Assembly (NCBI GenBank): GCA_019096065.1
Contig: JAGUCH010000001.1
Span: forward strand, 12,462,001 to 12,526,000
DNA length: 64,000 bases
Direction: 5' to 3'
Source of the DNA: Paracyclopina nana
Taxonomy: Eukaryota > Arthropoda > Copepoda > Cyclopoida > Cyclopettidae
Part shown: piece after piece, positions 1 through 64,000 of the stretch
How the letters are laid out: the number at the start of each line of letters is the position of its first letter
How positions within the stretch are numbered: position 1 is the first letter of the stretch
Translations under genes and position numbers: made by a program
Notes under the pieces: model-generated
Database searches by the model: none
Seen by the model: only the letters and a program-made list of their open reading frames with translations
What the model was told of the DNA's origin: nothing

Positions 1-3000
1 GTCGCTGTCGTAAAAGATGACTGTGTCAGCACCGGTTAGGTTGATGCCAACACCTCCAGAGCGAGTAGATAAAATGAACACAAAGTATTTGCTGTTCGCG
101 TTGAACCGCTCCATCAGCACTTGTCTCTGCTCAACTTTGGTAGACCCATCTAACCGAAGGTAGGTATGGCCGTGGTAGTTCAAGAAACTTTCGAGAACAT
201 CCAAAACCTTGGTCATCTGAGTGAAAATGAGGACTCGGTGGCTGCCAGCTTTCAGTTGCTGCAGCAGTCGAGCTAATGCTTGGAGCTTTCCACAATCGTA
301 TTGAATAAGCCTAGTTTCCGGCATTTGGAGCAGAGGCATTGTCGTCATTCTTTGAATCCAGTGAGTGTCAGCATCATCGAACCAATTGTTCACAAGGTCG
401 GTGGTCATATAGTCCACCATGGCCACAGCAGGTGGTACGTACATGTGGAATCTTGACATAAAACCTTTCAATTTTTCTAAAAGCTCGTGCATGGAGGAAG
501 GGATGAGGCTGTTGCCCATATCACACAAGGAAAACTCTATGGGCTCGTCGACACCGGACAACTTGGGAAGATCTGGTAAACTCCTGAAGATTGTTGCGGC
601 CTCCACGAGGTCTTTGCCGTATAGGGGGCATGCGTTGCAACGTCTGTCGTTGGTGGCCATAAGGCATGCAACCTTGTCTATGAGGTTCTGTACGAGCCTG
701 TCTTTGACTAATTTGGGCGGCTCTAGTTTAATTTTGTCGATGCTTGATGAGGCTTTTCTTTTGAGCGGGGACAAAGCAGTCAACGGAACAGTTTCGGAAG
801 AAAATATGGCAGATGAAAAAATGCCTTTTGGTGGAACTTCAGGTGCTTCGGCGCCATTATTGGGACGCTTTCGCTTCGCTGCTCCCCCTCCATTTGCCTC
901 TTCGCCCTGAGACTGCTGGTCACTGCTGTTGGCAGCGGAGGAGTCATCGAGCTGAGGCTTTTTCGTCGGGGTTGACGGCAACGAAATTTGAATCTTTGGA
1001 GCTTCAACTTGCATGTGAACAGTCGTCACTGGCGGTGGGTAAATAACTTGCTGGACAGTTTGCGACTTTGGGCAAAGAATGAAGGTCCCTTTGGGTGTCT
1101 TGATCGTGAGTATGCCTCCTTCTTTGATACCTTTTGACTTCCACAGGTTATTGTTGATGAGGGTTTGAAAAGGTATCTTGTTCTCAACCACTTTAGTGGT
1201 TGGCATAGGAGTGTTCACGGTTGAGCGCACTGTCATCCTCAACTTTCCTCTGGGACAAGCCACGGGAAGGCCAGCCCCTTTGAATAATATATGCGAGTCC
1301 ACCGTGGACTTGAGGACACGAAGACGATTCATACGATGGGCTGCAAATGCAGTCAAGTTATACTCGTGGTTGGCCATAGCCAAAGGAGAATACGACACAT
1401 CAACGTTTTTCAAGGGTTGATATTCACTGGCCCTTGTGTAGATTTTGGGAATGTTCACATCAACAGATCCTGAAACAATGAATTAGTCGCATGTTCGTGA
1501 AAACAAGAACTAACTACCGTTACTTACTTTGAATAAATGGTGACAGAGTGGGCCTGGGCTCAAACAGATTAGGGTGGTTGCAAACTTTGCGTAGTTGCAT
1601 CAGAACGTTGATCACAGACAGGAGATTGCCGCTCTCTAGAGTTTCTTTTGTCTTTGCCCTACTCATGAAGTCGTCGTACAGATACCGTTGCCTCTTCGAC
1701 AAGGGGCACTTGACAATGTGCTCGTACTTCTTCGGCAATTGCTTTTCAACTTCGTTCTTCAGCCGCCGTAAAAGGAAGGGACGCAACACTTTGTGCAGCC
1801 TTTGAATGAGCCCGTCGTTGTATTCCGCACTACCTTCCACCATACCCGTAAGTGGATTGGAAAACCATTCTTTGAAATCCCGGTGGGATTCGAATATGTT
1901 AGGCATTAGAAAATGCATAAGGGACCACAGCTCCATGAGATTGTTTTGCAACGGAGTTCCTGTTAACAGAAGTCGGCCGACGCTTGGGAAGTTAAGCAGC
2001 AACTGCCACCTCTGAGATTTGAAATTCTTGATATGCTGAGCTTCATCTAGGATCAAGTACTGCCACTGCTTCCGCCGAAAACTGGAGTGATCTTGGGTCA
2101 CAAGCTTGTAGGACGTAATGCAGATATGAAACGCATTGGGCTTAGTCCATCCCACTCGTTTCAGCTTGCGCTCCTTCTGGGATCCAAAATATGTGAGAAC
2201 CTTGAAGGCTGGAGCCCACTTTTTGATTTCCATCTCCCAGTTGAGCATAACAGAGGTTGGCACAACGATAAGATGAGGTCCCCAGACATGCCTTTCGCAA
2301 GCCATGTGAGCCAAAAAGGCGATTGTTTGAATAGTTTTTCCCAAACCCATTTCATCTGCAAGAATACCGTTGAGCTTCCTCTCGTGAAGCGAAACGAGCC
2401 AGTCCAGACCGATGTGTTGGTATTCTCTGAGAGTATGCTTGAGCAGGAATGGAACGGGAGTTTTCACGTTAGTCGTATCTAACGTGTTGCCCGTTGGTTG
2501 GAACTGAGCTGCCATCTCCACGACATCATAAAAGTCCTTGTTTTCCTCACCCATGAGAGTTTTCAGGTCATCTTTACGCTTCATGCTATCCTTGTCGGAA
2601 GGTTCCTCTGGTGGGATGTCCTCGACAACTTGACTTTTAGTTCTACGACCGCTCCTGGTTGTCGAGGACACGCCAGCTGATGATGAAGTAGATGGTGTGG
2701 GCTCATCAATGTCATGACTCTGTTCGTCATTGTCGTTGCCTTCAAACAGCTCAGGATGGAATTTCTTGAGCAAATCTTCGAGAGGGATGTCAGCCTCGGC
2801 ATTCAACATGTCAAGCTCACCGTCTTCATTCGTGTCTTCCTCACGTGCTATAGTTGCCTCATCGTCGTCAGAGTTTTGGTCGGGTTCGTAGTCGTCGTTA
2901 TCGTCCATTTCAGCATCACTGACATTCGGAGTCGTCCTACGTGACGAAGGGTTGGTCTGGCTGTCAGCCATGCTTTCAGCCAACAGCGTAGAGAACTTTT

Positions 3001-3739
3001 CAGTTCTGTCCACGATAAAATTCAAGTGTTGGTCCAGCGCCTGCTTCCTCTTGGCCTCAATTTGTGTCTTCACAGTGAACTCGAACAGCTTTTCGACGTT
3101 ACCCCAGAAATTGCGGATTTCTCTGGCATACGAGGAGGCGATTTTTCGCAAGTTTTGCTCATGGGCCTTTTCTGCTCGGACCAGGGCAACCTCTTTGTCA
3201 CTGAAGTGCTTTTGCACCATCTTTGAGCACTTTTTACATACAAGCTGAAAAAAGAAAACAATTAAACCATCGCCCTAGTAAGTGCTCTAACGCATCTAAT
3301 GTACCTTTTTTGTCTTGCGCTCTTGCAAAATGACGCTGGATAGCCAGTTCATTTCCTCTATCACAAAATCCCAATGGGTTTTAGGCCTGGTTGGCGTCTG
3401 AATTTTGACCAGCTTCTTGCTCGCCCACAAGCCCTGCTGTTGAAGTTCGTGGATTCTCCCCAGCACTTTGGCCTCCTCTCTGCCCACCGAAACTGCCACT
3501 GGATCCTGAGACATTTTCCTAGCTGATTTTCTTGCTGAGGTCGGGAGCGATACGACGACTCCTGAAGAGCTCGTAACATCTTCCGAGGCTCTGCGAGGAG
3601 GCGTAGTCACAGGCAAAGATGGCGACCCTGTGAGGCTGTCAAGCTCCTGTTTGTAGCTCTCAATTCGCCGGCGTTTAGTCTCCACTTTTTCCCGACGAAG
3701 GTCGAGGCACCGCCGCCGCCTTTCGTCCACGGTTGCCAT
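1..3739 (-). CDS. dom: Domino/SRCAP (SWR1-type) chromatin-remodelling ATPase, N-terminal part
   Basis: Swr1-family ATPase, which in known systems exchanges histone H2A variants in nucleosomes. Exons read 3739-3305, 3244-1528 and 1469-1, with GT-AG introns of 60 and 58 bp in phases 0 and 1; the last exon runs off the window, giving 1207 codons. An HSA domain spans the first splice (about residues 120-190), followed by an acidic stretch with many D/E and then the first RecA lobe: Walker A in DEMGLGKT at 442-449 and a DEAQ box at 545-548, the SRCAP/Domino form rather than DEAH. After LRKVCNHPNLF comes an insert of about 400 residues rich in S, P and K, then the second lobe begins (LIFTQMTKVLDVLE, LRLDGSTKVEQRQ, STRSGGVGINLTGAD). 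A split ATPase with a long insert is the hallmark of this family. The start MATVDERRRR follows an in-frame upstream region without obvious coding. INO80 is less likely because of the HSA and motif wording. Confidence 0.95.
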
Positions 3740-6700
3740 GATGGGGACGAAAAGAAGCTAAAAAAGTGAAAAAACCGGCGGCTAAACTCGGCCGCTACAG
3801 CTACGAAAACTGATCGCACAGAATCCTTCGTCGTTCTTTCTCTCTTCCAAAACAATCTCGTTAGTCGGTACCGACCTAGACCGAGCGTGACTTCACCCGA
3901 AAATCGCGTCGAAAATCAAGTCAAGCTAAGTCTTGTCTACGCTGAATGTTCACAAATGTTAGCTGTAATGATACAATTATGGCAAGGCATTAAATGATGT
4001 AGGTGAAAATGGAAATATCGACAACCCTAAAATTCATTGCATCCAATTTCAAGGAGTAACATAAATTGGAATCAATGGGCGATTGCCTAAAAAATGAAGG
4101 CTCAGTTTACCTTTCAGAATTGTTTGTTGTTATCTAAGGTCGCAATTATTGGGGAAAATGAAGGCATTAAACAAAATTATGTTAATGTCTGACATTTTTT
4201 AGCGGTCTTTGTTGTAAGCGACCACATCAACAAGTTATTTTGACAATGGCTATCATAATTGCTTGCCCTTTCAAGCGAATGTTGATCTTTTTTCAAATCG
4301 GAACTAGAAATAAAATCTCACGCAACCTTTCATTATTTTGAAGGTCTTTTTGCAACAGATCCAGACTGAAACAGATTCATTCAATTTGAGAAAGTAATTA
4401 GCATCAGAATGTTCCCTTCATGTTCTTTCTTTGTTTGTTGCACCAAATTACATCGAGGTAAAATAAAATAAATTATGTACAGTAAAAAAATATTAATTAG
4501 GATTTTGTCAAAAAAAATACATTGTAAACTTCATGAACAGAGATAAAACCAAAAGTTAATTTTAAGGCTGGTAGCTATAGCTCTCAATGCAATGTAGTGA
4601 GAAACTATGGTGCTGTAGCTCCTGGCCTGTCCGGTCAATTTTGGTTATTTGATAATGAATCAAAAAAGTTACATGGGACAATTCAACGGAGGGTCAGAAT
4701 ATCAGCAGTCTGTTACGCATTTAAGTAGTATGAACAAAAGCTCCTGATATTCCATGCACCATTGAAATCTTGATGCCAAGGGCTTACAGAAAATATGTAT
4801 TATATTTCTATGGTGAACAACTAAATTTAGGTTGAACTAACTTGATTGGTTTATGGGGTAATGCACATTCAAAATTATTGACCATAAAGTTAACTTTGAG
4901 AAAAAATAATGTTGATATGCAAGAATACTTTCAAATGTTGTTAAAACAAAGAAACCTCAATTTATCATATATTGAGCTTAAGTTGCTCCATGATTTGTCT
5001 GTTCAACCTACTTTGTAGTATGTTGTTTCCTCTGAGGAGTTCAAAAATACAAAGATATATACCAAAACCATCAAAGGCCAGAAAGTGTTGTTAATAAAAA
5101 ACAGTTTTTGATATATTGGTCAGCAGTGGCCATTTAATTGAATGTTTTGAAAAAATCATAAAACCCTTGCAAACCTTCAAACCCAATAATAATTTGAGGA
5201 AAAAGTCTTTTCTGGAAGGCCAGCCAAAGAATAGTAGTGGCAGATTTTATATTCCCAAAATTGTGTCAGAAATTCACTATTTTTGCACCTTGGACCAAAG
5301 ATTGGCCTCTAGCCAGTTCCAGGAGCATTTCTGGAATCATATGAAAAAACTGTAAGCGAATGGTTTTATTTTATTCCAAGATTTGACCATGCACTTAATG
5401 GTTTGCTCGAGAGCCAAAATTGGGTTGGCAGTCTAGGCCTCGGTAGACATGACAGATTTTAGGTTTGAGCTTAAGAGTCTGACTAGATAATTAACGCTAG
5501 CCTTTAGAATTAAATATTGATATTATCATGTTAGCTTTTTGTCGAAAAGAAATTCATTGCAAAGAAATGCATGCTGTGGGTTTACGTTGATGATTAGGCA
5601 TAAATGCAAAATGCTTAAAGCATTCTCATCTAAGCCATATAAGGCTAGTTACTCAAGGCCTCATTTATGTAGTGCACTCGAAAAGAGCTGTAAAATAACT
5701 GACTTTTGAAATATCGCCTTTGAGCAAGATTTCCTCAATATGTTGGAAACTTGAGCCCACACATATGGTGAAACGTGTTTTCACCCTCTGAGCAAAGGGG
5801 TAATAATTAGTAAACTACGTAGTGTGGCTCTAATAATTCGTCATGTGGCTCATCAAATCGTTTTAATTGCGGTCATCTAGATTGAACTTTCGGCGGCCAT
5901 AAAATGAGTCTCTCCCCTGAAATTACAAGATTTTTAGCACACTTAATCCTCGGTGAATCATTTGTCTGCTCTGGATTTAGTGATGACTGTGATTATCAAA
6001 CGATGAAATTAATCGGAATTATTGATGGTGATGATTTTCCAGATTGTTACATTATGGGTAGCTGCAACAGCTCGACGCAGCATAATAATCATGGTCAGTT
6101 CTCATGAATGGAGATTAAATTGCCAATAAGGAGGACAAGTATTATATTTATGGTTCTTCAGGAGGAATTTCTCACAAAGCTTCCGCCATTCAGACGGGCT
6201 GGCGCCAAGAAATGAATCCCATGACGAATAACGACGACGATGATGAGTAGTAAGTGACCAGTTTTCTGCTGGTCAAGTGCAAGATTTGTTTAAACACCTC
6301 TCGCAATGTTGACAGTTCTCACAGTTATTATGTTATACTTGCTACAGCAATAACAAGGCAATGATACTATTTCAGGCAGAAGGATGAGAGAGCTTGCCAG
6401 CTGCCTTGATCAAGCGAAGTTATTCGGGGCAAATATGTCGCAAATCGTTATCATTGTCCTTTGCAATTTTGCCGGAATTTAATTACGGCGTCGTCGGGTC
6501 TCAATGGCGTGGTGAAAGTGAACAAAGGATACAAAAAGACTATGCTAGTCGTCAATTTCGACTTGGGGGTCCGTCAAACTCCGACTACTAAAATAATCCA
6601 TATGAATCCTGGATGGTTGCCAGGACAATCTCAGTAATGAATCGAAGGCAAAAAGGGGTATAAACGCAGCGCCAAATTGAACAACAGCTAGGCTGCGAGC

Positions 6701-7116
6701 ATCAAATGTACCTGTGTATGCGCTTAACATTTTATTCTATGTCTAAACTAGATATATAGGAGGCCCATCTCATCTGAGGCGTTTTGATGCTTCAGCCTAT
6801 CTGGTTTGCAACAGCCTATGTGACCTGAGTTGTTCACAAGAGCTAGGACAGGTGAGCTCGGCGAGGTGGCCGAAAGCGAGGCCGCGCTGCTCCTGCGGCT
6901 GCTGCTGCATATAGCTGATGTTTGACATCCTCGTTGTTGTTAGCGACCTCGCTTTTTTCGCGAGTCACAAGTATAATATACTTCTTGTTACACTCGTGGC
7001 GGCGGGGTCAACAAGAAAGCTCCGGACATACAAGCGATTGTGTCAGTTGCTAGTGAATGATCTGGGAGTGAGTACCGATATACATATACTGCCTCCATAT
7101 TAAGGTATATGCCCAA
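3740..7116. other. Gene-poor gap between domino and troponin C
   Basis: The A+T-rich gap holds the 5' flank of domino (about 3740-3900, leftward transcription) and the upstream region of troponin C. No convincing gene is visible. Open frames at 5116-5355 and 5904-6107 have no recognisable domain. A possible pair of small exons at 6041-6211 is listed separately. A short hairpin (GGTGAAAC / GTTTTCACC) lies near 5768. Confidence 0.5.
6041..6211 (+). other. Candidate terminal exon pair, unidentified
   Basis: Two short stretches have good splice context: one after a pyrimidine-rich AG (GATTTTCCAG) ending before GTCAGT near 6091, and one after GGTTCTTCAG near 6163. Joined in one frame they read about 17 residues (LWVAATARRS) then about 17 (EEFLTKLPPFRRAGAKK) to a TGA at about 6211. 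The text looks protein-like, with hydrophobic then basic residues, but no upstream exon could be found and no family is recognised. Another frame through the same exons also stays open to a TAG, so the frame is uncertain. It may be the 3' end of a longer gene or chance. Confidence 0.2.
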
Positions 7117-7124
7117 TATAAAAA
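7117..7124 (+). promoter_or_regulatory. TATA box of troponin C
   Basis: TATAAAAA stands 66 bp before the start codon of troponin C. A start site about 30 bp downstream would leave a 5' leader of roughly 40 nt. A strong TATA box fits an abundantly expressed muscle gene; the role is inferred from position and sequence only. Confidence 0.6.
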
Positions 7125-7189
7125 GATGTACCAGAATAGCATATATTGAACTTTGTAGTTGCTAACAACTCCGTCGATCTTGAGCCAAG

Positions 7190-7696
7190 ATGAGCAAGGA
7201 AGAGACCTACGAGGGCATTGACTTCGAGGAGATCCAGGAGACCACTGGCCTGGAGAAGGACGAGATCAAGGTGCTGAAGATCTGCTTCAACATGTTCGAC
7301 GTGAAGAACCAGGATTTCCTCAGTGCCGACGACCTCGACGACATCCTGCGCGCCATGGGCTTCAGGCCCTCCAAGGAGGAGCTCAAGGAGATCCTGGAGG
7401 AGATCGATGAGGACGGCTCAGGCGAGATCGAGTTTGCCGAGTTTTGCCAACTGTGCGCCAAGTTCCTCATTGAGGAGCCCGATGAGGAGACCATGAAAGC
7501 CGAGCTGAAGGAGGCTTTCCGCGTGTACGACAAGGAGGCCAACGGCTTCATCACCACGGACCAACTGCGCGAGATCATTGCCGAGCTGGACACCAGGCTC
7601 ACCTCCGAGGATCTTGATGGCATCATTGAGGAGATCGACGAGGACGGCTCGGGCACCATGGACTTTGACGAGTTCTGCCAAATGATGATGAGCTAA
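7190..7696 (+). CDS. TpnC: Troponin C (calcium-binding subunit of muscle troponin)
   Basis: 168-residue EF-hand protein that senses calcium in the troponin complex of striated muscle. Four EF-hand loops are visible. Loop 1 (D37-D48) lacks the central glycine and final glutamate; loop 3 (D114-Q125) ends in Q. Loop 2 (D73-E84, DEDGSGEIEF) and loop 4 (D150-E161, DEDGSGTMDF) are canonical. Calcium sites at II and IV only is the known arthropod troponin C pattern and separates it from calmodulin, which has four working sites. The length is normal for arthropod troponin C. The whole coding region is a single uninterrupted frame. Third codon positions are rich in C and G, unlike the A+T-rich surroundings, consistent with high expression. 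A TATA box lies upstream. Its reverse strand also contains long open frames, which are shadows of the biased codon use. Confidence 0.96.
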   Translation: MSKEETYEGIDFEEIQETTGLEKDEIKVLKICFNMFDVKNQDFLSADDLDDILRAMGFRPSKEELKEILEEIDEDGSGEIEFAEFCQLCAKFLIEEPDEETMKAELKEAFRVYDKEANGFITTDQLREIIAELDTRLTSEDLDGIIEEIDEDGSGTMDFDEFCQMMMS

Positions 7697-10237
7697 ATAC
7701 ACTACCATCATCATCAAGCATTCCGAGATGGCTGGCTACCTAGCTGCTGATCGTATTTCCTCCCTCACTACTTTTTGTCAATTTCCCGCCCATGAAAATT
7801 GTAATAATACACTTTGAAACAATCATATACGAGAGTGTGAGTGCGTGCGCAGGTGATTTCTCTCCTCTTTTTTATAATCTCGATAAAATACGCTACTGTA
7901 CTGATGAATACAAAAGTCGTCACAGAGGTTTTAATAGGCTCTCTCATATCATATGCTTCTCTGAAGTAGTCTAGAATAACCTAAGCTGTCGTCATCTTGA
8001 TGGATCGTTTCCCTGACCTTTCGGGCGTGCAGAAAAATGACAAAATGTTGCTGTAGCAGAAAGGATTAGAAAGCTGGATGACCTGTCCTTCTTCGTTTTT
8101 GCACGATTGTCCTGGAATTCAGGCCGAATTGCTGAATACCGATAACTCGCGCACAATTGAGAAATGTCGCCACTTTCTTCTATTTACTATAATGCTTGCT
8201 TCGTTACGAGCCTGCTAGATGAACTGAAAATTCATTCGCCAGAAAGGTACTTGCATGTATCGTTAACACAGTACTTGCAGCAACTGGGATGGATGACCCC
8301 ATCCCAATCTTGGGAATTCTTTCTGATATTTTGCAATAGGGTAAAAAAGTGGCCGATTGTCGTCTCGCTGCAGCATCACCGTCGTCAGCTAGTTGTAGTA
8401 GTAGAAAGCCACTTTTTCACACACCTTGAATTTTCGTTGTAAACGCTTTCGTTCACTTTTGCTGCCCAGGCAACCCATTATAAAAGCTGCTTTCGAGTAA
8501 GGGCACTAAATATATTTTCATGTGTCCTCAAAAATGCTCCATAACTCTTTGGCAGGGTGACAGAATAGTGCATCCGGACTATTTGTCTCGGCTTGCCCCG
8601 CTTGTTTTGCAATCAAACATAATTAGACCTATATGGCTATCTTTGATGGTGCTCAAAACAGCTTCTGTTTGCTCAAACTCGTCCCCACCGGAATTGTTAA
8701 GTTCAGTCACATTTGTGTCACAGAACAGAAGGGTCGCGAAAGCAAAAATGTGATGTTACTGTTTACATTAGGTTCATGTGACGCTTACATTTCAAAAGCC
8801 TTCTATGACATAGAAGGGTAAACAACTGTTAAGACGTTATGTTACTGTACTCTTAAACAACTATTAAAATTGGTACTGTTATTTATCTGTTCTCATGGTT
8901 ATTTCAGGGTACAGTCCGGCCAAAAATTTCTGTCTGATCCGATCTGTGATGTAGATGTGATACAAATTGTAACCAAAGTGTTAAACAACCATGCAAGCAT
9001 AACTTAAAGAATTAAGAGCAACAGTCATTTCACATTTCAAAATTTGGAATTGTGACCTCAAGCTTGAATGAGTCAAGGGATATTCCTCATAAATATTGGC
9101 CTATCAGCACAAATGTATGTACCTGAACTCATCTTCAGTCTTAATCCAAAATATCTATGTCAATGACATCACATGTTATGATATAGTTCAGATTAAACTT
9201 GGCCTGTTTAATTTAAGAATAATAATCAAATAATGAGCTTACATCAATTTTGGCAACCAATAAGCCTATTGAACATTTTTTGTGTTTACTTGTTTTTTGT
9301 AATAAAAGATAAATTGATAGCATTAGAACAGTTAAGGAATTGCCTTCATAGGATACTCTCAATTGAGTTTTCCAATTAATAGTACATGTGAATGGATTTG
9401 TGTAATATGTTTCAATCAAAGATGTAATGCTAAGATGACAGCGCCATCTCTGAACATTTTTAGTAACTGAAAAACTACTAAAATTATTGTATTTTGCATG
9501 GTAGTTTCATGACTTGAAAAAAAGTTATTTCATAGATTCAAAATGAATAAATTTCATGGTTATTTAATACATCAGTCACAAATCAAATCATGGTTACTTC
9601 ACATTTTAAAGCGACGTCATCATTTTCCAGCTTCTTTGCTCCATAGTAGTTTCAGAGAACAAAAAAATTGATATATGCATGGTTGTGTCACAGTTGCTTG
9701 TCACATTTCTAAAACAATAAGAAATCGACATATTGTGCTCTAAATGTACACAGTTAGTTCACATTTCAAAATTTTTCTTCTATGTACAGAACAATTTCAC
9801 AGATCTGTCACATTTCTATAACAACCCTTACCTAACTGTGTACATTTCAAAATTTCCACAGTTGTGTCACAGTTCAATTTGAACTATGTACAATTCGAAG
9901 ATTCCGGTGGGGGTACATATAGTATTTCAACATGTTGGTGTGCAACGCGAGAAATTGTTTGTTGACCCCACGCCCCCCTCGCCTCAAATTTTGCCCCAAT
10001 GATGTAGCATTTTACATAATCTAACAAATTGCAACTGGGTCTTTTTAAGCCTACACAATTTACTGCCTCTTGAGGCCAGTTGATCAAGAAGTCATTTTCT
10101 TGAGGCAGACTAATGATTTTTGCTGGGCAGCAATTTTACATACTACTGCTCGTAGTTGGGCGTTGCACTTTTCAAAGTCCGCGCGTTGTTCCCACACACA
10201 AATTCATTTGACCTCAATCAGCGCTAATGCTACCTTT
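7697..10237. other. Gap after troponin C, no gene recognised
   Basis: Holds the 3' flank of troponin C (no clear AATAAA seen close by) and then A+T-rich DNA. Open frames near 8164-8442 and 8520-8821 show no domain. From about 9480 the sequence becomes loosely repetitive (see 9480-9890). Confidence 0.5.
9480..9890. repeat. Degenerate short repeats (CATGGTT, CACATTTCAAAAT, CACAGTTGTGTCACA)
   Basis: Variants of CATGGTTRTKTCACA and TTCACATTTCAAAATTT recur at irregular spacing, for example near 9497, 9552, 9586, 9678, 9748 and 9841. Looser examples lie further left at about 8700-9060. This may be the decayed end of a mobile element with sub-repeats, but no inverted partner or flanking duplication was found. 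Confidence 0.35.
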
Positions 10238-10866
10238 GCACAGTGGGGTCATCTCTATGCGAAAAGTGGCGTTTGGCGGCAAAGTGAAATATTCTAGTAC
10301 TTAATGCCGTAGGCCTTTCAAACAGAGATTTAAGGCCTAGTTTTCAAATTTTTGGGCTTGAATTGATGATTTTTCATAGAAAAGTGCATTGAAAACGGTT
10401 TTGTCAGCTATTACTGAGTTTGTTATTGTTTTGATAATTGAAAAAGGGCTGCTGAAGTCGGCAAAATGGGCTCAGGGAAAACTGTGATATCTCAAAATGG
10501 CGCCAAAATGCGCAAATAAAACTTTGTCATAATGATTTCAGGTAATGAACTGATTGTTTCATGCAAAAATTGTTGAGAACTTTTGAGGGCTAACGAGCAA
10601 ATTAATATTTGAAAATGATCAAAAATAGCTTAACTTCAGGATCCCCTTTTCGCGGAACATTTGAGCGAATCGCAAATTTCCGTTAATAGTTATCATAATT
10701 TGTAATGTAACCAACAATTAATTTTGATGCCACAATCATGATTGAATTGTTTTCGGCCTCGAAATTTCCAATTTTAAACTGCCGTGTTTTGAGAGAGTTT
10801 GAATGATGCTGCCATTTCGCGAGATTTCCAAACGCCACTTTTTGCAACGGGATGTCCCCACTGTGC
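10238..10866. mobile_element. MITE-like inverted-repeat element, 629 bp
   Basis: The left end starts GCACAGTGGGG and continues through AAAAGTGGCGTTTGG. The right end, read on the other strand, starts with the same 11 bases and contains AAAAAGTGGCGTTTGG, giving imperfect terminal inverted repeats of about 40 bp. Both ends are flanked by TTT, a possible 3-bp target duplication. No transposase frame lies inside. The superfamily is uncertain: a CACAGTG-like end and short duplication could suit the CMC group, but this is a guess. Confidence 0.6.
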
Positions 10867-13502
10867 TTTGCCACGAATATGCAAGAAAGCCGAGGTTTTA
10901 TGCACGAAAAGCCAAGGTACATGAGTTTGCATTCATTAAGCTTGCCTGCATGTACGTGCTTGATTAATCCCCATGCAAAGATTAGCTGCAGACACAATGA
11001 TTCATTCTGGCTTTTTTAATGAAGCATATAGATTATCTATAAGGTGAATTGCATTCATGGAACTCGGGCTAATCGTCTTAAATCACCACTTCTTCTCCTG
11101 CTTCGCGCTTGTAATTTCAGGGCAGGACCGGGAGCCATTTTAAAAGAAGATGCCTGGGCACTACCACTGTGGGAATGAACCACCCTGAATGACGACGACA
11201 ACAACAAAGAAAGCAATTTTCATACCTTAACGTCTCGGGTCAAAACCTGAGGGCAGCAATCAATTTAATGACCACTTGCAGACGTTAAAGTTACCACCAT
11301 CGCGCCGAGATGCTTCCAGTCTAACCTAGATCAAATTGATCAATTCTGTTACTAGCATTGTGCACATGCTCCAAACCCTATCTTTAACCTTTTCTCCCTC
11401 TGCGAGCGTGCTAGTGAGCCAGAAATGCATCAAAAAACGCTTGAAAATAATACCACAAAGGTGCCCTAGGGGAAGAGGTAATGTTCTCACCTGGAGGCCA
11501 GAAAATTATGTCTACACCAGGCAACATGCATGCAATTTTGAATGGCTCTCTTAACCCCGTTTAACTTTCTTCATCTTCCGTAATTAAAGAGAAATTTACT
11601 GCACATGCTGGCCTTTCCTCCATCGTCATAAGCATGTGCGGAGTTGTGGTGGGGTGACCTAATTGATTTCACAATATTTATTCTGACGAAACAAAATTCT
11701 ATGTTGCAGTTGAGTAACATTTTTGCTGCTGATAGAAACAAAGCGTATAGCTCCAAATTCGACACCCACTTGAAAGGTTAAGCTATTTTTGTTTTGTCAA
11801 ATCGTCCGTCAAAACTCATTTAAAAGTGCTTCTCGGACAGGTTCACAATCGAACGACCCACCCGGATCTTAGCCAAAAAAGTTCAAGCAATTTGTGAGCC
11901 CATAAAAATATTCCCGATGTAGTTGGAATGAGTAACAAAAATTAATATTTGCTTAGCACATACACCGCTGGTGCCTTTTATTTGAGTGCAAGGCGTCACA
12001 AGCGATTGCTTCGAAATTGCTAGATGATATCGTCTCGTCTGTTTGCTGCACTACCTATAATCAAAGTTATGAGGAGTCGGTTGATCAATCGATCGAATAA
12101 ATTGGTTCCAACTCCTTTTCTCGGCCTAGGAAATGGCCATTAGACCCAGTATGGAATAGAATATTGCATTCGAGTGCATGAGATTCCTCGTGTCAACTCC
12201 TACCAAGGCGAACTAGTATTTTTATATAATGTCTCGTTAAGATCACTACAACATACCGTGTCTGATTTGATAGTTGGAAACTCGTATCAAATATTCGGCA
12301 AGCTTAAACAAGAGATTATGGACGCGCATTCAGGAACGATCATGTTGCCAGCTGAACAATGTAGCACATATACGTATATAGGGTTTGCAGTTTTGAAGGG
12401 CCCTTTTAAGAATAGGTCTTGACCAAATTGTGAATGGCTTCAAAACCATCAGGTGCAATCAGAGACCCCGAACGCATTTCAATGCGTGCACCGACAACAA
12501 CATCATGAATAGTCATGATGCAGAGATTTGGGAAGCAACAATGGGCAAAACTTGACGAAAATCGTGGGACAGGATGTCGATGCAGGTAGCCATTGACATA
12601 CCAATGATCCCGAACTCGTTAAAAGGTATTTCTTTGTAATTATTGGTATGGACACAAAGGATAAGCTGTGGTAGGCTGTATAGCAGAAGGCGTGAACGCC
12701 CTAATCTAGCATGGGCCATTGATCATGAAGAAAAAAGGATAGCAGGTTGTCACATGCCATCACCCTGCACAGTTACATCGAAATGGCAGTAAAAAATGAG
12801 TGAAGAAATTCATGTTCTCATCTTTCTTGCTGGCATTCCCCTAATTGGGCCGTACATGTGGTTCGTTAGGCAAAAAAGCCGATCCACATGCACACGCGAA
12901 CGTGACTTGGGAGCTACAGCGTTCTAATCAATTAGGTTGTGCTTGATTTTTGCGCAAAACTCGAAAAATGGCTCTAAAAACGGTAGGCGAAGAAGGTAGC
13001 AGCAGTGTTGCACGTGTCGTTTTCCATGAAATTCGAAATCATTGAGCCAGAGCCCAGGAGACACGACAACCGATTCATTCTCAGACATTCCAGCAGGAAA
13101 ATTACCCATTGATTAGGTGGTCGCGCGCAATTAATGCGTTGTTGACCACTCGCAGATCATGGTCGCAGACAACCGCTGATAATGCGGATTGTGTATCCCG
13201 TTTCACAAACAATTTGCAAAGAAGCTATTGGTTTTCGAGTTGCTTTTGGAACCCCTTTTGTGCATGCTGAATGCCAAAGTTGCTTTTTTTCGCTCCTGGC
13301 TGCCTGCCAGTGTGTATGTCGCGGGCAACAACTCTAACCTGTAACTGCGTATGCTATAGAAAGAAGAATGCTAATGGTAGTGTCGTATATCCTTTGACTT
13401 GGCGGGTAGCCTGGTCATTTTCTGCTGCTGCCACCCTAAACTCTTTATGACAACCCTCTTCTTCATTTTGCCCCACGGCGGCTTTTTTCGTCGATATTTG
13501 AG
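10867..13502. other. Gap upstream of the first Rnd-like gene
   Basis: Mixed-composition DNA with only short open frames and no recognisable domain, RNA gene or repeat. The promoter of the Rnd-like gene is presumably near the right edge. Confidence 0.45.
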
Positions 13503-13740
13503 ATGCCGTCTTCCTCCACTTGCCCCAACTTGTTGGGACTCGTCGTTTCTAATTCTATCTTCGTGAATCAGCGTTGTTGTCGTGGGATTTTTCAGTGCGC
13601 ATTCCGCCAGCTGAAACGGCTACTACACTCCTTCTTCAAGAGCCACCGGATCGCGGACCGCGGCCGCCACCCGAATCGCCAGCGTCTCCTCAAATCTTTG
13701 CCAGTCCTTCCACAGCCGCCGTCGCAATCGCACGTACTAT

Positions 13741-13761
13741 ATACTAGTGATTCACTAGTAT
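13741..13761. promoter_or_regulatory. 21-bp perfect dyad upstream of Rnd-like GTPase start
   Basis: Arms ATACTAGTGA and TCACTAGTAT flank a single T, 36 bp before the start codon at 13798. It could bind a dimeric factor or form a hairpin in the 5' leader; function is not known. Confidence 0.35.
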
Positions 13762-13797
13762 CGATACAGTTCAAAAGTGGAGTTGATAATCAGCGAC

Positions 13798-16482
13798 ATG
13801 GGTAGCGTAAAGCACCGATTGGCCGAGGCCAGACAAGACTGCAACGTCGTCCTCGTCGGGGACGTCAGGGTGGGTAAATCCGCCCTCGTGAACCGGTTCA
13901 TCAACAACAAGTTCACTGAGGTAAGCCGAAGCTTTTGACAAAGGCCATTGTGCAAAGTAGCGATGCACTTTTGCATCAGACCAGATCATCGGTCCAGATA
14001 AGCGATCATGCGTATGCATCTGGCTTTTCATAAGAAATGATTAGCCTTTAATTATTATTAGCAGCGCATATCGCGTTGGCGGATAGCGGGTACATGCTTC
14101 TCCTACTTTGTATACGCGTGTGAGGCAGATGCCGCAATATGCTACATGAAGTGGGGGCCCATTAAGGTTGAATGACAGGAGGCCATTCATTATGTACCAT
14201 GTTTGCCGTGGGAGGTAGCTTTGCTAGCTGTGGGGAGATTTCAAGACTTTTTATTATCATTAGTCGTATTTTTGGTCGTCGTTGCCTGTTATCAGCGACG
14301 ACCAACGGGCGTTGCTTCGTCAGAGAGAGAGATGTGGGGTACTACGAAAATAAACATACTTTTAAGGTCAGCTCCGCAATCAACAACGACCTTCATTAGG
14401 GCTATACCCATCACAAAGGGCCGCCCCCTACTGCGGAAAATGCCATCCTAGCATACTAAGTAGAGTAATAAAGAAGAGCCCGATCAAGCCAGCATCTTGT
14501 CCCTTTAGAATGCATCGCGGTAGCCATCTTTATAGTCGTAATATTCTACTGGGTAATGGCCAACAAAGAAACTGCCAACCTCATGTTTGCTGAGAAAGAG
14601 TTGTTTTCCTGCGGCCAAATTGAAGTAACACCAGCGCCGCGCGGCTCTGTCAAAATCAACAAAATGGAGCGATGCAACAACACTTTTACGACAATTTCTC
14701 CCTGGAGCTTTGTCCGTCGCAACAATTATGCTGTTATCATCGCGAAGCACCTTTTTGTCCGCAAAAGTTTGGGAGTCACATTTCGATTTTCCTGTCAATA
14801 TTGTAGTAGCCGAGCATGACCCCGAGCTAGAGGAGATAATAATAACGTAGTCGTCGTGGATGGCGTCTCTTTTGTTCTTGACTAAAGTGGCCTGTTTCAT
14901 TTTCTAGCACTACAAAGCTACTGCCTTCGAGAAGTTCACCACGAGTGCCATGGTGGCCAACCGACGCGTCAAGTACACCATTTGGGATACCACAGGTGAG
15001 AGCCATTACTATATTGATAACTGCAAATAGTCTTCTTCCTCGAGCTACGACCTCGCGTGTACAAACACAATGGGTTGTGCGCTATTTATGCGTCGTATTA
15101 CGACATCAAGTACTCCAAAGTCATTTGCCTAGTTCGTGCTGCGAAGCATTTGTGACTGCTCAATGTCGGAATTGTATTAGCCTTCACCTTAAAAAAAGAT
15201 GTGAAGCAGCAGCACCACATTGGCAACTCCTCTTTCATGATTTCCAAATGAAGTGGTTTGCATAAAGCAGCCATATCAATGTGGGCGTCAAAAGGACGCA
15301 GTAAAAAGCAGAGTGCGGAATTGAAAGTAGTCCAAATGTGGAGGCCAATGCTGAGTGCGCATGATTGAAATTCTCTTTCCGGGTGTAGCACTACAAAATA
15401 TGATGGTGGGGGAATGCGAGCCTTATAAGGAGCTACACTAGAATTCAGCACAGCATTATTTATCGATCTGTAAGAGTTTTCCGCTCCAATAGAAACCTTG
15501 AGGGTCTGGCGATAATGTATCAATAAAAGCGAATCCCTAAAAAATCCCCAGCGCACGAAATAGCGAAAATGCGTGATCCTCGACTTACGGGCGACATTTG
15601 ATTGTTACAGGATCCCACGCCGTCAGCTCCTCACGAGCCCTGGCATATCGCGAGGCCGATGTCTTTCTCCTCTGCTACAAAATCACCGAGCCATCATCAC
15701 TGTTCAATGCCATGAATCACTGGTGCCCTGAGGTCAGATCCGTGGCTCCGGCTACTCCCATTATTCTTGTCGGCTGCCAAGCTGACCTCAGAAAGGACAG
15801 GGAGATCTTGGCCAATCTCTCAAAACAGGGCAGAGCTCCCATTAGTCCTGACCAGGCACTGACCTTTAGCCAGCAAATAAATGCACTCATGTATGTGGAA
15901 ACGAGCGCCAGAACGTCCACGAGGGCAGCAATTTCGGCATTCGAAGTGGCGGGCCTCGCGGCCATGGGGAAATTGGTCAAGCCGAGGTCACCGAGGTCGA
16001 CGCCGTCTCCAAAGCCGGCAGACAAGAAGAAGCAGAGGTACAGCTCTTCCTCGCCCCAGAATTCGCTGGATCGTAGCGATGACATAAGCAGCACTGAAGA
16101 CGCGCCTGACCCCTTTTGGCTAGCCTCGCCCAAATTGATGAGCCGATCTACCTCAGAGGCTCCAAGGACACCCAGCCTGCAGAGCTCGAGGTCGGCCAGC
16201 CTCAGCTCCAAGTCGATCCCTTCGATTTCTTCGTTGGGCTCCAAGACTCCCAAGGCCGCTCGCAAATCATCGATGAAGTCCAATCAAGCGGAGAAAACCA
16301 TGACCATCAAGTGCCAGAGGTTGACGGCGGACCGCACCTACGAGGAGATCGAGGTGGAAGTGCCGGTGCCCATTTATGAGACGATTCAGCTGTACAATGA
16401 CACAGGAAGCTTAGCTGCCCGCAGCAAAGAGCGTCGATCCTTCGGAACCAAGCTGAAGAATTTGTTCACCAGAGCCGATTGA
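13798..16482 (+). CDS. Rnd-like atypical Rho GTPase, paralogue A (no CAAX box)
   Basis: Exons 13798-13920, 14908-14995 and 15611-16482 join in frame (phases 0 and 1) to 360 residues. P-loop GDVRVGKS is at 21-28, switch I threonine at T46, DTTG at 68-71, and a GCQADLR motif stands where most Ras proteins have NKxD; an ETSA motif follows. In Rac numbering, position 12 is V and position 61 is S. These changes, with the GCQ/KxDLR motif, are known from Rnd1-3, Rho proteins that hydrolyse GTP poorly and stay GTP-bound. Inference: this protein is also GTPase-defective and acts on the cytoskeleton. Switch II is more diverged than in paralogue B (no Y-D pair). The tail is S/P/K-rich and ends LKNLFTRAD without a prenylation cysteine, so membrane binding, if any, must use the basic tail. 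A 100-codon frame starting at 13503 overlaps the start codon in another frame. Exon phases match the gene at 52546-55982. Confidence 0.9.
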
Positions 16483-16593
16483 AGAAGAAGAAAACTGCGG
16501 CACACCACATCAAGCATTCATTCAGAAGCCACCCTCAAAAGTGCGCACTTTTTAACAATGTTCAAATGTTTTGCTCCTGTGATAGAGAGAAAA

Positions 16594-16599
16594 AATAAA
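16594..16599 (+). terminator. Polyadenylation signal of Rnd-like gene A
   Basis: AATAAA lies 112 bp after the stop codon of the upstream gene, in a suitable A-rich context. Confidence 0.6.
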
Positions 16600-18848
16600 T
16601 TACAATTAACTGAACTTTCATTCTTTCTTCTCAAAACTATACTATCTACTGGACCACTTCACCTAGCTTGCATACTTTTCAAAGTGCACTAGAGAATTTA
16701 TGACGCAACAAGGCACCAGGGCCTGAAAATACTTCTGGGCTTGTTTACAAATGCTCGTCGAGAAACTTGGAATTTTAAATGCAAGAAGTTCCGATTAGAA
16801 TCAGATTATCAGCTCCACTTATGGGCCGGGCCGCTGTAGTGTTTGTCATGCATAATGAAGCGTTAACTTCCTCTCAAAGCTCATATAGCGCATGAAGGAT
16901 AATTGAACTCTTCCTCGGAACAAGCCGCAAAAAAACATTTGGTCAGATGTTTGGTGGCATAGCTTTGTGGCTTTTAAATTTCTCCTCTGTCTATCTTCTT
17001 CTCTTTCTGCCACATAGATGGAATAAAAGTAAGATGTGCATCTTGTCAGAGTGAGCCAAAGAGCTGAAATAGCAGGAGGTCAAGAATGTGCAGCACAGGT
17101 AGTATTAAGTTTGATATTTTCCAGCATTGTTCTTCAAATCATATCTCAGCCTTTTATGGCGTTCTCTCATGCGTCGTCGTTTTACTGGTCCAGAGCCATC
17201 CCTGCACTAGTAGTATTAGAGTTTTGGCCTTGTCCACCACCACTTCTCTCAATTGAATAAGTGGATTATTTTCTGTGACATGTCTTGCTCGACTAGTTTT
17301 GTGAGAGGAGGAGGAGGATTTCATCACAATGTCACGAAGATCTGCTTCTAAAAAGTGTAATAATTTTGTGGCAAGATTTTCCTGTAGATTCATCATGATG
17401 AAAGTAGTTTGTGTGTGAGCACCTCCTCCCAAAACATGATCATCATTTCCATGATTTTGAGCGAAGGACGGAAAATTATGGAGCTCCAATCGCAGCTAGC
17501 AGAAAGTCAGGAGAAGGAAATGAAACTTGAGCTGGTTGAGGAGGAAATGTATATATCCTGATCATCATGGGCAACCAGACACCATCATCATCATCATCAA
17601 TGTCAGGGAGAGAATATCTTTTCAAAAATATGTGGTCAATGTGGCCGTTGTTGACTGAGACATTTTTAAAAGCATTTCCAAATCAAGTTACGTGACACTT
17701 TTTAAAAAACATGACCACTTCAGAGTTGTCGTCGTCGTACTTTTTGCTCGTACATTTGGATTCCAAACTATTTGGCAGGCCCCCTACATTATGTTTTGCG
17801 TCCAAAATTCTTTCTCCCACTTTTTAAGAATGTACTATAAGCTGCAGTATGAAAATTGGATACGGTGTCGAAGCTGACTTTTTTCAGCTCACAAAAGTGA
17901 AGGAAAACTCGGATAAATGAACAAAATTACAGGCTTTAAGATAAAATACCCTTTTTTCTCGCCGTATTGCTACGACAGCCAAGACATCTTTTTTCCTGCC
18001 TAACTGCTTCAAGAGCAGACCTGACCTTCATTCAAAGTGTCCGTCAGTTCGACTCTGAAGAAATGCTTGTAATAAGTAGAAAGGTGGCCGTCAAACACGG
18101 CTAGAAGGAGGAGGAGAACGAAATAGTCAACTTCTGTCGTCGAGTTGCTCAAGCTCCTGCTAGGCGTAATCTTTCAATTCTCAGGTGTTCCCAACAGACG
18201 TTTGCCAAGCATGGGGAAAATAGCAAAGCTACTCAGAAGTGCAGTACGATGCAAAGCAGTAGTAAGTGACAACACTATGAACTCATCAGAAATTATTGCT
18301 ACTTCCAAATGCGAAACAAATAGACGCGCGCGACAACAACATTCCACTGTTTGCGTGAAACTCCAGAATGAATTGCTGCTGCTGCTGTTGTTTCTAGGAA
18401 ATTTACTCATTTGGAAGAGATTCCGAGGCGGATAGGAAAAATTCATTCATTTTCCAGGACCTCAAAGGGTCACGAAACAAACAGCCCGGTGTACACAACC
18501 ATGATCGCAACCAAGATTGGTATCATCATTAAGCGCCAAACCAACATGGCTGTGTCGCAGAATTGCGCTGTACTACTTGCTACACAATGCAATGTTGATA
18601 AATTGGTTTTCACACAATTTAGACCACGTCGCTCGCGTGGAGCCCAAATTGCTTTACCCCAAGGCTTGATCATATCAAAATAACCACAGTGCGAAGAGCG
18701 AGATTGTAAACTGCAGAACCGAGCCCCACAAGCACACAGCAATATAGCCTAGTGTGCCGCAGTGAAGATTCCAGCTGGCAAATACAAAACACTGAAAATC
18801 TGAATTGACCGGCGGAGCCTTTTCTCCACTATACAAACTATCGCACCT
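16600..18848. other. Gap with no recognised gene
   Basis: Only short open frames with no domain. A short CATCAT-rich stretch occurs near 17580. Nothing else could be supported. Confidence 0.45.
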
Positions 18849-19463
18849 CACATCAACCTGAGGGCTACTGTAACCCAGAAAAAATTGCCCACCCGAAATA
18901 TGTACATATTCTGAAAGCTAATGCTCTGGGGGTTCATTTGGTAGTAATTTTAAAATCCTGGCCTAGCGCTTCCCATAACATAAAATTTAAAAAAACTTCT
19001 AGCGCCAAAAGCATTGACTTGGTTGAATTTTTCCTGTTAAAATACCCCCATTAAAATGACAAGATCTATCTTTCTTTACTTCATAAGAAAATCGCTAGGA
19101 TGCCCTGGAATCGAGATATATTGGTCAGATCGGCCGCTGATGAAGAGATATTGAATTCATGCCATTTGACAATAAAGAGAAATGCCACCGCTATATCTCG
19201 ATTCCAGGGCATCCTAGCAATTTTCTTATCAAATGAAGAAACATAGATCGTGCAATTTTAGTGGGGGTACTTAAAGACGTAAAATCTGACTAAGTCCATA
19301 CTTTCGGCGCTAGAAGTTTTTTAAAATTTTATGTTATGGGAAGCGATAGGCCAGGATTTTAAAATTACCGCCAAACAAACCCCCATGGCATAAGCTTTCA
19401 GAATATGTATATATTTTGGGTGGGCAATTTTTTCTGGGTTACAGTAGCCCTCAGGTTGATGTG
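18849..19463. mobile_element. Foldback MITE, 615 bp with about 270-bp arms
   Basis: The two halves are near-complementary: the left arm, 18849 to about 19120, pairs with the right arm, about 19192-19463, around a loop of about 71 bp. Both ends begin CACATCAACCTGAGGG and continue through CTACTGTAACCCAG. The 4-bp ACCT at 18845-18848 is repeated at 19464-19467, which looks like a target-site duplication. No coding frame is present. A 4-bp duplication that is not TTAA is unusual for the common superfamilies, so its class is left open. Confidence 0.8.
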
Positions 19464-19467
19464 ACCT

Positions 19468-20755
19468 GAGAAAATGCTTCACAGCTCCCTCGCGTGTAAT
19501 TTGTTTCTGAAAGCCAATTGATCATCGGAATGGCCCACTTCCTACAACACGGATTCAGGAGCATATATAAAACAATGTACCAGTCGGCTATGCTCAATTT
19601 GCTCAGCACAATAGAATATGTCATATTACTGTGGCAATTTAGGGCTCCGCTTTTAGCTCGGCTAATTCCTCACTTTTTGCTGCCAGCCTTGGCAAAGCTC
19701 AAGAATGTGAGCTGAGGTACTGAGTGATAAATAAGTGGATGAAGCAGAAGACGAGCAAAAACAAATGGGCTGTGATGAAGTGGCCAGTCACGAGTTGAGT
19801 CAATGAGTCCGACAAATTTAGAAACCTCAAGGGACTCTTTATTCGGGGCTTCAGATGCAACAAATCCTGATCCAATCATCTTCTTGTGGCGATTTTAACG
19901 ATCGGATCACCACGATCTGATAGAGCAGCGAAAGAAGATAGACGCTATCGCCAAATCTCTTGGATGGATGATGGCGGATCACCCAATGATATTTTCTATC
20001 ATTGCTCCTTCCAGTTCACCCGATTCCCGAGGAAAAACAACACGCAAGCCCACACACACGCATTCATTCTCTGCAAAGTCTCAATGCCATCATCCCATGG
20101 CTCATTTGTGAAATCTTCCTCAAGGTAACAGAGCCACCTTTTTTGCGCATCATTCGCCAATCGCCAGATAATAAATACTATCCTCTCGCATCATGTATAC
20201 AATATAGTAACGTCCGTGAAGTAATTGATGGTACGCACGAAGAGAAACCTGTGAAGGAGCCATATGTTGGACCATACTCAGAGACAAAGAGTTTTCTTCA
20301 AAAAATAATAATCACCCCTGAAAATGTCAAGGGCCATGCAGACCAAATTTGGGATGAAGCACGCAAAAATTGATGCCTCGTGCTGTTTTTGCGAGCCGCG
20401 TGCGAGTCAAAATTAATTGTGGGGAGGAATTCGATGACCATGAGCAAAAACAAAGTTGAATTATGATAATGTTGACGAGTTGTAAAAAGGCACCTGTGTA
20501 GGTATATTTTACATACTCCTTCTGCGCCCCCCTGGCCAAAGATGGGCTAAACGTGAATTGAATAAACGAAATGTGTGGACAGACCGACGACTACTGCGTA
20601 ATCGGCAAACAATGAATTTTGCAAATTTGTCACAGCTACTGCCCTTCAGGAGGAGAACTCTTACGACGAGAGGAGCTTAACGAACAAAATATGGATCGTA
20701 ATCCCAAATCAATGGAATTACGAGCAGTTGTAAAAATAATGCTGCTCTTTGCATT
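19468..20755. other. Gap left of the giant inverted-repeat element
   Basis: Short open frames only, including one of 123 codons at 20002-20373 that shows no domain. No RNA gene or repeat seen. Confidence 0.4.
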
Positions 20756-20764
20756 ATTTCTAAC
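20756..20764. repeat. Left 9-bp target-site duplication
   Basis: ATTTCTAAC, identical to 32120-32128. The bases on either side of the two copies differ, so the match is exactly 9 bp and stops at the ends of the element. Confidence 0.8.
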
Positions 20765-20843
20765 CGTATATACAAAAAACAGCATCATACCGCACCAAAC
20801 CGCACCGAATAGCACCATACCGCACCATACTAAAAACCGCACC
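20765..20843 (+). repeat. Left terminal inverted repeat with CCGCACC sub-repeats
   Basis: After the terminal 18 bases come four or five copies of a (A/T)CCGCACC-type block ending CATACTAAAAACCGCACC. The same order, in reverse complement and with more blocks, forms the right terminus at 32010-32119. An A+T-rich spacer of about 80 bp (20844-20921) separates it from the satellite. Confidence 0.75.
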
Positions 20844-20921
20844 ATAACAAAAAGAGTAATAAAAAAATTCAACTAAATAACAAAATTTCAAATCGCAGAT
20901 ATTAAAATAAAAATAAACCAA

Positions 20922-23900
20922 GCCAAAAACAGGGCTACCGCACCGAACCGCACTCATAGTAGTAAAACAAGGCTATGATGCAAAAATTGCTTTGAGGCAT
21001 CTCATGGCCCAAAAGCTGATTGGACCTCATGAGTTAGGTCCCAGAGAGTCCAAAACCAGCCCTAACTCAAAAACTTTACTACATGGTGCGGTACGCTAGA
21101 GGCCAAAAACGCGGCTGCTACCGCACCCATAGTAGTAAAACAAGGCTATGATGTAAAAATTACTTTGAGGCATCTGATGGTCCAAAACCTGACTGGACCT
21201 CATGAATTAGGTCCCAGAGAGTCCAAAACCAGTCCTAACTCAAAAACTTTACTACACGGTGCGGTACGCTAGAGGTCAAAAACAGGGCTACCGCACCGAA
21301 CCGCACCCATAGTAGTAAAACAAGGCTTTTGGGTAAAAATTACTTTGAGACATCTGATGGTCCAAAACCTGACTAGACCTCATGAGTTAGGTCCCAGACA
21401 GTCCAAAACTAGTCCTAACTCAAAAACTTTACTACACGGTGCGGTACGCTAGAGGCCAAAAACGCGGCTACCGCACCCATAGTAGTAAAACAAGGCTATG
21501 ATGTAAAAATTACTTTGAGGCATCTCATGGTCCAAAACCTGACTGGACCTTATGAGTTAGGTCCCAGAGAGTCCAAAACCAGTCCTAACTCAAAAACTTT
21601 ACTACACGGTGCGGTACGCTAGAGGTCAAAAACAGGGCTACCGCACCGAACCGCACCCATAGTAGTAAAACAAGGCTTTTGGGTAAAAATTACTTTGAGA
21701 CATCTGATGGACAAAAACCTGACTGGACCTCATGAGTTAGGTCCCAGAGAGTCCAAAACCAGCCCTAACTCAAAAACTTTACTACACGGTGCGGTACGCT
21801 AGAGGCCAAAAACGCGGCTGCTACCGCAACCGTAGTAGTAAAACAAGGCTATGATGTAAAAATTACTTTGAGACATCTGATGGTCCAAAACCTGACTGGA
21901 CCTCATGAGTTAGGTCCCAGAGAGTCCAAAACCAGTCCTAACTCAAAAACTTTACTACACGGTGCGGTACGCTAGAGGCCAAAAACGCGGCTGCTACCGC
22001 ACCCATAGTAGTAAAACAAGGCTATGATGTAAAAATTACTTTGAGGCATCTCATGGTCCAAAACCTGACTGGACCTTATGAGTTAGGTCCCAGAGAGTCC
22101 AAAACCAGTCCTAACTCAAAAACTTTACTACACGGTGCGGTACGCTAGAGGTCAAAAACAGGGCTACCGCACCGAACCGCACCCATAGTAGTAAAACAAG
22201 GCTTTTGGGTAAAAATTACTTTGAGACATCTGATGGACAAAAACCTGACTGGACCTCATGAGTTAGGTCCCAGAGAGTCCAAAACCAGCCCTAACTCAAA
22301 AACTTTACTACACGGTGCGGTACGCTAGAGGCCAAAAACGCGGCTGCTACCGCAACCGTAGTAGTAAAACAAGGCTATGATGTAAAAATTACTTTGAGAC
22401 ATCTGATGGTCCAAAACCTGACTGGACCTCATGAGTTAGGTCCCAGAGAGTCCAAAACCAGTCCTAACTCAAAAACTTTACTACACGGTGCGGTACGCTA
22501 GAGGCCAAAAACGCGGCTGCTACCGCACCCATAGTAGTAAAACAAGGCTATGATGTAAAAATTACTTTGAGGCATCTCATGGTCCAAAACCTGACTGGAC
22601 CTTATGAGTTAGGTCCCAGAGAGTCCAAAACCAGTCCTAACTCAAAAACTTTACTACACGGTGCGGTACGCTAGAGGTCAAAAACAGGGCTACCGCACCG
22701 AACCGCACCCATAGTAGTAAAACAAGGCTTTTGGGTAAAAATTACTTTGAGACATCTGATGGTCCAAAACCTGACTGGACCTTATGAGTTAGGTCCCAGA
22801 GAGTCCAAAACCAGTCCTAACTCAAAAACTTTACTACACGGTGCGGTACGCTAGAGGCCAAAAATGCGGCTGCTACCGCACCCATAGTAGTAAAACAAGG
22901 CTATGATGTAAAAATTACTTTGAGGCATCTCATGGTCCAAAACCTGACTGGACCTTATGAGTTAGGTCCCAGAGAGTCCAAAACCAGTCCTAACTCAAAA
23001 ACTTTACTACACGGTGCGGTACGCTAGAGGTCAAAAACAGGGCTACCGCACCGAACCGCACCCATAGTAGTAAAACAAGGCTTTTGGGTAAAAATTACTT
23101 TGAGACATCTGATGGTCCAAAACCTGACTGGACCTTATGAGTTAGGTCCCAGAGAGTCCAAAACCAGTCCTAACTCAAAAACTTTACTACACGGTGCGGT
23201 ACGCTAGAGGCCAAAAACGCGGCTGCTACCGCACCCATAGTAGTAAAACAAGGCTATGATGTAAAAATTACTTTGAGGCATCTGATGGTCCAAAACCTGA
23301 CTGGACCTTATGAGTTAGGTCCCAGAGAGTCCAAAACCAGTCCTAACTCAAAAACTTTACTACACGGTGCGGTACGCTAGAGGTCAAAAACAGGGCTACC
23401 GCACCGAACCGCACCCATAGTAGTAAAACAAGGCTATGATGCAAAAATTGCTTTGAGGCATCTCATGGTCCAAAACCTGACTGGACCTTATGAGTTAGGT
23501 CCCAGAGAGTCCAAAACCAGTCCTAACTCAAAAACTTTACTACACGGTGCGGTACGCTAGAGGCCAAAAACGCGGCTGCTACCGCACCCATAGTAGTAAA
23601 ACAAGGCTATGATGTAAAAATTACTTTGAGGCATCTCATGGTCCAAAACCTGACTGGACCTTATGAGTTAGGTCCCAGAGAGTCCAAAACTAGTCCTAAC
23701 TCAAAAACTTTACTACACGGTGCGGTACGCTAGAGGTCAAAAACAGGGCTACCGCACCGAACCGCACCCATAGTAGTAAAACAAGGCTTTTGGGTAAAAA
23801 TTACTTTGAGACATCTGATGGACAAAAACCTGACTGGACCTCATGAGTTAGGTCCCAGAGAGTCCAAAACCAGTCCTAACTCAAAAACTTTACTACACGG

Positions 23901-26669
23901 TGCGGTACGCTAGAGGCCAAAAACGCGGCTGCTACCGCAACCGTAGTAGTAAAACAAGGCTATGATGTAAAAATTACTTTGAGACATCTGATGGTCCAAA
24001 ACCTGACTGGACCTCATGAGTTAGGTCCCAGAGAGTCCAAAACCAGTCCTAACTCAAAAACTTTACTACACGGTGCGGTACGCTAGAGGCCAAAAACGCG
24101 GCTGCTACCGCAACCGTAGTAGTAAAACAAGGCTACAATGTGAAAATTACTATGAGGCATCTCATGGTCCAAAACCTGACTGGACCTCATGAGTTAGGTC
24201 CCAGAGAGTCCAAAACCAGTCCTAACTCAAAAACTTTACTACACGGTGCGGTACGCTAGAGGCCAAAAACGCGGCTACCGCACCCATAGTAGTAAAACAA
24301 GGCTATGATGCAAAAATTGCTTTGAGGCATCTCATGGCCCAAAAGCTGATTGGACCTCATGAGTTAGGTCCCAGAGAGTCCAAAACCAGTCCTAACTCAA
24401 AAACTTTACTACACGGTGCGGTACGCTAGAGGCCAAAAACGCGTCTGCTGCCGCACCCATAGTAGTAAAACAAGGCTATGAAGTAAAAATTACTTTGAGG
24501 CATCTCATGGTCCAAAACCTGTCTGGACCTTATGAGTTAGGTCCCAGAGAGTCCAAAACCAGTCCTAACTCAAAAACTTTACTACACGGTGCGGTACGCT
24601 AGAGGTCAAAAACAGGGCTACCGCACCGAACCGCACCCATAGTAGTAAAACAAGGCTTTTGGGTAAAATTTACTTTGAGACATCTGATGGTCCAAAACCT
24701 GACTGGACCTTATGAGTTAGGTCCCAGAGAGTCCAAAACCAGTCCTAACTCAAAAACTTTACTACACGGTGCGGTACGCTAGAGGCCAAAAACGCGGCTG
24801 CTACCGCACCCATAGTAGTAAAACAAGGCTACAATGTGAAAATTACTTTGAGACATCTGATGGTCCAAAACCTGACTGGACCTCATGAGTTAGGTCCCAG
24901 AGAGATCAAAACCAGTCCTAACTCAAAAACTTTACTACACGGTGCGGTACACTAGAGGCCAAAAACGCGGCTGCTACCGCATCCATAGTAGTAAAACAAG
25001 GCTATGATGTAAAAATTACTTTGAGGCATCTCATGGTCCAAAACCTGACTGGACCTCATGAGTTAGGTCCCAGAGAGTCCAAAACCAGTCCTAACTCAAA
25101 AACTTTACTACACGGTGCGGTACGCTAGAGGCCAAAAATGCGGCTGCTACCGCATCCATAGTAGTAAAACCAGTCTACAATGTGAAAATTACTTTGAGAC
25201 ATCTGATGGTCCAAAACCTGACTGGACCTCATGAGTTAGGTCCCAGAGAGTCCAAAACCAGTCCTAACTCAAAAACTTTACTTCACGGTGCGGTACGCTA
25301 GAGGCCAAAAACGCAGCTACCGCACCCATAGTAGTAAAACAAGGCTATGATGCAAAAATTGCTTTGAGGCATCTCATGGCCCAAAAGCTGACTGGACCTT
25401 ATGAGTTAGGTCCCAGAGAGTCCAAAAGCAGCCCTAACTCAAAAACTTTACTACACGGTGCGGTACGCTAGAGGCCAAAAACGCGGCTACCGCACCCATA
25501 GTAGTAAAACAAGGCTATGATGCAAAAATTGCTTTGAGGCATCTCATGGCCCAAAAGCTGATTGGACTTCATGAGTTAGGTCCCAGAGAGTCCAAAAGCA
25601 GCCCTAACTCAAAAACTTTACTACACGGTGCGGTACGCTAGAGGCCAAAAACCCGGCTACCGCACCCATAGTAGTAAAACAAGGCTATGATGCAAAAATT
25701 GCTTTGAGGCATCTCATGGCCCAAAAGCTGATTGGACCTCATGAGTTAGGTCCCAGAGAGTCCAAAAGCAGCCCTAACTCAAAAACTTTACTACACGGTG
25801 CGGTACGCTAGAGGCCAAAAACGCGGCTACCGCACCCATGGTAGTAAAACAAGGCTATGATGCAAAAATTGCTTTGAGGCATCTCATGGCCCAAAAGCTG
25901 ATTGGACCTCATGAGTTAGGTCCCAGAGAGTCCAAAATCAGCCCTAACTCAAAAACTTTACTACACGGTGCGGTACGCTAGAGGCCATAAACACGGCTAC
26001 CGCACCCATAGTAGTAAAACAAGGCTATGATGCAAAAATTGCTTTGAGGCATCTCATGGCCCAAAAGCTGATTGGACCTCATGAGTTAGGTCCCAGAGAG
26101 TCCAAAAGCAGCCCTAACTCAAAAACTTTACTACACGGTGCGGTACGCTAGAGGCCAAAAAGGCGGCTACCGCACCCATAGTTTTAAAACAAGGCTATGA
26201 TTCAAAAATTGCTTTGAGGCATCTCATGGCCCAAAAGCTGATTGGACCTCATGAGTTAGGTCCCAGAGAGTCCAAAAGCAGCCCTAACTCAAAAACTTTA
26301 CTACACGGTGCGGTACGCTAGAGGTCAAAAACAGGGCTACCGCACAGAACTGCACACATAGTAGTAAAACAAGGCTTTTGGGTAATAATTACTTTGAGGC
26401 ATCTCATGACCCAAAAGCTGATTGGACCTCATGAGTTAGGTCCCAGAGAGTCCAAAATCAGCCCTAACTCAAAAACTTTACTACACGGTGCGGTACGCTA
26501 GAGGCCATAAACGCGGCTACCGCACCCATAGTAGTAAAACAAGGCTATGATGCAAAAATTGCTTTGAGGCATCTCATGGCCCAAAAGCTGATTGGACCAC
26601 ATGAGTTAGGTCCCAGAGAGTCCAAAAGCAGCCCTAACTCAAAAACTTTACTACACGGTGCGGTATGCT
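20922..26669 (+). repeat. Left satellite arm, about 33 units of 170/173/180 bp
   Basis: Tandem head-to-tail units. Unit length depends on the linker: GGCTACC gives 170 bp, GGCTGCTACC gives 173 bp, and GGCTACCGCACCGAACCGCACC gives 180 bp. Units of different type alternate, so part of the arm repeats at 526 bp (180+173+173), for instance markers at 21709 and 22235, and part at about 350 bp. The stretch nearest the centre (about 25290-26650) is mostly 170-bp units with GCTTTGAGGCATCTCATGGC. Each unit contains two internal dyads: GGACCT...AGGTCC, and GGTGCGGTA...TACCGCACC across the linker. Confidence 0.95.
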
Positions 26670-26699
26670 AGAGGCCAAAAACGCGGCTTTCGGTGCAGT
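26670..26699. repeat. Centre of the palindrome (about 30-nt loop)
   Basis: CTTTACTACACGGTG on the left (from 26646) and its near-complement CACCGTGTAGTAACG on the right (to 26721) flank this loop. The orientation of the satellite switches here. The short spacer means the whole 11 kb could in principle fold back on itself. Confidence 0.75.
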
Positions 26700-29600
26700 A
26701 GCACTTCACCGTGTAGTAACGTTTTTGAGTTAGGACTGGTTCTGGACTCTCTGGGACCTAACTCATGAGGTCCAATCAGCTTTTGGGCCATGAGATGCCT
26801 CAAAGTAATTTTCACATTGTAGCCTTGTTTTACTACTATGGGTGCGGTAGCCGCGTTTTTGGCCTCTGTTTTACTTCTATTGTTGCCATTCAGTTTTATA
26901 AGCATCAAGCTTCAGTTTATTATTAATTTTAGCGTACCGCACCGTGTAGTAAAGTTTTTGAGTTAGGACTAGTTTTGGACTCTCTGGGACCTAACTTATG
27001 AGGTCCAATCAGGTTTTGGACCATCAGATGTCTCAAAGTAATTTTTACCCAAAAGCCTTGTTTTACTACTATGTGTGCAGTTCTGTGCGGTAGCCCTGTT
27101 TTTGACCTCTAGCGTACCGCACCGTGTAGTAAAGTTTTTGAGTTAGGGCTGCTTTTGGACTCTCTGGGACCTAACTCATGAGGTCCAATCAGCTTTTGGG
27201 CCATGAGATGCCTCAAAGTAATTATTACCCAAAAGCCTTGTTTTACTACTATGGGTGCGGTAGCAGCCGCGTTTTTGGCCTCTAGCGTACCGCACCGTTT
27301 AGTAAAGTTTTTGAGTTAGGACTAGTTTTGGACTCTCTGGGACCTAACTCATGAGGTCCAGTGAGGTTTTGGACCATCAGATGTCTCAAAGTAATTTTCA
27401 CATTGTAGCCTTGTTTTACTACTATGGATGCGGTAGCCGCGTTTTTGGCCTCTAGCGTACCACACTGTGTAGTAAATTTTTTGAGTTAGGAATGGTTTTG
27501 GACTCTCTGGGACCTAACTCATGAGGTCCAGTCAGGTTTTGGACCATCAGATGTCTCAAAGTAATTTTTACCCAAAAGCCTTGTTTTACTACTATGAGTG
27601 CGGTTCGGTGCGGTAGCCCTGTTTTTGACCTCTAGCGTACCGCACCGTGTAGTAAAGTTTTTGAGTTAGGACTGGTTTTGGACTCTCTGGGACCTAACTC
27701 ATGAGGTCCAGTCAGGTTTTGGACCATCAGATGCCTCAAAGTAATTTTTACATCATAGCCTTGTTTTACTACTATGGGTGCGGTAGCAGCCGCGTTTTTG
27801 GCCTCTAGCGTACCGCACCATGTAGTAAAGTTTTTGAGTTAGGACTGGTTTTGGACTCTCTGGGACCTAACTCATAAGGTCCAGTCAGGTTTTGGACCAT
27901 GAGATGCCTCAAAGTAATTTTTACATCATAGCCTTGTTTTACTACTATGGGTGCGGTAGCAGCCGTGTTTTTGGCCTCTAGCGTACCGCACCGTGTAGTA
28001 AAGTTTTTGAGTTAGGACTGGTTTTGGACTCTCTGGGACCTAACTCATAAGGTCCAGTCAGGTTTTGGACCATGAGATGCCTCAAAGTAATTTTTACATC
28101 ATAGCCTTGTTTTACTACCATGGGTGCGGTAGCAGCCGCGTTTTTGGCCTCTAGCGTACCGCACCGTGTAGTAAAGTTTTTGAGTTAGGACTGGTTTTGG
28201 ACTCTCTGGGACCTAACTCATAAGGTCCAGTCAGGTTTTGGACCATGAGATGCCTCAAAGTAATTTTTACATCATAGCCTTGTTTTACTACCATGGGTGC
28301 GGTAGCAGCCGCGTTTTTGGCCTCTAGCGTACCGCACCGTGTAGTAAAGTTTTTGAGTTAGGACTGGTTTTGGACTCTCTGGGATCTAACTCATGAGGTC
28401 CAGTCAGGTTTTGGACCATCAGATGTCTCAAAGTAATTTTCACATTTTATTCTGGTTTTACTACTTGGGTGCGGTAGCAGCCGCGTTTTTGGCCTCTAGC
28501 GTACCGCACCGTGTAGTAAAGTTTTTGAGTTAGGACTGGTTTTGGACTCTCTGGGACCTAACTCATGAGGTCCAGTCAGGTTTTGGACCATGAGATGCCT
28601 CAAAGTAATTTTTTCATTGTAGCCTTGTTTTACTACTATGGGTGCGGTAGCAGCCGCGTTTTTGGCCTCTAGCGTACCGCAACGTGTAGTAAAGTTTTTG
28701 AGTTAGGACTGGTTTTGGACTCTCTGGGACCTAACTCATGAGGTCCAGTCAGGTTTTGGACCATCAGATGTCTCAAAGTAATTTTCACATTTTATTCTGG
28801 TTTTACTACTATGGATGCGGTAGCAGCCGCGTTTTTGGCCTCTAGCGTACCGCACCGTGTAGTAAAGTTTTTGAGTTAGGACTGGTTTTGGACTCTCTGG
28901 GACCTAACTCATAAGGTCCAGTCAGGTTTTGGACCATGAGATGCCTCAAAGTAATTTTTACATCATAGCCTTGTTTTACTACTATGGGTGCGGTAGCAGC
29001 CGCGTTTTTGGCCTCTAGCGTACCGCACCGTGTAGTAAAGTTTTTGAGTTAGGACTGGTTTTGATCTCTCTGGGACCTAACTCATGAGGTCCAGTCAGGT
29101 TTTGGACCATCAGATGTCTCAAAGTAATTTTCACATTTTATTCTGGTTTTACTACTATGGATGCGGTAGCAGCCGCGTTTTTGGCCTCTAGCGTACCGCA
29201 CCGTGTAGTAAAGTTTTTGAGTTAGGACTGGTTTTGGACTCTCTGGGACCTAACTCATGAGGTCCAGTCAGGTTTTGGACCATGAGATGCCTCAAAGTAA
29301 TTTTTTCATTGTAGCCTTGTTATACTACTATGGGTGCGGTAGCAGCCGTGTTTTTGGCCTCTAGCGTACCGCACCATGTAGTAAAGTTTTTGAGTTAGGA
29401 CTTGTTTTGGACTCTCTGGGACCTAACTCATAAGGTCCAGTCAGGTTTTGGACCATGAGATGCCTCAAAGTAATTTTTACATCATAGCCTTGTTTTACTA
29501 CTATGGGTGCGGTAGCAGCCGTGTTTTTGGCCTCTAGCGTACCGCACCGTGTAGTAAAGTTTTTGAGTTAGGACTGGTTTTGGACTCTCTGGGACCTAAC

Positions 29601-31940
29601 TCATAAGGTCCAGTCAGGTTTTGGACCATGAGATGCCTCAAAGTAATTTTTACATCATAGCCTTGTTTTACTACTATGGGTGCGGTAGCAGCCGCGTTTT
29701 TGGCCTCTAGCGTACCGCACCGTGTAGTAAAGTTTTTGAGTTAGGACTGGTTTTGGACTCTCCATGAGGTCCAGTCAGGTTTTGGACCATCAGATGTCTC
29801 AAAGTAATTTTCACATTTTATTCTGGTTTTACTACTTGGGTGCGGTAGCAGCCGCGTTTTTGGCCTCTAGCGTACCGCACCGTGTAGTAAAGTTTTTGAG
29901 TTAGGACTGGTTTTGGACTCTCTGGGACCTAACTCATGAGGTCCAGTCAGGTTTTGGACCATGAGATGCCTCAAAGTAATTTTTACATCATAGCCTTGTT
30001 TTACTACTATGGGTGCGGTAGCAGCCGCGTTTTTGGCCTCTAGCGTACCGCACCGTGTAGTAAAGTTTTTGAGTTAGGACTGGTTTTGGACTCTCTGGGA
30101 CCTAACTCATGAGGTCCAGTCAGGTTTTGGACCATCAGATGTCTCAAAGTAATTTTCACATTTTATTCTGGTTTTACTACTATGGATGCGGTAGCAGCCG
30201 CGTTTTTGGCCTCTAGCGTACCGCACCGTGTAGTAAAGTTTTTGAGTTAGGACTGGTTTTGGACTCTCTGGGACCTAACTCATGAGGTCCAGTCAGGTTT
30301 TGGACCATCAGATGCCTCAAAGTAATTTTTTCATTGTAGCCTTGTTATACTACTATGGGTGCGGTAGCAGCCGCTTTTTTGGCCTCTAGCGTACCGCACC
30401 GTGTAGTAAAATTTTTGAGTTAGGACTGGTTTTGGACTCTCTGGGACCTAACTCATGAGGTCCAGTCAGGTTTTGGACCATGAGATGCCTCAAAGTAATT
30501 TTTTCATTGTAGCCTTGTTTTACTACTATGGGTGCGGTAGCAGCCGCGTTTTTGGCCTCTAGCGTACCGCACCGTGTAGTAAAGTTTTTGAGTTAGGACT
30601 GGTTTTGGACTCTCTGGGACCTAACTCATGAGGTCCAGTCAGGTTTTGGACCATGAGATGCCTCAAAGTAATTTTTACATCATAGCCTTGTTTTACTACT
30701 ATGGGTGCGGTAGCAGCCGCGTTTTTGGCCTCTAGCGTACCGCACCGTGTAGTAAAGTTTTTGAGTTAGGACTGGTTTTGGACTCTCTGGGACCTAACTC
30801 ATGAGGTCCAGTCAGGTTTTGGACCATGAGATGCCTCAAAGTAATTTTTTCATTGTAGCCTTGTTATACTACTATGGGTGCGGTAGCAGCCGCGTTTTTG
30901 GCCTCTAGCGTACCGCACCGTGTAGTAAAGTTTTTGAGTTAGGACTGGTTTTGGACTCTCTGGGACCTAACTCATGAGGTCCAGTCAGGTTTTGGACCAT
31001 GAGATGCCTCAAAGTAATTTTTTCATTGTAGCCTTGTTTTACTACTATGGGTGCGGTAGCAGCCGCGTTTTTGGCCTCTAGCGTACCGCACCGTGTAGTA
31101 AAGTTTTTGAGTTAGGACTGGTTTTGGACTCTCTGGGACCTAACTCATAAGGTCCAGTCAGGTTTTGGACCATGAGATGCCTCAAAGTAATTTTTACATC
31201 ATAGCCTTGTTTTACTACTATGGGTGCGGTAGCAGACGCGTTTTTGGCCTCTAGCGTACCGCACCGTGTAGTAAAGTTTTTGAGTTAGGACTGGTTTTGG
31301 ACTCTCTGGGACCTAACTCATGAGGTCCAGTCAGGTTTTGGACCATCAGATGCCTCAAAGTAATTTTTACATCATAGCCTTGTTTTACTACTATGGGTGC
31401 GGTAGCAGCCGCGTTTTTGGCCTCTAGCGTACCGCACCGTGTAGTAAAGTTTTTGAGTTAGGGCTGGTTTTGGACTCTCTGGGACCTAACTCATGAGGTC
31501 CAGTCAGGTTTTGGACCATCAGATGCCTCAAAGTAATTTTTACATCATAGCCTTGTTTTACTACTATGGGTGCGGTAGCAGACGCGTTTTTGGCCTCTAG
31601 CGTACCGCACCGTGTAGTAAAGTTTTTGAGTTAGGACTGGTTTTGGACTCTCTGGGACCTAACTCATGAGGTCCAGTCAGGTTTTGGACCATCAGATGCC
31701 TCAAAGTAATTTTTACATCATAGCCTTGTTTTACTACTATGGGTGCGGTAGCAGCCGCGTTTTTGGCCTCTAGCGTACCGCACCGTGTAGTAAAGTTTTT
31801 GAGTTAGGGCTGGTTTTGGACTCTCTGGGACCTAACTCATGAGGTCCAATCATCTTTTGGGCCATGAGATGCCTCAAAGTAATTTTCATATCATAGCCTT
31901 GTTCTACTTCTATGGGTGCGGTAGCCGCGTTTTTGGCCTC
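26700..31940 (-). repeat. Right satellite arm, about 30 units in inverse orientation
   Basis: The same satellite read on the other strand, about 173-bp units. It carries variants scarcely seen in the left arm, such as CACATTTTATTCTGG (near 28441, 28790, 29133, 29815 and 30157), while the TTACCCAAAAGCC variant occurs only near the centre (27046-27590). One unit near 29761 has lost about 18 bp. The arms therefore differ in detail. Confidence 0.95.
26867..26930 (+). repeat. 64-bp spacer block, central copy
   Basis: TGTTTTACTTCTATTG through TTATTATTAATTTT, identical to 31941-32004. It sits between two satellite units about 170 bp right of the palindrome centre. The other copy lies between the satellite and the right terminus. 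The left terminus has a different A+T-rich spacer. Confidence 0.85.
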
Positions 31941-32004
31941 TGTTTTACTTCTATTGTTGCCATTCAGTTTTATAAGCATCAAGCTTCAGTTTATTATTAA
32001 TTTT
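31941..32004 (+). repeat. 64-bp spacer block, right-terminal copy
   Basis: Identical to the central copy at 26867-26930 over all 64 bases, with the same left neighbour (GCGTTTTTGGCCTC). It is followed by T9 and the right terminal repeat. Confidence 0.85.
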
Positions 32005-32009
32005 TTTTT

Positions 32010-32119
32010 GGGTGTGGTTTTTAGTATGGTGCGGTTTGGTGCGGTTTGGTGTGGTTTGGTGCGGTTTGGTGCGGTTTGGTGCGGAATAATGCTTTAGGGT
32101 GCGGTTTTTAGTATGTACC
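32010..32119 (-). repeat. Right terminal inverted repeat with GGTGCGGTTT sub-repeats
   Basis: Contains GGTGTGGTTTTTAGTATGG, then six tandem GGTGCGGTTT-type blocks, then AATAATGCTTTAGGG, GTGCGGTTTTTAGTATGTAC. It is the inverse of the left terminus with extra blocks. Confidence 0.75.
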
Positions 32120-32128
32120 ATTTCTAAC
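32120..32128. repeat. Right 9-bp target-site duplication
   Basis: ATTTCTAAC, identical to 20756-20764. Confidence 0.8.
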
Positions 32129-35100
32129 TGCTACCACCAAATTTCTTCGTTGTGTTTCGGCACCCCCATGTGTTCGTTAGTTTTCAAACTAATCTACTCG
32201 AAAAAGACTGGTTTCAAATCAGCAATAACTGCCAGATAACTATGGCAGGTATTTTAACGAATTCATTGCATTATTGGGAAATGCATGCTGAAAACAATGA
32301 TAAACGATGTGCGCGAGGCTTTGGGTCAAAATTCCAACGGACCTGAGAAAAAGGTAAATGGTATTTCACACTTGCCAAGCCTACTACTACATGCACAATC
32401 TGATATGCCACCACCATGTGTGCACTTTTCTTCGGCCATTTTCAGCTGGCTTTTTAGGCGTGGAGCTCACTGTGAGGTAAACAGAATTACAAGGGACATT
32501 TGCTAATGTTAGTTTACCCCACCCTGGCTAATCGCACCTTTTACTAGCGATAGTTAGCGGATGAGACAAACTTAAGAAGCTATTTCCAGTGTGCTCGCCA
32601 CGCATTCCAACATGGCACTTGCTCGCTCGGTGTTTTGTTCTTTTTCATCATTATCATTATGATTGTAGCAAATTCGGGCACTAAGAGATCATTCATCATG
32701 AGGGCCGTCACGAGTGATATTTTTCAATTCATCCAGAATCTGGTCAAAACAAGGGGAGGCGTCGCAGTCGTCGGCATTTCTATTGTTTTCCATCATCATC
32801 ATAATAATTTCAAAAGTTTCACCAATAATCTGAACTGCAGCAGCAGGAGCAGCAGGGAATTCCAATCACAATTTGTGAGCCGCGTAATTGTGTTTGCTAG
32901 CACATGATGCGTTCGTTTCTCCGTAGGATGAAAAAAGGTCCCAATGAGGAAAAGGCAAATTGATGCATCAATTTCAATTTCTCCTCTTTTTTCTCAAGAC
33001 CTCCATAAAAAATTGCTCTCTTCAGTCTGCATTTTCTGACAGGGTTCACTTTCTCTCTGCTTGCGCCAGATAATCTACTCATTGGCATCTCAATGGCTGA
33101 AAGCATTCAGCAAAAAAATAATGGGCGGGTTTCACTTTTCCTGTTGATGTTGTTGTGGTGTCGTGGGCGTCTGGATCTTCCAAGTTCATCCCGTTTAATC
33201 TCGGATATGCAGCCAAAAACTGTAGTGAATGCCTGAATAGATGCATGAAAAAATGGCACCCGTCAACTTATGAAAGATGATCGCGCATTGTTTGGTCCCT
33301 TCCTTCATAGTTTTTCTTCATTGCATTTTGGAATTGATTGAATTGTTCAATCACCGTACAAGGAAACTCCAAGCACATCCCAGGGAACAATAATTCGCGG
33401 AGAGTAATTACAAAGGAAAAAAATCTTTGATTCTACTTTACGATGCTGGTTTTATTATAGCAACTGAAGCATCATCAGTTGAAATTTGTCGGTTGAATTG
33501 CAATCAAGATCCGAGATTAGCACAATAAATTACTTTATTGGGGGTCATTGAATTTACAGCAGTCTGGAATAGCTTGCGAATTTAACTTAATTAAAGTTGC
33601 GTGAGCCGTGCTTAAAAGTTCCGACGATGTCTCAAGTTCCGAGAGCGGAACAATTTCAAGCAGAACACGCAACCTTGAATAGCATAGATCAGCTGGGCTC
33701 ATTATCTTCTGTGCCTTTGATCGTTGCATGGTTGCAGTTGTTATCGATTCTAATTTATTGACGAGGTTGCGATGTCAGTAAATAAGAAGCGATAACAACC
33801 GCAAGCATGCCACGAATAAAGACACAGAAGATAAATGAGCCCAGATCAGAGACAAATTGCCGAACGCTTCTTTCTGAACGTCCTCACATCTAAATCCTGA
33901 ACTAGCACGACAACTTCAAGTGAAATTAATAGATGTTTCTCACAATGACATTTCAACACTTTGAAGCTGGAATTTTTTAACAAATCATTCACTGCCCCCC
34001 AACACTTGAAGGCAGTGTGAAAAGATCCATCAAAACGAGAGAAATGATCTGACATGTGGTGGGGAAACATTATTTTCGAATCTTTTTTCATCTGTTTATT
34101 TTGATAAGAGTCCAAAAAGTGGCCTGCTGACGAAACAATCTAACACACTGGGACAGATTTACGACTTTCGTTCAACGTGAAGAAAGCTCATCTTGCTTGT
34201 TGTACTTTAGGCACTTCAATGGATAGACAACTACAGCCCATAACAATCAAAGCGCAAATTGGCAAGTAGCCACGCACTCTGTTGTGCACACAATCTGAAA
34301 ATCTGGTGCTACAGTTTTGTCACTAGCTTCTCGAATTGCCCCGGATATCGGAGACATTCTCATACTCCGTTCAAACTGGCCCCCCAAAAACTGCTTCAAT
34401 TCCACAGTCGATGCTAATGAGGGACATATCTTGAAGCAAGTAGAGCAAGAAGCGTCTACATCCCATGTTCACAGTAGGAATTCGGGGCTCAAAATTTGAC
34501 CAGCAACTTTGAAAGCAAATTATTTTACAGTTGTTGAATGACTTGGCCAACTTTGCCCTTTTATTCACACTCCTCGATGGTGGCGGCCGCAAATAATTTT
34601 AATCTACTGTGAACTGTCTCTAAATTGAAACAGCCGATGAGCTCAGCACGAATTCCAGTGTCTGTTGCGAGACACTTTACAAAAGACTTTTTCGGTGGAG
34701 AAACAGCAGCTCCGAGTTTGGTAATACTCCACGCTCAGCTTGGTCGATATAGCAACACCCTACATATGCTACAGTTGTCTTAGCGACAGGCTGCGGTTGG
34801 AGCTCATAAATGAGAAAAATACCTCCATGTTTCCTAATGGACTTAGCGTTCAATTTAAGCGCAAAATATAATATCAGGGGGCCCCAACTGTTCCCTTGAC
34901 TACGCTCTTTATTCAAGGGAGAGAGCTGCCAGAATGCTATATGGTAATCCATACGCTTAATATCCATGTCAACCAAACAATACTATGCAGCCGAAAGGGG
35001 GTCGATCCTGGCACACGAAAAAGTACTTTCCTTAATGGCCCTATATCAGGATTTATATTCCCTATTTTGCTTTCCTTTCGTGCGTAAAATGAACTGATTT

Positions 35101-37625
35101 GGGAGTCGCCCGACTTCTTGCTTGAAAACCGTTAAAATCTTTGCCCGCAAAGCCCCCCTTAGCTCTCGAAATTGTAAAAGTCAAACGGGAGAAGAAGTAT
35201 GTAACGCGGCGGCATCTCTTCGCAGAATCCTATCTTTGTTCTTTTCGCACGAAGCACACACCAGTCTGCTCCACTAGATGAGGAGTCTGTTGTGGTGATC
35301 ACCACAGCTATAAGCGCCACAGCTTCATACAAGAAGGTTGTGCGCCGCCTAAGGGTGGTGGCGTTGAGGGGGATCAGTACCGACAATTTTCCGTGCAGTC
35401 ATCTTCTGGAAGGCAACAAAGGCTGAGGCCAGCAGTAGGACTTTCTTTCGCTCGAGACTGGTATAAACAGGTTTTTCTCCTCTCCATATCCTAAGTAGCG
35501 CGCGTATTGGGTGGCATCTACGCGCAACGAGAAAGCAGCAACCGAGAGACATACCTACCTTAGAGTCCGAAGGAGAAAGACGCATTGCAACGAGTTCTAA
35601 CTAACTAGCTTGGTAAGTAGAATGATTACATATACTACATGTGCTATGAGTTTTGCGGCACAAAAAGCGTGAGAAGTATCACTTTGTAATTTTTCTGGCT
35701 GCGCAACAATTGTTTTTTGTCATGCTTCACTTTATCATGATATGCAACTCAGTCGGCCAGGGTCCATACATATTATGCTGCATGCCTCATGCAAAAAGCC
35801 CCAAACGATCATACCTAGCGTGGAATCACACGCCCACTTTTGAGCGTTGTGGAGGTGATTCTAGACCACCACAACACCCAGATTCCATATGATGAGTCAA
35901 GCTAAACTATGGGAGAGGAGCGGCAAAAACAACCATTTTGAAAAATGGCTTCAATGCCAGATTTTTATGATCATAAATCTCTCTCTTTTGTGCCAAAGTA
36001 TAGCACAGTACACCTCATCATCGAGCAATTTGCTGTTCTGTTGTTTCGCCCCAAATGGGCATGATTTTCATTAAGGAGCAGTAATGCGCTCGCGTGCGAG
36101 CAATTTTGCAGAGAGAAATTAAGTTTCCCTTCTTCGCCGAAATAGCCATAAAACCCCGTCCAGGCCACACACATGGTGTGCGTTGTATGCACATTTTAGC
36201 CCCTTTCAAGTATAGAAAAATCTGCTTGAACTGGTGGTCTCTGTCGAAAATAAAATTCAAAATTACATACCTCTCAACCTTAACCACTTGCACTCATGCA
36301 TGGAGCAGCAGCAGAAATTCTAAAATTGTTGGCAGAGCTATCAGAAACGACGAGAGTTTCCCCTATCCCCCTTCACAAGCTCCTGCGAAAATGTGACATT
36401 CTTAAATGACTGACGTGATGTATGGCTGTAATCTTCGATAATTATCCAATTTACATGTGCGACGAAATTTGCCCAATTTGTGTTGTCATGTATACATACG
36501 AGGCGTGTCAATTGGCAATCATATTTTTACAAAGCTGCAAAGTAGGGAGATTTTAATGGAGCCCTTGCTTTGTACGTCAATCACTGACGACGAATCTCCT
36601 TGCTTACTGCTCGAGTGGGCAGCCAAAATAGAATTCTATTTTCTCATCTAAGATGATTATTCTGATACACTACGGGGGGTAATTTTACCTGACAAGTATG
36701 CCCTGGCAAAGCAACATGTCAGTCAGTGCCTTTCAAGAGGAAACGCTTTATGGTTTCTTCGTCTTCTGGTGGTGGTAGTAGAACTCTAGCTAGTCTTATA
36801 GGGTTGAAAGAATCTAGTTCAATGCTTGCAAGCCGTGAGAAGAGAGCAAAAGTCACGACACAACGTTCTTTCCTACTCTCTCTCGCTATATTTGTGTTAA
36901 CATATAATTTAAAGACACAAGAGTATGCAGTCACATTCTGCAATAAATGATTCCTTGGAGAATTAGGAGAGCACTGAACTTTTCAGCAGCTGTTGTAAAA
37001 AGAAGCCCTGAAAACATTTGTTGGGAACAACAGCTTCCGCCCTTCAAACTTTGAAAGATAAAACGAACTTTTTACTTCTTCCAAGGCGAGAAGGGCTAAG
37101 CTATAAAATAGCCGAATTTGGTCAACTCGTAAAGTTTTTTTCGCACGGCGTCTCTCCACCGACGACTCCCAAGTCCACACGTTCAAATCTTCCTATTTAG
37201 CTTCAGTACTAGAGAACTCTCAACGAACCTTACCAAAGTAATTTATTGGCTGCTAGAAAACGCACCATGAAACCATAGAACACAGCAGTAGTGTAGCTGG
37301 GCACCACACACGCCCACCAAATACCTTGTAAAGCAGTGCTAACCAGCTATCTGCGACGAAACCCCATTTCTAGAGAACTCAGGCAAAAAAAAATCGAACG
37401 TCGGCTTCCAGAATTCTCTGGCAAACTGGGCAATCTCTTTAGATCTTTTTAAGGAAATCTCGAGTATTTCAAGACTTTCTTCGCGTTCATATGTTACTCA
37501 ACGCCCGCTTGTTAGTGAGTTAGTTACGCTCCAGAAATGTAGATATTCCCTCATTGCATTTCGGCCAATTTTGCTAAATTGTCAAGCCCCGGAATTTCAA
37601 TTTCCAACAGGGAGGCAAATTTACA
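32129..37625. other. Gap right of the giant element, no gene recognised
   Basis: About 5.5 kb of A+T-rich DNA with short open frames on both strands and none with a recognisable domain. No repeat or RNA gene could be supported. Confidence 0.4.
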
Positions 37626-38209
37626 TTTATATGATGGAAAGCAATTTTCGCATGTATAATTCAGTTTACCAATTCGTCTCAGTTCATATTACTATACATA
37701 TATAAAAGCTCTGACGTTTAACTTTATCAAGTGACACGCATTATAAAGTATTTTATAAGGTGTGTTGGTCCTCTGTTTGACCAGAGACCATGATATTGTC
37801 CAAGAAGTAAATCCCATGTTAGAAAAAGGAGAAAATGCCCAGTATGGGGATCGAACCCTTATCATCTAGATTAGGAGGCCAACGCTCTACTGTCTTAGCT
37901 ACCAATACAGACAGAATAATTAATGTCAGAATTCCTTCTTATTCTTATTCTCAGCTGAGCTAAGCTTAGTAGAACAGTAGAGCCTTTTCAGAGGTACCAG
38001 ACAAAACTTAATCTAACACATCTTTTAGCCCCCAAAAATGCCAAATTCTAAATGCACAATTTTTAATTGATTGATTAACGCTTTCTGTTACTCTTGCACT
38101 ACTGAGGGCCTCTCAACCCTAGCCTTCAAGTAATGGATCAGGTGCTAAGTCAAGATCGCCTGGTCTGGTAACTTCATTAACATTTGAAAATTACTTTCCA
38201 TCATATAAA
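37626..38209. mobile_element. Composite inverted-repeat element containing a tRNA-like sequence
   Basis: TTTATATGATGGAAAG at the left end is repeated inverted at 38194-38209 (CTTTCCATCATATAAA), continuing as CAATTTTC / GAAAATTA, about 30 bp in all. The left 185 bp (37626-37811) occur again at 57416-57592 with over 90% identity by eye. A tRNA-like segment follows on the minus strand. This could be a tRNA-derived SINE inside an inverted-repeat element, or a MITE that captured a tRNA pseudogene. Confidence 0.55.
37836..37908 (-). pseudogene. tRNA-Arg(CCT)-like sequence (SINE head or tRNA pseudogene)
   Basis: Read on the minus strand it has an A-box-like TAGCTAAGACAGTAGAGC, an anticodon loop CTCCTAA (anticodon CCT), and a B box GGTTCGATCCC, ending CTGGGCA. 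The T arm pairs in four of five positions. The acceptor stem and anticodon stem are poorly paired, so a working tRNA is unlikely. The two internal promoter boxes are intact enough for RNA polymerase III. Confidence 0.6.
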
Positions 38210-38210
38210 A

Positions 38211-38403
38211 TCGTATATATATGTAAACAAATTATAAAACAGGCTTACAAAACATCTGAGCTCATTTTGCAAAGTAAAAATCTCGTGGCATTACTTGGCT
38301 CTCGCAAGCTCGAGCCCGCAAAAATGCCACTCGATTTCTACTTTACAAAATTTGCTCAGCTATTTTATTAGCTTGTTTTATAAATTGTTTACATATATAA
38401 ATA
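38211..38403. repeat. Inverted repeat, about 190 bp
   Basis: TATATATGTAAACAAATTAT at the left pairs with ATAAATTGTTTACATATATA at the right. The arms extend inwards through AAAACA.GCT and ATCT.GTGGCAT to a centre near 38305. The right-arm sequence TAAATTGTTTACATAT also follows the second copy of the neighbouring repeat, at 57594, so the two repeats probably belonged together. Confidence 0.6.
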
Positions 38404-39756
38404 GATATTTTCAAGGGCACGGTTTAGAGCCACCCTGGAGTGGCACTCGGTAATAGCGCAATTTTTGAAGCCAGCTGAGGATACAAGTGCTCGCGCGCGC
38501 AATTTCAGTAAGCTATAAAGCCCTCGATACGAAAATGTAATGTATAGCCAACAAGAAAAGGAAAATGCCAAGTCACTTATGATTGATACAATTTTTCGCT
38601 AGCTGCTGCTGTTGATCAATGCTGCAAGAAAAACAAGCTCCCCTCTGCTCTGTGGTGTTTGCCAACCTGTAATGAAATGCGCCTGATAGTAACGATAATA
38701 GATGCCGAGCAATCGACACTTCTTTTCAAATAGCTTGCTTATCTTCTTGAGGAGTCAGGAATAACAATAAAAAGAACCCAACCCTCCCCAACATTTGCTT
38801 ATCTGCATTCCTTATCAATTAATTTTTTTTAGTCGAATTCAGTATTTTGCCACGGCAACAACATGGGTAAGATTATGTGTCAAAGTCTACATCATCTAGT
38901 CTGTTGTTCCGTGTCATTAACAGCCAGAATTTCCGGCTTTTTGTACGCTAGTACAAAAGCCAAAACCGCAATATAGAAATAGCTCTCGAAAGAAAATTAC
39001 ACGGCTCTCTTGATGAAAGTATCCGAAACGCCTGAATCCAACTGGCAATTGGCAGTGTGTCATTCAGAGCAACACAACACGCAAACAAGACAATTATTGC
39101 CATCATTATTTTTGAGGCTTCCAATAATATTGCTATATACATGTGAAGTGCGCGCAACGGCAATCATACCTGCGTAATTCCTAGAATCTCCTCTCTCAGA
39201 GGAAAATGCACTCAGCTCTAACTTAAGTATTAAAAATGTATGAATAGCTGGCTGCTGAAAAAGACAACTAATTCTCTGGCTTTCCATTATGACTTGGGCA
39301 ATTTTTGTTTCTGCCCACAAAAAGGAAATACATAGGGGGTCAAACAAAGCCTTTGACATATTTTTTGTCAACCCTATCCGTAACAAATGAGGCTGTTGCT
39401 GCAAAGTAACAGCAGCGTTTCAAGTAGATTGTCTCTTAAGTCAAGAGGTGACTGTTTGAAGCTTCTTTCTCAACTTCATCCCCAAGAAGCAACAAAAGGA
39501 GATTCACAACAACTAGTGCACGGAAAAAATTCTGTTGAGTAATTCGAGCAGTTTTGCACCGCGCCAAAAGTAGAAGCAGCAGCGATTATCAGCCATTTAA
39601 AAAGCAATTAACTGAATGAATTAGGGCAGTAAACTAGAAGAGATCGCAACGAGCCAACCTAATCTCCAATCAGCGCAGATCCTCCACTTTTTATCGCGTT
39701 ATTCAAACATATGCTTGAACGCCTATAAAGGATTTCCTTAGTGCACTCCCGCTATA
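38404..39756. other. Gap upstream of the aquaporin gene
   Basis: No gene recognised. A non-coding first exon of the aquaporin gene must lie somewhere in or left of this stretch if the acceptor at 40230 is used, but it could not be located. Confidence 0.4.
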
Positions 39757-40146
39757 CCGTCTGACCGTTCAAAATTGGACGGTGCGGGAATCAAAAGTAT
39801 GTGTTATGAATTCATGAATTTTGAGGCTTAATGGGTATCGTTGGAAAGCTTGAACCTTTGGACATCTTTTTTGTTTTCTGACAAAATGAAAAATATTATT
39901 GAGAATTCCGCGTGACAGCAAAAAAATAAATGATGCATCAGTTTTTTCGTGACAATTTTCTGGTTTGCCTTGGGAAAATTGAATTTTCCGTGTTTATTCC
40001 TCTTTCAATTGATATTTTCTACTTTTACAAAAAAGATAGAAAAAGGCTCAATCTTTCCTACGATATCATTTAAAAGTCCTGTATTTATTGAATATGTGAC
40101 AAAAAGTTTAGATTCCCGTACCGTCCAATTTTGAACGGTCAGACTG
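39757..40146. mobile_element. Tc1/mariner-like MITE, 390 bp
   Basis: Ends read CCGTCTGACCGTTCAAAATT on the left and, in reverse, CAGTCTGACCGTTCAAAATT on the right, extending through GGACGGT.CGGGAATC as about 36-bp inverted repeats. Both sides are flanked by TA (and more widely TATA), the target of the Tc1/mariner superfamily. A CAGT start also suits that group. There is no transposase, so it is non-autonomous. It ends 95 bp before the aquaporin start codon. Confidence 0.8.
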
Positions 40147-40206
40147 TATACCGCTACTATTGCATATTGGCTGTATGATTGAGGATATCCTTTTCGCATG
40201 AGTAAT

Positions 40207-40230
40207 CACGATTTTCCTTTTTTTTCCCAG
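40207..40230 (+). promoter_or_regulatory. Probable 3' splice site of a 5' UTR intron (aquaporin)
   Basis: A long pyrimidine tract ending CCCAG precedes CAGAGAAAGAT and the aquaporin ATG at 40242. This is a textbook acceptor, so the transcript probably has a non-coding first exon upstream, and the MITE at 39757-40146 would lie in that intron. Confidence 0.6.
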
Positions 40231-40241
40231 CAGAGAAAGAT

Positions 40242-41528
40242 ATGGGTGCTGTTGCGTCTGTAGTTCCCTACATTGGGATCAACGAGGTGTCAGGCAAGGA
40301 GAATCTCATCCTGACCCTCAGGTCCCTCACCGCTGAACTCCTTGGCACACTCTTCCTTGTGCTCATTGGGTGCGGATCATGCTTGGGAGCCACCCCCGAT
40401 TCCCCTGCTGATTTCGTACGCATTGCCCTCGCCTTTGGTGTGACCGTGGCCACCATTGCCCAATCCATCGGCCATGTCAGCGGCTGCCATATCAACCCAG
40501 CTGTCACTGCTGGCCTCCTTTTCGGCCGCAAAATCGGCCTTCTCAAGGCTCTCCTCTACGTCGTGGCCCAATGCTTGGGAGGCGTTTTGGGATCTGGACT
40601 TCTCATGGTAAATACTGACAGTCACCGCTAAGTGTCATCACCAAGCTAAAATGTCTCATTTTTGCCTGCATAGATCTTGGCACCTGAGGATATGGAAGGC
40701 GCCTCTGGACTGGGCATGACTTCCCTGGCTACCGGCGTGACTGTTGGACAAGTAAGTCAATTTTGCTTGAAAACGACGGAACAAAAGCCACCTTATACTT
40801 ATGTGCTAGCTTTCAATTGCGGCTTCGTTGAGAAGTCGAAACAATGCCCTCTTTGTTGTTTGGCTTAAATAATGGGATTTTTCCGGATTTTCTAGGGCTT
40901 TGGAATTGAGTTCCTCATCACCTTCGTGCTGGTTCTTGTGGTTTTCGGTGCTGCTGCCGATGAGCACAACGCCCCTAATGTCAAAGGATCTGCTCCATTG
41001 GCCATTGGACTCTCAATCACTACATGCCACTTGTTCGCCGTAAGTGATGATCGAATTTCAGCGTACATTACTTTGGCCTTCACAACTAGGGCAATCCTTG
41101 AGAATTACTCCACTTTTGAAGATTTTATCCTCTCACATAATAAAAGCATGTAGCAGTCGAATTTGAAAAGTAACCGCGCCTCATGTGGCATGTCAACGTC
41201 AATTAAATTTCCAGCTATCAAATGTCACTTTGGTAACCCAAGAATGAACTTTTTCAGATCCCATTCACTGGATCCAGCATGAACCCCGCCAGGACCTTCG
41301 GACCCGCCGCCATCTTGTCCAACTGGAACCACCACTGGGTAAGCCCATAGCTCGCCACTTCGGCTTGTGAACGCACTCTAGTATCCTATCACACAGGTGT
41401 ACTGGTTCGGACCCATTTTGGGAGGAATCGCCGCCTCCATCGTGTACCAAATGATCCTCAAGATTGAGCCCGCACCGGCCGTCCAAGACAAGTACGATGC
41501 GGTGGCTACCAAAGAGGAGAACGCCTAA
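40242..41528 (+). CDS. AQP: Aquaporin (PRIP/DRIP-type water channel)
   Basis: Five exons, 40242-40607, 40674-40751, 40896-41039, 41258-41338 and 41397-41528, all phase 0 with GT-AG borders, give 266 residues, a usual aquaporin length. Six hydrophobic spans and two NPA motifs are present: HINPAVTAG (NPA 85-87) and SSMNPARTFG (NPA 205-207). Aligned with human AQP1, the selectivity filter is F65, H193, S202 and R208, the pattern of a water-selective rather than glycerol channel. The AQP1 cysteine that confers mercury sensitivity is serine here. The protein acts in the plasma membrane; in arthropods such channels serve osmoregulation. Introns are 66-218 bp. Codon use is C/G-biased, like troponin C, suggesting good expression. 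The exact subfamily (PRIP, DRIP or BIB) is not certain, but it lacks the long BIB tail. Confidence 0.95.
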
Positions 41529-41766
41529 ATGCGGCTTTAAAGAAGAAGAAACGAAAATCCGGATGATAATTCTGTGCATGTACAAATTCTAATTTTATCA
41601 ACTTCAGTAAGTTAAGCCATCGTCGTGATCATCCTTCATCATACTAAAGCGACCACCACCTCACACAACACACTGCATGATTTTGAAGCCCAACCTCAAG
41701 TTTGGAGTTTCTCAAGTCATATCTCAACAACTACTCTGTTAATGTGCTATTTTCTATCTGAAATGG

Positions 41767-41772
41767 AATAAA
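41767..41772 (+). terminator. Polyadenylation signal of aquaporin
   Basis: AATAAA 239 bp after the stop codon; the first clear signal downstream. Confidence 0.6.
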
Positions 41773-42288
41773 TCTGGATCAATCCCTTTTCAAAAAAGCA
41801 AAAGTGCATCTTGGGAGGGGAAAAAAGTCGGTGCGCGCGCTTGAGATGGCGTCTTCTTCGTGATATGACGTCGTCGATTGTAGCCCATTCAAATTGTGGC
41901 TTGTCATTCTCGTACCTGGGCAATCTGGCATGTTATTACTGCTGCTGCACCTAGGGGCTTTTACAGTCAAAAAATGGAAGCATAGTCGAAATATTTTCGA
42001 GCTCGTCATACCAGCCAATTTTCACGCAGTGCAACTACTCGACCATGATTCATGCCAAACTGCCAAAATAGTAAATATCATCTTCATTTATTTTGAGGAG
42101 AATTCACAAAATGATTGCCTGTCTCTAAAAGTCGTATAGATGATAGTTGATGAAGAAAATATATGATATGATAGGCCCATAATGACAACGATGTTTGGTA
42201 TTTAAATATATTTGTTTAGGCTGATGAACTTGGCCTACTTTGAGCAACTGTTCATTGCAGCACAACAAATACTGTACACGTAAAATGG

Positions 42289-43075
42289 GCTCTACTGGGT
42301 AAAGGCACCAGGGGCAAAGGCATTATGATTAAAGGCTCCCTGATAAAAAGCACACTGCTTAAAGGCATAGTGGGCAAAAGCAACACTGGTAAAAGGCAAC
42401 TTAACTAAAATGGCACTAAAAGAAAAAATGGTATCACAAATTTATTTGTCTGTTTGTAAAAAATCTGACAGCAGAATTAGCATTTGCGTCGACGTTTTTG
42501 GGAAATGATATTTGATTAGTCAATGTATGAAAGATCACGATTTTTGCGCTTAAGCTCACTATTTGAAGTGCTCTCAGTTGCGGGTAAGAAAACTTCTGAA
42601 GACTCTGGCTTTATTTATGAAGCAATTGCCATCAAGGAATCCCCTTTCAGAGTTGCCAATTGCTTTCATGAAAGTTTCCAAATCAGTTTTGTGCGCATGA
42701 AGATTTTTCATAAGATTGGCTTTCTGCATTTTAAGCCTTTTGTAGCATCTTTTGAAAGTCTTCTTGTTTGGATTGCCAACACATTTCTCTTGCACAGCAG
42801 TAAGTCCAACTGACAAAAATATACAGAAATGCGGAAAATAGCACTGTTTTGCCGCCTAAAGTTTCCCTGATTTTCCGCAATCGTTATAACACGCGCGCGC
42901 ATCTTCCCCACCTATTCATTATGAGTGACTCACCTTTATTGCTTAAAGGTGCCTTTGACAATTTGTGCCTTTAGCCAATGTTGCCTTTGCCCATTATGCC
43001 TTTCGTCAGAGCGCTTTTTATCAGGGAGCCTTTAAACATAATGCCTTTGCCCTTGGTGCCTTTAGGCAGTATACC
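42289..43075. mobile_element. Foldback/Mutator-like element, 787 bp, AAAGGC sub-repeat ends
   Basis: The left end, 42289 to about 42420, consists of irregular blocks around AAAGGCA (GGTAAAGGCACCAGGGGC, AAAGGCATTATGATTAAAGG). The right end, about 42938-43075, is its inverse and keeps the same order of blocks, including GGCTCCCTGATAAAAAGC. A 10-bp direct repeat, CGTAAAATGG, flanks it at 42279-42288 and 43076-43085. The inner 500 bp are unrelated to the ends and carry an 80-codon frame on the minus strand (42574-42816). The build matches the giant element at 20765-32119, but the sub-repeat is different. Confidence 0.8.
42574..42809 (-). other. Exon-like coding fragment inside the 787-bp element
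   Basis: On the minus strand a pyrimidine-rich acceptor (TATTTTTGTCAG, about 42809-42820) is followed by about 75 open codons (ending at a TGA, 42574), including NPNKKTFKRCYKRLKMQKAN and LETFMKAIGNSERGFLDGN. The lysine-rich, protein-like text suggests either a relic of a transposase or a captured host exon, as in Pack-MULEs. I do not recognise the family. Confidence 0.3.
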
Positions 43076-43085
43076 CGTAAAATGG

Positions 43086-43758
43086 AGTCTATTACAGAAC
43101 ATACAGAGATGCATAACAGGAGATAATTTATGCAGCTCGAGCGCCTTGGGCGATGCTTTAAGTATTTTCTGAGCTCGAAAAATTCTCTCTTTGTTCAGTG
43201 CTCAAGGTAGAAAAAAGGGGGTTGCGGCTTCGTGTACAAGGGATATTTTTTATGAGAAATTTACTGACGCGCATCAAGGCCACATTTGCATTACTACTTG
43301 CCTAACTCTCAACATGTGTGTACTTATGGGCTGGTTGGATTCCATTGGATGATGCATGAAGAAAGAAAGGTTATGATTAACACCGTGAACCAACTCTCTC
43401 CTTCTCCACGCATAATTTCATTTCATTAAAATATGCTGTGGATCAGGCTGCCATATAAAGGTCCTTTTTCCGACCCACCCTACCAACGTAGCAAAAAAAT
43501 GAAGCCCCAAAATTCCTTCCCAATATTTTTCCTGCCCTCAGGACATAGCCCCATGAACCTTAAAGCCGTTGCTCATTCCGCTGCTGACACTGTTTTTTCA
43601 TCAACTGCTACATACAAGGATGATGTTGTGGTAATTGTTAGGTTGACTACACTATAGTAGATGAGCAAAGCTAATTTTTCACGGGGGTTGCTCTACTATT
43701 GTTAGATATGGCGGTTGCGGCAGTTTGTCAGATTTATTACAGCAATAATGCGAAAATC
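43086..43758. other. Short gap, nothing recognised
   Basis: About 670 bp between the 787-bp element and the 208-bp duplication, with no supported feature. Confidence 0.4.
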
Positions 43759-44174
43759 ATCGGTGGTGCTCCCACCAAGACAAATTCATCCTGTCTTCTT
43801 GCATGGACCATAAGTGCAGCATGACTTTTTTAGGGAAATTGCTACATTTATCGTTCTAGCGAGAGCATACGCCCATCCATCTTCGTACAGCCGAGGAGGT
43901 TTTTCATCTTCCTCCTCAGATGTAGCCAGATTCTGGCCCTCCACTTATAATAGCACACTCTTCTACATCGGTGGTGCTCCCACCAAGACAAATTCATCCT
44001 GTCTTCTTGCATGGACCATAAGTGCAGCATGACTTTTTTAGGGAAATTGCTACATTTATCGTTCTAGCGAGAGCATACGCCCATCCATCTTCGTACAGCC
44101 GAGGAGGTTTTTCATCTTCCTCCTCAGATGTAGCCAGATTCTGGCCCTCCACTTATAATAGCACACTCTTCTAC
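43759..44174. repeat. Perfect tandem duplication of 208 bp
   Basis: 43759-43966 and 43967-44174 are identical by eye, starting ATCGGTGGTGCTCCCACC and ending CACACTCTTCTAC. Perfect identity implies a very recent duplication or an assembly duplication. Short open frames inside show no domain. Confidence 0.9.
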
Positions 44175-46156
44175 TGAGCTGTCATTGCGTCAAAAAACAA
44201 ATGAGTTTCTTGTAGTACTATGCACCACAGCCTGCTTTACGAGCTTTTTTATTTCGCAGGTAGTATGCAACGGTAGTGCTGAACCAATCTTGAACTTGGG
44301 CCAAAATCCAGCTGAAAACCATTAGATTTTGAGTGAAGACAGATGAGTTTCAGCAAATTGGAAGTTGAGCAGGATTCGTTCATCAAACAGTATCGTGTGA
44401 AGCTCAAGTTCAAAAATATTTGCTTTTGAGGCATACTTTGTGCAAACACAAGCAAAGATGAAATAGAAGAATAATTACGCTAGCAAGGAGCACAAAAACA
44501 GGCAATGCTGAAAAACATAGCGTTTCAAAAGGGTAGCAGCTCGCAGTGATGTATGGTTGAAAACGACCAAGCCGAAAGAAACTAGGACGGTTGCGTTCGC
44601 CTCACCAAGCTACAACGCACCTGGTTGAACATTAGTGACAGCGTCTCCTCAATACGCAGTTAGGAGGTCTATTGGAACATCCGCTAATTAAGCTCGTACC
44701 CACACCACAACATCAGTTGAAAATATAAACGATTTTCAATGGTATACACATCAAAACAATCTAATTCAGAGCACAGCTGCTAAGCTTCAAGCTTCTGCTC
44801 ATTTTTGCATTTCGACTGTATCTTTTTTCCTACGTGTCAAGTTTTAAAGCTAATCTAGATAAGATACGACAAACACGATAACAAGTAGTGCATAGATGGA
44901 TCATGCATGCAGCGCACTTGAAATTTAATATGTTATGTCGATTTTTCCTTGCTACCATTAAAATAACGGTGTAGAGCGATTTGAAGCTTATTTTTTCTAC
45001 CTGCTGAAATTCAGAAATACTTCTTCAGCTAAGCAACCAATGAACACTCACGCAAAGAGGAAATCGCGCATAGCTTCAATATCATAGCCCGAGGAGACGA
45101 GCTTGGGAAAAGCTTTAGTTTGTGCATATGACCAAAACCCTAACCGCGAAAAATAATCCACGCAACTTTTCTCCAACTAGTAACAGAAACCGATGACTCT
45201 TGATTAAAATCTGACTAACTGAAGGGAAAACTTATAGCATTTACAACCACCACCGCCTAGCAAAGCTTCTTGGGAGTATGGCCACTATAGGCCAAAGGCA
45301 TCATCACAGCTAAGCTGAGACTTTCATTCAGACAACACACGCCTCAAGGAGGCATCATAAAAAAATTCTATTTAATCACCCAAAAACCATGCATCGATCG
45401 GAAGAGAAAACAATGTGAACTCATATTTGACTGGCAGCAGAATGCGAGGAGGCTTAAAAAAATCCCAAAATCAGTATGAAGAGTTTGGACACACCCTAAC
45501 AGGTAATCCATGCCAAGACTTGTCACGAGCCCAAAACTTCAATCGATCACAGCATAGATACGACTACTATAGCATTGTTGAAGCCTGCAAAACATGTCGG
45601 ACCAATGCTGAGCGAGCACCCCTGCATCAAGCAGCACACTTTCAAAAGCAATCTTAAGTTGAAACAATTTTTTTGTGAACGAAACGATCTTGTGTGAAGC
45701 ATGCTGCAGTATATGAACGTGGGCGGCAGTGGGCACTGAGATGGTAGCCGGGTGGGAAATTAGGGTGTGGGGCAGGCAGCATGCTACAAAGCCTCGTCAT
45801 TCGTGACTGTGTCTATATAATTGTGTTATACCTGGAAATGCTAAGAGTGTTGATCATATTTTATCGTGCTGTTGCCCAAAAGACCATGTGAGCCAGTGTG
45901 TTCCTAAAGCTAATCTCGTAGTGTTGGTTGATAGCAGTGACCGGATATGGCCAATTTTATGGGGAGCACTAGAAAATGATCAACATTTCAGGTGCAATAA
46001 AGGCCCATTTTTTGCCTTATCCATGAAACAAAAGTTTATGAGCCCATTACTACGGTTTCATAAAGCTTCTATTTTTGCAAATCAATATCCAAATATACTT
46101 CGACATAAACCTCAAAAATGAGTAAAAATCTACTTTAATTGAGATAAATATTATAC
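44175..46156. other. Gap between the tandem duplication and the SET-domain gene
   Basis: A+T-rich sequence with small open frames only; no gene, RNA or repeat supported. Confidence 0.4.
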
Positions 46157-46162
46157 TTTATT
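46157..46162 (-). terminator. Polyadenylation signal of SET-domain gene
   Basis: AATAAA on the minus strand begins only 12 nt after the TAG stop of the SET-domain frame, an unusually short 3' UTR. Confidence 0.5.
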
Positions 46163-46174
46163 GATATGATCACA

Positions 46175-47257
46175 CTACTGCTTATCTATGTCTCGAAGCT
46201 TAGAAATTGTTCGTTGAACAAATGCAAAAAGATCTTCATCCGGAGACGACTCCCACAGAGAGCAAATCCGGGTGAACAGTTTGGCCTCTTCTGTGCTTTT
46301 TCCGTAAGCAGTAATGCCCAGCTCTTCAGCGACTCGAGCAAAATCGAGGCCTTTTTGCCTGAGAGAGTCTGGATACTTTTCCGGATTTGAAGTGATTTTC
46401 AGACTTGTAGCCTCAACACAATGTAACGCGATATACGCCAAAAGTCCTGGTTGCAAATTCAGTCCTTGGCCAATGGCAAATTGCTCTTCGGCCATTTGCA
46501 TCGCCGCATCCGGATCTTGCCCCAAAGAACTCCAAGAATGCTCAATTTCTAATAAGCGGACACGATCTTGGTCATTTTGAGGTAGGTTGATATCGTCATC
46601 AGAGCAAAGGTTGCAGTTGCAGAAAAATCCAAATTCCTCCTTCAGTATTTGCCTTCTGGACTGCCTGGAGTGAAAATCAGGTCTTTGAAGAGGTGACATA
46701 TACGAGATAGTGAGTTCCTCGTTCTTTGCAATGGGTTTGACAGCCCTGACAGTGATTTCTTTCCCTGACGAATGGTGGTGGGAATTCTGAGCGCATGAGT
46801 GGTTCAGTCTTGCTATCGTTGGGAATAAGTCTAGATATCTGTGGGTCTCCTCTTCGTTGTTTTAGACAGCAGCCGGAAATTCCATAGAAAAAGAGTTGGT
46901 CTTGATGATTCCATAATTGGTCTTGAGGCCCTTCAAGCCAGACGTGCTAAGCCCGTGTTCTTGAGCAATGTTGGCACTGCACGAGTCTGCCAAGGAATAG
47001 AACTTGAATAGGTCATTGTCTGGTAGCTTATTGAGAGCCGAGAGCAGCGACGGCGAGATAAACTCTTGTTTCTGAGCATCAAATTTTCCCATCAAGTCAC
47101 CTTCTTGAGTGAGCTCGACCTTCAAAAGCGGAAGCTCTTTAATTATCAGTTCGCCAGGATGGATGTCACGCGTTGCTACGAGGCCGTGGCCTTTTTCTGG
47201 TAAACACTCGAGTCTAAACAATTTTAGCTTCTCCATTGAAGAAGGTGATGATAGCAA
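46175..47257 (-). pseudogene. SMYD-like SET-domain gene with an in-frame TAA
   Basis: One frame of 360 codons without introns, broken by a single TAA at codon 132 (46864-46862). Before it: KGHGLVATRDIHPGELI (codons 23-39), the SET-N segment, and a region ending NYGIIKTNSFSMEFPAAV. After it, in the same frame: LFPTIARLNHSC (NHSC at codons 152-155, part of the cofactor and substrate site), then GKEITVRAVKPIAKNEELTI and the post-SET cysteines C213, C215 and C218, then a helical C-terminal region. The family comprises protein lysine methyltransferases or their relatives; no MYND zinc finger is seen, so it resembles the SmydA-like arthropod group. No GT-AG intron preserves the frame while removing the stop. 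Either this is a fresh pseudogene, a null allele, or a base error. Upstream and downstream parts show no other damage. If translated as is, it would give only the first 131 residues. Confidence 0.75.
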
Positions 47258-50200
47258 CTGAAGGCCAGTCAGTAGTAACGATATGACTGGCCCTCATCCT
47301 TGTTGTTGGTGAGCTGCTTTCCCAATTACTTCCTCAGAAGAGGAGCATAGCAGATGATGTTGAGAGGAGCAAAAGTCGATGCCCATAATCAAGGCCACGG
47401 AGTTGATGGTGAATTTCAGCAATGCTCGCGTGGGACTCTCGTTATGTAGCTAATTAGCTTTTCCATGGCTTTGAAATGGAATAGCACTGAGCAAATGCGT
47501 TCCAATGGCACAGATTTTTACAGTTTACCAATAGCTTTCGTTGCCTACTACCAGCAAGGACAAAGACTTTCTCTTTCCGGATGCTTGAAGGAAGGCCCGC
47601 AAGTGGCTCCATCTATCGTCCGGATCCCTCAATAAATGCTAAGTAGCCTTTAATTGGAATGAGTAGCCTAAAGATCCATCATCTCTTGATCACATATAGT
47701 GAACGTATTGATTTATTACTGCGACTGGCTCAAGAACTACTTTTGACCCAACTTCTTCCTACTTTCTCTCTTCCTCCTCAGGGGAGAAGTTGGCCACATA
47801 AAGGGACCATATTGAAAACTCCATCCAAAAATAAAAGAAGAATGGAACTTTTTATTACTCTTCCTTTAGCCCTTGAGTACTACTTCTATATGAAGCATGT
47901 AGCATGCAGCCATAGTTGCTAGCTCTACAAGAGTGCACTGGAGAGCCTTTCTGGCATTAAAGGTACAAGATTCATTTCTTTCTAAAATAAGGAAGGCACC
48001 GAGAAGGGGTTGTTGGGATCCCCATATGGCAGACATTAATGCTTTCACTCAAGATGCAGATGTAGACGCAGTAAGGTGACGTAAACACGACTACGGCGAC
48101 TATCGAGGAGTTTATCTTTTTCTCCTCCTCAGAGTCATGAATATGCACCTTTTCACAACAGACTCATGCATACAAATAGGTCTAGATTCATAGCATCTAC
48201 TTCCTATTCTTGTAAGCACCATATTTTTTCAGCTGCTGCTCTTGTTGAGGATACAGAAAACAGAAAGGAAATGATAGCAGCTATGCTACATCCAGGATTA
48301 TTCTGTGCTAAAGAAAGGTAGGAAAAACGCTACATGTAGGTGGCGGAAAAAATCTATTAGCTAAGTTTTTAAGACCAAAGATTTGGCACATCGCCTTTGA
48401 GGATGTCACAAAAGACGAGTCCTAAAAGATTTCCTGTGCTCTCGCATCCTTTTGTCATTTTCAAATCAGTTCAGCAAAAACGAAGAAACAAAGAAGAAAC
48501 TTTCTGACGACAAATGTGCACATGTCATGTGAACCACACAATAGCAGATTCTTATTATTCATCATACCGAGTTGGTGCTCGGCACGCAACTTTTAATTAA
48601 CAAGCTTTTGGGAATATTAGGTTATTTTGCCCTCTTATGATGTAACAAACTTTTAGTGGTTCTCTCCGTTGAGGAGATTATGACATCCATAACTTTAGTA
48701 ATTTCATCATTGAATTAGGGGATTATTTGATAAAGGTATAAGTAAAATCTAGCTAATTCAATTTTCGAAACAACTCGTGGCAGTACACCACAAGAAACGT
48801 CACTTGATAAAACCTGCGAGTTTCATTTGTATATGCCTTATGCAAGCTTTTCTGGAAATTAAGGAGCTCTGCAAAAAGTAAATCAAGCAATGAAAAAACG
48901 CATATGGAGTTGTTTTGACAGCAGCCTTAGCATTTTTTCACAGTCATGACAAGAAACTGCCAATCAAGAGCACTAGGAAGGATCATAAAACTACACTGCC
49001 TGAAATGAACCGAGAGCCACACATGATCTTGATAATGATGAGAAATGCCCTCAAAATTGGATACGTGATATAAAAGAAGATATGAATGGTCATGTCCCCC
49101 CTTCTCGCGACTCGTCTTGGTACCGGTCTGCACGAAGCCTGATCTAGTTAATAAAAAGAGTAGTGCATAAAAACGAGCCTGCAGCCTAATTCGGCTAGAT
49201 GGAAACGACAGATGACAATTTATTGAGAAATTGGATCCAATTAAATTCCCAGCTTACATGACAAATCCCACATTGGCCAATTAATCATGCCCCTATTTTG
49301 CAGCTAAGCAACTACATGGCTTTTATGCATAATCGCAAAAATGCATGCTCAGTTGTGGGAGAAACACGACTGACCTCAAGCAGCGAGCAAATCACTCGAT
49401 GTTGTATCCTTGGTATGCAGCGAGCAGGAGGAACAATGCATATTTATGCTTGGTAGGGGGATGAAAATCGATGTCACACATCTTCAAACAGCAGAGGCTG
49501 CCAGAAGCCTGATTGATCAATCATTGGACACTCATCACAACTGGGTCAAGACCGGATATGGAGCTGAACATACAAACGGTGAGCGCGCGATAGCAACTTT
49601 GTGAAGAGGCCAAAAACTTTGCCACCAATCTCAGAACAAAAGAACTAGCTTTTGCGAAACTTGTGCCTATATACCATACAGAGTTTCACGTCTCTTCCAC
49701 CACAGTGGTATAAGGATATTATCGTCTGGTTCAGACGGATGCTCGACGTGGAAGCCACTTGAATTCGATCGATCCTATCAGAGCGCGAGATTGCATAAAT
49801 CCAATAAATGTGCAGAGACGAAAGTAGTCATTGCTGATGGTCTAATCCATTTCAACCCAGCAGAGAGCAGCCGACTTCCTACATATTCCATATCTGTCAC
49901 GAGCAAACACTCATCGCTATCTTAGCAGCTTTGGTGCCTCGAGGGAACAGACGATGAAAAAAACGAGGATAAAGGCATAAATCAGATCCAGCATGATATG
50001 AAAATTCGTTTTTCCTCGCACAGCATCCATAGATCTCGCTCGCTTTTTGCCAGCCTGTTATATCGGACAAAAACAATTGTTGAGAATTCATCAACTTGGC
50101 GAAGAAGAAAGCAAGCCCGACGTTTTTATACGAGAACTGACAGAACGAATGTGTCAGCAGCCGCTTTTCATTCATCTACCAGTAGCAGCAGCGAAGCTTT

Positions 50201-52469
50201 TTTCGACCCCATCTATCCCCTTTTGCAAAGAACTATCTAGCACATCCAATGAGCGGGGACAAACAGCTACTAGCAGAGCTGCAGAACCAGCGAAGAAAAA
50301 TGTCTTGCTTTTTTGTTGCCAACTCAACTACTGGCTGACAAGATCTCTAATTTTTCAACTATGGCACTCGAGATAGCAACTCCTTTTTGTACTGAATTGT
50401 TGCTGCTAGTGTTACATACCGAAAACGTCCTAATCAATTTAAAAGCGACAGCAGGAGCAGCCTCAACCGCATTCATAGAGGGAGAATAATAAGACAAAGT
50501 GGCTAGATATCAAATGTCTTACCCTCCCAGACAAATAATTCCGCATTGCTGCTGCTGCTGCTGGTGTTGTGTCCTCAATTTATGCGAGACCGACGAGCCT
50601 GATTCTCCCGCCATCCAAGCAATAATGAATGGCAAATTGTTGGACATCTGGCGCGAAAGACGAGAGAGATGATCACCATCATTATCATCTGCTTTCTTTT
50701 GTGCACGACAAAATAACAATTGTCCCAGCTCGAGCAAGATCCCATAGAAAAGCTCAGAAAGCAATTTCTCTCGTCTCTTGTTACTGTATAGAGCTGCTAT
50801 AGAGATCTTTGAATTAACCATATACTGCCAAGATTAGAAACCTTTCTTGCGACTAACATTAAAGGACGTTTATCCTTTGTGACACTCGAAGTCCCCTTCA
50901 ATGTGTCACTCAGCCTGCATTTGCGCTCGAAAGGAATTGCGGGTTTTTATGGTAACTGACGTGGTTGTGTTAGCCCGAAAATCAATACAATAACCGCGCG
51001 CGACAAGGAAATGCATTTTGCATCCATCTAGACGACAACAACGGAAGGCGAAGTCTCTTGAGAATTTGCACAATGACAACGGCACTACCAGGGGCAAAGT
51101 AAACAACTAATCTTGGGATAAAAGCAGGTCACGCACTTTTGTTTTGCACAATTCTCCAAAGCAGCAGCTTTGACACTTGTGTTTCAAGGTGTCAGCAAAA
51201 AAATGACGTGCCAGAGGAGCTGCGTTGCCTTAATCGTATATTTCCATAATTAATGGGGTACATTTGTTAAACTGAAATTAGGCCACGACTTGGGAGAATT
51301 TAATAATTGGCTGCTGCTGCTCCCTGATGAAAAGCATCATATGCACAGGCGGGGCTTTTAATGACAGAGATGCGTGAAGTCGGATTAATTTCGCAGCACC
51401 ACCACCACTAGTGAAAAAAGTTGGTGGAAGCGCTCAAAGTTTAAAAACTTCCTCCCCTCCTTCTTTTTTTCCAGGATGAAAAAGCTGTAGAATAAGGTAT
51501 ACGAGATGGTTCTTCGCTTCTTTGATCTTATCCCAGCTCGAAAGCCCCAGTTTCTTCAGTTCACATTTTGGGCAGAGATATTATGGCTTGCATAAACATA
51601 TTTTGTAAGACAGCCATTTCCCCAGGTAGTATTCCTACCACTCAGAGAGAGAGAGAGAGAGAAGGCCAGAAATTATTTTCATTTTAACTTTGCTGGCAAC
51701 AGGAATGGATGCCGCAAACTTTTTAGAGTGTTTACATGCAAATGCTGCAGATGTTTCGCCGGCAGTTTTGAAAACTCGCTAATAAATACATGCACTGCTG
51801 CTGTCTAAAAATTCACCCCTCCCCAGGAGAAAGTCGAATCTTGAGATAAATATTTTGAAAGCCCATTCTGTGAATAGTGCAAAATAGCTTTTTGCAAGTT
51901 CTGACAACAACAGCCAGCACATGGCGCTTTCTCATCCTCCTCCATTGAATTTTGAAAGGAGGAGAAAGAAGATACTTCTGCTGAAATTCGACAACAATGT
52001 TTCTTAGATCCCCCTTCTGCCTTTTGCTACTCCAACCACTTTACAGCTTTTTGATGGGGTGAAGATTTGAGGATTAGAATTCCGCAGAAATGTGTGTGTG
52101 CGTGTGTCAAAATTAGTCTACTACGACTTGAATGATTTTATGAGTCATAAAGTAGGAACGTCAAAAAGTTCCCCCGAGAAAATGGGGTCAGTTCCGATGT
52201 AGCAGACCCATTTTCATTCAATGGCTACTGATATGGGGTGAGCTGCTTGCAGCAGTACATTCACCAAAAGCTGTACTACATAGCCAACCTCATTCAACGG
52301 GGGCGACATTAATTTGACATGCTATCCGAGTCGACTATGAACCAGATGAATGCAAACAGCTTTTAATTTTCCTCCCTTACACTCAGCTAGTGTACTACAC
52401 CCTTGTTTGGCGAATAAATTATTAAACAAAAGACGTGAGTGAGTAACGTGATGAGACTTCTTGGCGGAA
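47258..52469. other. Gap between the SET-domain gene and Rnd-like gene B
   Basis: About 5.2 kb with many small open frames, none with a domain. A short GA repeat lies at 51644-51662. No RNA gene was seen. Confidence 0.4.
51644..51662. repeat. (AG)n microsatellite
   Basis: Nine AG dinucleotides and a final A. Confidence 0.9.
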
Positions 52470-52475
52470 TTTATT
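52470..52475 (-). terminator. Polyadenylation signal of Rnd-like gene B
   Basis: AATAAA on the minus strand, 70 bp after the stop codon. Confidence 0.6.
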
Positions 52476-52545
52476 CATTGCCGAGAGAAGAAACTCTAGA
52501 CGAGCGAGCCACTATTACAATAGATATGAATGAATTTGTCGCGCG

Positions 52546-55500
52546 TTACATTACATTGCAACTTTGCTTGTAGCGCCGAGAGCCTTCCGGCATCGGGCGG
52601 TACACTCCAGACTTGGGGGATACGAAATTCAGGCTCTTGATGAGGCTAGGGTCCTCGGTGTCTGGAATGCCAGAGGAATCCATCAGCCTCAATTTGTACG
52701 AGGACAGGTCGGCCGAGGAGGCCGCCGAGGCTGTGCTCGAGGCCTTACTACTGTTCTGACTAGAGCAAGTACTTTTCAGAGATTCGTATGTCTTCTCAAA
52801 GATTTTCTCGCCGACAGTGCCGACATTGGTGGCGGAGGCTTCCATATCTTCGGAGACGGCCTCCAATCTGGGAACAGGCGAAAAACACTGCGAAGAGGTC
52901 GGGGACTTGAGATCAAAACTGTAGTCAGAGCCGATAGGAGACATTGGCGCGGCCACTGGAATGGGGACTTTCTGGTAGGTTCTGTACGATGTCCTTCGAG
53001 TCAGACAATTCGGCCTAATCATGGCTGAATGGCCGCCACCTCCAAGTTCTGACAGAGAATCGAATCTACGTCCGCTCAACAGGGTCTGATTATGGCAGCC
53101 CAGCTCTTGTTTACTGGCGAGCAGCCGTTTCTGGGGGTCTCCCGAGGGAGTAATTAGTGTCTGGGGACTGTAACAATTGGGTAAAGGGGTTTTGAATAGA
53201 GACGTCGGCCTCTGAGGCCGAGATGGCCCATTTTCCACCGAGTCTGAATAGATGCTTGAAGGCCGGGACATAGTGACGGCCTTGCTGTGGAATGTCTGGA
53301 AGCTAGCGACTGACATATTGGTATCCGACTGATAGGCTTCATTCTCAAGAATTGACGGCGGAATTCGAGGCTGCTGCTGGTCTTGTGGCAGCCTCAGAGG
53401 TTCAGGTGAGAAAGTGGAGAGCCTCGCATCACATTCCGAGAAAGATGAAGGACTATTGAGGGGAGGTGGCGCCACGGTGCCCGCGTAGTGGCGATAGCTG
53501 TTACGCAATTGCTGTTGGTGTCCGCCGCATTTCTTAAGAAAGCCCGAATTGTTATTATCCAGGGGCTCGAAGAGAGACAAGGATGAATTGATGCTGGGAC
53601 TCCGCTTGAACAACGTTGACTGCTGCTGACTATTTTTATTGCTGCAGCTGGTGCTACTTTTCTTCTTGATGGCCGCCAAGGCACATAGCTCAAAAGCCTC
53701 GGCGTTATTGTCCAACGGAAACTTGGCTGAAGTTTCAACGTAATTGACCGCCTGAATTTCGCAGCAAATGGCCAAGGCCTGGTCCGAGCTGACTGGAGTA
53801 CGGCCAGTCTTGGATAAATGATTCAGTGTGGCTGGATCATTTCGTAGGTCCGACTGACAGCCGCACAGGACTACGGGCACATCTGGCCTTTGCCGTCGCA
53901 GCTCTCGAATCCACTTGTTCTTGACATTATACAGCGAGATTGGGTCGCTGATTTTGTAGCAGAGCAAGAAGACATCGGCTTCTTGGTAGGACAAGGGCCG
54001 CACTGAATCGTAGGCAGGGGATCCTAAAAAACGTAAAATACACTTTATTGCCACCGCATCATTGTAGTCTAGATAGCGGAAGAAGGGATTAATGCTTTCT
54101 CCAGTATTGGCTTTGCCAATAAAAGCCGCCTACTGTAGCTTGGAGGGGAGCAACAAAGTCCTATTCTCGCTTGTGTGCAGGGTTTAAAAAATTGCCACAG
54201 GCTCCCGCTAACGGAACAAAAAAATGTATCAAGAAAAAGGAAGAGGACGGCCTTGTGTAACTGTCGCAGATGGTCCAAATGGACATCGTTATGGATCAAA
54301 GGTAGTCGTGTCGAGAAACGATGCTGCGACGTGAAAAATATCATCTCCAGCGGCTTCAACTACTTTTATGGCAAAAGTGAAAGCTAGCCTTGGCTTTGCT
54401 GCTGTTAATATCGAGCACAATAACAGTAGGCATAAAACAACGATGCGTACCAGATATGAGAAGTACCCATGAACACCATTGCCAGAGATTTACAAGTAGT
54501 AGGGGGTGGGAAAAATGTGTATATGAAAAGAGGATAATAAACACTAAGCGAGTTCCGTAATTTCAGCCAAGCGGGAGATGCTGCTAGAAAATCCTTTGGT
54601 GGCCCATATTGTAAAGTTGCTTGTATGCGGGCTTGGTGGCTTACTTTACAGAAAAAGGAATTGAAAGCCTAAACAGTAGAACTGCAATACCTGACGTATC
54701 CCAGAAGCTGAAGTGCACCATGTGTTTGTTCACCTCTTGTTGCCCAAAAGACTTGTCGAAGCTGGTGGGCATGTAGACCTGAAATGCATAAAAAATGAGT
54801 AAGTAAATAAAGTATTGGAAGACGCATTCCCAGATTGTTGCTGCTACTGCGGCATGCAGCAGGCCCCAAATGAGTAAGTTTGCAGCAGACCCAAGAGCTT
54901 TTCTTGATTTATGGCTCGCTTAACCTTCATGGGCCCACAAGAGAGAGAGGAAGGAGGAGAAGAGGGGCCTTGTGAAACTACTAGTGAGACTTCTTTCCTT
55001 GATTGAGACGAATGGAAACTTGTGTTTCCAGCGAGGAGAAACGAAACGACAATAAATCCAATTTGCAATAGAGGAGTCAACCAACTTTTTTATCTACAGC
55101 AGCAATAGCAACAGAAGCAGTCTCTGATTAGAGCTAATGAAAAATCAATTTAGCAAGCCGTTTCCTTCACAGCAGCAGCAGCAGCACATAAAAGGAGCAA
55201 AGCATGCCAAACACTTTGATTTCTATCGTGGCAACTAGTTGCCAATTAGTGGCCAAGGTCCACCTCGAGTGTAGAGATAATAAAGCCAAAATAAATCTTC
55301 TTGGGGACTGTTTGCACTTTTTCTTGCATGCCCAAGTGGACGATCAAAATTTTTTCAATTATCACCCAACTAATCTGAACTGATGTTGTGCTTTTGACCA
55401 TTAAAACGTGGCCATCGTATGAGCCGATCTGGCCAACTCCTCATCAAGGTTCTCACACCTGTCAAGAGAGCAACGTTAGTGCGACCAAGAAATGCGAGCA

Positions 55501-55982
55501 GCGAATTGTGTCCAAGCCACAGATTTAAGCTGGCCATCAAGTTGGTCGCTGATGAAGGATCCATTAAGATATCAATCATGACATTTTCATGGAGGTGCAC
55601 GCACGGCAATTTTTAGCAGGCAACAACACCGGTTGTTACCTCACTGGAGAAGAGGCCAATTTACTCAGTTATGGCCAATTTGGAGAAAAAAGTGGTTGAC
55701 AAATACTAAAGGGGTTTCTTGGGCGGTGTTGGCACACACGTTGCCATGACAGGTAATCATCGAAGCAGGCACGTGACACATATGCTCCAGGCACGAATGT
55801 TTGCTCAGCAACGAGACGAAGAAAGCACAAGTCACAATAATAGTAATGGTCGCAGTAGAATGACTTACCGGTTGAAAGTTGTGGTGAACGAATCGCTGTA
55901 GTAAAGCACTCTTGCCCGTGCGGCTGTCGCCCACTACAACCACTGTGCACTTGGTTTCACTCGCGATTTTCAAGTTGGTCAT
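52546..55982 (-). CDS. Rnd: Rnd-like atypical Rho GTPase, paralogue B (CNVM prenyl box)
   Basis: Exons 55982-55869, 54778-54691 and 54023-52546 give 559 residues, with intron phases 0 and 1 exactly as in paralogue A, and a middle exon of 88 bp in both genes. P-loop GDSRTGKS is at 18-25, switch I MPTSF with T43, then DTSGSPAYDSVRPLSY from residue 65, nearly the wording of vertebrate Rnd proteins, and GCQSDLR later. Rac position 12 is S and position 61 is S, the known Rnd changes that abolish GTP hydrolysis. The protein ends CNVM; vertebrate Rnd1-3 also end in a CAAX box with M, a farnesylation signal. Inference: a constitutively GTP-bound, farnesylated antagonist of Rho signalling at membranes. 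Oddity: the tail of about 380 residues (S, P, Q, N-rich) between the GTPase fold and CAAX is far longer than in vertebrate Rnd, where the whole protein is about 230-245 residues. Confidence 0.93.
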
Positions 55983-56991
55983 CTTGATCTGTCAGGTCAT
56001 CTTACGGGGTGATATAAATTCGTGCGCATTGAGGTGCGAGCAAAAGCCGACTGCAGCTGCAGACGTGGAGCGCACTACGAGACGACGGCGACGACGACGC
56101 GAGCTCCTCGAGCAGCAGCGCTACTTGCTCCGAATATGCAAGGAGCACCACCACACATCCAAGCTAAGGAACATTATTGAAACCAATACACTACTCAACG
56201 CACACACATATTAATGGTCGCTAAATGTTCCCCCGTCGACATTACGCTCATTTGCTCTGTCTCGCAGCTCTATTTATGGTGCACCACCGGCCGCTACGCT
56301 AGCTACTTTTCAGATTTCCCCCTCTGCTGCAATTTGCACAAATGATGGCGGTGGTGGTGACCAAATGGGAAATTTCTCAGAATCCCACTCAATCCCATAA
56401 TTTCAGAGGGAGAAAAAGGTCTAGTTCAGCAACAACTGATCAACAGCCATGGCAGCAGCTAGCGGACACATTTTCACATATTGTTAGTCTGCATCACTCA
56501 CGATTCCTTTAGCCCAATTTGATCCCCTTACTAAGCTCATCAGCAGGAGCGAGAGCAAGAAGGGGACATCAGCTGGAACAGTGAAAGAAAAGAGGCGCAT
56601 TTTGACGTCGTGACGTGATGTTCCGGTGAGCTTCCTTCTTCATCTTTCCCCCTTTTGGGGTGAGGAAGATGGCGCTGCAGCTCAAAGAGGGGCAATCGTT
56701 TGTAACAATGAGTCATGACTAAGAAAGACACGCTGCACTTTGAAATGGTGGCTTTCTCGACTCCCGCCGCTGATGCGAGTGATGATGACGAAAAGCCCTC
56801 TTCTCAGCAGCAGCAGCAAAGATTTTTGAAAGGCACTGGACCGAGCGCATCGTAGCATTACTAGGATGCCAATGCGGAAAAAAAGCAATAATGGTAAAAA
56901 GTTGGCTGCTACTACAGCAATAAAAGCATTTCATGGATTGACAGGAGATGGACAGACACATATTTTTCCTTTTGGGAGCGAGGCTGAAACA
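55983..56991. other. Upstream flank of Rnd-like gene B
   Basis: Contains the promoter and 5' leader of the leftward Rnd gene near 55983-56300. A purine-rich GACGACGGCGACGACGAC stretch lies near 56079. No other gene recognised. Confidence 0.4.
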
Positions 56992-56999
56992 AATTGAAG

Positions 57000-57914
57000 G
57001 GGAATACTGTAAAAAGTCCTCAATGTCAAAAGTCCTGATATATAAAATCCTCATTTAAAAAGTCCTGATATATGAAGTCTTAATGTAAAAAGTCCTGATG
57101 TAAAAAATTACGCTCTGCAAAGACTATTTTTTTACAAATATCAATAATTGTTTGATAAAATATTAAGGCATGTATTTCATGTATGAAACAAAATTACCGA
57201 CACTGCTTTTATTGAATATGTTTGACTTATCTTAAGATCTCCATCGACTTACGTCAAGACCAGAAAGGTGAATCGATTGGTCAAAGTAATCTTAGATTGG
57301 CCACTGTTTGTTTACTATTATTAACTTATTTGATTAAGAAAAAGTAAAAGTTGGCCAATAAAATTCTATCATAATTGCCGGTAAAAAAGTTGGTTGTTAC
57401 ATTGCCTTTGATACTTTTATATGATGGAAAGCAATTTTCTCATGTATAATTCAGTTTACCAATTTGTCTCAGTTCATATAACTACACATATATAAAAGCT
57501 CTGACGTTTAACTTTATCAAGTGACACACATTATAAAGTATTTTATAAGGTGTGTTGCTCCTCTGTTACCATGATATTGTCAAAGAAATAAATTGTTTAC
57601 ATATGTAAATAGATATTCCCCATACTGCATAGGAATTCGCGCACGCGCTTGCTGAAAAATTAGTAATTAAGAGAAATTAGAAATTGACCCTTTCTGGTCT
57701 TGCCATTTGGCGATGGAGATCTTTAGACATATCAATGCAAGAGTCCTCTCTATTTTTATTTTTTTTTTAATTGGAACTTATGACATCCTTTGTTCACATA
57801 AAAGGACTTTTGATATCTGGTCTTTATATGAGCGGACTTTTAGTATTTGGACTTTTTGCATCCGGACTTTTTTTATCTGGACATTTCACATCGCGGACTT
57901 TTTACAGTACATCC
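57000..57914. mobile_element. Foldback/Mutator-like element, 915 bp, AAAAAGTCC sub-repeat ends
   Basis: Left end (57000 to about 57110) is TACTGTAAAAAGTCC followed by spaced blocks of AAAAGTCCTGATATAT. The right end (about 57780-57914) is the inverse: TACTGTAAAAAGTCC, then AAAAAGTCCGGATG, AAAAGTCCAAATAC. An 8-bp direct repeat, AATTGAAG, flanks the element at 56992-56999 and 57915-57922. The interior includes the dispersed repeat at 57416-57626. No transposase is visible. Confidence 0.78.
57416..57626. repeat. Second copy of the 37626 repeat
   Basis: Starts TTTATATGATGGAAAGCAAT and follows 37627-37806 closely, with a few substitutions and a short deletion at CTCTGTTACC. It lacks the tRNA-like part and joins directly to the TAAATTGTTTACATATGTAA sequence seen at 38383. 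It is nested in or part of the 915-bp element. Confidence 0.8.
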
Positions 57915-59896
57915 AATTGAAGAGCAGCCACTCATTCATACGAAAACACAATGCGCAATAGGGTGGTTGAAATGGACACATTTCTGCCCAAAAGTTGCAC
58001 AATCATAGCCAAATTGGATCAACATGGACCATCCCTACTGCTACGCATACGACGAGTCACGATGATGAAGCTTCTCTCCTCCCACATAGAAAACTGAGGC
58101 TGCTTTTTTTATGCAGTACGCTAATCAAGCTGTTAAGAGAACATTCTTTGTATCATCAAGGGAAAACTGGTTTAGAATTTAAATACCAATCACTGAGGTG
58201 GAATAATCAGCATCCTGAAACAAATGGCCATAACTTTAGGTCGGTTGTGAAATACTGCGCGCAGATTTCACCAGCAGCCTGGCAAAGTGGTCACAAGCCA
58301 CGTAATGTATACTTTGGGGGTTGATTCGATAATTGAGGTGGGACAGAGATATATTAGCACGTTTGTTTTTCATGCTCAAGGTTGAGCAATAATTCGTTTG
58401 GCGGCGGCGTGTCATTGCTAAAAAGCAATTTAGCCGCAAACTAAGGAACACGAGAGGCTCCTTCCAGTAATGAAGTTCGGACCTCACCTGCTATTTCACA
58501 TAAAATCCACTTTGAGGTCTTTGAGGGCACGACGCTCAAAGGGTTCTTTTGAGGCCACAATTTCAACTGCACTCTTGGCATCAAATAAGAATAGTCATAA
58601 TAACAACTTGAAAGTAGGCCAATCACTACAAAAAGCAGCCACTTAGCAAATGTGGGTGTCGGTAGGACAAAAACCAGCCGATAACCAACTTTTTACCCCC
58701 TGACTCGAGTTCCATTATTGATTGGTATATATTAAAGGTTTGCAGAATTTTCGACCTGTCAAGTGGGCAAAGCAAGGTCATCTGGGCAATGTAGTATTAG
58801 AAAAAATAACGCAATAACAGAAACCTCCCCGATGATAATCATCGTAATAATGGGAGAATGTTTCGGATCACCGCGCAATTAGATTGCATTGTTGCCTGGT
58901 CGAGCAAAAACGAAACGAACTTTTGGGCCTCCCGATCCTTTGCATCCTTCCTTCCTGACAGATCGAATTTCCTCCTCCTACCCAGGCCACCACATATTTA
59001 CACAACCCAGCTATTATCCATTGAGGTCATGGCTAATCGAAGAAAATAGGACCTCCTTGAGATTAATTGCAGTACACAAGCACCAGAAATTAGTCGAGGT
59101 GAATCAATCATATGGGAATGGTGCAACATTTTAAATGCTCGCTGCTGGCATTTGTGGCACATTGTAAGGCAAAGGGCGTTGGTGCCGTTTTCGGATGCTG
59201 AGGTAGGTGTTGTGGGCCAAGATAGTCGTCTACTCATGTTCAACAACCGGCTAATATGCGCGAGAATGATAAAATGCAATTTTGACACGCAGCGAGCGCG
59301 TAAGCAATGGCTCAAGATAGATTTGACTAGTTCCTGCTTCATAGGAAGCAAAACGCGCAGAGATAGAAGATTACAGAGGAGGTGGAGAAGTGGGTGCACT
59401 TTTCACACATAATCTGTTTCCATATGAAAAAGAGGATGATTGATTTAACCATGAATTACTCGAAGGAGACCCGTTTTTGCCGTCATCAAGCGAGGAAGAA
59501 CATATCGCGTAGTTTTTGCGTGACAGACTCTTAAAGTAATTCGACCAAACTTTCAAGAGCCGAAAATGGATAGAGCAGCAGTTCAGGAATCATCTGTTAC
59601 TATTAATGGGCAAAAAATGAGGTCAAGTGGAAGGAAAACTACAACCAACTACACAAAAAATACGCTATACAACAATAAGTCAGCTGATGTGCCGCTGCAT
59701 TCACTCATCTAAAAAGCTATTCCAATTTTTGTTAAAAGCCAGTTCTAAATGATGTCTGGCAGTGTCTTTTTCCATCTTCTGATGAACAATTCGTCAAGCT
59801 TTGTTCTGCCCCAGAAACATTAGCATAAACTTCATTTGCTTAAAGGCAGATTTAACGCATTACAGCCGTTTTGATTTAAATTCTAGAAAGCTCCTA

Positions 59897-60245
59897 TCCG
59901 AAGAGATCTGTCAGTTCCAACAAAAGTATCGATCGAAGCCATCTAGAGACGATCGTTGCTCTCAAAGCAAGAACGATCAAGCGAGTGAGCAAGGACGACA
60001 CTTCTACCCTATCAAGGCCTTAAGTGAAATTCAGCCTACTGTATCAGATCAGGAAGGTGCTGAACGTCGCATAATTTAGATAGGCAGCAGCAGCTGCAGC
60101 ATCCAGAAAGCTGTGAACTTGGTGGTTTGCCAAGCGCGAGAGATAAGGCCATCGAATTTATGCTTGGTGGTGATGAATGTTTAAGAGAGTTGGAAGAAGA
60201 CAAGGCCATGAAAGGCTCACCCAATGCTGCTGTCCCAATGCACTA
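59897..60245 (+). pseudogene. Possible frameshifted coding remnant
   Basis: After AAATTCTAG, a plausible acceptor near 59887, one frame reads KLLSEEICQFQQKYRSKPS and onward to EGAERRI before a TAG at 60077. A frame offset by one base then continues with QQQLQHPESCELGGLPSARD and LRELEEDKAMKGSPNAAVPM to a TAA at 60245. The joined text is hydrophilic and protein-like, but matches no family I know. It may be a broken gene, two alternative exons, or chance. Confidence 0.2.
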
Positions 60246-61119
60246 AACATAAAGAGGAAAAGGAAAACTGGTCCATTGTTCCTTGCAGAAAAGAAACACT
60301 GAGCATAAACTTTCCCCTAGGATAATATTTGAGTTTCAAGGGTGCTTTTCAACAACTGTCTCCCAGTGTGGTTGGCCATCAAGGCTTTGCAGCAGCCTTC
60401 TTTTCCCTCACTCATCTATCTTGCAGCGCAGCACTGTGCTAGACTACTTCGCTCCCTTTGGCGAGAGGAAATCCTTAAAAATTGCAAGACTATGCAAAAA
60501 AAAGATGAAGCTGGGAAACTGGTGAAACGTGTAAAAAGCACTTTGCCTGCTTAAAAAGTTGTCTAAATTGCTTTCCTACCCAGCTAAGCAAGGTTCGGCC
60601 TTTGAATTGAGCATCTTAACTTTCTAGCCGCGTGTGCTGCAGAAAATCGAAAAGTCAGGTACGTGAGCCACTTCCAAGCTCAGAGGCTGCATGAAAATGT
60701 TCCTTAATTACGATAGGTTTTAGAAGGCTCCTTCACAGGATATGGCAATGACAAAAGTGGCAATAAAAAACAGTAGCTCTCCTGTCAACCGGAAAAGAAT
60801 TATGCTCCCCAAGAAGCAATACATCGGTTACTTGCTGGAATGTTACAATCTATGCCTTTTGGACCCTCTTGCTCACCAACTTTTGAGGCTAAAATCCCCC
60901 TTTTGTAGCTTGCCTGAATCCTGCGGGGTAAAACAACAACAGTCCATCTCGTGATATACTGCTGCTACTGGGGTAGAAGGGGCTTAGTAAAAACATATCA
61001 CAAACACACAACTTTGTTTTCCTTTCATCCACACCAACCAAAAGAGACCCTTGTGTGTGTGTACACAAGGAGTCCCATCACCAAAACTCTACTTTGCATA
61101 AAAGTGATTTTTAATAGCA

Positions 61120-61140
61120 CTGCTGCTGCTGCTGCTGCTG
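61120..61140. repeat. (CTG)7 microsatellite
   Basis: Seven uninterrupted CTG triplets in non-coding sequence. Confidence 0.9.
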
Positions 61141-63650
61141 CGAATCTGTGCAGCATAATTGGGCGGGATGACAAACAAAGCGGGGATCCCAAAGCAAACT
61201 CTAAAAAGCAATTTCCTCCTGCTTTTGTCCGGTTGCAAGCTAGAAGCTCGAGCCAATAAAGCAGCCCCATTGAGTGTTAAAAGGGCATGTAGTACTATAT
61301 ACAACAACAAGTGCAATATTGCTGCAAAATTAGGAAGCTTTGTTCAGCAGGAAGAGGCAATTCTGGCAGCCTTGATTTCCCGCAAGACCATGCAGTATTG
61401 ATCAATCAGCTTTTGTTTCGGTTTTGGGTACCTAATAATACCTCAAGTGAAAAAACTAAAGCAATATTATAGACGTTTCCGTAGTAAATTCATTTCCTCC
61501 TGGTCCACGGATAGAACTTCCTCGCAGAGGAGCTTAAGAAATGCGGTAAATGTAGAAACTTGTAGTTTTCCCAATCGCATCATCAAAAAGCAGGGAATTT
61601 TTGGAAGTGCTGCTCGCGCTTCAGAGATTTGTAGAGCGTTCAATGGCAGCTAAACCTGTCTGTTTTCTCGCATTCTGAAAGGATTGATTTCGGTGCAAAG
61701 AGCGCGAATGTTGCTCTATAAAAGTGCGCATCTGTTGTAAGGCCAAAGCCTGCTCTATTTTTCACCACCCCGAGCAGCTCCAAGAACTGACATTTCAGGG
61801 ACTTTGGAAGAGATAGAATTGGCAATTAATGGCTGTTAGTTCTTCTACTGACATAGCATCATCGATAATCGACAACGCAGCCTATCGACGTCGTCACGCG
61901 ACAGAACGCCCAAAAAGGACGAAAAAGAAAACTTTTCTGCCAAATGATCTAGCGTATTGCAAAAAAGCAGAGCTTCGCAAAAAAACATCAAACCATGACG
62001 ACGAGTGAATGCTACCGTGAAAAATGATGATACACCTATGATACCCAAGCCCCACCCAATTCAATGTCCTTTTGGCACTGCTGAAAAAGTAGGTAGCATC
62101 ATGACATGCATTCCCAAACAGGTGCTAGAACGCCACCACCCAACTTGCAAGCAGCAGCAGCAGTTCTATATGGCTCCAATTGGAGCGGGTGGTGTAGCTG
62201 CAGCACGGAGATCATCAGCTCAACGACAATGTCACCATTATGAGGAGGAGTTTTACAGCCCCTTTGGTGGAAGTGGCTTGGGAATTGGCCTCTTGCGGGG
62301 AACTAAAGGCGAAATATGTGCCCAAGTCCTTGAACGAACCAAGATTATTGCCACCACCACGATGAAGAAGAGATCCAATTTGCAGAGGACCAATCAATTA
62401 GCTCGTAAAACTCCAGCAAGGCACAATCGAATTTATTATGCCTACCACTACTTACTGCGCATAAAATGAGCTGAGCCACAAAAGAATTTGCAAAAGAGAA
62501 GGGTACCTCGTTAGGACCCAATCAATCAAACAAAGGCCAATAATTCCGCAAGCTACTACCCTCATATCAATTTCTTTGATGTTCCCTCAGTAATGCACAA
62601 TATGGTTTTGTATGCGTGTCCAATTAGCATGCATGATCTGTCAAGGGGGTCCTACTTGGAAATCAGATAGAGTTTGCTGGCTATACGAATGCATGGCATG
62701 CACAGCCAATGTGGGTGGAACTTCTTGTCAAACTTCCCAATCTAAAGGCTCATCAAGAGCCAAGACCAATAATAATACCGACATCCACGTCAAAATTGCA
62801 TCGATCAAAAGTCTACTTCAGATATAGCGAACAAGTTTTGTTTAAAACTTTTAAAGAGTACTAAATCTCTCTATGAATGAATTTTGATAACAAGTGAGGT
62901 TCAGGTTACGAGGAGGCAAGCACAACAAAAAGCAAGTTGCATTAAGGCTGGTTCTTAAGCTGAGGATTCGATTATGGCATGCCGAAGGACAAATCAATAC
63001 TTTTGCAGAAACAACTGACCTACCGGTGCTACAACACGTACATTTTCTTATGCGAAATTAAACCAATTTAGTCGATTGTCGAGGCAGAAAATTATGGCTA
63101 GGGACAAGTTAGATTTAGAGTTAAATAGAAGCAGGCTTTTAATAGCTTATTTAAGCCAACCCTTGCTAAAACACTGCTGCAGTTCTTTAATCCCACAGCT
63201 GAGCATTGCAGTCTAGCTAATTTATTTTGAACATTAGGCAGTGCATCATCCTAAATCGCGTTTCACGCTGGATTCCCCTTTTAATAAGATCAGCTACATA
63301 CAGTAGAGTAAAAAGTAATTGTTGCTCAGCTAGATGATGTCACTCTAAGGAGAGGATTATCCTTATATAATGCAAACTATATACTGCTACCACTACTCTT
63401 TGGCTCATTTTCTGAGACGGGCTGCCCCAGAGGAGTGCGACAGATCTCGATTAGAAAGCTGCGCTGCCGTCGAAGTAGTTAAAAGGGACTTTCACATCTG
63501 TTTCTCGTAGATTCCCTTTTTGTTCCAGAAGCAGTAGTCTAGTAGACAGTGACTCACTCTCCTCATACACAGAATATAGATTGGATCTTCGGAATAGCGA
63601 TACAAAAGCGAGTAGGAGACTAGAAAATGACTGTTGCCACATTCCAAAAC

Positions 63651-63663
63651 CGCGCGCGCGCGC
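63651..63663. repeat. Alternating CG tract, 13 bp
   Basis: Six CG dinucleotides and a final C in A+T-rich surroundings. Alternating CG can adopt Z-DNA; CpG survival suggests low germline methylation here. Confidence 0.8.
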
Positions 63664-64000
63664 TCTAACCAAACCAATAATAATTTCACGCCATCATGAA
63701 GAGACAGTGGCTTTTCCATCAGACAAGCTACTTCATACAGCCATGCACAACAGGGGAAAAATCACGAAATCCAAAGCTCACATTGACGTAAAAGAATCTG
63801 GAGAGCTGATTGCTATGGGATCTGGGGATTTGATAAAAACACGTACAGCGTCGCGCGGCGGTAAAGATGGCTGCAACGAGACTACTTTTGCTCCTTGATA
63901 CGATCGAGAATGAGCTTCGCGGAGAAAAAAGACCCTCAGTGGGTGCTCTAGAAGGAGCTCAGTAAATCAAATCTTTGTGCAAGTATGTATAAAGAATGAG

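What the first reader, a model, noticed from the sequence alone, without database searches (positions are those of the whole stretch)
20756..32128. An 11.4-kb palindromic satellite that appears to have inserted as one Foldback-type element
Two satellite arms of 5.7 and 5.2 kb in opposite orientation are capped by short related termini, and an exact 9-bp direct repeat (ATTTCTAAC) abuts both termini. The sequence shows the orientation switch, the inverted termini and the flanking repeat. Foldback elements with sub-repeat ends and 9-bp duplications are known, but arms made of more than 60 copies of a complex 173-bp satellite at this size would be remarkable. It would mean a satellite array can be mobile, or can grow inside a mobile element.
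Basis: partly seen in the sequence, partly recalled or inferred. Interest (0 to 1): 0.88.

Follow-up and report, generated by a model that had tools for sequence, protein, structure and literature searches.

The report
Jumping DNA made of satellite repeats
An 11-kb back-to-back palindrome of satellite repeats has inserted into a chromosome as a single mobile unit, and sister copies elsewhere in the same genome show that whole satellite arrays can travel as transposons.

Summary
Window 20765-32119 is an 11,355-bp palindrome of 33 + 30 satellite monomers between related inverted termini, flanked by exact ATTTCTAAC copies. The Foldback reading is also largely right. Nine more two-ended copies were read. 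Nine of the ten have their own, different, perfect 9-bp duplication; 0 of 90 swapped pairs match. Three copies (5.1, 9.9, 18.2 kb) entered repeats whose uninterrupted versions exist elsewhere, one of them in this window. The window copy itself has no empty site. Four copies with identical left termini and an identical palindrome centre carry 14/13 to 33/30 monomers per arm. The 8-bp motif of the termini recurs in the monomers; a second subfamily carries a one-base variant in its arms. A candidate transposase gene abuts one arm, but membership of MULE/Rehavkus is not established. Foldbacks with satellite-like arms are known (Tetris, Rehavkus-1_TC), so this is a new, extreme variant rather than a new kind. 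The host is unidentified; TTAGG-type contig ends suggest an arthropod.

The parts
20756..20764 (.). left 9-bp target-site duplication ATTTCTAAC
   Evidence: exact copy of 32120-32128; only two occurrences in the window
20765..20946 (+). left terminus (CGTATATACAAAAAACAGC...), with 10-bp ACCGCACCAT-type sub-repeats
   Evidence: identical over 182 bp in the C5:5749363, C3:9302297 and C5:4711560-4716628 copies; genome-wide terminus pattern search, 28 matches against 0 for the reversed control
20947..26688 (+). left satellite arm, 33 monomers spaced 170-180 bp, partly a 353-bp higher-order repeat
26689..26706 (.). 18-bp centre of the palindrome (TTCGGTGCAGTAGCACTT)
   Evidence: identical 26-bp junction in 4 copies at 4 genomic places
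26707..31922 (-). right satellite arm, 30 monomers in reverse orientation
31923..32119 (-). right terminus (reads GGTACATACTAAAAACCGCACC... on the - strand), with 10-bp sub-repeats
32120..32128 (.). right 9-bp target-site duplication ATTTCTAAC
37679..38251 (+). not part of the element: uninterrupted copy of the dispersed repeat that the sister element at C5:4711560-4716628 entered (paralogous empty site)
   Evidence: 580-column alignment across the joined flanks, 84.7% identity, 14 gaps;

Best explanation
This is a non-autonomous cut-and-paste DNA transposon of the Foldback type whose body is a satellite palindrome. A transposase acting in trans recognises the paired termini, and probably also the ACCGCACC motif repeated in the monomers, and moves the whole unit (3.5-18.2 kb in the nine duplication-bearing copies), leaving 9-bp target duplications. 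Between jumps the arms lengthen and shorten by unequal exchange or replication slippage of monomers, so copies with the same left end and centre differ about two-fold in array length. SHOWN: anatomy, locus-specific 9-bp duplications, paralogous empty sites for three copies, a shared palindrome centre, array-length differences between copies with identical left ends. INFERRED: that a MuDR/Foldback-group transposase is the enzyme, that monomer motifs are binding sites, and that unequal exchange or slippage is the length-changing process.
For: Nine of ten two-ended copies carry their own perfect 9-bp duplication (ATTTCTAAC, CAAGAAAAC, CCTTCAAAC, TAGTAGAAG, CAAAATTTG, GTTGTGAAC, CTGCAGTGT, CAGTTTGAA, GTTTGTGGC); 0 of 90 swapped pairs match. 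Paralogous empty sites: C4:6154541 copy (39 of 62 listed matches, at 23 places, run across the junction) and C5:4711560 copy (18 of 62, at 18 places); the C5 site also in this window (84.7% over 580 columns); C2:7737764 copy (one place, 94.3% over 245 columns, of which only about 27 bp lie left of the junction). Same centre in 4 copies. Left 182 bp identical in 4 copies whose arms hold 33/30, 22/21, 15/17 and 14/13 monomer hits. In these four copies the nearest relative of a monomer, ties included, lies in another copy for 120 of 153 monomers, against 1 of 93 in the C4 and C6 copies (254 full-length monomers of seven copies). Motif: 476 ACCGCACC and 0 AACGCACC in the arms of 7 subfamily-A copies; 0 and 222 in 2 subfamily-B copies. 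A third set of 60 exact termini: 3 of 4 fetched loci show both ends, and all 3 have 9-bp duplications.
Against: One two-ended copy (C3:4605525-4608310) has unequal flanks, GTGAACCCC / CTTCCCTTT. The C7 copy holds an extra internal right terminus that has no matching repeat. One palindromic array (C5:7324917-7328951) lacks both intact ends, keeping only a piece of one terminus. No transposase gene was found between two intact termini. None of the 6 PF10551 hits lies within 100 kb of a terminus listed (the last list is cut). The gene beside the C5:4726520 arm matches no Pfam family (joined-frame form) and the genome's MULE protein only at E = 0.044. The right termini of the four young copies are not identical (2-20 differences per 100 unaligned positions, mostly from sub-repeat number). 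The window's own target has no empty site. Matches were capped (about 150 of 347 and of 439 listed), and one search did not even list the window's own array, so arrays outside elements are not excluded.
Confidence: 0.88

Rival explanations
1. The satellite array was already at the site. Inversion or unequal exchange made the palindrome, and the 9-bp repeats are chance or part of the satellite edge.
For: Satellites do invert and expand in place (recalled); one palindromic array (C5:7324917-7328951) lacks intact termini.
Against: Perfect duplications in 9 of 10 copies, each different, with 0 of 90 swapped pairs equal. Uninterrupted targets for three copies. Identical centre at four places.
Confidence: 0.03
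2. The inverted arms and their lengths are an assembly artefact.
For: Arrays and palindromes are hard to assemble (recalled) and reads were not available. One of 8 contig ends read is N, which may be an assembly gap or a withheld stretch.
Against: Copies at different places share the plan with different lengths and flanks. The central junction is identical in 4 subfamily-A copies; the two subfamily-B copies share a different centre that differs by one short unit. Both edges of 9 of 10 copies carry matching duplications. Exact monomer counts could still be wrong.
Confidence: 0.04
3. Arrays are dispersed by another route: rolling-circle (Helitron-like) capture or re-insertion of extrachromosomal satellite circles by recombination.
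For: Satellite-carrying Helentrons are described (PMC7492417, search listing only). Circles could explain rapid length change.
Against: Inverted termini at fixed edges and 9-bp duplications fit cut-and-paste. Helitrons make no such duplication (recalled), and circle re-insertion would not be expected to keep both termini at the edges.
Confidence: 0.04
4. The element is one non-coding form of a family whose coding member is the C5 gene, i.e. the arms are terminal repeats of an autonomous transposon from which the middle was lost. (This refines the best explanation rather than excluding it.)
For: C3:4605525-4608310, with two termini and two arms, holds in its middle about 220 bp that are 90% identical to the 3' end of the C5 gene and abut the arm. 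That gene has consistent GT-AG introns and D/D/E-like and C-x-x-H motifs (read by eye), and two equally spaced relatives at C1:1154283 and C2:226129.
Against: No Pfam domain. In L027 the gene end adjoins the arm with the left-type terminus, in L012 the arm with the right-type terminus. The four young copies have only 18-23 bp between arms, so nothing in them recalls a middle.
Confidence: 0.5

Closest known systems
Tetris (Drosophila virilis Foldback transposon; PMC4079207, passages read)
   Same: Long inverted termini with ~220-bp tandem repeats in variable number, non-coding, 8-10-bp duplications, linked to longer satellite-like arrays (fibre-FISH there shows long arrays flanked by two terminal domains), transposase not found.
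   Different: Sequenced Tetris inverted repeats reach 1,735 bp, with a distinct middle domain and three structurally complete copies; its authors suggest that larger arrays (up to 66 repeats) may have disrupted the element. Here arms of 13-53 monomer hits lie inside sequenced, duplication-flanked copies (eight of the nine counted; the C7 copy has 13 and 7), and the arms meet within 0-32 bp in those eight.
Rehavkus-1_TC (Tribolium; PMC10218199 passages) and the Rehavkus group (PMC6446971 passages)
   Same: 9-bp duplications (group table); a satellite with a 164-bp unit in the inverted termini of Rehavkus-1_TC; hosts in Arthropoda and Annelida.
   Different: [quoted passage not shown] Rehavkus transposases are said to bear a PHD finger. 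Here arms are longer, most copies have no middle, and no Pfam domain was found in the candidate gene (its 5' part is not fully held).
Galileo (Drosophila, P superfamily; PMC3573991 passages; PMC3688188 abstract)
   Same: Foldback-like arms with tandem repeats of variable number; extra transposase-binding sites in those repeats.
   Different: Inverted repeats of about 0.3-1.3 kb with up to three ~210-bp repeats in the passages seen; its transposase is of P type, whose shorter duplication is recalled only.
Tm1 (root-knot nematodes; PMC3169594 passages)
   Same: Mutator/Foldback element with asymmetric end motifs, sub-repeats, mostly 9-bp duplications, MITE-like and coding groups.
   Different: Sub-repeats of 13-15 bp; no complex satellite in the passages seen.

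Membership tests
Foldback-type element (structural class) | long inverted arms containing tandem sub-repeats, of variable length between copies | tested here: met
   10-bp sub-repeats in the window termini; 13-53 monomer hits per arm in eight of nine copies counted, 13 and 7 in the C7 copy, 8 and 4 in C3:4605525
Foldback-type element (structural class) | 9-bp target duplication specific to each insertion | tested here: met
   9 of 10 two-ended copies; 0 of 90 swapped pairs
Foldback-type element (structural class) | empty target site | tested here: met
   paralogous empty sites for 3 copies; none for the window copy; the other five duplication-bearing copies gave no listed spanning match in a search crowded by repeats
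MuDR/Foldback (MULE or Rehavkus) superfamily | MULE- or Rehavkus-type transposase between the same termini | tested here: inconclusive
   candidate gene beside one arm, not shown between two termini; no Pfam match; E = 0.044 to the genome's own MULE protein; 6 PF10551 hits not near listed termini; 3 of 9 weak MULE-like fragments lie within 3 kb of a listed terminus or monomer
MuDR/Foldback (MULE or Rehavkus) superfamily | 9-bp duplications (usual length) | tested here: met
   compatible with, but not proof of, this superfamily
Rehavkus | PHD finger in the transposase | tested here: inconclusive
   no Pfam domain at E up to 10 in the joined-frame form and one further frame of the C5 gene; its 5' part is not fully held
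Satellite DNA | long head-to-tail arrays of a complex monomer | tested here: met
   33 and 30 monomers spaced 170-180 bp for the most part
Satellite DNA | main arrays in heterochromatin or centromere, independent of transposons | tested here: inconclusive
   all but one (C1:11842612, not read) of the listed matches fall in loci read here as intact or broken elements, but about 150 of 439 were listed and the window's own array was not among them

The most novel reading that the evidence does not exclude
The satellite is the working part of the transposon: each monomer carries transposase-binding motifs, termini and monomers evolve together (one subfamily has ACCGCACC in its arms, the other AACGCACC), and longer arms attract more transposase. 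The array is then selected to grow, and a transposon makes and spreads satellite DNA as its own transposition organ.
Probability: 0.35. Interest if true: 0.8.

Novelty: new variant of a known kind. Interest (0 to 1): 0.66.

Why it matters
How satellite arrays arise and appear at new places is an old question. Here whole arrays of 5-18 kb are caught as unit insertions with intact target duplications and empty sites, and copies with the same left end and centre differ in array length. One genome therefore offers a natural series for measuring how an array grows or shrinks after a jump, and the terminus-monomer motif match gives a direct binding test.

Tried and rejected
Autonomous copy by size: the 18.2-kb copy looked coding, but its interior is a BEL/Pao-type retrotransposon nested in the array (Pfam Peptidase_A17, RVT_1, DUF5641, and Integrase_H2C2 and DUF1759 below their cut-offs). 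MULE route: PF10551 gave 6 hits, none within 100 kb of a listed terminus; part of one was read and is a MULE protein with a RING finger. PF20700 gave nothing, and its controls were silent too, so this says nothing. A search with that MULE protein gave 27 matches. Nine are weak ~40-60-aa fragments (E 0.002-0.28), and three of these lie within 3 kb of a listed terminus or monomer (C2:14386413 near C2:14388779, C2:5074083 near C2:5075902, C1:11839895 near C1:11842612). By my rough arithmetic 1-2% of places would do so. I could not read them, so this stays a lead.

Loci L018-L025, hit by the terminus query, are copies of a ~1-kb dispersed repeat that carries a fragment of terminus in the same flank; they were not counted as insertions. 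Loci in which only one terminus, or none intact, was found (L012, L016, L026, L028, L029, L031-L035, L049, L050, L055, L056, and L047 of the third set) were left out of the duplication count. Whole-element megablast between the four young copies gave no collinear match over 170 bp at 97% identity, so I used monomer strings (judged by eye). A PDB sequence search with the candidate transposase gave only one insignificant hit. Paper searches; no title or abstract start in these listings shows a foldback with sequenced arms of this size, but the library lacks most subscription papers. PMC13359780 and PMC9659126 were also looked at in passages without a closer case. Host identity was not resolved; oribatid mite or cladoceran were guesses only.

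Errors of mine: one search failed in its script (bad pattern), repeated. In some searches the C2:7737764 copy was off by one base because two fetched stretches overlap by one base (therefore printed 8 of 10); corrected (9 of 10). The subfamily-B copy on C2 carries the same extra base, and its arm count includes the nested retrotransposon.

Full report
WHAT IS THERE. The window lies at C1:12462001-12526000 of a 92-Mb, 10-contig genome. Five of the eight contig ends read show TTAGG-type repeats, which suggests an arthropod (the rule is recalled); the host was not identified. At 20765-32119 lies an 11,355-bp palindrome. It consists of a 182-bp left terminus, 33 satellite monomers on the + strand, 18 bp of centre, 30 monomers on the - strand, and a right terminus. 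Both outer edges abut ATTTCTAAC, which occurs nowhere else in the window. Monomer spacing is mostly 170, 173 or 180 bp, and TRF also reports a 353-bp period. The termini hold 10-bp sub-repeats of the ACCGCACC type. That 8-mer occurs 128 times in the window, 127 of them inside the element, against 0.86 expected.

IS IT MOBILE? Searches with the termini (the reversed control patterns gave 0 matches) led to copies elsewhere. Ten copies with both termini were read in full. Subfamily A: the window copy (11,355 bp); C5:5749363-5757145 (7,783); C3:9302297-9308006 (5,710); C5:4711560-4716628 (5,069); C7:3034535-3038080 (3,546, with an extra internal right terminus that has no matching repeat); C4:6154541-6164419 (9,879); C6:3757434-3767252 (9,819). 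A-like but more diverged: C3:4605525-4608310 (2,786). Subfamily B: C3:2329197-2343796 (14,600) and C2:7737764-7755970 (18,207). Nine of the ten have a perfect 9-bp direct repeat of their own; C3:4605525 does not. None of 90 swapped left-right pairs agrees. A third set of termini has 60 exact matches. Four of its loci were fetched; three show both ends, and these three also have 9-bp duplications.

EMPTY SITES. Joined flanks of the nine duplication-bearing copies were searched in the genome (62 listed matches, 40 of 751 candidates scored). 39 of 62 (23 places; some repeats match in both halves) run across the junction of the C4:6154541 copy. 18 of 62 (18 places) run across that of C5:4711560. 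The remaining 5 cross no junction or only by a few bases. C7:2128840-2129029, for example, matches query 654-843 with equal length on both sides. The C5 target repeat also lies uninterrupted in this very window (about 37679-38251, 84.7% over 580 columns). The C2:7737764 target lies in L048 (94.3% over 245 columns, but only about 27 bp of it left of the junction). These are paralogous empty sites: the copies entered repeats whose other members remain whole. The window copy entered single-copy DNA, and only its own two flanks match, so it has no empty site in this assembly.

ONE ORIGIN, CHANGING LENGTH. Four copies (window, C5:5749363, C3:9302297, C5:4711560) have identical 182-bp left termini and an identical 26-bp central junction. 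They therefore most likely descend from one palindrome. Their right termini differ, mainly in the number of 10-bp sub-repeats. Their arms hold 33/30, 22/21, 15/17 and 14/13 monomer hits. The first full-length monomer type of the right arm (O) is the same in all four; further in, the order differs (judged by eye). In these four copies the nearest relative of a monomer, ties included, lies in another copy for 120 of 153 monomers; in the C4 and C6 copies for 1 of 93. The simplest reading is that whole arrays jump and then change length locally. Exact counts depend on the assembly.

MOTIF SHARED BY TERMINI AND MONOMERS. In the arms of seven subfamily-A copies ACCGCACC occurs 476 times and AACGCACC never; in two subfamily-B copies the counts are 0 and 222 (the C2 count includes the nested retrotransposon). 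The B termini carry both forms, the A termini only ACCGCACC (first and last 120 bp). Galileo, another Foldback-like element, has extra transposase-binding sites in its terminal tandem repeats (PMC3688188, abstract). I propose the same here, as inference. The difference between subfamilies is one evolutionary contrast, not nine independent ones.

THE ENZYME. A length of 9 bp fits the MuDR/Foldback group (PMC6446971 and PMC3169594, passages). Beside the arm that ends at C5:4726520 lies a spliced gene with GT-AG introns and D, D, C-x-x-H and E motifs that I read by eye. It has two equally spaced relatives and one with a longer frame elsewhere. The middle of the C3:4605525 element contains about 220 bp, 90% identical, of the 3' end of this gene, abutting an arm, so gene end and arm have been parts of one element. 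Against a firm claim: no Pfam match; only E = 0.044 to a MULE protein of the same genome; no left end found; and the arm concerned ends in the left-type terminus in one case and the right-type in the other. The C5:4711560 copy sits beside it, in a repeat that appears to lie in the same gene. I call it a candidate. A separate lead: three of nine weak MULE-like fragments lie within 3 kb of a listed terminus or monomer; they could not be read.

PLACE AMONG KNOWN THINGS. It works like a Foldback element and meets the structural tests. Superfamily membership is not settled. Tetris and Rehavkus-1_TC show that satellites in Foldback arms are known: inverted repeats up to 1.7 kb in sequenced Tetris copies, with longer arrays between terminal domains seen by fibre-FISH, and mostly five and eight monomers in Rehavkus-1_TC. 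What appears new is scale in sequenced intact copies (13-53 monomer hits per arm in eight of nine counted), a body that is almost only satellite (fraction 0.91-0.95 in six of the nine copies counted; 0.90, 0.82 and 0.44 in the others, the last with a nested retrotransposon), and a set of jumped copies with the same left end and centre but different array lengths. The paper searches listed no such case; the library is partial.

Noticed in passing
window 37626-38409: Copy of a dispersed repeat (about 90% to pieces of L032, L027 and L011) that is the uninterrupted target of a sister satellite element on C5.
   Followed up: yes
window 57008-57903: Two 15/30-bp minisatellite patches in opposite orientation about 0.7 kb apart (80% over 61 bp); possibly another small foldback-like element.
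   Followed up: partly
window 43758-44174: A 208-bp unit present twice in tandem at 100% identity.
   Followed up: no
L052 (C2:7740001-7750000): BEL/Pao-type retrotransposon with long open frames nested inside one arm of the 18.2-kb satellite element.
   Followed up: partly
L018-L025, L049, L050, L033: A ~1-kb dispersed repeat (L018-L025; parts shared with L049 and L050) carrying a fragment of the foldback terminus in a constant flank; L033 shows the L049-type flank (ATTTTTTAT) at a second terminus.
   Followed up: partly
L046, L048, L054 and 60 genome places: A family with related ends (GGTACATACTAAATACCGCACA) and 9-bp duplications in the three two-ended copies read (0.85-2.2 kb, interiors different by eye). 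Pairing listed coordinates by eye suggests many of 0.7-2 kb and one of about 5.7 kb (C2:2622682-2628343) that could not be read.
   Followed up: partly
L033 (C6:1883572) and L034 (C4:8055356): Two subfamily-B left ends share the same 30-bp flank including ATCCTAAAT, so one insertion seems to have been duplicated along with its surroundings.
   Followed up: no
G000 C1:11839895-11842783, C2:14386413-14388799, C2:5074083-5075923: Weak MULE-like fragments (E 0.002-0.03) within 3 kb of a satellite monomer or terminus match; possible decayed coding members.
   Followed up: no
L057 (C6:2031300-2033300): MULE transposase domain joined to a C-terminal RING finger in one open frame.
   Followed up: no
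window 1520-3220, 15598-16482, 52546-54054: Host-like frames: SNF2 helicase domain and two Ras-family domains.
   Followed up: no
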